In this document: positions 1 to 64,000 of the stretch, in pieces
How positions within the stretch are numbered: the first letter of the stretch is position 1
Layout: each line of letters begins with the position of its first letter
The notes under the pieces: generated by a model
The model's database searches: none
Told to the model about the DNA's origin: nothing
Seen by the model: only the letters and a program-made list of their open reading frames with translations
NCBI GenBank assembly: GCA_032622095.1
Contig: CP136062.1
Coordinates: 166,474,090 to 166,538,089 of the forward strand
Origin: Siphonodentalium dalli
Lineage: Eukaryota; Mollusca; Scaphopoda; Gadilida; Siphonodentaliidae
Reading direction: 5' to 3'
Length of the DNA: 64,000 nucleotides
Made by a program: the position numbers and the translations under genes

Positions 1-2252
1 CTTTTGAAGTAAACTGACTCAATACATTTTGACGGGCGCTGAACGATTTTCATGACAAAGACAACCCGATAATCCATTGTGGCTATCGCCCATACGAGTG
101 TGATGTGGTTTGAATAGCTTTCAGTCATACCAACACAAGAGAAATAACACAGTCAATCGCCCATACACGTGTGACGTGTACCAAAAGGCACTTAGTGAGT
201 CCGGTTGCGTGACAAAATAATACACACAGGTAATCGACCATACGAGTGTGACGTGGTTTGAATAGCTTTCAGTTAAACTATCAAACAGTCAATCGTCCAT
301 ACACGTGTGACGTGTACCAAAAGGTACTTAATGAGTCCGTTCCGTGACAAAAGAATCTACACCGGTAATCAACCATACGCGTGTGACTTAGTTTGAATAG
401 CTTTCAGTTAAACTATCTCAAGACAAATCACATAGTCAATCGCCCATACACGTGTGACGTGTACCAAAAGGCTTGAGGAGTGTTTCTGGGTGAACTACAA
501 ACTTGATTTATTATATTTTGGCTTCAGTAAACGTGAATCAGTGGACGAATTTGCATGGCTGGTAGATTTAGAGATCTGATATATTACTAAAATAATAAGA
601 CTTTCTTTATAAATCACACACTTCAAGATTAAAACTAATTGCTGAAATATAAGTGCATGCAATATTTTGGATCAGTGACCATTAACAATATAGACTACCA
701 ACTAGAATATGTACCTACATATATTGTGTTTTGATATGTGTGTTTTGTTGTGTTCTGAGATATCTCAAAATAATTCATCATTGTTTTTATGTTAAGTTAT
801 CAGTCCACGAGACACCTCCACCTTCCCTGTATATAGTACACCACTTAGTCTTACCCCAATTGATAGGTGCAACATAGCAATAGTAAATATGTATACCATC
901 ATATATTGTCTTCATGATAGAATATTGATTTAATTTATTGACCATAATAAACAAAAAAGATTTAGATAGCAGAATTGTTGATGTGGATGAGAGGCGATAA
1001 GGGATCAAGCTATACAATATTGTACATAACTATAGACATAGAAATATACCGTCTAAGGGGATGTTAAGGATAAAGTTGACTAATTATTATTTAACTACAT
1101 CAACAACATCGTTTATTATGTATATCTGTGACTGAAAATTGACAATAAAATTATTTGTATTCGTATATTGTGTTGAATAAATTTTGAAAGGAGACTGAAC
1201 CTTTGGCATCAAGAACATTGAGATTTGAAAGTTTAACTTTCCCTGTATAGCGACATAATGCCATCGACTCCGTTATTTTATATACTCAATCATCAGAGGA
1301 TATGTGAACCCAACGGTTTCCACACAACACATTACTGAGCCCCGTGTTTTATAGCTGGCCACGTTTGACGTAGTTCTAATACTTCGGTTATGTGACATAA
1401 TTTAAATGATCGAAATTTGTTGTTAATGTCGCCTTCCAGAGACGAAGCTAATAAACCATTTTCTGCTGTCCCTAAAGCGTCGGCGGATCACCTAATTTCG
1501 AGGGTATGAATATGCAATTAAAAGTGAGGCCAAATATACCAACTATGTTCCGTTGTGACTACTACATCACCTAATTTCGATGAACTATATATGTTGTCAT
1601 GTTACTGGACTGACAAAACGTCTTGTCTCACTCAATGTCACATCAAACTTCTTCTGACAAAGGTCGCACTTGTCAGGCTGACTGGGAACAATCTTATATA
1701 CTCGTGTGATTGGTCACCTATGTGTGTTAATAAGCTTAGGCAGGGAAACGGACCCACTAATGCCTTTTGGAACACGTCACAGTTGTATGGGCGATGACGC
1801 TGTAAATTATCTTGTGTTGGTATGACTGAAGGCTATTCGAACCACATCACATGCATATGGTCGAGTACCGGTGTGGATTGTTTTGTCACGGAACCGGACT
1901 CACTAAGTGCCTTTTGGTACACGTCACACGTGTATAGGCGATTGACTGATTTATCTTGTGTTGGTATGACAGGAGGCTATTCAAACCACGTCACACTCGT
2001 ATGGTCGATTACCGGTGTGTATTCTTTTGTCACGCAATCGGACTCACTAAGTGCCTTTTGGTACACGTCACACGTGTATGGGCGATTGACTGTGATTTCT
2101 CGTGTTGGTATGACTGAAAGTTATTCAAACCACGTCACACTCGTATGGTCGATTACAGGTGTGGAGACCTATTTTTTTTTAACTACAAAAGCTGGCGTTT
2201 TTTACTTCAAAAGTGGAGAACTACTTCAAAAGTGGTCATTACTTCAAAAGCT
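1..2252. mobile_element. Foldback-type element with tandem repeats in inverted arms (left end cut by window)
   Basis: The first bases (CTTTTGAAGTAA) are the reverse complement of TTACTTCAAAAG near 2240. The left arm (about 86-478) holds about three units of ~135-147 bp containing CGCCCATACACGTGTGACGTG and CCATACGAGTGTGACGTGG; the right arm (about 1750-2180) holds the same units in opposite orientation at ~148-bp spacing. The middle (480-1550) is AT-rich with no recognisable gene. Open frames at 1555-2259 are translations of the repeat units. Foldback elements are known for repeat-filled arms; no transposase is visible and the outer left end is outside the window. Confidence 0.7.
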
Positions 2253-3321
2253 GACGTAACACATGGTTCAGGAATTTAGTTAGTGGTACATGTAGGTCAG
2301 AAAAATTTATAGTAAACATTTGTATAACGTTATCCACTCTGAAGAGGCCCAAACTGGATACATGTATATACATGTACAAGAAATAAATATTAATTTAATT
2401 TACTTGCTCTTTTCAATTAACTTTCCACATCAAAATGAGAATCACTCACTTTTGATACATATTATATTGGTGAATTCGATGTCTGAAACCTTTGTCTAAA
2501 TTCACTCGAGAATGTAACATGAAGACACACATTCTCAAGTTGTTATACTCAACTTTGATGTCCAGTAAATAATTTATTTGGAAATTTTATTTCGCTCGAT
2601 CACACGCATGTGATATTTCTTAATCAGGTTTTAAAAGGGCAACTGATATTCGGGCACCTCTGTGTATGCCTTCCCATTTCTAAATCCTCTAGATTATCAC
2701 CGACCTCACTAACACTTAAAACTTGAAAATGTCAGAACCTGGCCGCATGCGTGTGAGATAGCATAAACACTGTATGATTAATATTTTGATTAGTATAACA
2801 TTTGCATGCATATTTATATAACATGTATATATTTGTCATTTGTATATATACTCTCCTAAATTGAGGTTAACAATAAACTTATTGTGAAATTAAGAACTTG
2901 CCATGGTTGAACTAAGTACCAGTAACAAATTAAGACTATTGTCGTTGTGTATGTCACAAGCATATGGGCGCATGCTTGGTATGAGATAACACACATAACA
3001 ATAATAATGCATGTTTGTATTCCGGTTGTCAGTTTATCGCACGATTGTAAAAATGGCGTGATTGAAAGATTTTTGATCGGGGACGTGGCTAGAATATCTA
3101 GCATTTAGACTGGCCTCCAACTGACACCCCCGACGGTTGGAAAATGTCCAACTGATGTCTAAAGTCGGAAAATATTATTTTCTTAAATTAATAAGCAGTT
3201 TTTGGGAGGGGAGGGACCTAGATCATGTCACAAATCTCTACTCTTTTCTACCCACACGGCACGTAGCCAAAGTAGAGATTCATAACAATAAATTTCCAAC
3301 TGATAACAATTTCATTAAAGC
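2253..3321. other. Intergenic AT-rich DNA, no feature recognised
   Basis: No gene, RNA or clear repeat is visible. Short open frames lack recognisable domains. The tail (3120-3200, 'ttggaaaatgtccaactgatgtc') resembles the TTGGAAAATTTCCAACTGAT repeats near 56.2-56.7 kb. Confidence 0.5.
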
Positions 3322-4549
3322 AATTGATCAAAAATAGGAAATATACAAATATTGTTCTAAATATAATTTCCCATTCATAAATTGTTGAAAAATAAAACTA
3401 CAAGAACAACTGCAACCTACTGGTCCGTCAGACATGCAATTTCCAACTATTGAAAAATTTGACCTGAGTTGGGGACACCCCCCCCCCCCCCTCGCCATGT
3501 CCCTGCATGGCCTATCAAATGTCCTTCCGTTATTACAGGAGTGTCAACTTTTCCACCAGTAACATACATGGGCGGTTGTATTTGTGATATGATAGAACAC
3601 CATCTCCCAAGCCCCCCCATCATGTCGACATTTGTATAAGATGTGTGTTGTCTAACACTGTGCCTTAAAAATCAATGAAATCGCTAAATTTGTATTTAAA
3701 ACACATATACTTAACCACAAAACTGGAAATTTTAATAATGTTTGTGATATTATTTGTCTTTGGATAAGTTCCATATATGCTTAAACTTAACAAACACCAT
3801 ACACCACCAGTAGTTTTACAGGACAAAACAATGTTATACAAATGTATGTAGCGAGCATATGGACAAACTTCTCAACACACTCTGTATCCTGGAACATGAT
3901 AAACATACCAAGAAATTACCAGGTACACTTTCTTTTAAAAATGACACTACCGGGCATGTCATTCTAATAATAAAATAACCCACTGTGATATTATGGTTGT
4001 TGGTGAATTTGGATTTAGTTAAAAATATTATGTTCACATAGTTGGCACCAATATTTTATTAATCAGAAGGCAATTACATCATGGTGGAGTCTTCGGGTCT
4101 TCTTTGGTTACCAGTACACTTTCTGTTAGACATACACCTTCACGTGTAACGTATGGCGCTTTCCAAACATACATGTATATAAGATTGTTCTATGCCATGA
4201 TAATATTTGTTGCACAGGAGAAAGAAATCTGCATCAGCTTCATGGAGAGAATTCCTTAGTGACTACAGATTCAAGAATCACTATACAGTGTACAAATGGG
4301 TTCTCCCCCAAAGACATCCATTGCACTCTTGAAAAACTCATATAGTTTGGAAAGAATCTTGAGTTTCCCAAAATTTCATCTAGTATTATAAGATGCAAAT
4401 TCTTGAAAATCGTTGGTCCTTGTTGTAGATATTGTCTTTCCATCATGCGAGCTCGCAGGGTCACACACAACATATTGGCTTTACAGTTCCATTTAATCAC
4501 TGCTTGTGAATGTGAATTTTACACCTGTTCAAGGAAGTTGTCTGACAAC

Positions 4550-5614
4550 TAGGCTTGCCACGATTATTCGATTAATCGACTAACCTTCGGCAGGTGTGGT
4601 AGTCGACGGTTATTTACTTTCGTTGACTAATCGCCCAAACTGGGGGGGGGGTGTGCTGTGGGGTATGGTTGTGTATTTAAGCAGTAATATGCGCAAATAC
4701 CATGCCTAGAAGTAAAAGTTAACAGTGTATGTAGCACAATTTACCACCCGACAGCCTGTAGCCTACTGTCGCCACTTCTGATGCGGCTTCCTTTGATAAC
4801 GCAGCCAACGTTTGGCGGTCATCTTCAAAGGGTTCGGTGTGCCTTTGGTGTCGTGTTACAGACTTGCCACTGTTTATATATTATGTTTAAATGTAAACCT
4901 ATCATCCTATGGATCTGTAATTAGCGATCAACATATCCAAAAATGGACGACGTGCATGGGACTCATCTATATATTTGTTTTTTTCAAATTTCATACTGTA
5001 AAACGTTCACCATTATTGATAATAATTGACAAAGTCACAAAATTCGCGGGACATGGAATGTTCAGTGTTACTAGACAGTTAATAACAAGTTGGTGTCATC
5101 ACTTATTAGTGCTACATACATTACATTCTCCAACTTGGTAACGTATATACCCCCTACCACATTACCGCACTGCACGATGCGTTGCATGCACTTTGAATAA
5201 CAGAACTAAAATAATCAGGTGTCAGGTGACGCAATCGATACACAATGGGATTTTCTGCAAACATAACTATAGTCCGTTTTCAATAAGTATGCGACAATTC
5301 CGCATGCTTTCATGGTTTGGCGCCGTGACCGCGATACATGTTCACGGGTAACATTGATTGACTGGACAGATTTTTAAAACAATTCTCGTCCGCGGCAATA
5401 GCGATGAGGAGGGTGTTTACCCGCTGCGTAAATTTGAGTTTAGGTGGCCGATGACGGGTGGGTGCCTCAGAATGACAAGCCTGCTGATTGACAGTTTATA
5501 ACTGTGTTCCGACTGGGTGCAATATAGGCCACATATATAAACGATTAATCGACTAACCGTCGACTATAGCGGTCGATTAGTCGATTATGAAAATTCATAG
5601 TCGTGGCAACCCTA
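4550..5614. mobile_element. Non-autonomous hAT-type element, copy 1
   Basis: Termini TAGGCTTGCCACGA and its imperfect inverse TCGTGGCAACCCTA are flanked by the 8-bp direct repeat CTGACAAC on both sides (4542-4549 and 5615-5622), the TSD length of hAT transposons. Subterminal regions are rich in ATTAATCGACTAACC words in inverted orientation. The ~1-kb interior has no transposase; the 109-residue frame inside (4812-5141) has no recognisable domain. Confidence 0.85.
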
Positions 5615-5780
5615 CTGACAACATTTGCTAATTTATTCAGAAACCAGTACATGTGAGATCTCAGATCACAGAATTGAACTTCTGATAGATAGTGCATGTG
5701 ATGAACCGGTAGATCTGAAGCATCTCTGAAAAATCTGGAAAAATAGGAAAAAAACCCACTAATAAGTATACATGTACATG

Positions 5781-5891
5781 TACAGTAATGCCCTAATTAA
5801 TCGACTCGACGAGAGCTTTCCGACTAAATCCTGAAAATTTACCCATAATTATGCTGTGGTTATGGAGTCAATTAATTATGGCATTACTGTA
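5781..5891. mobile_element. Small TA-flanked MITE, copy 1
   Basis: Terminal inverted repeats CAGTAATGCC...GGCATTACTG extend inward through TAATTAAT and GACTC, with TA at each outer edge. The ~107-bp core and TA dinucleotides suit a Tc1/mariner-type MITE. No coding potential. Confidence 0.6.
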
Positions 5892-6781
5892 GATGTAACA
5901 TACAGTAAATACCTGATAAATGAAATCACCTACAACTTTCGTAAGTTTGAACAGTACTTTTCTCTGTACATGAACATGAAATGACAGTACATGTGGTGAA
6001 GTCGCTGATTTAAGAAACACTAAGAACGATTAGTGAGACTAATACACAAAATATAATTCCTGATACCGGTATATATTCATCCATTTTTCAGAAATCTATA
6101 ATTCTTTCAATCAAATGGCAATATTCTCAAACAAAAAGCAATGTTTTATTTCACTTTGTATACATTCATTTATTTATTCATTCCCTCATTTCAGCTCTAA
6201 TGCGATTGTCCTATTTAAATATGCATAATCCGAATTAACGCTCGAAAATTACTATTTCTTTGGCTTTGGGGAAACAAATATTTGATTTGAGTCGAGGAAC
6301 CCACCCATCAAAGCTCAGAGTGATCAGATATAATTTTTTGCAATCCATTATTTTTCAACACTGGTACTTTTTAGTGGCCTGGCAAAAAGTAAACGAGAAG
6401 AAGTTCTCGGATCAAATTGCGTATGAAGATGGATAACTCTAAAGTCAAGTGGCTTTTGTGTGTCTGATATTTGACAATCCGTTGTTTTAATTACCACACC
6501 AAATCACCCATAATTATTCATGTACATGTATGCAACTACGTAACTTCTGTTAAAGAGATTTGCATGGAAATCCCCTTTCAAAATTGTTCACTTGACCTTC
6601 CCCTTAATATATTCTGACTGAAGCATATTTAAAAAAAATGTTGTTCGAATCTAATGATATGGGGACTATCGAATCAGATTGAGTACCTTTAAATACAATT
6701 GAAACTTCCTTGTCGTCGCACACTATTTTGAGTTTTTTTAATAAACCTGGCAAGGTTGGTACATGTACATACATGTACATG

Positions 6782-6859
6782 TACCCTGCTAGGCAAAACA
6801 AGTGTTCACTTAACCACGTTGCGGTTAGCATTGCCACCGCAGCCGAAATGCAACTACAT
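6782..6859. mobile_element. Truncated TACCCTGC-type MITE (left end only)
   Basis: The first ~78 bases of the MITE complete at 10327-10739 are present, then cut off at the tandem-duplication junction. Confidence 0.75.
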
Positions 6860-8095
6860 TGATCAAAAATTGATCAAAAATAGGAAATATACAAATATTG
6901 TTCTAAATATAATTTCCCATTCATAAATTGTTGAAAAATAAAACTACAAGAACAACTGCAACCTACTGTTCCGTCAGACATGCAATTTCCAACTATTGAA
7001 AAATTTGACCTGAGTTGGGGACACCCCCCCCCCCCCATCGCCATGTCCCTGCATGGCCTATCAAATGTCCTTCCGTTATTACAGGAGTGTCAACTTTTCC
7101 ACCAGTAACATACATGGGCGGTTGTATTTGTGATATGATAGAACACCATCTCCCAAGCCCCCCCATCATGTCGACATTTGTATAAGATGTGTGTTGTCTA
7201 ACACTGTGCCTTAAAAATCAATGAAATCGCTAAATTTGTATTTAAAACACATATACTTAACCACAAAACTGGAAATTTTAATAATGTTTGTGATATTATT
7301 TGTCTTTGGATAAGTTCCATATATGCTTAAACTTAACAAACACCATACACCACCAGTAGTTTTACAGGACAAAACAATGTTATACAAATGTATGTAGCGA
7401 GCATATGGACAAACTTCTCAACACACTCTGTATCCTGGAACATGATAAACATACCAAGAAATTACCAGGTACACTTTCTTTTAAAAATGACACTACCGGG
7501 CATGTCATTCTAATAATAAAATAACCCACTGTGATATTATGGTTGTTGGTGAATTTGGATTTAGTTAAAAATATTATGTTCACATAGTTGGCACCAATAT
7601 TTTATTAATCAGAAGGCAATTACATCATGGTGGAGTCTTCGGGTCTTCTTTGGTTACCAGTACACTTTCTGTTAGACATACACCTTCACGTGTAACGTAT
7701 GGCGCTTTCCAAACATACATGCATATAAGATTGTTCTATGCCATGATAATATTTGTTGCACAGGAGAAAGAAATCTGCATCAGCTTCATGGAGGGAATTC
7801 CTTAGTGACTACAGATTCAAGAATCACTATACAGTGTACAAATGGGTTCTCCCCCAAAGACATCCATTGCACTCTTGAAAAACTCATATAGTTTGGAAAG
7901 AATCTTGAGTTTCCCAAAATTTCATCTAGTATTATAAGATGCAAATTCTTGAAAATCGTTGGTCCTTGTTGTAGATATTGTCTTTCCATCATGCGAGCTC
8001 GCAGGGTCACACACAACATATTGGCTTTACAGTTCCATTTAATCACTGCTTGTGAATGTGAATTTTACACCTGTTCAAGGAAGTTGTCTGACAAC

Positions 8096-9159
8096 TAGGC
8101 TTGCCACGATTATTCGATTAATCGACTAACCTTCGGCAGGTGTGGTAGTCGACGGTTATTTACTTTCGTTGACTAATCGCCCAAACTGGGGGGGGGTGTG
8201 CTGTGGGGTATGGTTGTGTATTTAAGCAGTAATATGCGCAAATACCATGCCTAGAAGTAAAAGTTAACAGTGTATGTAGCACAATTTACCACCCGACAGC
8301 CTGTAGCCTACTGTCGCCACTTCTGATGCGGCTTCCTTTGATAACGCAGCCAACGTTTGGCGGTCATCTTCAAAGGGTTCGGTGTGCCTTTGGTGTCGTG
8401 TTACAGACTTGCCACTGTTTATATATTATGTTTAAATGTAAACCTATCATCCTATGGATCTGTAATTAGCGATCAACATATCCAAAAATGGACGACGTGC
8501 ATGGGACTCATCTATATATTTGTTTTTTTCAAATTTCATACTGTAAAACGTTCACCATTATTGATAATAATTGACAAAGTCACAAAATTCGCGGGACATG
8601 GAATGTTCAGTGTTACTAGACAGTTAATAACAAGTTGGTGTCATCACTTATTAGTGCTACATACATTACATTCTCCAACTTGGTAACGTATATACCCCCT
8701 ACCACATTACCGCACTGCACGATGCGTTGCATGCACTTTGAATAACAGAACTAAAATAATCAGGTGTCAGGTGACGCAATCGATACACAATGGGATTTTC
8801 TGCAAACATAACTATAGTCCGTTTTCAATAAGTATGCGACAATTCCGCATGCTTTCATGGTTTGGCGCCGTGACCGCGATACATGTTCACGGGTAACATT
8901 GATTGACTGGACAGATTTTTAAAACAATTCTCGTCCGCGGCAATAGCGATGAGGAGGGTGTTTACCCGCTGCGTAAATTTGAGTTTAGGTGGCCGATGAC
9001 GGGTGGGTGCCTCAGAATGACAAGCCTGCTGATTGACAGTTTATAACTGTGTTCCGACTGGGTGCAATATAGGCCACATATATAAACGATTAATCGACTA
9101 ACCGTCGACTATAGCGGTCGATTAGTCGATTATGAAAATTCATAGTCGTGGCAACCCTA
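8096..9159. mobile_element. Non-autonomous hAT-type element, copy 2
   Basis: Duplicate of the element at 4550-5614, carried along by the 3.54-kb tandem duplication. The 8-bp flanks CTGACAAC (8088-8095 and 9160-9167) are also copied, so this was not an independent insertion. Confidence 0.85.
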
Positions 9160-9325
9160 CTGACAACATTTGCTAATTTATTCAGAAACCAGTACATGTG
9201 AGATCTCAGATCACAGAATTGAACTTCTGATAGATAGTGCATGTGATGAACCGGTAGATCTGAAGCATCTCTGAAAAATCTGGAAAAATAGGAAAAAAAC
9301 CCACTAATAAGTATACATGTACATG

Positions 9326-9436
9326 TACAGTAATGCCCTAATCAATCGACTCGACGAGAGCTTTCCGACTAAATCCTGAAAATTTACCCATAATTATGAT
9401 GTGGTTATGGAGTCAATTAATTATGGCATTACTGTA
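9326..9436. mobile_element. Small TA-flanked MITE, copy 2
   Basis: Copy of the CAGTAATGCC-ended MITE, present only because the surrounding segment was duplicated; it shows a few substitutions relative to copy 1. Confidence 0.6.
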
Positions 9437-10326
9437 GATGTAACATACAGTAAATACCTGATAAATGAAATCACCTACAACTTTCGTAAGTTTGAACAGT
9501 ACTTTTCTCTGTACATGAACATGAAATGACAGTACATGTGGTGAAGTCGCTGATTTAAGAAACACTAAGAACGATTAGTGAGACTAATACACAAAATATA
9601 ATTCCTGATACCGGTATATATTCATCCATTTTTCAGAAATCTATAATTCTTTCAATCAAATGGCAATATTCTCAAACAAAAAGCAATGTTTTATTTCACT
9701 TTGTATACATTCATTTATTTATTCATTCCCTCATTTCAGCTCTAATGCGATTGTCCTATTTAAATATGCATAATCCGAATTAACGCTCGAAAATTACTAT
9801 TTCTTTGGCTTTGGGGAAACAAATATTTGATTTGAGTCGAGGAACCCACCCATCAAAGCTCAGAGTGATCAGATATAATTTTTTGCAATCCATTATTTTT
9901 CAACACTGGTACTTTTTAGTGGCCTGGCAAAAAGTAAACGAGAAGAAGTTCTCGGATCAAATTGCGTATGAAGATGGATAACTCTAAAGTCAAGTGGCTT
10001 TTGTGTGTCTGATATTTGACAATCCGTTGTTTTAATTACCACACCAAATCACCCATAATTATTCATGTACATGTATGCAACTACGTAACTTCTGTTAAAG
10101 AGATTTGCATGGAAATCCCCTTTCAAAATTGTTCACTTGACCTTCCCCTTAATATATTCTGACTGAAGCATATTTAAAAAAAATGTTGTTCGAATCTAAT
10201 GATATGGGGACTATCGAATCAGATTGAGTACCTTTAAATACAATTGAAACTTCCTTGTCGTCGCACACTATTTTGAGTTTTTTTAATAAACCTGGCAAGG
10301 TTGGTACATGTACATACATGTACATG

Positions 10327-10739
10327 TACCCTGCTAGGCAAAACAAGTGTTCACTTAACCACGTTGCGGTTAGCATTGCCACCGCAGCCGAAATGCAACT
10401 ACATGTACACCGCGGCTCCAACGGCTAACTACAGTTGGGCCGCGGTGTATTTGCTATTCGGCCATGGTGTAAATGTAGTTGCCGCGGTGTACATGTACAT
10501 TCGTTTAACTGAAAAAAGACAATACAAACCAGAAATCTAACCATCGTGCACATGCCATCCGGCCCTCTTGTACATGTAGTTGCTTTTCGGCCACGGTGTA
10601 CATGTGTACTTGTCGTTCGGCCGCGGTGTACTTGCGATCGGCCGCGGTACTCAACTGCAGAATTTACAAACCCTGACACCGCAGCCAAACGGCAAATACA
10701 CTGCGGTGCCAATGGACATTTGTTTTGTCCAGCAGGGTA
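10327..10739. mobile_element. TACCCTGC-ended MITE with iterated GGCCGCGGTGTA units
   Basis: Ends TACCCTGCTAGGCAAAAC and its inverse GTTTTGTCCAGCAGGGTA define a ~413-bp element. The interior is repeated ~20-bp modules of the type CGGCCGCGGTGTACTTG, in one orientation on one half and inverted on the other, around an AT-rich centre (AACTGAAAAAAGAC). Related copies lie at 6782 (partial), 44530-45515 (interrupted), 54361-54494 (partial) and 57468-57871. Overlapping open frames on both strands here are by-products of the GC-rich repeats. Confidence 0.8.
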
Positions 10740-10983
10740 GATAAGACGGCGGATTGGCGGTACATTCTAACAATTTTTAGCCAAAGTTTTACTGATGGGG
10801 AAGTCGTGTGAGATTGACAAATCTGTTTCCAAAGAGAAACTACAACGCGAAACTTGTATATATCTCTAGGCATCAGGGAGCTGAATATGTTCCGAAGTCG
10901 GGGAGCGAGCACAATGTACACCGGGGATGCTAGAGGTGAAGATAACTGAAGAATGACCTTCACCTAATACATATGAAACGTTA

Positions 10984-11861
10984 GGCCAAAACAAAATGAA
11001 TGTGTGTTTCCCATAACATGCCCCAAAAAAATAGGGGGGGGGCGGTAGGCTATTCATATTATTTTATTTTTTTCATTTTATTTTTTTATGGTCTCGTGTG
11101 GGCCACGCCTAACCACAATCAAACACCATACATTGACCCGATCAACCAACAAATTGGTGATAAAACCGATATATGCAAACAAGATATAATTATATATATT
11201 TTTACGATAATAAGTTTAATTATCCACCAAACAGGAAATATATCATAGATATAAAATATCTAGTTTGATACCAACACAATGGGAATGACAATTACAATGT
11301 ATTTTTCCCCAGGGAGCAGTTTTAAAAAAAATATCTCCACGATAAGAAAATCTCCTATCAGAGTTGGGGTAGTCGCTATTCATTTCCCTGGCTGCTGTAG
11401 CTTGCTACTGCGCATGTCTTATACATGTAAGTCACAGCCGGCTACAGCTTTTTTGCTCAAATACACTCAACAATACCGGTACTCCATATCAACACAAACA
11501 CTAGTCCAAAATTTACTATAAATTGAATGTATATCTTTAGTATCCCGTAGATTTTCGACTACACTAACACGTGCTTCCGGTCAGCGAAGAGGAACGATAA
11601 CCTGTACTATTCTGGTATTGAGTCCGGTCGTAATTTGACTAGAACTGTTTGAAGAGTGACGATGTGGCTTTGCGAAAAATATATAAATATATCAAAGATA
11701 TCATTTATCTCGCGAGGTGAATCAGATAAAATGGAACCACGCGTAAATAGTTTGGTTAATATCAGTGTGGTCGGTCGGTTTATAGATTATTGTTTTTTAT
11801 AAAACAAATAAAATGAACTTGGGTCGGGTTAAGGGAAACACGCATTCATTTTGTTTTGGCC
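10984..11861. mobile_element. PIF/Harbinger-like MITE, copy 1
   Basis: Inverted termini GGCCAAAACAAAATGAATG / CATTCATTTTGTTTTGGCC are flanked by the 3-bp repeat TTA (10981-10983, 11862-11864). A 3-bp TNA-type TSD is the PIF/Harbinger habit. The interior matches 27768-28561 in the opposite orientation. Small frames inside have no recognised domain. The LTR retrotransposon starts 47 bp beyond its right end. Confidence 0.75.
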
Positions 11862-11907
11862 TTATTATTAAAGGTGGACTATAATATATTAAAGGATGAC
11901 ATTGTGT

Positions 11908-12285
11908 TGTTGTAAAGTGGTGAATCGGGCAGGGTTAATCCCCAAGAAGGCAGCCAATGACGTCAGGACCACGTGACCTCAGAACGAAACCTCACTCCTA
12001 ACAGGAAACCAGATAGATTTATCATCGATAATAATCTACGTTGATCTACGTGTTTATCGTGGATTGTGACCTACGAAAGGATTACTATAATTGACGCCGT
12101 CGACAAATTCTTAAAATCATGATTTTGAGAAGGATTCGTCGAAGGATTTCACGGACTCACAGCGAAATCTCTGTGATTCCAAATTCAAAGGATTGACTTT
12201 GGAAAAGTGAAGATTCTTCTTTATTCTTCTTGCGGAGAGGGATGACACTCTCCGATAATTGTTTGCACGCTACTACGATTATATT
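11908..12285 (+). repeat. 5' LTR
   Basis: Begins TGTTGTAAAGTGG and matches 25184-25561 over 378 bases with about 6 substitutions. The two copies diverge immediately outside these limits. The right end reads ATTATATT rather than the usual CA. No obvious AATAAA signal is seen inside it. Confidence 0.93.
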
Positions 12286-12286
12286 G

Positions 12287-12304
12287 TGGTAGCTTGCGTA
12301 TTGT
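12287..12304 (+). other. Candidate primer binding site
   Basis: TGG one base after the LTR, followed by TAGCTTGCGTATTGT, is where a tRNA 3' end should pair to prime minus-strand synthesis. I could not assign a tRNA. Confidence 0.4.
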
Positions 12305-12392
12305 GCTAATTGTGAAATTGGGAAATAATTTTTCCCAAAATCCTTGTGAAAATTCGCGCCAGCTTCGCCAGGAGGAATTCTGGGAAAGGATT

Positions 12393-12516
12393 CCAAATTT
12401 GGTAAAGAAGGCGGAGCAAACACCCATATTCGGGAAAAGTGTTCCATATTTGGGAAAAGTGACAGGAATTCAGCTCCCATATTAGGAGAAGAAGTCACGT
12501 GGTATTCCATATTTGG
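12393..12516 (+). promoter_or_regulatory. Cluster of CArG (SRF-type) boxes
   Basis: CCAAATTTGG (12393), CCATATTCGG (12424, one mismatch), CCATATTTGG (12444), CCATATTAGG (12477) and CCATATTTGG (12507) are spaced 31, 20, 33 and 30 bases, close to 3, 2, 3 and 3 helical turns. CCATATTAGG is the core known from serum response elements. Some boxes continue into GGGAAAAG. Confidence 0.6.
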
Positions 12517-14231
12517 AAAACGAAAGGACGCGGTGTTCTTGGTCATTTCGGATCGCCATTTTTGGAACAAAAATTCGAGAGTGGTGAGTGAGAGTGGAGC
12601 TGCCAAAATAACATTAGAGGTAATATCTTGTTGTCAATTGTGCCACCAGGTGCCTCTTCTATGCAAGCTTCTCAAGTGAAACTTGAAATTGGAACGTTTG
12701 GACACTTTCTCTTCGAACTGAAGGGGGAAGCAAGTCAATAGATAGCGAGAGAAAACAAGGATAGAGTTGTTTCCCTTACACATTGTGGCACATGGATTGT
12801 TTTGTTATTGTTTACATTCAATTATCCACGTGAGCGAAATGATGTCAGTTTACAAAACCAGAATACCATTCCTTTTGTACGGTTTTCTCACACAGTGGAT
12901 TGAATTGGAAACGAGCTAGACACTAACCGTTACACAATACATTCCCTTGGTAGGGACTTCATCTGTATGATTATAAATTCAACTCTAAAATATGTTGGAA
13001 GCCAAATTTGGAAATGTATTGGAAACAAATAACTGACTCAAATACTTTCAAATATTCTCCTTTTAGGGGGTCAACATCATAAAGTATTCCCTTTTGGGAA
13101 AATATAGGGAATTTTGCCAAAACTGGACTTGAATTGTTCAAATTCAATTTGGAATTTTTCGTGGAATATTTTCTATCGATATCAGTAGCTTGTACTAACC
13201 CTAGAAGGGACGTAGGTACAACAAGTTGATCCAGTAGGAAAATTGAACCTCGTCTTAACCAAGTTATCACTAGTCTCAAAACAGTGAAAACATTTACAGG
13301 AATTGGGTACTCGGGACAAATTAGTGTTTGAACATCAGTCAACGAGGAGGGTACTAGGAATATTTTCGGCTGCAGTAGTTTGTCAGAAATCCCTTTAGTA
13401 GGGAACTTAGCCAAATATTGCGGTTTTCAGATGTGTTTTCAGACCCCCAACACTCTTGCACTTGATGACCTTTAGTGACCATTCTCAAAATACATGGTTT
13501 TTGATAGGAAGTCATTACAACTTTAGATAGTACCCACCCCACAGTTCATGCATCATACTTCACACAATAACTTTTGAATTTACAGGGAAATTGCCATTTT
13601 TTCAACTTGTCGCTTGTTTCCACTTGTCACTTTTTGGAATCAATTGTGATACATTGCATCTGCACTGAGCGGTAACAATCAAGGATTACTAATACACCAC
13701 GACTCATATCCAAGTGGCTAATGGTATATCATACATTCGTCTCGTCTTCATCTCCATTTTGAGACGCTACATGCCTGCGTCAAAATTTTTTTTTACGTGA
13801 CCTTTGTCTGACCTTAAAATTCTCTTAAAGAGACACAGCCTGTTTGACAATACTTGGTCAAGTCATATAAAACCCATATTTGGGGACATCACTTGCAGTA
13901 AATCATATTTTTCCAAGAGGAACATCATATACATAACTTGTTACAAAATATTTCCCTTAAAGGGACACTCACAATTTACTGAATTTGTTACAAAATAACA
14001 CCCTTGTGAGGGTTTACGCTATATTGCTTGGAGACAAACTGGTAATAGTGTGATATATTCAACTTAAAAAATATAGTACCATCTATTATCGGCATCTCAT
14101 ATTTGGGAAATTGTCGGTTGTATTAAGATACACAGTGTTCATATTATTAAATAAAAGTTACACTTAAACTTCTTGTGTGCCGACATCTAAGATTTCTACC
14201 CCTATTCAGGTAACAAAGGCCAAGGCTAGAA

Positions 14232-14605
14232 ATGGACTCTTCATCACAACGCACGGTTATAGAGACAACCACACGCGAACAAAAAGTTGAGATAAACACA
14301 TGCAGCTTTACCGAGTTAACCAGATTGCCGGATGTTGGTGTCAGGATCGCAGAACAGATAATCAGCCTACGTCATCAGAGAGGAGAATTGAGCCCAACTG
14401 ATCTGAGCAACATTTGAAAGTTGACGAAGCTCTTCTGGACAGTATAGTGTTTGCCCCACATGAACAGAGCGTCGGGCAGAAGGGCCAAGACTTGTACGAG
14501 GTACCCAGACACATTGAAATGGAAGACTCGGCAAAGCAGGAGGAGAAACAATTGGAGAATAGGCATCCTCCAAGAAAGCACCCCATATTCCGGGGGAGAC
14601 ATTAA
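14232..14605 (+). pseudogene. Helix-hairpin-helix (ComEA-type) N-terminal region of the Gag precursor, frameshifted
   Basis: The first coding segment starts at an ATG 1.9 kb after the LTR. Residues about 20-60 read as a ComEA-like helix-hairpin-helix: an INTCSFTELTRLPDVG core, then AEQIISLRHQRGEL and a PTDLSNI tail. This non-sequence-specific DNA-binding fold is found in DNA uptake and repair proteins. The frame closes with TGA at 14412-14414 inside the last helix; similar sequence continues in another frame (KVDEALLDSIVF), so a single-base indel is likely. The second frame runs to 14605. A HhH at the start of a Ty3-type Gag is unusual; a nucleic-acid chaperone role is inferred. Confidence 0.65.
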
Positions 14606-16460
14606 ACCATTGGCGGATGGAGTGATGCACCCCAATTGGGGAGGATACCATTCCTATTCCAGCGGCACTGACACATTGGGTCAATGCAGGGAGGAACCGA
14701 AGGCTGGAAATTATCAAAATGTGGACCAACAGACAAGGGATCTAAAGAGGAATACCAATTGGTCGGCACATAGACGAATGCGAAGGTCGTACTCAGAAGA
14801 GAGGAGCGAAGCACTCGATGTAGCTCGTGCCCAGGTAGCACACGCACGCAGGAAACATTCCTGGCCGGGATCAAAGGAGAAGTACCACGAAGAATCATAA
14901 ACAGATGATTCTTCAGACTCGGGTGAGGAACCGCAAATATCTAGGTCTTCCTTTAAAGATCACCTCAAAGATTTACTCCCCCAAACAACCATCAATTACC
15001 TCCTCAACAACAAAATACCTGGATTCGCACGTTCTCAAACAGCCATAAAACAGGAGGTCATAACCCCGCAACACTATGGGGAATATAACACAAGACAGCC
15101 ACAAGCAAACCAAGCAGTTGGAGGACAGCAATGGCAGAACCAAGCTGCCTGGGGACAACAAACTAACCTAGCTGTCCGGGGGCAACAACAAGCAAACCAA
15201 GCGGTTGGGGGACAACGACCGAACCAAGCTGTCTGGGACCAACAAGCAAACCAACAAGCAAACCAAGCGATTGAGGGACGACAACAAGCCATGGCGCCCC
15301 CGCATAATCAACCTGAAATACCCCAACAGAGGGCAGAAGTTCCAGTTCAAAATCCAAGAGTAGCCAATCCAAGAGAAGTTCAAAACCGTTGTATAAACCA
15401 ACCCAGAGTCCAGGATGACCTAAAAAAAAGAGGTCTTAATTTTGACGGATCGCCAAAGTCGAGCTGGCAAACCTTTCGTACCAAGTTCGAGAAATATTCC
15501 AATATGAAAGGATGGGATGACCAACAAGTGGTAAATCAGTTGTGCTGGTGTTTGGAAGGCCTGGCTGGTGACCATTACACCAGAATAGTACAACAAACCC
15601 CTCATATAGAGGGACCTGAGCTGATAAGAAGGATGGAATAGAGGTTTGGAATGCGCGAAATACCGCAAACGGTACAAGTGCGTTTTCAGCAGGCTTCACA
15701 AGACCCTGAATAATCCATAGAGAGATGGAGCGATCGAATATTACAGCTGGCAATGGATGCATTTGGTCATCTCCCGGAGGATTACTTATACGACCAAGCA
15801 ATCATGCGATTCTGCCTAGGAGCTGTGGACCAGTAAGCTGGGCTATATACTGCAAACGATCGCCCAGGAACCATGGAAAGCGCAATAGAGAAGTTGAGAT
15901 TTTTTCAGTACACGTCTTCTGCTGTGTATGGTGATGGGAAAAGAGTTTCCCAAAGGAACGGGAATCCCAGAAGAGACGCCAGCCCTGTTAGGGTGCAAAT
16001 GTCGCAACCATACCGAAATCGGAACCAGAGCCCCTCATATGATCGCGACTATCAGAGGGGAAAGGGATGGTGCAAAAATCAAGACCCCCTAGCCCACGAC
16101 GTGGACAAAACAGGGATGAGAGCTCGAAAATGACAAGGAACGAAGAAAATGGCGAGGGCTCCGAAAAACGGTGGCAACAGATGGATGAGAAGTTTAAAGA
16201 CTCTGAAAAACGGATTGATGAAAAGTTCAATAAACTAAAAGAGCTATTGGAACCAATGCAAAAACAGATGGAAGAAATCGGAGCTCGCTATAAGTCACTA
16301 GAACAAACAATAGCTCCATATCGACCGAGATCACCATCACCTGAACCAAACAACACATGTTTCATGTCGGTCGGATCAACATTTTTCTCGAGACGGTCCT
16401 TCAAAACGACCATATTATCGATCAGCGACCCCACCAAGGGAAAGCCAAAATGTGTCGTTT
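14600..16460 (+). pseudogene. gag: Gag polyprotein with Q/N-rich repeats and coiled coil, multiply interrupted
   Basis: One frame runs from about 14600 to 16060 with in-frame stops at 14898 (TAA), 15639 (TAG), 15711 (TAA) and 15834 (TAA). An Arg/Ser-rich start leads to a Gln/Asn-rich tract (15100-15290) of ANQAVGGQQ-like units, then a Ty3-type Gag capsid core: FDGSPKSSWQTFRTKFEKY, WCLEGLAGDHY, a RFG turn and WSDRILQLAMDAFG. Near 16060 the reading shifts to another frame encoding a charged coiled coil (EKRWQQMDEKFKDSEKRIDE) up to a TGA at 16460. A possible decayed CCHC knuckle lies around 16357-16400 across frames. Gag forms the particle and packages RNA; this copy cannot make a full-length product without readthrough and frameshifting. 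Confidence 0.82.
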
Positions 16461-16567
16461 GACTTAAACGAGAAAGGGTAGAGTCCCAAGGCCTAGACCT
16501 GACCCGTGTTATAAGTAAAGGCCTACCAGAGATAGAGATACCGAATCAAAAACCATCTCCACAGGTT

Positions 16568-18013
16568 ATGGCAGTAGTGGAACCCCCAAAGGAAGACTGG
16601 GCTAGTAATTCACCAAAACCCCGTATTGGGGATTGGGACTTAAACCAAACAACCCCATTTGGGGTCGGGGGTAGGACAAAAAAATCTGAATCTGATTCTC
16701 TCTCATCATCTGATATCGACGCTATATATCAAACACTTCGAGAGGAATACGGAAAATATTCTGACAGCGAGGAATCGGAATGGGATCCAGGGGGGTCTTG
16801 GAGGGAAAAAGAGCACCCCGATCTGATAGAAACCCCTAGTATGGGGAAAGACAGAGGGGTGGAGGCCCTATATAAGAATTTACCCCGAACATATGATGAA
16901 ATATCAACCAAGGCTGGGGAAGATGAGGAAACAAACTCAACCCTGGAGGAAAAGGACGAATCTCGATTGACAACCAATTTGGATCGAGACAATGAATCAC
17001 AAACAATGTCAATGGTCAACGATATCCAACCAACAAGTACAGCGTACCCTCGCGAAGGGAAAATAAAGCAAGTAGACGAGCTGGAGACGAAGAAAAAGGA
17101 AATAGCACCAGCTGAACAAAACAATGAAATCCGACGACAAATTCATGGGGAGACCACCTTGACATGCATCAGGAAATCTGTGAATCAATTACACTCAAAT
17201 TCTATGCTGAGAGTGCCCATAAAGGTGGGGAATGTGGAAACAACTGCGGTGCTAGATACAGCTTCAGAAGTAACAGTTATTTCTGACAGACTTCTCGAAG
17301 AAGCCAACCCACACCTCCCGTTGATAAACGAAGTACGTATGGACACAGCGGGCAGGAAACTGTCAATGCAAGCTTTCATCATGGGACCAATATCCCTAGA
17401 GCTAGGGAACCTTGCATGGTCTCAAAAGGTTTACGTAGCCCCGATAACAGAAACTATGTTACTAGGCTTAGACTTTCTACAACGATTTGGGGCTCAAATT
17501 GATTTGAAATTAGGAGAAATGACAGTTCCCGGAGGGAAAATACAGATTGAAGCCAGTCAGGAGTGGCAACCAGCAGGGGAGGTGTGGATTCCGAGACAAG
17601 GGACGATACCACCTAACACTGGGAAGAACGTGAAGTGCCAGATAACCAAGCTTAAGGGAGATTATGTGATCGAGCCAATGGGATCATGTGGCTTAATTGC
17701 AGCGCGAACAGTACATTGGCAGGGACAGAACCCAATGATTTGCTTATGGAATACAACTGATCGTGCAATCAAATTGAAACCGGGTTCTCTCATTGGTTTG
17801 GCATTCGAGGATGACGTTTTGGAAACAACCAAACCAAACAATGGTGAGAACACAGCGACAATATCAAACAAATTAACACCAGATCCAGAAGATATAACAC
17901 GGAATGACCAGGCCGGGATACATGACATAGTAAAAGTTATGACGCTATCCCTTGACGAGGGAAAGAATGAAGACGACAGCAGGATAGTCCGACGAACTGA
18001 CGACAAAGACTGA
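16568..18013 (+). CDS. Retroviral-type aspartic protease region with acidic N-terminal linker
   Basis: This 481-residue frame is open. Residues 1-200 are acidic, low-complexity linker (SESDSLSSSDI). Residues about 213-310 are a retropepsin-like domain: VPIKVGNVETTAVLDTASEV with active-site Asp230 in D-T-A (usually DTG/DSG), then MLLGLDFLQRFGAQIDL at about 297-313 for the conserved hydrophobic-G-x-D region. It should process Gag-Pol as a homodimer. The same frame is open upstream to the TGA at 16460, so the ATG at 16568 may not be the natural start. The pol frame opens at 17988 and overlaps this one by 26 bases in a +1 relation, which could be a programmed shift or damage. Mini-palindromes at 16619, 16652, 16833, 17047, 17393, 17526 and 17948 are embedded in it. 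Confidence 0.85.
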   Translation: MAVVEPPKEDWASNSPKPRIGDWDLNQTTPFGVGGRTKKSESDSLSSSDIDAIYQTLREEYGKYSDSEESEWDPGGSWREKEHPDLIETPSMGKDRGVEALYKNLPRTYDEISTKAGEDEETNSTLEEKDESRLTTNLDRDNESQTMSMVNDIQPTSTAYPREGKIKQVDELETKKKEIAPAEQNNEIRRQIHGETTLTCIRKSVNQLHSNSMLRVPIKVGNVETTAVLDTASEVTVISDRLLEEANPHLPLINEVRMDTAGRKLSMQAFIMGPISLELGNLAWSQKVYVAPITETMLLGLDFLQRFGAQIDLKLGEMTVPGGKIQIEASQEWQPAGEVWIPRQGTIPPNTGKNVKCQITKLKGDYVIEPMGSCGLIAARTVHWQGQNPMICLWNTTDRAIKLKPGSLIGLAFEDDVLETTKPNNGENTATISNKLTPDPEDITRNDQAGIHDIVKVMTLSLDEGKNEDDSRIVRRTDDKD

Positions 18014-18038
18014 GAACCTGCCGAATTCCCTGAATGGG

Positions 18039-20708
18039 ATGGAAGCTTCGCATATAGCAACCCCCTTAGTAGAGGGACGGTCAGTAAATGTTCTCAGACC
18101 AGACTTGTTTGACCTATGGGAGCGCTCGTCTAAACATTTAGACTATGAAGAACCGGGCATGCTAGGTCAACTATTAGAAGAGTATGAAGATGTATTTGCC
18201 AAACATGACTTCGATTTGGGAACTTTCACAGCTATAGAACATCACATCGACACGGGTTCTGCAAAACCAGTTAGGTTACCCCTTCGTCGTACACCAGCGA
18301 GTTTTGTAGAAGAAGAGAAAACACGTTTGAAAATATTATTAGATGCTAACGTCATACAGCCTAGTGTCAGTGAGTGGGCAGCAGCCCCGGTACTAATACG
18401 AAAAAAGGGCGTAGCTGGAGTTCGCTGGTGCATTGATTACAGATCTATAAACGCTGTGACTCGTAAAGACAGTTTTCCAATACCTCTAGTAGATGATTGC
18501 ATAGAAGCACTTAGCAGAAATAAATGGCTATCACGCCTGGATGCCAACAGTGCGTACTACCAGGTCAATTTAGCCGAGGAAGACAAGCACAAATCTGCAT
18601 TCCTAACAAAATACGGTGCTTTTGAATTCCGCAAACTAAGTTTCGGACTCTGTAATGGACCGACTACATATAGTAGGGCGATAAATCTGGTACTACATGG
18701 TCTAAATTGGGACACGGCACTGGCATTTTTGGACGACGTGACAGTTCTGGGCAGTACGGGAGTTGTACATCTCCGAAATTTGCGCAGAGTCTTCGATAGA
18801 TTTCGCCAATATGGTCTGAAACCAAAGCCGAAGAAATGCTTACTATTTCAAAAAGAAATAGAGTTCTTAGGACGACGCATATCGGTGGGGGGAATCGCCA
18901 TGAGTCAAGAATCAATTCAAGCTGTCCTTGAATGGCCAACTTCCAAAACGACGAAACATGTAGAGAAGTTTTTAGGATTGGTCAATTACCATAGATCCTT
19001 TATACAAAACTACGCCCACAAAGCTACACCATTGTATCGGAGAACTGGGAAGCGTCCATTTAATTGGGGATCAGAAGAACAGATAGCATTCGAAGAGTTG
19101 AAGGAAAGTTTAACAAGCCCACCTGTCTTGGCATTTCCAAATAACACTGACCAATTTGTGCTTGACACCGGTGGGTCAGGGGATGCAGTCGGCGCAGTAT
19201 TAAGTCAAATCCAGAATGGAGAAGAACGAGTTATAGCTTATGGGAGCTACGTGCTATCACCGGAACAGAGAAGATATTGCACGACCCGCATCGAACTACT
19301 GGCGGTGGTGAGATTCACACAACATTTTCGCCACTGCCTGCTTGGTCGAGAATTCTTGGTAAGGACAGATCACAGTAGTCTGACATGGCTCCTCAATTTC
19401 AAAGAGCCACAAGCAGAATTGGCCAGGTGGATTGAGGAGCTCCGCCAGTACAACATGAAAATTGAATACCGCAAAGGTGTCAAACATGTCAATGCTGACG
19501 CAATGTCGAGAATCCCATCAGAACAGAGCTGCACAAATTATGCACTTGGAGTACCCATTGAAAACCTCCCCTGTGGGGGATGTAAATATTGCCAACGAGT
19601 GCATAATGGATTGGCAAAGTTTGTGGAAGACGTCGATGATATTGCACCATTAGCAGCACCAAAACGCTTACCAAGAATAACGTGCCTGTCGGTAGAGACA
19701 GAATACTCTCTCAATCTCAACTGGCTAGAAAAGGACCAGGAAGATTTCCAAGTAAACTGTAACATCACTAGTATGGATTTCTGGATAGAAGATGGTCAGC
19801 TACAAATGGAGACTGACAGTGCCCATGTTGATGGGAAACGTCCAAGCGACCAACCACAAGACACAAGTTCTGTAGCCAGAGGACCAGATGATTGGGAATC
19901 AGCGGATGGACTAACTCCTCAAGTATGTGTGAATAACACAGCACTATCTGGAGGCCTGCAAATCACAGGGTTATCTCAGAAGGACTGTATAGCTGCCCAG
20001 CGAGAAGACCCAGCCATTAAAATAGTGTTCACCAGCCTACTAAACAGAGGGTACACCCCGGAGGAAAACACATTGGCATCAAGTAACCAAGAAGCTAAAT
20101 GTTACTGGCTTAAACGAGAGCGATTCAAATTAAAGAATGGATTGATCAACTGGAAAAGAAAAAATGAGGAATACGTGTTATGGGTCCCTTATAAGTGGAG
20201 AGAAGACCTGTTGGAATTGGCCCATGATGGCCGTGCCAGTGGGCATCAGGGGCAGGATAGGACACTTGCCCGGATAAAAAACCAGTACCACTGGTACCAT
20301 ATGCCGGATGAAGTGGAAAAGTATGTCCAAGGATGTGCGGCATGTAACGCTAATAAGAAGAAAGCTCGTAAAGGACGAATTCCACTCACCATTTACCATG
20401 CAGGAGTGCCGATGGAACGTGTTCACATATACTTCCTAGGACCCCTGTCAAAAACCGAGAGGGGGAACGAACACATTTTGGTGATCGTGGATCAATTTAG
20501 AAAGTGGGTCGAGTGTATTCCATTACCAAATCAGACCGCAGAAGAGACGGCGTCGGCTGCAGTGAGAAAATTCTTCTGCCGTTTTGGTTACCCTCTCCAA
20601 CTGTTTTCAGATCAGGGACGAAATTTTGAGAGTGACATATTTACAAAAATGTGCGAGATATTCTCCATACATAAGGCCCGCACCACGCCATATCACCCGT
20701 CTAGTTGA
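18039..20708 (+). CDS. pol: Pol: reverse transcriptase, RNase H and N-terminal/core integrase (3' end broken)
   Basis: An 889-residue open frame. RT spans about 60-290, with LSRLDANSAYYQ (Asp168) and the catalytic box FLDD (230-233), an FxDD variant of YxDD. RNase H spans about 365-490 with Asp376, Glu419, Asp444 and Asp487. A CGGCKYC cysteine patch follows at 512-518. The integrase HHCC finger uses His729, His736, Cys766 and Cys769. In the DDE core the first Asp position reads Tyr798 (VHIYFLGPL) while the second (SDQG, Asp858) is kept; the Glu lies beyond the break. The frame ends at TAG 20706 right after YHPSS, where a small deletion at a CTAGT repeat seems to have joined two frames. RT looks intact; integrase is dead on two counts. 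Order RT-RH-INT places it in Ty3/gypsy (Metaviridae). Confidence 0.95.
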   Translation: MEASHIATPLVEGRSVNVLRPDLFDLWERSSKHLDYEEPGMLGQLLEEYEDVFAKHDFDLGTFTAIEHHIDTGSAKPVRLPLRRTPASFVEEEKTRLKILLDANVIQPSVSEWAAAPVLIRKKGVAGVRWCIDYRSINAVTRKDSFPIPLVDDCIEALSRNKWLSRLDANSAYYQVNLAEEDKHKSAFLTKYGAFEFRKLSFGLCNGPTTYSRAINLVLHGLNWDTALAFLDDVTVLGSTGVVHLRNLRRVFDRFRQYGLKPKPKKCLLFQKEIEFLGRRISVGGIAMSQESIQAVLEWPTSKTTKHVEKFLGLVNYHRSFIQNYAHKATPLYRRTGKRPFNWGSEEQIAFEELKESLTSPPVLAFPNNTDQFVLDTGGSGDAVGAVLSQIQNGEERVIAYGSYVLSPEQRRYCTTRIELLAVVRFTQHFRHCLLGREFLVRTDHSSLTWLLNFKEPQAELARWIEELRQYNMKIEYRKGVKHVNADAMSRIPSEQSCTNYALGVPIENLPCGGCKYCQRVHNGLAKFVEDVDDIAPLAAPKRLPRITCLSVETEYSLNLNWLEKDQEDFQVNCNITSMDFWIEDGQLQMETDSAHVDGKRPSDQPQDTSSVARGPDDWESADGLTPQVCVNNTALSGGLQITGLSQKDCIAAQREDPAIKIVFTSLLNRGYTPEENTLASSNQEAKCYWLKRERFKLKNGLINWKRKNEEYVLWVPYKWREDLLELAHDGRASGHQGQDRTLARIKNQYHWYHMPDEVEKYVQGCAACNANKKKARKGRIPLTIYHAGVPMERVHIYFLGPLSKTERGNEHILVIVDQFRKWVECIPLPNQTAEETASAAVRKFFCRFGYPLQLFSDQGRNFESDIFTKMCEIFSIHKARTTPYHPSS

Positions 20709-21498
20709 ACGCTACAACCGTACCTTGATGGGTGCGGTGCGTTGCTATGTAGGATATCACCCACGTGGGTGGGACCGTCATGTTGCTTTAATTGCAGGGG
20801 CATCGCGCTCATCAGTAAACAGACATACAGGATACACACCGAACATGTTGATGTTGGGACGCGAAGTGAACCATCCAATTGATTTGGTTTTCAAGCCACC
20901 ACCAGCTAAAACAGAAACCAATCTACCAGAGTATGTACTGCGGTTGCAAGGCAACATAAGAGATGCACATGAGGCAGCCAGGAAAAAGTTGAACACTTCA
21001 GAAAGGATCATGAAGCGAGACTATGACATCAAACAGCGCATATACGAATACGAACCTGGTGACCCCATATACTTACTGGATCCAAGCATAAGCAAGGGAG
21101 AATGCAAGAAGCTTAGCCCTATGTGGAAAGGACCAGGATTAGTATTAAACAAATTAGCGCCTTTCCTGTACAGGATACAGCTATACCATACAATTTCAAC
21201 TGTCAACCATGACCGTCTAATGGCGTGCAAGGATAGGAAGCTACCAGACTGGTTGACAAAAAGAATAAAAAGGAACAGAGAAGAAACACCAAAGAAAAAT
21301 GAAGACCCCGGCAGGAAACACAGACAAGCCATATTTTGTGTTTGTCGGAAGCCGGACGATGGACAGCTGATGGTACAATGCGACAAATGCCGTGAATGGT
21401 ATCACGCCGCATGTGTAGGCACAACTCGTAGTGAAACAGATGACGCAACGGAGTACGAATGTCCCCAGTGTAAGGGGGATGGAGCAGAACAATTGTAA
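20701..21498 (+). pseudogene. Integrase C-terminal part fused to a PHD finger (separated from pol by a frameshift deletion)
   Basis: The frame continues integrase directly after the break, beginning with LVERYNRTL, which contains the catalytic Glu of DDE. It then has a GPY/F-like module (LSPMWKGPGLVLNKLAPFLY) typical of Ty3/gypsy integrases. Its last 55 residues form a PHD finger with C4HC3 ligands C252, C254, C266, C269, H274, C277, C293 and C296 (numbering from the frame's ATG at 20584), plus MVQCDKCREWYHAACVG. Met263 and Trp272 sit where H3K4me3-reading PHD fingers place cage residues. Chromodomains at this position steer chromoviruses to chromatin; a PHD here plausibly targets integration to methylated H3K4, an inference. 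The first ~40 residues of the frame overlap pol and are out of frame. Confidence 0.88.
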
Positions 21499-21540
21499 TT
21501 GTTTCCCTATTTGCAGGTGATCTGATCATGGGATAGTAAC

Positions 21541-22266
21541 ATGTCAGAAGATGGGTCACCAAGAAGGGCCTGGCTGCAGGACAGGAGGCAGGGAGAGACG
21601 GATAATACCCTGAATCGTCCGGGGGTTCCCCTTTATAGCCAGGTGCTTATGGATTCCCTGAGAACTGCACCGGTGAAGGAAACACTGGCAGCAGAAGAAG
21701 GGCCTATACCCCTGAGGGGTGGCCAGACAGTAGAAGGAAGGGATAATCCCCTCAACCGGGGGATCCCCCTATTCAGTGAAGTGGTTGCTAAGTCAGCTCA
21801 AGATGGGAAGACACAGGGAAAATTAGGAAAAACCCCTATGAGGGGATGTATATCCCATACTAGCCAATTAAACAGCGGAAACACCCTTATGAGGGGAGGT
21901 ATATCCCAGACCGGCAAATTAAACAGAGGAAAAACCCCTATGAGGGGAGGTATATCCAAGGTCGATCAATCAAACCGAGGAAAAACCCCTAGCAGGGGAA
22001 CTTCCATGAGGGGAAATGTATCAATGCCCAGACAAATGGTTTCATTGAATAGAGGAAAAGCGAGGGGTGGTACATCACAAAACAGGGGGAGAAACCCTAT
22101 GAGAGGAGAGAAATCTCAACATACTGGGAAAACTACATACATTGGTGCGACAACATCAATAGGGTCCATCAAAAATAATCAACGGACCAATGTACATGTA
22201 CCCGAGGAGAGTGTGACAACCCCTGGGGGGAGCACTGAACAGAAAGACCGATGCCCGATCCCCTAA
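21541..22266 (+). CDS. Arg/Gly-rich repeat region, probable N-terminus of the Tpt1-like protein
   Basis: A 241-residue basic, disordered frame starting 43 bases after the integrase stop. It contains repeats of the type KTPMRGGIS / LNRGKTPMRGG (about 95-190), five of them each encoded by a CCCCT-n-AGGGG mini-palindrome (21833, 21884, 21935, 21986 and a decayed one at 22093). RG/RGG-rich segments commonly bind RNA. The frame stops at 22264-22266, but the next frame is open across that point and continues the same N-R-G style into the Tpt1 domain (SPNRGN), so the two were probably one protein broken by a frameshift near 22230-22260. No homologue is recognised. Confidence 0.7.
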   Translation: MSEDGSPRRAWLQDRRQGETDNTLNRPGVPLYSQVLMDSLRTAPVKETLAAEEGPIPLRGGQTVEGRDNPLNRGIPLFSEVVAKSAQDGKTQGKLGKTPMRGCISHTSQLNSGNTLMRGGISQTGKLNRGKTPMRGGISKVDQSNRGKTPSRGTSMRGNVSMPRQMVSLNRGKARGGTSQNRGRNPMRGEKSQHTGKTTYIGATTSIGSIKNNQRTNVHVPEESVTTPGGSTEQKDRCPIP

Positions 22267-22303
22267 CCGGGGCAATACAGTTGAAGAAGAAACGGGTACA
22301 GCC

Positions 22304-23758
22304 ATGCTAGCAAAAATCGCGGAGACATCAACAATATTGAGAGAAATGCTGGGGAAAAAATTTGCCAAAGTCCTCCACCACAGAAAAGATCTGGTGGCAG
22401 AAGGAAAAGTCTCAAGGGAAGATGGTAGCATGTTCGTGCCCACTCTTTTGGAATTACCTGAAATGGCAGAAGTAATGGATGTAGTGGATATAGTCCACAA
22501 TGACAGCAAAAAGAGATGGTCCTTAATAGAGACCCCACGGGGATGGCTCATTAGAGCCAAACAGGGGCATACCACAGAAATAGGTTACCCCCACCTAAAG
22601 CCGATAACTCAAGAACCAACAGGAAAATATCCCCTAGCCATACATAGAACTTATGAGAAATGCTGGCCCTCTATTAGGGAAAATGGCTTAAGCAAAATGC
22701 AGCGAAACCATATTCATTTTGCTAAAGGATGACCTGGAGACCAAACAATAATCAGTGGCGTGCGTTCATATGCTCAAGTCATGATGTATTTGAACGTAGA
22801 GACTACCCTTAAAGAAGGGGTACCCTTCCTGGTGTCGGAAAATGACGTTATACTTTGTCCAGGGAATAAAGACGGAATTATCCCGATGCATTGCTTTATA
22901 AAAGTTGTTAACAACCACAATGAGCAAATATACCCACAGAAGAAAGACATTCTATCGTTAGAGTTAGAGATATTATCAAACAGTGAGGAAGATATGGAGA
23001 TTGATGAGATCCTCAAGGAGGACAAAGAACATGTACTAGTAGATATCACCCCTGGTCAGGGGGGCCCATCAAGTGAGGAATTCCTTATCGTTGATGAAGT
23101 ACAGGCATCAGAGATTCCCTCATTGGAGGGCAACACAAAACAAATTGTAGAAGTACCCGATGATGAGGCTTTAGACTTAGTTGTCAATATCACCCATGGG
23201 AAGATCCACACAGTAAAAGCAGTAGAGATCATTAATGGGTACTCGGACGAAAGGAAGCTACTACCAGCCCGCCATCTAATGGGCGCATGCTGGCCTTGCA
23301 TGCAAAATGGCCAGATCAGCAAGTTTGCCATTGAGGCTACTATTAAGAGCCAATATAATATGGCTTATGAACAAGGGGACATGGGATGGATATCCAAATG
23401 TAGGAAGGATGGCGCCTTCTTTGTCAATGAAGAGTGGGCAAGGAAAATGATGCCATATACACTCAATGATCCCCAGATACATTTAAAACGAACGGCTTGG
23501 TTTAAAAAATATTACTCAGACTCAGGTCTTGGTGGACAAGACACCCCTGTGGGGTTAAAATCTAGAAATGCTAGTCGGCCACCAACCAAGGAATACACAC
23601 ATAAGGCAGATCGAGAGCCAAGACGGACGGTATTATTAGTGTCACCACATAATCATAATACTCAGGGGCAGAGTTTGCCGATGACCCCTAAGGGGAACTC
23701 GAGACCAAAAATGGGGGCCCAACCATCAGCAACGGTCACAAGACCCCCGAGAAGATGA
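22304..23758 (+). pseudogene. Tpt1/KptA-type RNA 2'-phosphotransferase domain plus unknown C-terminal domain (one in-frame stop)
   Basis: Residues 15-140 match the Tpt1/KptA family: AKVLHH (family LRH, here with His for Arg), NDSKKRWSL, the NAD-binding IRAKQGHT (Arg84, His89), IHRTYEKCW (family HGT) and MQRNHIHF (Arg134, His138). After a single in-frame TGA (22730-22732) the same frame resumes with the family's C-terminal half: VRSYAQVMMYLNV, then GVPFLVSENDVILCPG. Tpt1 enzymes move an RNA 2'-phosphate to NAD+ after tRNA ligation, and some ADP-ribosylate phosphorylated RNA or DNA ends. An acidic linker follows, then an unrecognised ~120-residue domain (LMGACWPCMQNGQ...MGWISKCRKDGAFFV) and a basic tail. 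Mini-palindromes at 22533, 22667, 22806, 23049, 23117, 23543 and 23685 lie within the gene. I am confident of the family, not of activity. Confidence 0.85.
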
Positions 23759-23789
23759 TCATCGGGTGGAACAGCAATGAATCATAGAA

Positions 23790-24690
23790 GTGACCATGAA
23801 ATCAAATGTCTTTGAGAAGACGCGAACCAATAAGGATATACAACCGGACGCATCAGTTCCACTGTGGGCCATATATAGCCACTTTCATCTAGACCGGCTG
23901 AGGCAAGCTATGCAACTGCCACCTTACACGGAATTGAATGACATCTTGAGGCACGCAGACACCCCTTCTTTGGGGATAAGGTTGGCAGGAAAAGTGGTGA
24001 TATACTGCGATCCGGAGACCTACCCGGACTCAGATGAGAAGTGGGACAATCTGACAAGAGTAGCAATTGGTTTGCATCCAACTCATGTGGCGAAAATGGC
24101 CCCGGAGCAGGAGGACCGAGCGCTAAAACAGATGAAATATCATCTGCAACGCCCAGAAGTTACCGTTTTTGGCGAAGTGGGGTTGGACCGGACAATTCGT
24201 CCCAAGTTCTGGAGGAGACAAACATCGCTCTTCCAGAGACTTCTTGAGCTAGTAACTACGGACAAACCCCTCGTGCTCCACTTTAGAGGGTCAAGGGAAT
24301 CTGGGGACGCCGAAGATGTATTCAACCGGGGATTGGTCATGGCAAAAGAAAATTTGTCACCCCTTCAACCAATACACCTACATTGTTTCACCGGCAGTAA
24401 GGCAATGGTGGAGAAATGGATGGAAGCGTTTCCCAGATGCTATTTTAGGGTTCACTGCGAAAGTTGGGGATTTCACCAAGACCCAAAAAGATGCCATACA
24501 GGCCGTACCGGACGACAGACTATTGACTGAGACAGATGCCCCATACCTAGGAAAAAACCTGGGAGTAAAATATACAGCACCCACGATGGTGGGCGATGTC
24601 GCTGTATTAATGGCGGAAGTGAGAGGATCTACAGTCGACCAGATCCTGGAGGTCAACGTCAAGAACGCCCGTGACCTATATCGACTGTGA
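23790..24690 (+). pseudogene. TatD-family metal-dependent deoxyribonuclease, frameshifted
   Basis: TatD hallmarks occur in order: SHFHLDR (His31, His33), AIGLHPTHV (92-100), FGEVGLDR (Glu129), LVLHFRG (His164) and HLHCFTGS (His198). The last, LLTETDAPYLG with the metal-binding Asp, and a VNVKNARDLY tail are in another frame (24316-24690). The shift lies near 24437-24452, soon after HCFTGS. TatD proteins are TIM-barrel hydrolases acting as 3'-5' DNA exonucleases or endonucleases in repair and DNA degradation. All metal ligands are retained across the two frames, so the parent gene was probably active. It starts 31 bases after the Tpt1-like gene's stop and is the last gene before the 3' LTR. 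A mini-palindrome at 23962 is embedded in it. Why a retroelement should carry a DNase is unknown; cDNA trimming or target-site processing is speculation. Confidence 0.88.
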
Positions 24691-25175
24691 GAACTCTCTA
24701 ACTATACCCAGAGACGACTGATGTGGAAGGCCTCGGTCCCATCATTATGTCCCTCTCATGAAGAGAAGGAGTAGCCCTTGCGGACATAAGGCAGGATCGA
24801 CACACCATCGCCAGGCTGGGTGGAAAACAAGGGTTGATGGGAGTTCCCCTCCAAATATAGAGAGAGACAGCGTCATGGGGACCGAGAAAATTACATGAGT
24901 CTGACCCCTGATTGGGGAATGAATAACGGATAGTCAAACACCCGGTACGGAACAAGACAACAGAATAAAGATCCCTAAGGGGGGGGGGGGGGGGAATAAC
25001 AAATAGTCAAAAGAGAGAACCAAAGAAACCACACAATCATCGTGGGGAAGGGAGGAGGGATGGAATATCCCACACCACTGACACTAATGCCTTGAGGTAT
25101 AAAAGAACCCCTGATGGGGGGACAAGGAGACAGAGGAATCAGACCATACAAGGCACCCTCCAACAATGGAAAATT
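24691..25175 (+). other. Retrotransposon 3' untranslated region
   Basis: No coding frame is seen. It carries mini-palindromes at 24905 (CCCCTGATTGGGG), 24973 (CCCTAAGGG) and 25108 (CCCCTGATGGGG), and a run of about 16 G at 24979. Confidence 0.6.
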
Positions 25176-25183
25176 GGGAAGAG
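25176..25183 (+). other. Polypurine tract
   Basis: GGGAAGAG lies directly against the 3' LTR, the normal site of plus-strand priming. Confidence 0.75.
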
Positions 25184-25561
25184 TGTTGTAAAATGGCGAA
25201 TCGGGCAGGGTTAATCCCCAAGAAGGCAGCCAATGACGTCAGGACCACGTGACCTCAGAACGAAACCTCACTCCTAACAGGAAACCAGATAGATTTATCA
25301 TCTGTAATAATCTACGTTGATCTACGTGTTTATCGTGGATTGTGACCTACGAAAGGATTACTATAATTGACGCCGTCGACAAATTCTTAAAATCGTGATT
25401 TTGAGAAGGATTCGTCGAAGGATTTCAAGGACTCACAGCGAAATCTCTGTGATTCCAAATTCAAAGGATTGACTTTGGAAAAGTGAAGATTCTTCTTTAT
25501 TCTTCTTGCGGAGAGGGATGACACTCTCCGATAATTGTTTGCACGCTACTACGATTATATT
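25184..25561 (+). repeat. 3' LTR
   Basis: Direct repeat of 11908-12285, same length. Differences include AAATGGCG for AAGTGGTG, ATCTGTAA for ATCGATAA, ATCGTGA for ATCATGA and TCAAGG for TCACGG. The flank after it (ACTATAGTGT) does not clearly repeat the bases before the 5' LTR (ATTGTGT). Confidence 0.93.
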
Positions 25562-25676
25562 ACTATAGTGTTTATTTGATTTGTACATCATATCTGAATA
25601 ATTTAAATTGGTGAATTAATGGGGGAATGGATTTCTTTTGTGAGTGAGAAATTGATTTATCTAGCTGCTGTAGTTC

Positions 25677-26438
25677 TAGTCTGAACAGACGTGGTAATAT
25701 GGCTATGACCATTCACGTCTGACCGCGGTTGCGCTTCAGTTTAGACGAGTAGCTAATTTTTTTAAATACACTTATTTTTAAGAATCAACTAACATAGTCA
25801 TTAATGTTAACAATATTGCAATATATATTAGCTCTGACACCTACCAGAACGTGTGTATAATTCCGTAATAATTTAATCCAAAAATCCAGTCGGAAAACAT
25901 GTTGACAAAACGTGGTTAAATGGCCGAAGCAGGAGGAGCTAACATATCACATGACTACGTGCGTCTCGTGCATGGCAAACATGATTCTGCAACTCGCATT
26001 ACTGTACCAGGATGTTAACAGTACGCATGTGTAACAAATTGGAGTTGGTAATTTGTAAAAACTACACGCATGCGCAGATTGTAGTTCCCCTCAACTTGAA
26101 TTGTATCAGGGCAACCTGAATTGTACACTCAATGTGAACGCATGTGATTACCTTGCCGTGCGCACGGGGAACTCACAGGGGGGTTCATGAAATTACGGGT
26201 CACATGCAATGGTCGACGAACACACGACATGTCAGTGTTTACGTTCTGTTATCTGTCGGATTTTAAGGATAAATGACACGTAGGTGAGTGGATGGTTTCA
26301 CACTTGTATTTAGTTGATAAATACATATGCGTTGGTCCTACTTGTTACTTTTATAGGAATTATAGCCGCCTATGTTGTTTGAAGCACGACATGGATCTTT
26401 GATGGCGTAAGCCATGACACAAAGATCAAATGGATCTA
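25677..26438. mobile_element. 762-bp element with 9-bp target duplication
   Basis: Starts TAGTCTGAACAG and ends CAAATGGATCTA, flanked by CTGTAGTTC at 25668-25676 and 26439-26447. A 9-bp TSD is typical of Mutator-like elements, though the inverted ends are very short (TAG...CTA). The right end carries TTTGATGGCG...CATGACACAAAGATCAAA, which can form a hairpin. No transposase is visible. A 65-bp relative with its own TSD is at 53846-53910. Confidence 0.8.
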
Positions 26439-26447
26439 CTGTAGTTC

Positions 26448-27767
26448 TTGCTTTTTCCAGTCAAAATTTAGCTGTGGGATAGCCCTGTCGTACAATTTCA
26501 ACACAATTCAGTGTGGTCCAGTGTGGATTTATTAAAAAAAAGTAAACACTTGACCTTTGATTTTTCTTGCACTTTTGTGATCAACTGGTCTCAATCTAGC
26601 TGGGTAAACATCAATGGAATACCCTGTAGGCTTAAATTCAGAGAATTCGGTCGAAACGTTAACACTGTCGCTATGGGAAACCATTTAGTTCAGTGATTCC
26701 TCTAAACTGAACACAACACCATAACTGGTTCTCAGAATTAGATAACACATATGAGCGTTTGCATGAAACAGCGTCTGGTTGATACTTTATGTTCTCCGAG
26801 TGTTCTACTCAAGGCTTGTGAGATGGAACAGGTAGAATTATATCGTTATACTTGTAACGCATATCCAGGACATATTTAATGTACCTGAAATATGCCAAAA
26901 ATTTGAACGTCCAAATTAACTCTATAACAAATGTCCAAGTCCAAATTAACTCTTTATAACAAAATAATTAATTGAAATTTCATTATTTATACAGGTTGTT
27001 GATCAATATCCATGGGAACTTATACATTTAGGCTTAGTGTATACATGTATATAGATTCCCATGGATATTGATCAACAACTGGTATAATTATGAAATTTCA
27101 TTGTTTCAGTTTTTATCCACGATTTGTAGAGTTCAATTTGTAACAAGTAGGAACAACACTTATGTGGTGTTGAGAAATATTAATAGTTTAATACCTCATA
27201 ATCTATTGGGACATCCTTGGCACAACAATAGTTGTCCCCAAAATATTATCAGACATGCCCCTGCTGCCATGCTTACCTAAGAATATTCCTTTGCATATCA
27301 TTTACATGTACATACCTGTATGTTGAATTATAACATGTCATTTTGTAAAATTAGATTTACCGGGTATAACATTTAAGTTAACATATAAACTAGTTTTGCT
27401 CAAAGCCTGCAATACTCATGAATGGTATTAATTTTCCAGTCCTCGAAATTGGCCATGGAAATAAGCAATGCCGCGGGAAATGCCATTGCCAAATTGTTAA
27501 ATCTAACATGCCACAGCATTAAATTAGCTGGAACTTTTTCCTAATTTCAAGGGCTGATTTGAAGTGCGCTTATTTAAAACTGACTGAATAATAGTACAAT
27601 TTAAAGAATTAGGCACAAACTGGTGGGAATAAAGTGGTTTATAACATAATTAACCCACACAACCAACTTCATTATTATTGGTGAAGACACACGTGTACTA
27701 TTAACGCGTGCGATGTATCATGACATCATGCCATTATTTAATGACTTGCGATCGCTGAAGTTTATGA
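26448..27767. other. Intergenic AT-rich DNA
   Basis: No gene recognised. It contains a duplicated phrase CCAAATTAACTCT (26911-26955) and the long hairpin at 26972-27105. Confidence 0.5.
26972..27105. repeat. Long imperfect hairpin
   Basis: TTGTTGATCAATATCCATGG on the left pairs with CCATGGATATTGATCAACAA on the right. The pairing extends outward through AATGAAATTT / GAAATTTCATT, giving arms of about 50 bases around a loop of about 35. Probably the remnant of a small inverted-repeat element. Confidence 0.75.
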
Positions 27768-28561
27768 GGCCAAAACAAAACGAATGCGTGTTTCCCGTAA
27801 CCCGACCGACAGTCTTCAAACCCCCGACCCAAGTTCATTTTATTGGTTTTAAATAAAAACAAATCAATCGACCACACTGATAACCAAACTATGTACGTGT
27901 GGTTCCATTTTATCTGATTCACCTCGCGAGATAATGATATCTTTGATATATTTATATATTTTTCGCAAAGCCAGATCGTCACTCTTCAAACAGAAAGTCA
28001 AATTACGACCGGACGCAATACCGGAATATTACAGGTTATTGTTCCCCTTCGCTGACAGGAAACACGTATTTATATGGACTATTGTTGAGTGTACATGTAT
28101 TTGAGCATAAAAAGCTGTGACTTATAAGACATGCGCAGTAGGAAGCTACCGCGGCCACTAAAGTAAACATTGTACCCCGACTCTTGATAACATTTCTTAT
28201 CGTGGAGATATTTTTTTTAATACTGTTCATTGTGGACACATAATTGTCATTCCCATTTTGTTGGCATCAAACCAGCTGATTAAACTAGATATTTTATGTC
28301 TACAATATATTTACTGTTTGGTAAATAATTAAACTTATTTCGTAAAAAAATATATAATTATATCTTGTTTCCATATATCAGTTTTATCACCAATTTGTTG
28401 GTTGCTCGGGTCATTGTATTGTGTTTGATGGTGATTAGGCATGGCCCACACGAGACTATACAAAAAAATGGAAAAATAAAATAAAATAAAAAGCCTACCT
28501 ACCGCCCGCCCCTATTTTTTTGGGCTTGATACGGGAAACATGCATTCATTTTGTTTTGCCC
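27768..28561. mobile_element. PIF/Harbinger-like MITE, copy 2 (inverted relative to copy 1)
   Basis: Ends GGCCAAAACAAAACGAATG and CATTCATTTTGTTTTGCCC are flanked by TGA (27765-27767, 28562-28564). The interior is the reverse complement of 10984-11861 with small indels. The two copies lie on opposite sides of the retrotransposon. Confidence 0.75.
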
Positions 28562-30018
28562 TGATTGCTGTAAAATTGTATTCGATGAATACTTCGCGTT
28601 TATTTGATCATATGATAAAAGATTTCCCAAGCTCGTTCTATTTTATACGTAATTTATCAACCTCGTCCACTGAATTATATTTGAGCCTCGGTAAACCTCG
28701 GCTCAAATCTAATTTAGTGAACTTGGTTCATAAATTTTGTATAAAATAGAAACTCATGTGATATCATCTATTTGTATACTAATCATATGTAACATACTCT
28801 CAGGTGCCAATAATCATGATTGCCTGATAATCGTGTTTGCAGGGATTTAGGCTGAATTTGTTAATAGTGATGGCAATTTCGCTCTATGTCTCAAAGCCAA
28901 ATAATAGCTATTGTTGGAAATTCTCTCCAAAATTAATAATAACGAACCAAAGACGCTTTGGGTCGTATATAGGCTATATCTGATTTTGTGACGTCACCAA
29001 TTTTTAAGTAATACGACCCTTGAATTTAGAATTTTGGGGAGCACGAATGTCGCACATAGGATCGGTGGGCCTAAAGCATTATTGTCGTAAAATGCTGTCA
29101 AGATACCAACGCAAATCAGTCGATCTGCAACATTCTATAAACGACGATTAAACGTCATACAATCATTGATGTACTTTGTTATTTACAAGGGCAAGGAGCC
29201 AGTTTATAATGTATTTCCAACAGGTCTATACACTCTATTTGATTATAATTGGAAACAAATCAAACTAAAGCGTAAGAGTTAAACTTAAAACAAGGCGTGA
29301 ATTAAATTGCATGAAAAAGTTTTGTTTACAAATTAAAAAAAACTATTAAAAATATTTGCCCAGAAAATGAATTCCAGCCGCATGAATGCACCTGTAGAGA
29401 CCATTTTCAATTTTCTATCGGTATTATCGCCTGAAAGATCGATGCACTATTCACAAAGTTCAAACCGAAACTATAAGATTCGATTGAATGCTTCAACCAG
29501 ATTTGTATCGATACTAGTACGATCTAAAAATCGATATCAAATTAAATCATAAAATTGGAAGATAACAAGATATAGTTCCAAACGTATTAACCATTTAAAC
29601 CCATACTATTATGTGATTGTGTGAAACAAACTATTTATGTAGTTATAAGTATTGAAAATATTATGTATTTCTGCCAACAACGGCTGAACGAGCGAAGAGA
29701 TATAAGTTTGTGCTATGAATTAGTACGCAATCACAAAAAGGAAAAAGTCCTGCCACAATTTCGCGAACAAGGTCAGTGCTGGTGATTGTCATTAACACAA
29801 CAACTGAGATAAACTGAGCAGGTAAGCTATATGTGCATATTTGTGAACTCAATTCTTCTAAGCATCTGTAGGCCTACATGTAGATACTTTTAGCGTGATG
29901 ACAGGCAAAACTTTGAAAATGAAAACACAAAAATTGCATTCCGAAAATTCGATGCACCATGTGGTATGTCATTGTCATAGTCGAAAATCTACGGGATACT
30001 AAAGATATCCCGTCGCAA
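28562..30018. other. Intergenic AT-rich DNA
   Basis: No gene seen. At 29976-30010 the phrase TCGAAAATCTACGGGATA matches, inverted, 11535-11560 in MITE copy 1 and 54497-54517. Confidence 0.5.
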
Positions 30019-31402
30019 TTTCCCCCATGCCTCCCAACGGAGCTTTTTCTTCAAGTCCGGAAAGGAAGAATGTAACGCAAGATACGACCAAACCGCGATG
30101 TTTTCTGGGTAATACATGTGCTACTGCATCACCCTGACATACCTTTCATATTCGTTTTCCAAAAATGAGAGATTTATTGAGAATATTCGGCGAGAGTCGA
30201 CGGATTTTTAAACATTTTAAAATATTGGGTTGTGTTCGATCGAACTCCTGTCACACCGCAATCGCTGTCGTGGGAGCAAGTATTGTCGTACCCTGACCAG
30301 CTCGTACCCTCCGAAAAAGTAAATTCGTACCCTAGCGCGAAACTATTTAGATATCTCATTAAGGCGTGCCTTCAGTTTCTCATCTAATAACTTTGCTTAT
30401 ATCATTTTTCGCCGGGATTGAACGTATACTATGGAACCCACAGTGATCTCTTGGACGTAAAAGATACAGAAATAGAACAGAAACCTGCCTATATATATAA
30501 ATAAATAAACATATTTAACTGTTTTCAATCGTCGTATTCTATCACGATGCGCCGTGTTGTAATCCAGTTTCTCATCTAATAACATTATACATTTGTCCAC
30601 CTGTTTTAAGGAATGGGTCCTGGGTCTTTACCACTGGGAAACAAATTGCGACATAGAGGTTTACACTTTGTAATGTCTATGAACGATAACGATTATAATA
30701 CTAGAGCTGTCAGTGTGAAGATAACGTAATCAAATACTGTTATGCAAATTAAGTATGAAGAAAATCTTGTAAATGGAAGGGAAATTTCTATTTTTTTTCT
30801 TTAGAAAACCAGAAGATTTTCCATGAATTTGGGAAATGGGAATGGACAGTTTGCTTACAATTGTTGTATGCTTTCCCTATTCGCTCAGATGGACTGTAAT
30901 CGTTCGACACAAAGTGTAGTCATCAAGTGTATATAAATACAAAAAAATCAGAAAAAGACAAAAACATGTGTCAAAAGTGGGTTTATTTCTTCTTCTTTCC
31001 GCGTGGTTTGCGAGCCACCACCGCCTCCTCAAATCAAGCCTCTCAGACAGATGTGCCAATTTGGATATAAATTTATGGGGATCTGTGACGGTCGGGAGTT
31101 TGACCTTCTTGAATGATTTGAGTGGGTACGAGCTGGTAAGGGTACGAAAATACTTGCTCCCACGACAGCGAGTGCGGTGTGACCGGAGTTCGATCGAACA
31201 CAACCCAATGTTTAAAAATCCGTCGACTCTCGCCAAATATTCTCAATAAATCTCTCATTTTGGAAAAGGAATATGAAAGGTATGTCAGGGTGATGCAGTA
31301 GCACATGTATTACCCGGAACACATCGCGGTTTGGTCGTATCTTGCGTCACATTCTTCCTTTCCGGACTTGAAGAAAACGCTCCGTTACCAGCGATGGGGA
31401 AA
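30019..31402. mobile_element. 1.38-kb element with ~280-bp terminal inverted repeats
   Basis: The left arm (about 30019-30308) and right arm (about 31124-31402) are reverse complements at high identity, for example TTTCCCCCAT / ATGGGGAAA at the ends and GTTCGATCGAAC in both. The interior (30309-31123) is AT-rich with a duplicated phrase CAGTTTCTCATCTAATAAC (30371, 30567). Frames of 93-119 residues over the right arm have no recognisable domain. Target duplication not resolved. Confidence 0.75.
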
Positions 31403-32966
31403 GTTGGACTATACATTCAATGTATAGTCAATTTTGGACGTATAGTCAATTTTGGACTAGTCATTGTCAATGTCATTCTGACTCTGACTGAGCACAGTAT
31501 CAAATTTCTACATGGTGATTTCACTTTGCTGATATTCATTCAACAACCATTGATTGGTGTCAACATATTAGTAGGGACTTGCGAATATTCAAGATTCAAT
31601 TCGATGTCAATATCAGGGACCTGTTTCGACCGGTGCACGACTGTTCGTCTTAATCCAACTGGTCCACCCGACATACAGTCCACGCGACAATTTGCCATAG
31701 GGACATAATGTCTCGGCGACTTTTTGTCTACGCGACACTTGGGGTAATCCGACACTACCGGTATGTCTATAGACTGATTGTCTTGGTGTGCAAAGTTCTG
31801 GTCTCAATTAGCGCATTAATTGTGAATTGCCATTAGCGAGGGCAGTTTGCAAATTGGAGTAGACTGTATATTATTGATTTATAGAATTATAACGCCAGCA
31901 TATTGTTGGTGCAAAATTTGTTTTAAGTCCCAAGCGTTCGTAATCTATTTTGACTATTTCCAACATACTTATCTTGGGAGACGAAAAAATCGCCAAAGTT
32001 ATGTCGGAATACGACCCAAGAGACACATTAGCATACCTACCGTACGTGGCATCGCCTATAACATTAAGTTTGTGTGAAGTTGTATTATTGTATATAAACT
32101 GTTGTTTTCATTGTTATACTTCAATAATGTTGTGTTGTATATTCTAAACAACAGACCCACTCCCATGCATATCAATGATTTCCATACTCTGGTTTTCCAT
32201 ATTTTAATACAGTCGGTAGTAGTCGGCAAACCTCGTCAACCTCCGTACTATATACAGGTCAAGGGTCGAATAATTCAGAATGCTTGCGTAGGTCAAGGTG
32301 ATAACACCGTAATGTTCCTAATTTACATTTTCCAAGCGCGTATTTTCAATATATCTAATTATAAATTTGTCTTAATTTTGTCTGTCGCTGAAGTCATTTT
32401 GTCGCAGCTGCGAAGCGTCAATAAGACGAGTTGCTATAAGACGAGGTGTCATACACCCGTTTCGACACCAAATATTTTCAAATCGGTGTTACTTTGGTGT
32501 AACCTTGTTTTTTTGCGTTAGATAACATATGGCAAATGACCTAAGATCACAAAAATTGAAACACAAGGTTGCCAAGTTAGCATACGTAGGTCATTTTGAA
32601 TGTATGCCGTTCACAATAGACATGCATTATGCAAAGTAGGCACTTCGATCGCAACCTGTGGCGGTAATTAATCGCCGCATATATTTGTAATCGGTATCGA
32701 CACTGTATAAATTGTCTACACGGTGCGTGATCGCTAGATGCAGAACGCAATTGATTACCTTATGTTTAGATCATGTCATGAATAAATGCTATCGACCGTA
32801 GAGATCATATATTCCACCAGTACAAAACCCGGGAACTTTTTGTAAGTTTTGACAGGGAACCTTATAAAGTCAAAATATAACGCCGGGAATCTCCGAATGT
32901 ACTTCTTTGTTCATACCTGTTGCTTAATGATTTATTCATCGGAACGTGGAGATCCCAGCTCGAGAT
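31403..32966. other. Intergenic DNA with a hAT-like end
   Basis: No gene recognised. A doubled phrase ATAGTCAATTTTGGAC (31426, 31442) and a probable single hAT-type end TAGGGACTTGCGAATATTC (31572) are present; similar ends occur near 42178 and 45654. Confidence 0.4.
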
Positions 32967-34784
32967 TAGGCCTGTAACGATACGCTTGGTCACGATACGT
33001 ATCGCGATACGGGGCAAACGATACGATGCGTGTCACAATACGCAAAATTTTATCCCACGAGTAAATAGCTATTCAACACTCCAAATTTGCACAACTCTCA
33101 GGTTGAGTTTTAATGATAGTTTTTCTAATATTACTGTCGAGTTTCATAATTGTTTAGTTCTACCGGTTTGTGTATGTACTAGTAGTAATGTAGTATGCTC
33201 GTACAATACCAGTACAACACAAGAAAACTAAGATGCATGCATCAGGTCAGCCATGAACTATTTAGCATAGAATAATTCAGTTCGGTTGCAGTTTAACAAC
33301 GTTACAACTGACATACGATTACACCTTGAATGTGGAACTATGTAAGAGTGAATATTATATTAATGTTCTAAATCCCATGTTTCACCTTTAGTGGTAATGG
33401 GGTCGTACTTTATTAACACGCAAGTAGTGTAATTAAGTACGGGTAATTAGAAGTAACAAATCGTTTAGTTTCTATCGTATCGGCTAAAAGGGGTGAGCAG
33501 ATTGCTGATGATGAATGCTCTCGTTAGCTGCCAATATAATGTGCATATTTGCCCCGTTACGTTTATACACTGTAGCATTGGCGGGCCAGAGTGTGTTGAC
33601 GTGTTAAGTGTTTGGTTCATTAATAACAGATCAGCAGGGATTTGTCGTGATAACGTATACGTGGAAATATGCTACCTAAACGGTTAAATTAACGGTTGAT
33701 CTATTACACCACCGTGTATACTCGGTTTAAATAGGTATATTATATAGGGACGTGTGCTCAATTTTGGTGCGGACCGATGATAAAAAAAAATCAGAGGTAA
33801 ATGTCGGCGGGCGGGAGGGCCATTTTTTCAATAATTTTTAAAGAAATTGAACAGTTGCAGCAGCAGCAAAAAAAGGGTGTACAATTGGCAAATGATGAGG
33901 GGCGGCGTGACGTGTAACTAGGATTGAAATTAGATATGCAATTTGGAGATTATTGGATGAGGGATGTTATATTAATTATATTAAAGGGACGAGGGGGCTT
34001 AGTTGTCGAAAATATTCATATTTGTTCCAAACACCGTAAACAGAAAAATATTAAAACGCATACATTTTGGTTCAAATATACGATCACTATCGCGTAAACA
34101 TCATGCTCACATAAAGACCTACTAAATTTTACCTAAACAAGAGTCTGATTGTGTTATAGAAGGCAGCACAATGCTACTGGCTAATCACACACAAATGGTA
34201 TAAACGCTCTTTATTATTTCCAAATAAGGAATTGAGCAACAAAGAACGCTCTTTATGTTTACCATCATAATATAAAGAAACACCAAGAAAGTAACTTTTT
34301 ATGCTTTGTTTACATAACAATCGTCAAATTTACGACAATAACATACTGTTTATGAGATATTTCTCATTTGTATATTAACAAAGTATGTCTATATTTGAAT
34401 ATTATGTTCGTTTGTAGCGGTTTTTGACAGGTGGAAATATGTTCACAGGATACCCACCAAGGCCTTCCGTATCTTTAAGGTATACTGCAACTTTGTTTCT
34501 TGTCAATAGCAGAATACATAATGCTATTAAGAAGTGACACAAAACACAGAACATTTTTTTTAATTATAAGTATTGAGCAGTGAGAAATATTTGAGTCGAG
34601 GAAACCAGTAACGAAAGGCGATATTAACATGATTTCTGTCAGCGAATAATTGTTTACGTTCCAATGAATATTAAAATGTACTGAAAACAAACTGCTAATG
34701 GGTGCCAGACTTTCATAAACACAAATTATGTATTAATGGTGTAACGACATATTTCGTTCTTAATTGTCTAAAAAAAATAGGGGA

Positions 34785-34990
34785 TGGGGATGTTTGGATC
34801 TCTAGTTTAACGACATTTTTCGGTCTTTAATAGTTTAATGACATTTTTCGGTCTTTATAATATCTCAAGATATAGGGGGTATTTGGATCTCTAGTTTAAC
34901 GACATTCTCGGTCTTTAATATTTCAAGATATAGGGGCCCTTAGTGGGTATTTGGATCTCTAGTTTAACGACATTTTTCGGTCTTTGATAG
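34785..34990. repeat. Short tandem phrases GGATCTCTAGTTTAACGACATT
   Basis: TTTAACGACATTTTTCGGTC-type phrases recur four or five times at irregular 30-70 base spacing, some with ATCTCAAGATATAGGGG between them. No function is evident. Confidence 0.7.
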
Positions 34991-35055
34991 CAAAATGGAA
35001 GAAGTACATCTTTGGAAAGATGTGGTGGCCCTAAAAAGGAAAGTTGTTTGGTGAT

Positions 35056-36025
35056 CTTGAAATGCAGTTTTTCTGAACAGTCTTCCTTGATTAAAGTGAT
35101 GTGAAACACTCCGGCAGACAATGGGCAGAGTGATCAAATAGAAATTAAGAATAATCTTTCTCAAAGTAGTTATTTGTTACGAATATTAATCCAAATGGAT
35201 GATACACAACGTCATTCTTATATATTAGTTAAATGCAATGACTCTCGATGGCGAAATCATTTTTGTTTAATTATAGCCGATAGTTGCGCCCCGAATCGAG
35301 ATGTAAATATTTACAATTTGGAGTAGTTCAGACGATGTTCTCTATGAAGTGGGGTGGTAGATTTTTTTGGAAATTTTCAGTGATGTTAGTAGAATGATAA
35401 CATTCCCCAGGTTGGCAAAGTGCCTGAGCACTAACTTATCAATTTCTCGCACCCGAAAAAGTCCATAACAAGTCCATAATATGTCCTTAAGCATATATAT
35501 AAATCTCCGAAAACCAAAATTCTAAAGCATTAAACGATTTCTTGAAATACAGTTTTTCTGAACAGTCTTCCTTGATTAAAGTGATGTGAAACACTCCGGC
35601 AGACACCGGGCAGAGTGATCAAATAGAAATTAAGAATAATCTTTCTCAAAGTAGTTATTCGTTACGAATATTAATCCAAATGGATGATACACAACGTCAT
35701 TCTTATATATTAGTTAAATGCAATGACTCTCGATGGCGAAATCATTTTTGTTTAATTATAGCCGATAGTTGCGCCCCGAATCGAGATGTAAATATTTACA
35801 ATTTGGAGTAGTTCAGACGATGTTCTCTATGAAGTGGTGTGGCAGATTTTTTTGGAAATTTTCAGTGATGTTAGTAGAATGATAACATTCCCCAGGTTGG
35901 CAAAGTGCCTGAGCACTAACTTATCAATTTCTCGCACCCGAAAAAGTCCATAACAAGTCCATAATATGTCTTTAAGCATATATATAAATCTCCGAAAACA
36001 AAAATTCTAAAGCATTAAACGATTT
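35056..36025. repeat. 485-bp tandem duplication
   Basis: 35056-35540 and 35541-36025 are adjacent direct copies of equal length with a handful of substitutions (for example ATGCAG / ATACAG). No coding frame spans the unit. Confidence 0.9.
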
Positions 36026-36035
36026 GCTATATTTC

Positions 36036-36158
36036 CAGGGCATATATTTCATCTGATTTTGCGAGAATCCATATATACTTTTTCACGAGAATCCAGGGTA
36101 ATTTGCGAGAATATTTACGAGAATCTAGATTTGGATTCTCGCCGAAATATAAGCCCTG
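36036..36158. mobile_element. 123-bp MITE nested in the hAT element
   Basis: Inverted ends CAGGGCATATATTTC / GAAATATAAGCCCTG are flanked by ATTTC on both sides (36031-36035, 36159-36163). The interior repeats GCGAGAATCC and CGAGAATCT. Confidence 0.7.
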
Positions 36159-37851
36159 ATTTCACTCTGAAGTGTGCCTAAATGGCATAAATTGTACCGT
36201 GGTTCCCATGTTCGCCAAAGTGGCATAAATTTATTTCAGGATAATACTAATTTTAGGCATTCATTTATATCACTGATATCAGGACAATAAATAGCCATTT
36301 CCATTGCATGGAACAAAGAGCGTTATTGTTTATCGGTGTTGTTTTTGGAAGTGGTGGTAGTTAAATTTTATACATTTCGACCCCCAATAAGTATTTCCGA
36401 ACAAATGAATTATTAACAAGCGTGACATGACATCATTGACGAAGATAATTAACACCGATCTACAAGCAATTAAAGTCTTAAAATGAGCTAAAATTTAACA
36501 TTTTCTTTAACAAATTTACATTTTTATCTCTCGCGACATAATTGTCACCAATAAAAACAAATTTGATTCATCGTGGAAGTTAGTCGGTGACTATAAATAA
36601 TGTCACCATTCAACTGAATGTTGTTGAGCATATTTCAACCAATTTTGGAAGTTTAAATGAATATTTTCTTCACACGCAAAGTAAAATTGACAAATTTCAG
36701 GATTTTAGCCTGCTTCGTTGGGACCAAAATTTGTTGTGCACACTCAACAAACGTCTACCGACACTCGCTAGGCCAAATTATGCCATGACCATGCTATAAA
36801 CTAGCTTGAAATTGGCAAAACAATGAATTTTTTTTGGTTGAAAAAATTTACATGGGAATCTCCAGTCCATATATAGGCATAGAGAACGATTATTTTTCGA
36901 TAAAAACGAAAATAATGCGAAATGAAATTCGGCACTCGTCAGAATGGTGCAGAATAACATACGAGTCTTGTTATATGCGAAAATTTGACCGCATTCGATA
37001 AATTAGTCTCGTAATTAAGGAATGTGGAATTCCGTCGCACTGTAGTGTTACTGTACATGGCCGACGCAATTTTGAAATGTAAACACGCATCAAACACGCA
37101 TCAAATTTACCTTTTGTGAGAATAACAAAAGCGCAACCGTGATCAAAGTAATACAATACACAACAACACATAGAATAAAACTGATATAAGTGAGAATAAG
37201 ACGCGTATTCAGACGTGGAATTTGACAACATTTCTTCGCTATAAATATATCTGACCCAGATAACCGATATGCAGCTGTTTTGCGCACGTCACTTTCCATA
37301 TTTGGAATTTCCATATATGGGATTTGTGTTAACCTCAATACCGATCAAGTTATCTTAGCATAAACATAAACTATATTGTAATTTATGCAACTACGACCCT
37401 GTTAACCCTGATAACTAATAACATATACCGACCAATTCATTTTAAGATCGTTATTTCACTTTGCTTTAGGCATAAATACACTCTTAAACGCACATAAACG
37501 ACCCATTGGCGTTAAATTAAATATACTCGGTATTTATTAATATTAGTTTTTTATTGCTCAGTATAGAGTTAGACCCTTGACACCTGTCAATATATTTGGG
37601 CTGAATTCATATGATGCGGTATTATTCCTCGAAATAAACAACAAAGCCGTCGTTACTTAGAAATGTCGTTTGGGCTAACATTTACACAAATCCTCCGTGT
37701 GTTCTCCTCAATTGTCACGCAGGTTCTCAGTCGACACACAGGTTATCCCAGAAACCGGTGTGAAATAAACAGCCAAGGTTTGGCTGAAATGACATATAGA
37801 TACTGAAGTCGGTAAAAGAGTTGAAAAGTTTCTCACTCATCTGTTTATATA

Positions 37852-38112
37852 TCACATAATCACAACAGCTGGCTGGGAATGATGTCGTTTCAAATGGTGC
37901 GACATGTTGGTCGTGACACCAGTCTTGTAAGAGGTTGCCGTCGAACATAATTTGCAGATCGTTTTAGTTCTGTCTGTCTTAATGCATGGCTTTCCATCCT
38001 CTTCAACTGTGTACGTCCCAAAACCGTAATACTGCCAGATTTTCGACCCGTAGGCCGCTGTCGGATTGACAAGTTTTAAGCTTTCTTGAGCAGACATCTT
38101 TCCACGGCCCAC
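37852..38112 (-). CDS. BED-type zinc finger, remnant first exon of a hAT transposase
   Basis: An 86-residue frame. Residues 23-78 fit a BED finger: SKIWQYYGF, then the C-x2-C pair Cys53/Cys56 (ICKLC), then TTNMSHHLKRHH with His73 and His77 or His78. BED fingers are the N-terminal DNA-binding domains of hAT transposases and domesticated ZBED proteins. Orientation and distance from the right terminal repeat fit exon 1 of the element's transposase. No catalytic (RNase H-like, C-terminal dimerisation) part is visible downstream on this strand, so this is either a remnant or a short BED-only protein that might bind the element's ends. The frame continues only eight residues past the last His before its stop. 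Confidence 0.75.
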   Translation of the reverse strand: MGRGKMSAQESLKLVNPTAAYGSKIWQYYGFGTYTVEEDGKPCIKTDRTKTICKLCSTATSYKTGVTTNMSHHLKRHHSQPAVVIM

Positions 38113-38255
38113 GTGTTGTTGTTTTGCGCAGACGATATATCCAATATACTAGTATTTGATTGGTTCATCAAATTAAACCAATAGGACCATGGTTTACAGT
38201 CTGAGGCTAGGTTACGGAGGTCAGTCATTTCACTTCCGCCAACGTTTGTGTCAAA

Positions 38256-38697
38256 GGTCAAAGTGCGAGCTCACGGAAACAAACAAATTTACAGATTTCC
38301 TTCCGATAACACGTAGTAAGCATTCACAGCTTACGGAAACGAACGAGGGGACCCGATTGACTTCGTATGGTAACTGCATAATATGGAAGCGGAACTGTAT
38401 CATAGTGTATCGAAATTACAAATGAATCACATATAGAATCGTGACTGACGAATCGCGATGAATCGAAATCGCGATAAATCGTTACAGGCCTACTCGAGAT
38501 TACATTATTTACGTGACTTTTGGGACCCGATTCCATGATAAATATTTATTTTATTCCCTGTCACCAAATTCAGGACGTAAGCGACCGCACACGGAAGCAG
38601 TTCTGATTGGTCGACTTCATGACCGAAAGTATAACTGAATTAAATACAACAGGTGATTTTTTGGGCTGACTTAGGGAAAGTTGGTAGCCGACAGGTA
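38256..38697. repeat. ~440-bp segment spanning hAT right end and flank, copy 1
   Basis: Matches 39296-39722 in direct orientation. It includes the right 237 bases of the hAT element, its TSD and about 200 bp of flanking host DNA. Confidence 0.88.
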
Positions 38698-39295
38698 CCG
38701 GTAGCTAGAGATGGGCGGTTTTGAAATTTTAAGCTCGGTATCGGTAAATTTTCGTCAATTTACCGTGGTATCGGTACGGTAATCAGAATTGCTATTAAAT
38801 CACAAAACCAGAGCAGAAATCCCCGGTAAATTGAGGTTTTTAACTGAACATTAAACATGGAAATATGCCCACGGATATACTACATTCGCGATAATAGATA
38901 AGTGAGGCAACACAATGACCCAAACAATTATTCAATTAAGTGATATTCACACATCTCTTTGATCATTTATACGCAGGTCGTCGCACCGCTTTTGAAAAGA
39001 ATAAGAGATTGCATGGCTACGATATCGTCAATTTGTCACATTTTCGCGAGTGAATAGAATTCACAAATCGTAATCAATAGATGGATCTGTACTATTTTTT
39101 AGAAATTGAAAGTAGATTCTGATTCACTGTTTAAATGAAATGATCAAATCGGACCTTATTTCTGTTTATGCCGCTTGCATTTTCTAACAACTGCATTGAT
39201 TGTTAGGCCCGTAACTAGGTCAGCCATCTGTGAGTTTTTATTCCTTTTGCTCGCCGCAAGGCCTGTCAAACTGATAAAAGGTCACGGTCAAAGTG
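38698..39295. other. Spacer between the two direct copies
   Basis: It starts with AGAGATGGGCGGTTTTGAAA followed by GGTATCGGTA words, which looks like one end of another hAT-type element; a matching opposite end was not found. No gene recognised. Confidence 0.4.
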
Positions 39296-39722
39296 CGAGC
39301 TCAAGGAAACCATTTTTTTTTTTACAGATTTCCTTCCGATAACAAGTAGTAAGCATTCACAGCTTACGGAAACGAACGAGGGGACCCGATTGACTTCGTA
39401 TGGTAACTGCATAATATGGAACGGAACTGTATCATAGTGTATCGAAATTACAAATGAATCACATATAGAATCGTGAATCGCGATGAATCGAAATCGCGAT
39501 AAATCGTTACAGGCCTACTCGAGATTACATTATTTACGTGACTTTTGAGACCCGATTCCATGATATATATTTATTTTATTCCCTGTCACCAAATTCAGGA
39601 CGTAAGCGACCGCACCCGGAAGCAGTTCTGATTGGTCGACTTCATGACCGAAAGTATAACTGAATTAAATACAACAGGTGATTTTTTGGGCTGACTTATG
39701 GAAAGTTGGTAGCCGAGAGGTA
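39296..39722. repeat. ~430-bp segment spanning hAT right end and flank, copy 2
   Basis: A second copy of the hAT right end with CTCGAGAT after it (39518-39525), about 1 kb downstream of the real end. It lacks the left part of the element, so it came from duplication of the locus, not from transposition. Confidence 0.88.
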
Positions 39723-39780
39723 GCATACTGGTCTTTCATGCCAGCGAACCTGGTCAGAGTATTCTGATAAAAAAAATCAG
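39705..39780 (+). repeat. Possible tRNA-derived SINE head
   Basis: GGTAGCCGAGAGGTAGCATA resembles a pol III A box region and CTGGTCTTTCATGCCAG can form a five-pair anticodon-like arm with TTC in the loop. No good B box (GGTTCRANNCC) was found and the acceptor stem is unclear. The first copy of this flank (38690) is cut within the same phrase. Confidence 0.25.
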
Positions 39781-39898
39781 AAATCGGCCAGGTACTAGTA
39801 CCAAGTTCGGTATCTGCAAATTACAGCCTTCCCCCATTACAACATTTGTCCTGGTATATTGTCATGGGTGCATCTGTCCACAGATACACATGGACTTT

Positions 39899-40620
39899 TT
39901 AGCTCACCTGAGACGAAGTCTCCAGTGGAGCTATAGTCATCACTCCTCGTCCGTCCGTCCGTCGAGCCGTCCGTCGATCCGTCCATCCGTCTGTCAACAA
40001 TTCTTTGAACAATGAACATCTTCTTCTGAAGTTCCATTGGACCGAATTGGTTCATATTTGGTGTGGATGTTCCCTAGGTGACTCTCATTCAGATTTGTTC
40101 AAATGAGGTAACTGGGTCAAATAGTTGCGAAACCAGGGCCATACATTGTAACTCTATTCATCCATAGTAATTCTTACAACAACTTCTTGTCCATAACCAT
40201 TGTGCCGATTTAGCTAATATTTGATATGGAGGGTCCTTGGGTGACTGGTGTTCAGATTTGTTCAAATGAGATCACCCGGTCAATTCGTTGAGAAACCAGG
40301 GCCATAACTCATTGTAATTCTTACATTAAATGACTTTTTCTAAAAAATATTGGGCCGATTTAGCTTATATTTGGTACTGAGGGACCTTGGGTAACTGGGA
40401 ATCAGATTTGTTCAAATTGGGTCACTGGGTCAAATAGGGGCAGAGCCAGGGACATAACTCTAACAAAAATATATTTTTGCATTTTGATCATATTTGGTGT
40501 GGATGTTCCCTAGGTGACTGGGGTTCAGATTTGTTCAAATGGGGTCGCTGGGTCAAATAGGGGTGGAGCCAGGGCCATAATTCCCAAAAAAATAATATAA
40601 AATTCTGGAACTCCTTGATC
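39899..40620. repeat. AGCTCACCTGAG / GTCCGTCCGTCC repeat array
   Basis: It begins TAGCTCACCTGAGACGAAG, has a CCGTCCGTCCGTCGA tract, then about four degenerate ~165-bp units containing GATTTGTTCAAATG, GGGTCA and GAGCCAGGGCCATAA. This repeat style is common in bivalve genomes. The minus-strand frame at 39837-40055 is a product of it. Confidence 0.7.
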
Positions 40621-40779
40621 AATTTAACATACACAAAAAAATATCACCCTCCCCCCACATGACCCAGAACCTCACCCTGCCCCCAACCAACAGCATTCCA
40701 CCCTATCTCATCTCCTAACTCAAGGATCTCTCCCAACAGCAGATTAAGTCAATTGTATTAACCTGAATTTAGTGTGTCT

Positions 40780-41850
40780 GGCATTTGCAGAATGAGGTCC
40801 CCAGAGGGTGAATTTAGTTATGCTACCCTGCACAGCAGTCTAGCATCACCAAATACACTAGCCTTAGGCCTCATCTTCTGGGAAGTATATAGGCACTTAA
40901 ATTGAAATATTTACCTACTTTCTCCCTTCTGTTTAGTTTCTATATCCCCTAATTTGTGAACATAAAATGCATAATTGAGGTGCCCAATGGGTGCACATCA
41001 CCAACTTTAACTGGAGAATCTTGATATATTTATAAACATTCCTTGCAGATCTGCTAGAAGTCATTAATTCCCAATCTATCATGTATTGTTCATATCAGGA
41101 CTAATGTCATTTGCAGAATGAGGCTCCCAGATGGTGAATTTAGTGATGCTATCCCACACAGCGGCCTAGCATCACCAAATTCACCCTCTGGAGTCCTCAT
41201 TCTGCTTAGGCCTCATCTTCTGGGAAGTATCTATAGTATCAAATTAACATTGTTGTTAGTTACATTTCCCTTCTAGGAAGTTTCTATATCCCCTAATTTG
41301 CAGAAGATAAAATTCACAATTGAGGTGCCCAATGGGTGAACATCACCAACTTCAACTGGGGAACTTCAATCTTATTCTAGGTCTTCCATAGCAGTTGAGG
41401 GCCTTATCAGAATGAGGTCCCCAGAGGGTGAACTTAGTGATGCTAGCCTGCTGTGCGGGATAGCATCACTAAATTCACCCTCTGGGGACCTCATTCTGCA
41501 AATGACAGACACACTATCACACTATTTCAAGGCTTGATTGTATAATACATTGTGTTGCTTGAGGCCAGGCATGCACAATGTAGGAACAGACACGCTTTTT
41601 GTGATGCTATCCCACAAAGCGGGCTAGCATCACCAAATTCACCCTTGGGAGATCTCATTCTGCTTAGGCCTCATATTCTGGGAAGTATCTATAGTATCAA
41701 ATTTACATTGTTATTAGTTAAATTTCCCTTCTAGGAAGTTTCTATATCCCCTAATTTGCAGAAGATAAAATTCATAAATGAGGTGCCCAATGGGTGAATA
41801 TCACCAACTTCAACTGGGGAACTTAAATCTTATGCTTATCAGATTTGTGA
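40780..41850. repeat. Tandem array of palindromic units (GCAGAATGAGGTCCCC...)
   Basis: Units at about 40788, 41112, 41409 and 41600 contain GCAGAATGAGG...GGTGAATTTAGTGATGCTA followed by its inverse TAGCATCACCAAATTCACC...CCTCATTCTGC, giving ~95-bp hairpins. They are separated by a second conserved block with CTTCTGGGAAGTAT and GAGGTGCCCAATGGGTGAA (itself palindromic). The 41409-41500 hairpin is nearly perfect. Confidence 0.8.
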
Positions 41851-42893
41851 AAATGGGATCACAAAGTCAAATGAGGGCAGAGCCAGAGACTTAACTATTT
41901 CACTACATAGTAATTCTTAAAATATGTTTGCAAGAACTAGTTGGCTTATATAGAATGGAATGTTCTTCCTTGACTGCAATTCAGATTTTTTTTAATGGGG
42001 TCACCTGGTCAAATAGGGGCCAAGCGAAGGACAGTTTCCCTCTTAATATGCTTACCGGGTAGGCCTTATATCGTGGTATGATTATGATTCATTTCAATCC
42101 AGACATGCACAAGGGTTCATCGAAAGAGCGGGAAACAAACTGAAAGTGGGAAATTTATAGGAATTCTACCGGCGGTGTCTAGGGCCCTGCGAATCGGGGG
42201 TTTTCATTTCGAATCGAATCTCGAATCAAATCAGGTAAACGATTCAAAATCTTATCTTGAATCGAATCATTGTTATGGAACCAATAGAGTTCGATCACAC
42301 CGCTTCTGAGAATGTCTGAGCACTCTTTCACCTTTCACCCTGCCACTGTCGTTGGAATTGATGGCAGGGAAATTTCCAGGGCTGTTTTGATACCTGTTAC
42401 AGGTATGGGCGCCCAAACTTGAGAAGCCTAAATGACCCCAAACTCCTAGTGGACAGTATTGAGTCAACCTGAATTTTCAAGGCAATTCAACAATATGCGC
42501 TGTAAATAAACTGTAAACATCTGCAGTTGCAATACAGCCTTCATTTGCATGTTGAATTTTTAAATCAGAAATATTATGTCATATTTATAATATATGCATC
42601 TGTATCTGTGTTGGTTCGGTGTAGAAGCCGTATTTTAAAGTTATATTGGGATATCGGTACATCCTCTGCTGGAAACAGGTGCCCCCAAATTACATTGTAT
42701 CTCTGGATTCTTCCCTGAATGATGGGTTAATGATTAAGGATTGTCCGCACATGTGGTGTTGTTTTTAAAGAGCGTTTATATACACAAGTATAAATACGGC
42801 TCAATCGGTGTGCTCACTCAGTTGTATTTCTGCGCACTCCGTACTCAGTTGTCAGCGGTGACATCGACGTAAAATGTATGTTATGTATGGTCA
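41851..42893. other. Intergenic DNA
   Basis: No gene recognised. It continues the GGGTCAAATAGGGGC-type repeats to about 42020. A hAT-like end TAGGGCCCTGCGAATCGG with ATCGAATC words starts near 42179. Confidence 0.4.
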
Positions 42894-43556
42894 CAGAGGC
42901 GGAATGGGCCAACAAACCGGCCCGGGAAATTAATATAATACCGGCCCATCTGTTCGGGGGGTGTCCACAGTCCACCTTGAGAACTTCCAACTGCACCCCC
43001 TCCCTTGAATCAGATGCAGACAAAATACACGTTTTTGCATAATTCCATTTGCACCTCTGGCCTAATATCCTATATATTCATAAACCTTGGTTCTATATAT
43101 TCCCGTTATGAGACCATTCAGATATTTTTACCTGAAAAAATTGCATAAATTCTAACATCTAGCGGTCTAACTCCAGACAAATGCACATGGCTACGGACAA
43201 AAGACCAGGACACACCGGTCTTTTCATGGTTGTTCGGCCCTGGGTGAGAAAATTTTGAAAATTATACAAGAAAATCGCGAATCCTAGCATCTAGACTGGC
43301 ATCAACTGAAGCATTCCTATTTTGTTGTAAATTTCAATTAGGGGAGGGGTGCGTGAGAATTTTTTTGGGATTTACAGCTGGGAGTTACCGTTAAAATCTC
43401 GAGATTAACGGGGTCTTTACGTGGTGTTATATGATGCTGACAAGTTCATTTAATGACAAAATTACGATTAGCCATTTGATTCGGCTGGTTAAACAACACA
43501 TGTGGCGGCCCACGTCTGGATTTGTCCCGGTCTCCCGATCGACCAGTCCGCCTCTG
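42894..43556. mobile_element. CAGAGGCGG-ended MITE, copy 1
   Basis: Ends CAGAGGCGGAATGGGCC and CCAGTCCGCCTCTG are inverted, with CCGGCCCGGGAAATTAATAT next to the left end. A matching target duplication was not found. A larger relative is at 46924-49837. Confidence 0.65.
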
Positions 43557-43675
43557 CACCACCCCCCCCCGAACGTCACATTATACCGTACTCACACGGG
43601 GTACCTGCAAACTTCACAATTTAGGTAACTTCTGTCTTTTCTCGCTGGTTTTCCGCTTCTCAGGTGTACCGTGAT

Positions 43676-43713
43676 ATATATATATATATACATGTATATA
43701 TATATATATATAT
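43676..43713. repeat. (TA)n microsatellite
   Basis: Alternating TA broken once by CATG. Confidence 0.9.
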
Positions 43714-43856
43714 TGGCAGTGCACATTATCCGAAGTAAAACATTTTACATGTGGAATAATTTCCAAATCAATATATTCTTGTTTAGTGACGGTTCCAAAT
43801 ATGGTTACAATCGGGACAATCTCAGACGCCGTCGTAAAATGGAATTCACTTCATGA

Positions 43857-44094
43857 ATTTATGTGAGAAGAGTGCCATCTTATTGGATACACGGCTGGTT
43901 AAACAACAAATGTGGCCGTCCACGTCAGTTTCATTTGCGGCCCAAGTTGTGGTTGGACGGCCCAACCACATATACTAGTACCCCCCCCCCCCCCAAACCG
44001 TAAAAAAAAAAGGATTCTCGCTTGATATACAATCACGTGGAATTAGAAATTTCCCAGTCCGCCGATCAGCCAGTGCGCATCTGTATGGTCAACT
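43857..44094. repeat. Partial repeat of the CAGAGGC family right portion, with homopolymers
   Basis: GGCTGGTTAAACAACAAATG and GCGGCCCAA phrases recur from 43480 and 49708, followed by a run of about 14 C and one of about 9 A. Confidence 0.5.
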
Positions 44095-44290
44095 CAGGAC
44101 AGGGAATATTTTTGTCGGGTTATTTTGTCCACCCAACATGTCCTTGAAACGGGTACCCGCAAATGACCTTGGGCGATATTTCGGCATCAAAGTGAAATTT
44201 GTTTGGTCAACTCGGGGCGTGGAATATTTTTGTCCGGTCAGATTGTCCACCCGACGTGACCTTGACCTTGAAACGGGTTCCAGCAAATGG
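44095..44290. repeat. Two-unit ~115-bp tandem repeat
   Basis: GGTCAACTCAGGACAGGGAA and GGTCAACTCGGGGCGTGGAA each start a unit that continues through GTCCACCC and CCTTGAAACGGGT. Confidence 0.75.
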
Positions 44291-44529
44291 TATTTCGGGC
44301 ATCAGTATGCTGTCGGCGTGCATGTACAGGGTTACCTTGAAAAACTAAAATTAATCAATCAACCAAAGCCATAGGACCAGTGGCGGGCTAATATGCTAGT
44401 ATTCATATAAACTGATTTGGATATATGAAGTTCTAAACATACCGTAAGGTAATCAATTGAGTTCCGCATCTAGCGATCACGAACCATGTAAAGAATTTGC
44501 ATAGTGTCGATACAGATTACAGATACATG

Positions 44530-45515
44530 TACCCCACTCGACAAAACAAGTGTCCATTGGCACCGTTGTGTATTTGCCATTCGGCCGCGGTGTCAGCGTT
44601 TGTAGCTGTGGTTAAAAGGCAAGTACACTTCGGCCGAACGGCAAGTACAGGTACACCATGGCTGAAAGGCAACTACAATGCGGCCAAATGGCATGTACAC
44701 CGTGGTTATATTTATGTTTTGTATCATCTTTTTTCAGTTTACACAGAGATAGGCAATGTTTTTATTTACTCCCATTGACATAACTTTCAAGTTAGATTGT
44801 GTTCGTGTTATATGAGTTTCGTATAAACCTAATTTAGCGACGAAAATATTGATCTTGGAAATAAAAATATTACGATTTCAAACTACGCGCCATGTTTTTT
44901 ACCTTTACCGGAGAAGACGCAGGTTGCAGGATGAACCGGAAGTTCAATTGATGCCTGCAATCTCTTCCATCGAACAATCTCACCCCCTATAAAAATACTT
45001 GATGCTTTATGAATCTTGTTTCTTCTGTTTTTTTTCCAAAATGGTTATAGCGGGACTTCCTTTTGCATGTAACATGTTGTGTTCGCAACTCAATTATGGT
45101 CGTCGTAAACGGCCGTCGATAAAAGACACCCAACATGTGAGATTTCAAGAACGGTAACTCGTAATGGCATAATTCGCCATTTTATGACTCCAGCCATAAA
45201 TTCATTTATATTAAATAATTCAATTTGACTTTTATGATAGCCTGTTAACTGGAACGTTTTCAGTAGACATCGTCGACTCAAATACGTTATTTTAAAATAT
45301 AATATTGATATTAGATCGCAATTGTTACCGGGAATTTATTGAAATTGGCATACAGTACCCCTTTAATGAACGTACACCGCTGCAATTACACCATGGCTGA
45401 ATGGCAAGTACACTGCGGCCCAACTGTAGTTAGCCAGTGGAGACGCAGTGTTGTTGCATTTCGGCCGCGGTGGCAACGCTAAGCGCACTGTGGTTAAGTG
45501 GATACTAGTGTTTTA
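44530..45515. mobile_element. TACCCTGC-type MITE interrupted by a ~620-bp insertion
   Basis: 44530-44741 and 45362-45515 are the two halves of a MITE like that at 57468, in reverse orientation, with GGCCGCGGTGT modules. They are separated by unrelated AT-rich DNA (44742-45361). TTTA occurs at both edges (CAGTTTA and CCTTTAATG), a possible 4-bp target duplication of the inserted piece. The insert ends GGCATACAGTACCCCTTTA. The far end of the MITE is degraded. Confidence 0.6.
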
Positions 45516-45549
45516 GACGCAAAAAAACGAGACTACACCAAAGTAAATA

Positions 45550-45660
45550 CCGATTCAAAAATATCTGAATCAGTGGGTCGATTCGGTGTCGATCTTGAAT
45601 CGGGTGCCCGATATCGACATCGAATCGAATCGATTCTCGTATATTCGCAGGTCCCTAAGC
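45550..45660. repeat. hAT-like end with iterated GAATCG words
   Basis: ATCGAATCGAATCGATTCTCG leads to TTCGCAGGTCCCTA, the inverse of the TAGGGACTTGCGAA end near 31572. Only one end is identified. Confidence 0.4.
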
Positions 45661-45682
45661 CATTCAAAGTTTCAAAGAACTA

Positions 45683-46282
45683 GCTCAGACTGTGTAAAGT
45701 TAATAGTAAAGATACGGTACTACTGTACTGCCCTGCATGTAAGTAATCAACCAAGTACATGTACATGTAACTGGGATTATTTAATATGCGTTTATGACTG
45801 CAGTCAAACCATAACTCCAAAATAATTAACAGTTCTGTGACTGCATTATATGCAGTTTAAAAAGAACCCTGGTTATATTCATTGAGAAATGTCATGTCAA
45901 TTTAAACGAAACTCGATGAACGTCATCATGTACGGTAGCTTTCACTCACCCAAACAAGTACATATTGGTAATATGTCTAAGCATGAAGTATTACCTGTAT
46001 ATAACAGAACTGTATTATACAAAGCACAAAAAGAATGTATGGAATATTCACTATATTGATGTACATGTACATACAGCTATTCAAACAACCAGCTCAGACT
46101 ATGTAAAGTTAATAGTAAACATACTACAGTACTGCCCTACCAGTAAGTAATTGACCAAGTAACTGGGGTTATTTAATGTGAATTTATGACTGCAGTCAAA
46201 CCATAACTCCATGATAATTAACAGTTATGTGACTGCATTATATGCAGTATTAAAAGAAACCGTGGTTATATTCATTGACGGC
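45683..46282. repeat. Direct duplication, ~200 bp, spaced ~405 bp
   Basis: About 45683-45885 and 46088-46282 share GCTCAGACTGTGTAAAGTTA, GACTGCAGTCAAACCATAAC and GTGACTGCATTATATGCAGT. No coding content. Confidence 0.8.
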
Positions 46283-46923
46283 TGCTGATACAGTTACATA
46301 CATGTACAGCTTGTCGCACTTGTACTGGAAGTTACTGTTTCATACCAGTTGATGTTTACATGCGTTTTATAACCATGCACTCCTCTCAGTGGTTGTCTTG
46401 CATTTGATAGCCACATTTAAAGTCCTTACCAAAAGTCTACCTGGCCCAGTGGGGTGCCAATCCGGTTCAGTGAGTCATTTACTCTGACAGGGCAGTATAG
46501 TGGGGCTTTTTTTTAACAATACACGGTTTGGACATGGTTAGATATGAGACGCGATACATGATCAGCGATACAATATGAATTTGCGAAACATGATCAACAA
46601 TACGATTAGTCGATACATGTCACTGTACAATAAATATCAGAACCAACATGTACTGGAGATGGAGATGGAGTTCATGTTAAACTAAAACATGTACATGTAG
46701 TTATCTACATGTACATGTTAGATTAGTCAAATACACATACATGTACATGTAATTAAGGATGTGCCCTATTCATGAATTTTCAAACAATGTCAATTTCTAA
46801 AAGTTAAACAAAATTGTCATGTACCATACCAGTACATGTACATTGTAGGTCACTAGATAGTTTGAAGGGAGGTATTTGCAAAAGAACATTGCATTATCCA
46901 TCATTATATACATGTAGCGTATT
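46283..46923. other. Intergenic DNA rich in ACATGTACATGT
   Basis: Many self-complementary ACATGTACATGT words, no gene. The last ~60 bases belong to the segment present in inverted form near 63.3 kb. Confidence 0.5.
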
Positions 46924-47008
46924 CAGAGGCAGACTGGGCCAAAAAACCGGCCCGGGAAATTAATATAATACCGGCCCATCTGCACCGCCCCCCCCCTGGA
47001 ATCAGAAT

Positions 47009-47536
47009 TAGGGGTGCCACGATTAATCGTATAAAGCCGATAATCGATTACCATTTCCATAGTCGAATAATCTCTGTTATTTATTTCTGACGACGTGCTG
47101 GGTATTATTGAATACCGTGTTTGTTTTACAGTTTAACAACCTTTGATCATGCATCAGAAAGAGTCTGACAACATGAGCATTCTGGTACTTATATATTACT
47201 AGTACAGTCTATCACTTATCGTGTGGTGACTGCTAAATGAAACTCACTATTTATTATAACCTTGACAATTTGACATCGCCGAGATATGTGCTGATATTGA
47301 ATACATGTACATTGTGCTCATTAGTCATTACCGGTGGTTTATGGTGGACATTATTAGCATAAAAATTGCATCAGCCAAGTATTTTAATCAACAGATTCAA
47401 CACCCACCCAATAGGCCATATTACGGAATACGGTACATCCACTGTTGATATTAGGTACGATTAATCGATTATACTAGTAAATCGATTATTGACAACCGAT
47501 TATCGATTATCAAAATAAATAATCATGGCACCTCTA
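47009..47536. mobile_element. 528-bp hAT MITE with perfect 8-bp TSD
   Basis: Ends TAGGGGTGCCACGATTAATC and ATAATCATGGCACCTCTA are flanked by ATCAGAAT (47001-47008, 47537-47544). Subterminal ATCGATTA words are numerous. About half of this element recurs in inverted orientation at 62951-63190. Confidence 0.9.
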
Positions 47537-47544
47537 ATCAGAAT

Positions 47545-47830
47545 CTGTTCAGGGGATGTCCACCTTGGGGAAACTCCAACTGCACCCTTGAATCAGAATC
47601 TGTTGAGGGGGTGTCCACCTTGGGAAATTCCAACTGCACCACCCCCCCCCCCCCTTGAATCAGAATCAGACCAAATACATGTTTTTGCATAATTCCATTT
47701 GGAGCCCCTTGCACCTCAGTGCTCTGGCCTAATATCATATATATTCATAAACCATGGTTCTATATATTTCCTGTATGAGACCATTCAGTTATTTTTACCT
47801 GAAAAATTGCATAAATTATAACATCTAGCG
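47545..47830. repeat. GTGTCCACCTTGGGAAATTCCAACTGC repeat, two units
   Basis: ATCAGAATCTGTTGAGGGGG and GTCCACCTTGGG phrases occur twice, followed by a long C run. The same family occurs at 42955-43110 and 55730-55930. Confidence 0.65.
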
Positions 47831-48029
47831 GTCTAACTCCAGACAAATGCACACGGCTACGGACAAGAGACCAGGACACATCGGGCTGTCCATGGTTTTT
47901 CGGCCCGGGGTGAGAACATTTTGAAAACTGTAGGGGAAACCCGGGCAAAGCGGATTGCCCGGGCAAAGCCGATCACCTTTATTATACCCCCTTTTAAGAA
48001 AAAAGGGGGGTATACTGTTTTGCACCTGT

Positions 48030-49090
48030 CCGTCTGTGTGTACCGTACATACCGGTGCGTCCGTCCTATGTCTGTTCAGTCATAACTTGAACAGAAGTGC
48101 TCGGATATCAATGAAATTAGGTTTGGATGTTCACTACTATGAGCACATTAAATGGAGGGTCCCATCGTTTTGTTCGGATTTACCATTCTAGAGTTATTCA
48201 TCTTTGTTTATCTGGAATAGTGGCTTTTTGGTCCGTCTGGTGTCTGTTCATATCGTAACTTTAACAGTTGTGGTGGGATCTCAACCAAATTTGGTGTGGA
48301 TGTTCACAACTACCCTGTATGAGGACATTAAATAGAGGGTTCCATTGTTATGTTCGGATTTTCCATTCTAGAGTTATTCAAATTTGTTTTAATACTAGTA
48401 TCTTGAAATGTTGGATTTTTAGTCCGTCTGGTGTCTGTTCATGGCATAACTTGAACAGTCGTGCTGGGATCTCAATGAAATTTTGTATGGATGTTCACTA
48501 CTATCAGGGCATTCAATAGAGTGTTCCATCGTTTTGTTCGGATTTTCCATTCTAGAGTTATTCATCTTTGTTTATCTGGAAATGTTAGCTTTTTGGTCTG
48601 TCTGGTGTCTATTCATATCGTAATTTCAATAGTTGTGCTGGGATCTCAATGAAATTTGGTATGGATGTTTACAACTATGAGGACATTAAAAAGAGGGTTC
48701 CATCGTTTTGTTCGGATTTTCCATTCTATAGTTATACATCTTTGTTCATCTGGAAATGATGGCTTATTGGTCCATCTTGTGTCTGTTCATGTCATAACTT
48801 CAACAGTTGTGCTGGGTTCTCAATGGAATTTGGTATGGATGTTCACTGCTATGAGGACATTCAACAGGGTGTTCCATTGTTCTGTTACGCTTTTCCATTA
48901 TATAGTTATTCATCTTTGTTTATCTGGAAATGTTGGCTGTTTGGTCCATCCGATGTCTGTTCAGCTCATAACTTGAACAGTAATGTTCGGATCTCAATGA
49001 AATTTTGTATGGATGTTCACCAATATGAGGACATTTACATGTAGTGGCACATTCAAATGTTTTTTTTATGTTTTTGTTCCATAGTTATTC
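48030..49090. repeat. Tandem array, six units of ~175 bp
   Basis: TGTCTGTTCA-type phrases at 48069, 48244, 48431, 48606, 48780 and 48955 give spacings of 175, 187, 175, 174 and 175. Each unit contains TGGATGTTCAC and TTGTTCGGATTTTCCATTCT. Open frames across it are repeat translations without recognisable domain. Confidence 0.85.
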
Positions 49091-49837
49091 ATCTTTGTTT
49101 ATATGAAAATACTGATTTCTGGGTTCATATGTCTGAGTATAGCCATGATAAGTTATAGATGTGCCCACACTAGGCGGTATGCCACGAGTGGGTATGCACC
49201 GGACGACAGTCCATCTCTTGTTATTTCAATACTATAAAATTATTCCTTATCTATCGGTATTTTAGAATAAGGTCGTTTCGTGTTGGTTAGTTTTTATATA
49301 TTCCCATAATACATGTGTGGCATAATACAATATGACAATTTGCTAAATTTGATAGGGCACCCGCGTAATGCCCCAGATTGTAAAAAGATGTGCTGTGGGC
49401 AAAGCGGATCATTCATACCATGACTAACTTCCGGCACACATGCGTAGATTAAGTGAATTTGGATAAATCTAATAAGATGGTTCGACAAAACTCGTGCCTT
49501 GTCGGAGCATATCCATAATTGAAAACTTTGAACGTTAGAAAAAACGCTATTTTAATTATTTGCAATAAATATGAGGTGTGCGTGAATTTTTTTCAGGATT
49601 TACAGCTGGGAGTTGCCGTAAAAACCTCGAGATTAACGGGGTCTTTACGTGGTGTTATATGATGCTGACAAGTTCATTTAATGACAAAATTACTATTAGC
49701 CAATTAGGCTGGTTAAACAACACATGTGGCGGCCCACATCGGTTTCATTTGCGGCCCAACCACATATACCCCCCTCCCCCACGGCCTCGGGCCCATCAGG
49801 AATTGTTCTGGTATCCCGATCGGCCAGTCCGCCTCTG

Positions 49838-52440
49838 AGCTTGTTATCCCAACTACCCGGTAGGGTCAGTACTCGGTCTACTAAATGAGAATTTTTAAAA
49901 ATTAACTTGTAGGTTGCCTTCTTAACATGTATACGGTACTTGAGAAGTTGAGAGAACATTGCTGCATTTGCAGGTGTTGCTCTTACGCACATGCCCATCT
50001 TCAGAACTTCTATTATTTCCCATATTGCGATAAATATGATGCAATACGATACATGTATTATTTGAAATGTACATGTATATCGGTACACTGGATTCACGAT
50101 GAATCTGTACTGGCCGACAGTTTAGTAATGTACCGGTAGTACGGTAGATCTGTTATTGATCAATCTGATGAATATCCTAATATGTAATTAGCCTCCTGGC
50201 ACATTAGTTATTTTTATAAAATTTTACTGCTACATGTAATGTGCAAATATGGTATTGTTCCGAATTTAGTCAAGCGATCAGATGGCATCGTTCAAATAGT
50301 TCAGTGTTTGAGTGACTGACATTACATGAAAATATAAAGGCAAAATGCATTTAATATATTTTATTCCAATATACGGCACAGTAACATGACAACTTATGTT
50401 ATTGTGACTGACATTACACAAACCTTTCGAAGATACATGGCAACTGGATTTCAAATTTAATTTATAGAAGTGAATATATATATGCATTGCTGATTTGTCT
50501 TACATACTAGTACATGTACATGTTACACTGACTTATTAACTCTCTTGATAAAATTACTATTTCTGCACAAACATAACAAAATATTTGGTGTCACGCTTGT
50601 ACTGTAACAGTCTGTTGATCTCAGTGATCTGTTTTCAAACAAAGACAAAAAAATTTGTTAAATTGTATTCAATGAACCATATTTGTTCAAGTTATCAAGG
50701 GCGGATCTTCGCTTAATATTGCTAACATACAACATGTACATGCATATACATGTATATACACAGCAGTTTACTTAATCTGACTCAAGTACAGTTATTTCAA
50801 CTGTGGATGAATGCATATCCATGCAAGGGTGAAAACAACATCCTGTGATGTGTGCGCGCCCCACGTGGACTCTTTTCGCCATGCAGAGCACAATAATTCT
50901 GTTGACATTTTGTTTCTGGGCGTCAAGGTTTAGGCGCCCAAAGTTTGTCAATTAACATAGATATTATAGCAATTCTAACTGTGGTGTCAAATTTGTCAGC
51001 ACAAATGCATGTTTTGAAGCCATGATTGAATTGTAATATGTATCCAATGCATATGGTCCACCCAGTGGCCCCGGGCCCATTTATTGCACAAATTGAACTA
51101 GCTGTAAGCATGTAGCTGCATAATTATATTAGCTGACCAATTACATGTAGTAGTATTTTGAACATGTACATGTACATTTGTACCGGTAATCCGCAGTGTT
51201 GACACTGCCATATATTTTGAGGACATACTAGTATCACTGGTGTGAAGCCACAGGACATTTAATCTGCATGCACGACTCTCCATATAGCATACCGGGTACC
51301 GTATGGCCATGTTTATAGAGTACACTTGTGTGATGTACCCAGTCCTGGTGCAGCATTGGGTAGATTTTTTATCGCATTCCCTACCAATTACATGTATTTC
51401 CATTGTAAATTGCATTGGAAATTGATATGCGAATACATTTAAAATCTAGTCTTGATTGACAGCTGTCTTGTTTCAATAGACGTCTGATAACAGCTGCGGG
51501 CATCTTGATATATAATTAAGCTGAATAAGCTCCACCCCTCGACCGCGGTTTGTTAGGATGACATTAACTAACATGAACACTGACATGCGTGTTGATAGCA
51601 CATTTTTCGTAAACAATGGACCTAAATTGAAAATCAAGATTAACTCTACTTTAAAACGAAATGATTCAAGTCTAAATCATAAAATTTAACCTCATTGAGT
51701 AAAAGCACAAGAAATGAGAGTCTGCGCTCTCCGTATATCAAGATAAATCGACCGAATTGATAGATGCACGATATTGGGCAATAAACTGATTGATAACACA
51801 ATCTACATACATACATGTACATGTAATGATAGGCATATATACATGTATATATATATATCTGTTGATTCGGTATGGTATTTAACTTACAACGTAACAAGTC
51901 ATATTTATAGCTCTGTTAGTTGTTGTATGTGCACCGTTGGAAGGTATTTAATATCCTAAATATGTTAATGTTCTTGGGGTTGATGTTATTTCACAGTGTC
52001 TGTATCGTCCAGATGATCCATTCGATTATTGTCCTCAGTCTTGAAAAAATGCATATTTCTATTGAGACGTATTTGCTCTTATTGCATAAATTATCAAATA
52101 AAAACAAATATACATTGGGTCATAAAATTAATTATGAGCATTGAGCAGAGCCTGGTTGAAATGCTACCGTGTGGCGATTCATACTCGTCTGCGAGCTACT
52201 GTCAGTACTGCTGCCATATATGCATTGTTCTATTAATGGTTTGTATTTTGATGAGGTAAACTGCTCGTAACCTCCATTGTAGACAATTTCACACCAGGTT
52301 CTATTCATAAACTAATTAAAATTTGGCATAAAGAACTGTAATAAACAAATGTCTGTGCGAATGACTGGATCATTGACGACTCGGGCAGACATATACTGGG
52401 TAATCCTTTTGACCGCGTGTTCTGGGCCACAAACAATAGA
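49838..52440. other. Intergenic AT-rich DNA
   Basis: No gene, RNA or clear long repeat seen. ACATGTACATG words are common, and a TATATGTA tract occurs at 51835. Confidence 0.5.
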
Positions 52441-52580
52441 TATAACAAAACTTCAAAAAATGATATATGGTCACACTGAGCGTTGATGGGTAGGTTCCTC
52501 GACTCGAATCAATTATTTGTTAACCCCGAAGTCAACGAAATAGTAATTTATGACGGTCTGATCAGATTGAGTACCTGCCT
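52441..52580. repeat. Diverged inverted copy of a 6236-6330-type segment
   Basis: GGTTCCTCGACTCGAATCAA and AACGAAATAGTAATTTATGA correspond, inverted, to the GATTTGAGTCGAGGAACCCA region of both 3.54-kb copies. Unnamed dispersed repeat. Confidence 0.6.
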
Positions 52581-53845
52581 TTAATGTTACACATATCTGC
52601 TGCACACATAACCACAAACAGCAGCATTGGGTGCGTTTTCAACGCTGAGATAACAGCTTTAAACGCCAGTAACCTTACATGTATATTTAGCACCCACTGG
52701 TGAGTGTTATTGACAATATATTGTGCATCTTAAAGGCATACATGTAATCTGGTTTTATTGTTTAATAGCATTACTATTGGCAGTTAATAATGTGATTGTG
52801 TTTAGTAGATTTTTTGGAATTTTGTTGGTTGCATGGGAAGACAACTTTGGTTTTCAAATTTTAAAAAACTTGAAAGCTCTGTATCAGTCATAACACTTTT
52901 AGAACTGTAGGTCTAGTTTGTTTTATTTATATATTAATGGAAAGCTTTTTCGACATTGATTTCAATTGATTACAAATGTAAATAGAAATATTAAAGGGGC
53001 ACACCAGGTTTGATATATTTTTCTTGTACTCTACATGAGATAAAAAAGTTTATGTGTACCGGTACCTACATGTATACCATAGTATGGTGCACTTAGTGTC
53101 AATGTTTGGCCACTCGTCGTTCGTCCTTCCATATGTACCGGGTACGTATGTCTGTCCCTCCGTAAACACTTTAGGCATAATGCGATAACTCTAACATTTT
53201 TTATTTGATCGAAACCAAATTTTGTACAGTATATACCGGTATATAGGTTTCACAACCCAAAATACAGTTCGAGTTCGAATATGGGTTTGATCCAAGATTT
53301 TTTTTACAAAGCTATGGCCCTTTTTACTTAGAATTCAGTCAATTCACGCATGCTGTTCTAGGTCACAGTACTCAATTCTTACCGAGAATTAAATACAGTT
53401 TTTTCATCTGATAAAATTCATTGTGATATTACAAGCATAATAAGTAAATAACTAATTATTCCCCGTCTAGCGACCGCCCTGCATTCGGCTTACGGCAATT
53501 TAAGTGGTCCAGAAATTACTACCATATATCCCATAGCCTTCACATTGAACTTCGCCGCCATAGCAAACAGTTTTTGACACATCGACAGTATTGCTCGCTT
53601 GATTTCGTGAATTACGTTTTCTCCACTTCAACCTGTCGACAATTACTGAGTTATGCTGCTGTGAACTGTCAGAGACAACACTGATAAAGATTCAAGAATC
53701 ATTCAATCAACAAGTGAACCAAAACGTTCAACTTTCAACAGTTCAAGTTCATCATCATGCCATTCAATGATTCATGGAAATTTAAAAAAATCAAACGATT
53801 CAAACGATTCAAAGAAAGAATTCTGTGTTGCGGCGTGCAATGTAT
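52581..53845. other. Intergenic DNA
   Basis: No gene recognised. 53095-53340 resembles the GTCCGTCC / CAAAATACAGTTCGAGTTCG repeats also found at 63365. Confidence 0.45.
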
Positions 53846-53910
53846 TAGTCTGACCAGATGTGGTAATATGGCTATGGCGTAAGCCATGACACAAAGATCA
53901 AATGGATCTA
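53846..53910. mobile_element. 65-bp minimal element with perfect 9-bp TSD
   Basis: It runs from TAGTCTGACCAGATG to CAAATGGATCTA, flanked by GCAATGTAT at 53837-53845 and 53911-53919. Its left ~35 and right ~35 bases match the two ends of the 762-bp element at 25677-26438, joined at a shared ATG. It is therefore an internally deleted form that moved on its own. Confidence 0.85.
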
Positions 53911-54179
53911 GCAATGTATAGGCCTATTGCAATTGTAGTATGTTTCCTAATTCATAGTTACCGTCTTATCATGTGTGATTCAATCAGTCCATAACTGATT
54001 ACAATTCAAGGAAGTGATATCTGATGAAGATTTTGGCGGTGCTGTTGTGAACACATACATGGTCCTGGAGCCGGAGGCATTTTTATTCAAATCCAAGTTT
54101 TTTAAAGGTAGGTCTGTTTGCTTAAAAAATTAAATTTGGATTTAATGTTATTCATTTAATCGTTATTCATCATTTGACA
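53911..54179. other. Intergenic DNA
   Basis: Nothing recognised. Confidence 0.4.
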
Positions 54180-54910
54180 ATTTGTCGTCATTCGTTACTG
54201 TCGTCAGTGCCACAGTCAGTGTGTACGTTTGTCGTCATTCCTGTTTGGTTGTCGTCTATCGTTTTTCGTCCTTGGTAGTTTGTCGTCGTGTTTATTGTTG
54301 GTCATTCGTTTTCATCCTTTGTAAAGTTTGTTTATTTGTCATCAGTCGTGTTTTTCGTTGCAAGTACACTGCGACCCAACTGTAGTTATCCAGTGGAGCC
54401 GCGGCGTACAATGAAGTTGCATTGTGGCCACGGTGGCAATACTATTACTAACTGCACTGTGGTTAAGTGGAAACTAGTTTTGTCCAGCAGGGTACATTAT
54501 ATCCCGTAGATTTTCGACTAGGATTGCCTATTAAAGCACAAACCAGGCGAACGAAAAATACATGTACCATAGGTTACACATAATTTTGAAACCTGCAGGC
54601 CTGGGTCGATGTGTTTGTCGTCCAGACATTTTTCGTCGTCGATCATTCGACATTGTGTTTATCGTTGGCCGTTTGTTTTTTCGTCATCAGTAAATTTTGG
54701 TCATCGATCGTTCGATATTGTGTTAGTCATTGGCCGTTTGTTTTTCGTCATCAGTCATTTTTCGTTGTCGGTCAGTATTTTCTTTGTTGTTTTTTGTCAT
54801 TTGTCATCCTCGTCATTTATCGGGCATTTGCCACCATTCGTCAGCCAGTGTGTTTTTTCGTTAGTTGTTTTTTTATCGTCGTTCATTTAACGTTGGTTTT
54901 TTTTCGGAAC
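54180..54910. repeat. Degenerate GTCGTCATTCG / TTTTCGTC simple-repeat region
   Basis: Dense T/G/C-rich phrases such as TTTGTCGTC, CATTCGTTTTC and TTTTTCGTCATCAGT recur without fixed period. Open frames here (54182-55012) translate to Phe/Val/Ser-rich strings and are not genes. Confidence 0.7.
54361..54494. mobile_element. Half of a TACCCTGC-type MITE
   Basis: CAAGTACACTGCGACCCAAC through ACTAGTTTTGTCCAGCAGGGTA matches the terminal half of the family and interrupts the simple-repeat region. Confidence 0.75.
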
Positions 54911-55710
54911 TTCTGCAGTCCTTCGAATTTCGAAAACGTAGGTGCCCGATATATTGCTCGGAGCTTTTGGGATTTGCGCGCGCCTTTTTTGAGGGAGCAC
55001 AATTCAAATTAACATCGATGAAATTATTACTGAATAAAGACAAACACAAGTATAATGGTATATTGGTATGCACACGTTTAATTCCAAGTGTGGCAACAGA
55101 AACAGAAATAAAAACATTTGTTTATATTGTACAATAGTCCACATGATGATAACCTCAACAATCCCGGTGAATCTGATCATGGTAATTAGTCGGTTGGCGA
55201 TTATCACAATACGATAGGGGAACACATTGTGCGTAACGTAACTATCACAAGTATAACGTACTCTGATAACATCGCCAGTTTCATGGTTCAGAAGTTTTAA
55301 ACAAATCATCTTCGGCTTGTTTTATTTTATGTTTATGAAAAAGAATAATAAACGAGGTGATATATATATATATAACAACAAACAGAATCAAATTAGCCAT
55401 TTTCCTGTGAAACACAGAACAAGCAAGCTACGGTAGGTACAAAAATTGGTGATATCTGAGTACGAACGTCGGAGTGTTCCTCTATCGTATTGCGATAATC
55501 GCCAACCTAATTGGTCGACTTCCGCGTCTGAGAGCGCATGCTCATCAGACTCGCTTAAAGTTTCGGAAAAGGCTGAATGGAATCAGGATAGGCAGGTCCG
55601 GTCTATGCATGTGTCATTTTTTGTCGCGCACGACAAGGGGATCGAACACTTCCACAACTGTTCTAGTTTGGGTCAAACACGCACACAGGGATGTGGCTAG
55701 AGGGTCTGCG
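54911..55710. other. Intergenic DNA
   Basis: No gene recognised. GCGCGCGCC-type phrases occur at 54975, similar to 57238-57268, with a short TA run at 55361. Confidence 0.45.
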
Positions 55711-56110
55711 CTGGGGGGGGGGGGGGGGGGGGGGTGTCCACCTTGGGAATTTCCAACTGCACCCACCCCCCCCTTGAGTCGGAATAACACCAACACAACC
55801 TTTTTGTTTGCATAATTCCATTTGCACCCCCCCCCCCCCTTGAGTCGGAATCGCACCAATACAACTTTTTGCATAATTCCATTTGCACCCCTCCCTTGTA
55901 CCTCATGCTCAGGCCTAATTTCCTATATATTCATAAGCCATGCTTCTATTTCCCCAGTATGAGAACATTAAGATATTTTAAACTGAAAATTGCCCCCAAA
56001 AAAACAACTAGTGATCTAATTCCAGACAAATGCACACAGCTGCCGACAACAGACCAGGAAACACCGGGCCGACCATGGTTGTTTGGCCCGGTGTGAGAAA
56101 ATTTTGAAAA
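55711..56110. repeat. Poly-G run and GTCCACCTTGGGAATTTCC repeats
   Basis: A run of more than 20 G (with one T near its end) is followed by two units of TTCCAACTGCACCC / CCTTGAGTCGGAAT / TTTGCATAATTCCATTTGCA. Same family as 42955 and 47545. Confidence 0.7.
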
Positions 56111-56860
56111 CTATATACAAGAAAATCGCAAATCCTAGCATCTAGACTGGCCTCAACTGAAGCTTTCCTAGTGTTGAAAATTTCAAACCTCATGCTCCCC
56201 CTCAGGTTGGAAAATTCTTCAACTGATGACCATTTATGTCTACAAGTTTGACTAAATGTAGTAAAATATTGTTTTGCTAAACTAATTAGCAGTTTTGTAT
56301 TGGCCATGTGGATGGGGCAATGACACACCGGGCCGACCATGGTTCGGCCCGGTGTGCGAAAATTTTGAAATCTGAACAAGAAAATCGCAAAATCCTAACA
56401 TCTAGACTAGCCTCAAGCCTTCCTACTGTTGGAAATTTCAAACCCTACACCCCACTTAGGTTGGAAAATTTCCAACTGATGACAATTCCAATGACAATGT
56501 TGACCAATTGTATGACAATATTGTTTTCTTAAATTAACTAGAAGTTTTTGACTGGCCACGGGGGAGGGACCAGGACACAAGCTTTCCAAGTGTTGGAAAT
56601 TTCCAACCTGTCACCCCCCTAAGGTTGGAAAATTTCCAACTGATGTCCATTTCTGTCAAAATTTTTGACCAAAAATAGGAACATATGCAAATATTGGTCG
56701 AAAAACAATAAATTCCCCCCAATAATTTGTTTTATAATCAAACTACAAGAACATTTTCAACCTATTGTTGGTGTGAAATTTCGTTGTGGCAGGTATGAAA
56801 TTTCCAACTATTGAAAATATAGCTCTCTGCTGGGGGGGGGGGGGGGTGAGACACCCCCAC
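56111..56860. repeat. Three diverged units with TTGGAAAATTTCCAACTGATG
   Basis: Units near 56115, 56370 and 56570 share CTAGCATCTAGACTGG, TTGGAAATTTCAAACC and GTTGGAAAATTTCCAACTGA. A G run follows at 56832. Confidence 0.65.
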
Positions 56861-57292
56861 ACCCCCTCTAGCCACATCCATGCACGCACAGTGCGTTGTC
56901 AAGCTGATCAAATTGACCGTATGGTTAGCAGGTTTACGGAACTTTAATTAAGTCGTTCCGCTCAGTTTTATTCGACAAAATATTATTACATTAAAAACTG
57001 CGCATGCGCAGACCGGACCTGCCTATCCTGATTCCATTCAGTGCCCACCTAAAGGTTCAAACTCGGCAGTGTAATCCTAATCGTATCACTGCTGAGAAAG
57101 ATACATGGTGAATAGTCTTGTCGGCGTTTAACCATTGGTGTGTTTTGTTTGTTAAAATCTCGTTCACTGGTTGCAAATTTTGAGGTGCGCATTTGAAATT
57201 TTCGGCGTGCGTATTTAATAACTCGCTGGTTTTTAGATCCGCGCGCCTTGGCGCGCGCAAGCGCAATTGCGCGCCTCAAAATCGAAGGAGTG
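56861..57292. other. Intergenic DNA with a GCGCGC patch
   Basis: GCGCGCCTTGGCGCGCGCAAG (57240-57260) is self-complementary. No gene recognised. Confidence 0.4.
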
Positions 57293-57455
57293 ACTTCTGT
57301 CTGTGTGTGGGTCTTATAGAATCAAAAACTCCTCAACTATCTATCCCACTAAAATTTAGTATGTGCATGTATTATATGTCTACTTTGATCCCAGAAATGA
57401 GCGGGTCCAATTTCATGAGTGACCATGTCCTTGATCATGACCTCGCTCATATACA
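57293..57455. repeat. Direct repeat left of MITE
   Basis: TCTGTCTGTGTG...AAAATTTAGTATGTGC...TACTTTGATCCC resembles 58199-58360, which lies beyond the MITE. Confidence 0.65.
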
Positions 57456-57467
57456 TGTACATGTAGG

Positions 57468-57871
57468 TACCCTGCTGGACAAAGCAAGTGTCCACTTAAC
57501 CGCAGTGCGGTCAGCGTTGCCACCACAGCTGAAATGCAACTACACCGCGGCTCCACCGGCTAACTACAGTTCGGCCGCGGTGTACGGTACTTGCCGTTCG
57601 GCCACGGTGTAGTTGCCACAGTGTACGTCATTAAACTGAAAAAAGACGATACAAATCAGAAATCTAACCACGGTTTTCATGCCATCCAGCCGCTGTGTAG
57701 TTGCCTTTCAGCCGCAGTCACGGCGCAGACCCCGCAGTATACTTGATATTCGGCCACGGTGTACTTGTCGTTCAGCCGCGGTGCTCAACTGCAGTTACAA
57801 ACTCTTGACACCGCCGCCGAATGACAAATACACTGCGTTGCCAATGGACAGTTGATTTGTCCAGCGGGGTA
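57468..57871. mobile_element. TACCCTGC-ended MITE, complete copy
   Basis: Ends TACCCTGCTGGACAAAGC and TTTGTCCAGCGGGGTA; the interior has CGGCCGCGGTGTACGGTACT and CCGTTCGGCCACGGTG modules around AACTGAAAAAAGACGA. It aligns end to end with 10327-10739. Confidence 0.82.
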
Positions 57872-59229
57872 TATGCTCATACCGGTATACTATTGGCATG
57901 TGTCTGGACCTCAACCAATTGATTGGTACATTTATGCAGCCCTTTTAATTCAGATTGTTTGGCTTCGGCAATCCGCTACGGCAACACTATGGTCCAGTTT
58001 TCTGCAGCAAATTGCTTCGGCAATGCTGATTGCCGTACCAGTAGCTAATCATGAAAGCTGTGTATGTAGGCTTCTTTCATCCTGGAAACAATATGGGCAG
58101 ACCTGTCTAATTTCACATGATGCGACTGTCCTTGACATTGACCTACGGTACTGGTAGCACACATACTAGTCTATTATATTATATTATATTTTGGAATTTC
58201 TGTCTGTGTGTTATAGACTCGAAAACTGCACAACTGATCTGGCTAAAATTTGGTAATGTACCAAAGGTCTACTGTACATGTACTTTGATCCCGGGAACTA
58301 TATGGGTAGGTATAATTTCATGTGCGACTGTGTCCGTGACTGCGACCTCGATATATACTCATACATTGATACCGGTAGGCAACGTTGTTCCCTAAATAGC
58401 CTGGATGAAGCCAGGCTCATCAGCTACTGTATATGTACATATATACATGTAATAAATAATAATTTAGAAATAACAGTTACCAAATTCTGAAAATTTCCTC
58501 AAGAATATACTAATAGTGTGAATATTGATCCTATTATGAATGCGTTATTTTCCACGGAGCGTTTGTATATATACAGCATGTAAATAGTGAGCGATAAGCA
58601 AATAACTTTCAGACAACGTGGCGATTGATTAGGTCGAGAGTGATTGATGGTAACCCATTCAACACCAAAATATGAGATTTAGCTTATTGGCTATACCGGT
58701 AATGCAGTATGTTGTAAACAAACAACAAAAGTTCATATACTGGTACTAGTACATGTACCTGCAGTGGGGGTCTACTCGGTGTTGAGTGTTTTGCTTATCG
58801 CATACTCTTTACATACATGTACATGTAATGTTTGTTTACATAAGATGACGTTTGCTTACAAACAATGTAACACAAAGTACTAACATAACATTATGATAAC
58901 AACATGCTGAAATTAATGTGGTACATGTATTTATGATTTGTATAAGAACAAGGTTTGATTATTATAATATTAATTCTGTATTACATATGGCGGTTTTAAT
59001 GGATCATGGATGTGACTATTTTAACACAATACCCAGCGCCAACACTTACCCGACCTTTAGAAAGATCCTCATGGACATATATCATAATTTTCTTCAACGT
59101 CTGGTGTGACAACCCGCTAATACCTGTAGACCGTGTTATCATAACCGAACGGCAGTGACCTTTTAAATACCACTGTCATCATGTCATTGCCAATTCATTA
59201 AATGCGACACATCACATATTCATTATTAG
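57872..59229. other. Intergenic DNA including the second member of the 57293 repeat (58199-58360)
   Basis: No gene recognised. 58199-58360 repeats 57293-57455. Confidence 0.45.
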
Positions 59230-61700
59230 CTCATCTTACTTTGTAAGTTTGAGCTATTGCCATGGGTTGGCATCCGTCGTACGTGTGTGCGTGTGTACAT
59301 GTATGTCCGTCAACAATTTCCTTTGGCGCGGGCTACAGGTCGTACATTTGGTCTGATCTTTAGGAAATTTGTCAAGAATGTTGACATTGACATGTAGATG
59401 GGAATGAGTCATTTTGGGGTCATTTGGCCAAAAAACATGGCCGCTAACGGCCATCTTGGATTTTACTCTTTGCATCACTAAATCCTTTGACACATCCTAC
59501 AGACCACATCTCTGATCCCATCATCACCAAACTTCATATGGATCATCGGGGTGACCTCTAGATGGGAACGATTCACTTTGTAGTCATTTGGCCAAAAAAC
59601 ATGGCCACCGTCAGCCATCTTGAATTTTACTCTTTGCATCACTAAATAATTTCGCGCGGTCTACAGGTCGTATCTTTGGTCGGATCTTTATGAAATTTGT
59701 CCTGAATGTTGAAATTGACATGTAGATGGGAACGAGCCATTTTGGGGTCATTCGGCCAAAAAACATGGCCGCTGGTGGCCATGTTGGATTTCAAATTTGA
59801 ATCCATTATCGCGGGCTACAGGCCGTACTGTTTGTTTGATCATCATAAAATTTGTCATGAATGTTGACATTTACATGTAGATGGGAACGAGTCATTTTAG
59901 GATGATTCGGCCCAAAAACATGGCCGCTGGTGGCCATCTTGGATTTTACTCTTTGCATCACTAAGTACTTTCACACACTCTATAGACCACAACCCTGATC
60001 CGATCATCACCAAACTTTATATTCATCATTGGGGTGGCCCCTAGTTGGGCACAATTTCCGCACAAATCATTTTGGGGTAATTCAACCAAAAAACATGGCC
60101 GCTGGTGGCCATCTTGGATTTCAAAATTGAATCCATTGGCGCGGGCTACTGTTTGTCTGATCATCATAAAATTTGTCATGAATGTTGACATTTAAATGCA
60201 GATGGGAACGAGTAATTTTAGGATCAATCAGCCAAAAAACATGGCCGCTGGTGGCCATATTGGATTTTACTCTTTGCATCACTAAATCCTTTGACACATC
60301 CTACAGACCACATCCCTGATCCGATCATCACCAAACTTCATATGGATCATCGGGGTGACCTCTTGGTGGGTGTGAGTCATTTTGGGGTCATTCGGCCAAA
60401 AAACATGGCCGCCGGCAGCCATATTGGATTTTAGTCTTTGCATCACTAAATACTTTGACACACCCTACATACCACATCCCTGATCTGATCATCACCAAAC
60501 TTCATATGGATCATCAGGGTGACCTATTGATGGGTATGAGTCATTTTGGGGTCATTCGGCAAAAAAATATGGCCACCAATGGCCATTTTGGATTTTACTC
60601 TTTGTATGACTACATTGTAAATATTTCTACAAAATCCATTAGCATGGGCTATAGACCTATCTGTTTTTTTTATCTTCATGAAATTTGTCATGGATGTTGA
60701 CATTGACATGCAGATGGGAACGAGTCATTTTGGGGTCATTCGGCAAAAAAACATGGCCGCCGGTGGCCATTTTAGAATTTACTCTTTGCATCACTAAATC
60801 CTTTGGTACACCCTACATACCTCATCCGATCATTATGAAACTTGTCATGAATGTTAATATTGATATGTAGATGGGAACGAGTAATTTTGGGGGCCATTCA
60901 GCCATCTTGGATTTCAAAATTTAATCCGTTGACGCGGGCTACAGGCCGTACTGCTGTACTGTTTGTCTGATCTTCATAAAAATTATCATGGATGTTGACA
61001 GGTCGGATCATAATTAAATTTGTAATGAATGTTAACAATTACTTGTAAATGCAAACAAGTCTTTTTGGGTTCATTCGGCAAAAAAACATGGCTGTCAGCG
61101 GCCATCTTGGATTTTACTATTTGCATAACTAGGCCTTTCCACATTCCTAATCACTCCATTGACTGTAACACATGACATTATTCCCTTTTCAAGTTGAGCT
61201 ACAGTGTCATTGACACTTTCATTAAATTTGTCATGGATGTTAAAATTGACATAGATGGGAAACGAGTAATTTTGGGGTTGTTCAGCCAAAAACATGGCCA
61301 CCAGCAGCCATCTTGGATTATACTCGTTGCATGACTAAATTCTTTGTCAAGGGCTACAAGTCTTATCTTTGGTCAAATCATTTACATGTAGATGGGAAAA
61401 GATTCATTTTGAATTCAATCAAGAAACCCGGTCGCCAGCAGCCATCTTGTATTTTACTCTTTGCACGACTAAATCCTTTGACATGGGCTACAGGTCGTAT
61501 CTTTTGTAGGATCATCATGCAATTTGTGAAGGATGTTAACAATGACATGTAAATAGGAAGGAGTCTTTTTTGTGTCATTTGGCAAAAAAAACATGGCTGT
61601 CGCGGCCATCTTGGATTTTAATCTTTGCATAACTAGGCCTTTCAACTTTCCACATTCCTAATTGCTCCATTAACTGTAACACATGAAATTATTTCATGTC
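59230..61700. repeat. Long array of ~160-bp units with ATGGCCGC-n-GGCCAT palindromes
   Basis: It begins TTAGCTCATCTTACTTTGTAAG. About 14 degenerate units follow, each with TAGATGGGAACGAGTCATTT, GGCCAAAAAACATGGCCGC, TGGTGGCCATCTTGGATTTT and TTTGCATCACTAAAT. Most carry a short palindrome around GCCGCTGGTGGC. Short frames on both strands reflect the units. Confidence 0.85.
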
Positions 61701-62338
61701 CACATTGAGATACAGTGTCATTGACACTTTCATAATTACATTTCAGTCAATTCACATTTTCAGCTGCATATACATGTATATGTAAACCAATTTCATCATT
61801 AAAGAAATTGCAAATTCATCGTTGATCATCATCTCAACATGTCATTAAAGTGAGACTTTATGTTCACACATCGATTCATTCAGGCAACATTTTTTCCATT
61901 TCTACACTGGTCATTGCATTGATCGTCTTCAATGGGGATAATATATAATTCTATATGTATATCATCGTTAACTATTAAAGTGAAATTTCTCTTCCACCCA
62001 ATCGATATTGCATTAAAATGACGCTTCATATGCATTACACTTCATTAAATAATTTCTGTTTCTACATGTACGTCGCTTATTGCATTGATTGCCTTCAGGT
62101 AAGGTAATCTATGTCCGACTCAAAATATTAAAGTGACGCATCATATTCACAGCACTTCATTCCATAATTTCTTTTTCTACATACTTGTAGTTTACATGTA
62201 TTGCATTGATTGCCTGCAGCTAAGGTAATCTATGACCGACTCAAATAATACAAATATTAAAGGCATTCCATTTCCATCCATTAATATTAATTTAATTATA
62301 AGGAAACTTCTGCTGTGATATATATATGTATATATACA
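61701..62338. other. Intergenic AT-rich DNA
   Basis: Diverged repeated phrases (ATTGCATTGATTGCCT, AAGGTAATCTATG, TATTAAAGTGA) occur two or three times. No gene seen. Confidence 0.45.
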
Positions 62339-62866
62339 TACAGGGTACTACATGTGCTACACCACTCGGAGAAATGTCTGTGTCATCACACTAAAATACC
62401 ATGTTAGAACTTGAATTGATATATTCGTAATCGTATAGTCACCAATAGCCAGGTTACTACCGTAGTACCTGACATTGCCCATCTAGTACACTATTCAAAC
62501 CCAACAGGCCTGGTTGATTTCGCTGTGGGATGATGGTTCACTTCCATCCTCAAGCTATGGCATAATTGTGTTCTGACGTGCAGGGGTAGATATGCTTGAG
62601 GCCCCACCACAGTTCAATTTACACAAGGTTCTCAGCTATTATGATCTTATGTTCGAACGTTACTTATATGTTTGGACTGATCATAACCATGATTTTAATG
62701 CTGGGTTTGAATAGTTCAACGGATGGACAATGTCTGCTACTACCGTAGTAACCCGGCTATTGGTGGCTATATACGATTACGAATATATCTATCCAAGTTC
62801 TAACATGGTAGTTGTGTGACGACACAGACATTTCTCCGAGTGGTGTAGCACATGTAGTACCCTGTA
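62339..62866. mobile_element. 528-bp foldback element with ~165-bp inverted arms
   Basis: TACAGGGTACTACATGTGCT at the left pairs with its inverse AGCACATGTAGTACCCTGTA at the right. Arms 62339-62505 and 62701-62866 match at high identity around a ~195-bp loop. Target duplication not resolved. Confidence 0.8.
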
Positions 62867-62950
62867 CGGAACATCCTATAATTATTGTAATATTGAATTT
62901 AATGATCAACTTGGTGGTTGCTCCATTACATGTCACGTACGATCATATTA

Positions 62951-63343
62951 ATAAATAGTGAGTTTCTTTTAGCAGTCACCACACGATAAGTGATAGACTG
63001 TACTAGTAATATCTAAGTACCACAATGCTCATGTTGTCAGACTCTTTCTGATGCATGATCAAAGGTTGTTAAACCGTAAAACAAACACGGTATTCAATAA
63101 TACCCAGCACGTCGTCAGAAATAAATAACAGAGATTATTCGACTATGGAAATGGTAATCGATTATCGGCTTTATACGATTAATCGGGGCACCCCTAATTC
63201 TGATTCCAGGGGGGGGCGGTGCAGATGGGCCGGTATTATATTAATTTCCCGGGCCGGTTTTTTGGCCCAGTCTGCCTCTGAATACGCTACATGTAGATAA
63301 TGATGGATAATGCAATGTTCTTTTGCAAATACCTCCCTTCAAA
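62951..63343 (-). repeat. Inverted copy of 46861-47254
   Basis: The reverse complement of a segment that contains the left end of the CAGAGGC element, one ATCAGAAT TSD and the left half of the nested hAT MITE. Both ends stop abruptly inside elements. Differences are few. Confidence 0.88.
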
Positions 63344-64000
63344 TTTGATATGTGAGATTGTCAGCCCAAAATACAGATCAAGTTCGAATATGGGTTTGAT
63401 CCGATTTATTTTAAAGGAGTTATGACCCTTTTTTTTTAATTCCAAATTTTAATTTAAATTTTTTTTTTTGAATTTCCTCGCTCAATTTAACAGGCAAAAA
63501 ATATTAAAAAACTTTTATAATAATAACAAAATTATTTAATTAAAAAAAAATGTCATTGACACTAATTTGTTTTAATTGTATATCATTAATTAGGTGTGAT
63601 GTCCTGTTTTGAAAATAGGCAGATTTTATTTCAATAGTTGCATGTAATGCCGTTGTATGAAGGTAAAGATAAACAACCTGCTGGCTGGATAATTATTTAA
63701 CCTATCTGTCAAATTGATTAATGGCTAAACCATTGTATCTCACAGTGAGAGGTCCTTGTGTGAATAGGGACAGTTATGAGATTTAAAACGACTCACCCAC
63801 CCCAAATACTTTAACCCCTTATTAAGACAAATTATATAATATGAGCTTTTGATTTTATGTTTAAGTACTGATATATGTATTACTGTGATCATATCTTTGA
63901 CCAATTATCAGTTATAGCTAATCGCTATCGCCAAGGTATGTGTTAAACATCTGTCGATCGTGATCGGCCTCTCGTTTTATATTTGGATCAAATAGGGGCA
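63344..64000. other. AT-rich DNA to end of window
   Basis: 63365-63430 carries a repeat also seen at 53260 (AAAATACAGATCAAGTTCGA). No gene seen. Confidence 0.45.

What the first reader, a model, noticed from the sequence alone, without database searches (positions are those of the whole stretch)
22304..23758. A Tpt1/KptA RNA 2'-phosphotransferase domain encoded by a Ty3/gypsy-type retrotransposon
Several family motifs occur in order (NDSKKRW, IRAKQGHT, QRNHIHF, GVPFLVSENDVILCPG), on the pol strand, between integrase and the 3' LTR. Tpt1 removes splice-junction 2'-phosphates using NAD+ and in some species ADP-ribosylates phosphorylated nucleic acid ends. A retroelement using it could repair or condition a tRNA primer, or modify RNA/cDNA ends; that role is inference. 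The first basic motif reads LHH where LRH is usual. I know of no description of this in an LTR element.
Basis: partly seen in the sequence, partly recalled or inferred. Interest (0 to 1): 0.92.

Follow-up and report, generated by a model that had tools for sequence, protein, structure and literature searches.

The report
Retrotransposon carrying an RNA-repair-type enzyme
A family of jumping genes in this large genome carries, behind its normal replication genes, its own version of an NAD-using RNA-end enzyme (Tpt1/KptA) together with a nuclease, and its better-preserved copies keep the enzyme's active site, so it is probably in use.

Summary
Window 22346-22864 matches PF01885 (Tpt1/KptA) in two pieces (E 5e-25, 1e-6) split by an in-frame TGA, between a PHD-tailed Ty3-type integrase and the 3' LTR. 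The window copy is broken (stop, frameshifts, deletion, first catalytic Arg replaced). It is not an isolated pseudogene: the 2.23-Gb host genome has at least 83 KptA matches, 23 of 83 in open frames of 800 aa or more. Four divergent families (KptA 33-43% identical) carry it in a 950-1492-aa third ORF ending in a TatD nuclease. The Arg-His-Arg-Arg tetrad is kept in 22 of the 24 distinct loci with a near-full, stop-free domain; several, not all, pairs show purifying selection. The host has a separate TRPT1-like exon. A splice-acceptor-like site precedes ORF3. TatD is commoner in this PHD-integrase lineage; KptA is an extra in a subset. The tRNA-primer role is unsupported; acting on phosphorylated RNA or cDNA ends is the best inference. 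My literature searches found no KptA or TatD in an LTR retrotransposon. Verdict: real, a new variant of the 'enzymatic ORF3' kind.

The parts
11908..12285 (+). 5' LTR (378 bp, starts TGTTG)
   Evidence: 98.4% identical to 25184-25561
12265..12297 (+). hairpin across the LTR end and the putative primer site (TGG at 12287)
   Evidence: part of a fold of -22.2 kcal/mol for 12256-12330; the same letters in family C copy L016, so no covariation evidence
15291..15641 (+). ORF in the gag position (no family test made)
   Evidence: ORF list; position only
16568..18013 (+). aspartic protease region
   Evidence: PF13650 8.8e-8, PF00077 2.5e-4
18039..20708 (+). RT, RNase H, integrase (frame changes near 20.7 kb)
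   Evidence: PF00078 7.8e-25, PF17917 1.4e-28, PF17921 1.1e-16, PF00665 3.4e-11
20584..21498 (+). integrase C-terminal part with PHD finger at its end (Pfam match at about 21337-21471)
   Evidence: PF00628 7.2e-11; nearest solved PHDs BPTF, PHF2, CXXC1
21499..21540 (+). pol-ORF3 gap with splice-acceptor-like site
   Evidence: best-scoring of 906 AG sites in window 14001-25600; same place in one copy each of families C and D
21541..22266 (+). ORF3 N-terminal part, repeat-rich, no Pfam match
   Evidence: 79% identical to residues 1-216 of a family C ORF3
22346..22864 (+). Tpt1/KptA domain, split by TGA at 22730-22732; first tetrad Arg replaced
22733..23755 (+). ORF3 middle part; lacks about 280 residues present in a family C relative, including a C2H2-like region
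   Evidence: tblastn goes from residue 629 to 911 of the family C ORF3
23790..24690 (+). TatD-type nuclease domain in two overlapping frames
   Evidence: PF01026 1.3e-17 and 1.1e-12
25173..25183 (+). polypurine tract before 3' LTR
   Evidence: sequence ATTGGGAAGAG directly before the LTR
25184..25561 (+). 3' LTR

Best explanation
This is one decayed copy of a Ty3/gypsy LTR retrotransposon lineage with a PHD-tailed integrase and an enzymatic third ORF in the env position. In four families that ORF holds a eukaryote-type Tpt1/KptA domain, a C2H2-like region and a C-terminal TatD nuclease. Shown: domains, order, multi-copy spread, conserved catalytic tetrad, purifying selection in several comparisons, a separate TRPT1-like host exon. 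Inferred: ORF3 is made from a spliced RNA; KptA uses NAD+ on phosphate-bearing RNA (or cDNA) ends, taking off 2'-phosphates left after host or element RNases cut the element's RNA, while TatD trims 3' ends. The substrate is not established.
For: PF01885 in the window and at 83 places in G000; 40 of 83 cover at least 160 of 177 positions, 32 of these 40 without a stop, and 23 of 83 lie in frames of 800 aa or more (counted). KptA and TatD in one open ORF3 in one copy each of A, B, C and D. IN, PHD, KptA and TatD all found in 14 of 20 fetched loci (in L012 the RT/IN hits are on the other strand). Tetrad RHRR in 22 of 24 distinct loci with a near-full, stop-free domain (exceptions L008, L020). KptA selection: B L014/L045 w~0.12, p 7e-5; A L010 versus L020 p 3.5e-11. 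KptA, TatD, RT-RH and IN each support ((A,B),(C,D)). Acceptor-like site rank 1 of 810 and 1 of 789 AG sites in one copy each of C and D. Tpt1 chemistry: PMC6333775, passages. KptA in RNA-virus polyproteins, proposed there to process phosphate RNA ends: PMC9503650, passages.
Against: No activity, expression or substrate data. Some pairs show no significant selection on KptA (A L028/L015 p 0.23; B L013/L047 0.15; C L017/L019 0.15; D L022/L021 0.33). 76 of 106 PHD-integrase loci listed have no KptA match within 8 kb, so it is not required for the lineage; one of them, C3:84531874, has a family A pol (100% identical over the query). The acceptor site is weak in B (48 of 704) and moderate in A (15 of 660).
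Confidence: 0.62

Rival explanations
1. KptA works as an ADP-ribosyltransferase: it caps 5'-monophosphate ends of element RNA/cDNA to shield them, or of host small RNAs (such as piRNA intermediates) to disable silencing.
For: Human TRPT1 ADP-ribosylates 5'-monophosphate purine RNA, not 3'-phosphate RNA (PMC9458441, passages); the closest solved chains to the element KptAs are human and mouse TRPT1.
Against: No direct evidence; human TRPT1 modifies 5'-pyrimidines only weakly, and piRNAs mostly start with U (recalled).
Confidence: 0.22
2. KptA repairs or conditions the tRNA primer by removing a 2'-phosphate.
For: Tpt1's classical substrate is a tRNA splice junction (PMC6333775, passages).
Against: Metazoan tRNA ligation leaves no junction 2'-phosphate (same paper; that the host is a metazoan is likely, not tested). 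One strict tRNA pattern for the putative primer site had 0 matches in the genome (a relaxed one did not complete). 76 of 106 listed PHD-integrase loci show no KptA match.
Confidence: 0.07
3. KptA is a passenger: captured host sequence carried without function.
For: The window copy is broken; four of 20 fetched loci are KptA without pol or TatD (L020, L024, L026, L027).
Against: Kept in four families at synonymous saturation with the tetrad intact; purifying selection in several pairs; same ORF with TatD.
Confidence: 0.05
4. KptA is kept for binding (RNA or NAD) or as an assembly part, not catalysis.
For: Domain kept while the IRA motif drifts to IKA in B and LKA in D.
Against: The four tetrad residues are kept in 22 of 24 distinct loci and the HGT motif in all rows but L020.
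Confidence: 0.1

Closest known systems
Bdelloid rotifer LTR retrotransposons with enzymatic ORF3 (GDSL esterase, DEDDy exonuclease; PMC5408684, abstract and passages)
   Same: gag-pol plus an extra enzyme ORF in the env position; one type is an RNA/ssDNA 3'-end nuclease; two enzyme domains can share one ORF3
   Different: Different enzymes: TatD and Tpt1/KptA here; PHD-tailed integrase here; the word phosphotransferase does not occur in that paper's main text
Orchid Ty3/gypsy elements with an AlkB RNA demethylase ORF (PMC9289625, passages)
   Same: Ty3/gypsy lineage that acquired an RNA-directed enzyme with intact active site
   Different: Demethylase, plants; here NAD-dependent phosphotransferase plus nuclease in four families
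RNA-virus and DNA-virus KptA domains (Beihai picorna-like virus, Botrylloides leachii nidovirus, sawfly nucleopolyhedroviruses, Bodo saltans virus; PMC9503650, passages)
   Same: In the two RNA viruses KptA is embedded in a polyprotein; proposed there for RNA-end processing
   Different: Viruses, not retroelements; that paper's main text has 0 mentions of retrotransposon, LTR or retroelement and 2 of retrovir-
Cellular TRPT1/Tpt1 (human 7yw3, mouse 7yw2, yeast 7yw4; species names recalled)
   Same: Domain, tetrad, HGT motif
   Different: Free-standing cellular protein; the host here has its own TRPT1-like exon with splice-site bounds
Burro giant gypsy-like elements of planarians (PMC6431247, passages)
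   Same: Gypsy-like elements with extra enzymatic and regulatory domains
   Different: Other domains; TatD, PHD and phosphotransferase have 0 mentions in the main text

Membership tests
Tpt1/KptA RNA 2'-phosphotransferase | Profile match over the curated cut-off | tested here: met
   window 88.9 and 29.4 bits in two pieces, cut-off 26; four relatives 111-163 bits
Tpt1/KptA RNA 2'-phosphotransferase | Arg-His-Arg-Arg tetrad | tested here: met
   22 of 24 distinct relative loci with a near-full, stop-free domain; NOT met in the window copy, which reads LHH at the first site
Tpt1/KptA RNA 2'-phosphotransferase | HGT motif of the NAD site | tested here: met
   all rows except L020 (HST); the window copy reads HRT
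Tpt1/KptA RNA 2'-phosphotransferase | NAD-dependent activity on 2'-phosphate RNA | not testable with these tools
   needs purified protein
Ty3/gypsy LTR retrotransposon | LTR pair, polypurine tract, PR-RT-RH-IN order | tested here: met
   closest solved RT is Ty3 (family C relative)
Ty3/gypsy LTR retrotransposon | tRNA primer site | tested here: inconclusive
   strict tRNA pattern 0 matches
Ty3/gypsy LTR retrotransposon | Target-site duplication | tested here: not met
   by eye no matching short repeat at the window copy's ends; other copies not checked, so this may be local decay or recombination
TatD nuclease | Profile match with metal-site motifs | tested here: met
   PF01026 124-135 bits in one copy each of A-D; DSHFH, GEIGLD, HLHC and ETDxP motifs by eye (motif list recalled)
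Enzymatic ORF3 of LTR elements | Separate ORF after pol, spliced expression | tested here: inconclusive
   separate ORF met; acceptor-like site only predicted; no RNA data
Retroviral env ORF | Signal peptide, transmembrane and fusion parts | not tested
   no env family among Pfam matches of four ORF3s; no transmembrane prediction was run

The most novel reading that the evidence does not exclude
A retrotransposon-encoded NAD-dependent nucleic-acid ADP-ribosyltransferase: KptA marks 5'-phosphate ends (of its own RNA/cDNA, or of host small RNAs that silence it), paired in one polypeptide with a 3'-end nuclease, forming a two-ended nucleic-acid processing device against host defence.
Probability: 0.18. 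Interest if true: 0.92.

Novelty: new variant of a known kind. Interest (0 to 1): 0.74.

Why it matters
Loss of Tpt1 in mice is reported to have no phenotype (PMC6333775, passages), so its job outside fungi is unclear. A mobile element that has kept a Tpt1 domain through deep divergence points to a real phosphorylated nucleic-acid substrate in its host's cells and gives a system in which to find it. It also extends the enzymes recruited by LTR retrotransposons to NAD-dependent chemistry, and shows a modular ORF3 (TatD common, KptA optional) in which sister families with and without KptA are natural controls.

Tried and rejected
Inserted host pseudogene: rejected (83 matches, 22 of them nearly full-length in frames of 800 aa or more, separate host exon).

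I first took the R of IRA as the third tetrad Arg and thought B and D had lost it (the R3 column and a note carry that error); the numbering in PMC6333775 and the yeast chain place it in KxRF/W, which A, B, C and D keep (L008 excepted).

Relatives elsewhere: ORF3 KptA region against 5.8 billion proteins, 2443 candidates, none at E 1e-3; that database appears poor in animals (my inference), so this is weak. Viral contigs with the KptA alignment: 89 pattern stretches, none confirmed. KptA alignment A1: 24 proteins at E 1e-5 or better, best 1e-54, 22 of them used for the tree (P0021 and P0024, partial, left out).

Tree of element KptAs with cellular ones (33 rows; the program warned that its bootstrap had not settled): apart from the bacterial, archaeal and P0023 rows at 100/99; A, B and two relics one clade (96/88); C and D unresolved; one clade of all six not rejected (p-AU 0.3) but not shown. 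Some KptA-less families are a little nearer to A and to C by integrase than A and C are to each other. So one gain with losses versus two gains is open.

Literature for KptA/Tpt1/TRPT1/TatD/PHD in LTR elements: nine searches, of which I saw the listed rows only, and term look-ups, gave no such report; only open-licence PMC papers are held. Structure prediction was not run: most relatives came by a route its stated rule does not list.

Full report
Observation. The KptA/Tpt1 match is real: PF01885 at window 22346-22864 in two pieces, E 5.3e-25 and 9.8e-7, separated by a TGA at 22730-22732. It sits on the pol strand of a Ty3-type element with 378-bp LTRs at 11908-12285 and 25184-25561, 98.4% identical, after RT, RNase H and integrase.

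State of this copy. The window copy is broken in several genes: the integrase frame changes near 20.7 kb, KptA has a stop and reads LHH at the first catalytic site, about 280 residues of the ORF3 middle are missing relative to a family C copy, and TatD changes frame. By eye no target-site duplication was seen. Relatives without such damage exist.

The family in the host genome. G000 (2.23 Gb, 9 contigs, organism not named) gave 83 matches to PF01885 from 150 scored of 154 candidates; one of the 83 is the host TRPT1-like exon and some are two pieces of one place. By count, 40 of 83 cover at least 160 of 177 positions, 32 of these 40 without a stop, and 23 of 83 lie in an open frame of 800 aa or more. 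Twenty 9.9-kb stretches were read (chosen for diversity, not at random): 14 of 20 hold integrase, PHD, KptA and TatD (in L012 the RT/IN hits lie on the other strand), L023 and L028 lack TatD in the stretch, and L020, L024, L026 and L027 hold KptA only. Four families are clear: A, B, C (the window's) and D. In one copy of each, one frame of 950-1492 aa holds KptA and ends in TatD; by eye the four proteins also share a C2H2-like motif between them. Three family A loci have identical KptA DNA, so spread was recent.

Conservation. Between families KptA is 33-43% identical with synonymous differences saturated in the five pairs computed. The essential tetrad of Tpt1 (Arg18, His19, Arg68, Arg121 of the Clostridium enzyme; PMC6333775, passages) is kept in A, B, C and D. 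One search tallied 35 rows that have a near-full, stop-free domain; other loci, broken or partial, were left out beforehand. Taking each genome place once gives 22 of 24 with RHRR; the exceptions are L008 (RHGR) and L020 (RYRR). Selection by pair: family B L014/L045 12.5 synonymous to 4.5 nonsynonymous (p 7e-5) and L014/L012 p 0.009; A L010/L020 p 3.5e-11; A L010/L024 p 2e-6; D L022/L023 p 0.045; not significant for A L028/L015 (0.23), C L017/L019 (0.15), D L022/L021 (0.33) and B L013/L047 (0.15). Pairs with fewer than three changes were not printed. For integrase, B and C are significant and A and D not (0.068 each); RT of A L028/L015 is near neutral (0.35). TatD: C L017/L019 p 2.5e-7, D L022/L021 0.015, C L016/L018 0.018, B not significant (0.48, 0.12). 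These tests treat changes as independent and pairs share loci, so they are approximate.

Origin. By sequence the domains are closest among solved chains to two TRPT1 entries (7yw3 and 7yw2, human and mouse by recall; E 4e-50 and 2e-49), and the tree sets them apart from the bacterial and archaeal rows with the eukaryote-type proteins (100/99; bootstrap not settled). The host has its own TRPT1-like exon at C6:143059560 with AG and GT bounds, 52% identical to human TRPT1 over the exon and 31-40% to the elements. Only that exon was read, and it is short: a bacterial chain reaches 45% there. KptA, TatD, RT-RNase H and integrase each support ((A,B),(C,D)) and reject the two other quartets (KptA p-AU 0.014 and 0.011), so ORF3 and pol moved together within those pairs.

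A wider lineage. TatD searched genome-wide gave 150 matches, 150 of 529 candidates being scored; the best-scoring ones lie in frames of about 300 aa, probably host genes. Of the 150, 31 have a KptA match within 4.5 kb upstream. Of 106 PHD-integrase loci listed (95 scored of 5010 and 4966 candidates; one second piece left out), 30 have KptA within 8 kb downstream, 24 of these with TatD as well; 76 have no KptA match, of which 32 have TatD and 44 neither (lower bounds, since candidates were capped). So TatD is found with and without KptA in this lineage, and KptA looks like an addition in some families. Relative to A, family B is 59-62% identical, KptA-less families mostly 50-55%, C and D 49%; relative to C, D is 63-64%, KptA-less families mostly 50-53%, A and B 49-51%. 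KptA carriers are therefore not simply each other's nearest kin: one old gain with losses, or two gains, remains open.

Expression. In one copy each of the four families ORF3 starts shortly after the pol stop, with an acceptor-like site between. With a recalled weight table that site ranks 1 of 810 (C), 1 of 789 (D), 1 of 906 (window), 15 of 660 (A) and 48 of 704 (B) AG sites. Spliced ORF3 expression is called typical for LTR retrotransposons in PMC5408684 (passage). Here it is a prediction.

Primer. After the 5' LTR comes TGGTAGCTTGCGT, which pairs with the LTR end in a strong hairpin, identical in L016. A strict pattern for a tRNA with the matching 3' end had 0 matches. Primer unknown.

Mechanism. 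The chemistry of the family is removal of a 2'-phosphate with NAD+ (PMC6333775); human TRPT1 also ADP-ribosylates 5'-phosphate RNA (PMC9458441, passages). Given pairing with a nuclease in one polypeptide and the precedents of enzymatic ORF3s with 3'-end nucleases (PMC5408684) and of KptA in RNA-virus polyproteins (PMC9503650), processing of phosphorylated RNA or cDNA ends is the most likely role; which end and whose RNA is not known.

Novelty. Nine paper searches (listed rows only) and nine term look-ups (calls in Tried and rejected) found no KptA, Tpt1 or TatD in an LTR retrotransposon; the library lacks most subscription papers and preprints, and repeat databases could not be checked. It is a new variant of the known kind 'LTR retrotransposon with an enzymatic ORF3'.

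Noticed in passing
window 3322-6859 and 6868-10404: Two head-to-tail copies of about 3.5 kb, 99.8% identical, just upstream of the element.
   Followed up: no
window 21307-21489; G000 widely: PHD finger fused to a Ty3-type integrase end, most like the PHDs of BPTF, PHF2 and CXXC1 (H3K4me3 readers by recall); could steer integration to active promoters.
   Followed up: partly
G000, e.g. C3:30408358-30409173 in a 969-aa frame downstream of PHD-integrase C3:30411337: TatD nuclease in an ORF after pol in PHD-integrase elements that have no KptA match; TatD in an LTR element was not found in print in my searches.
   Followed up: partly
window 12265-12297: Hairpin joining the LTR end to the putative primer site; no primer tRNA was found with one strict pattern, self-priming is possible.
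   Followed up: partly
G000 C6:168573725-168849731: Five places with KptA matches, all on the minus strand within about 280 kb, one of them (L026) without pol or TatD nearby: a possible relic array.
   Followed up: no
G000 C3:84531874: A family A pol (100% identical over the query, 1884-aa frame) with no KptA match listed within 8 kb downstream.
   Followed up: no
window 48059-49110 and 59322-61733: Tandem and diverged repeat arrays.
   Followed up: no
window 12286-15290: Leader of about 3 kb between the 5' LTR and the first ORF in the gag position.
   Followed up: no
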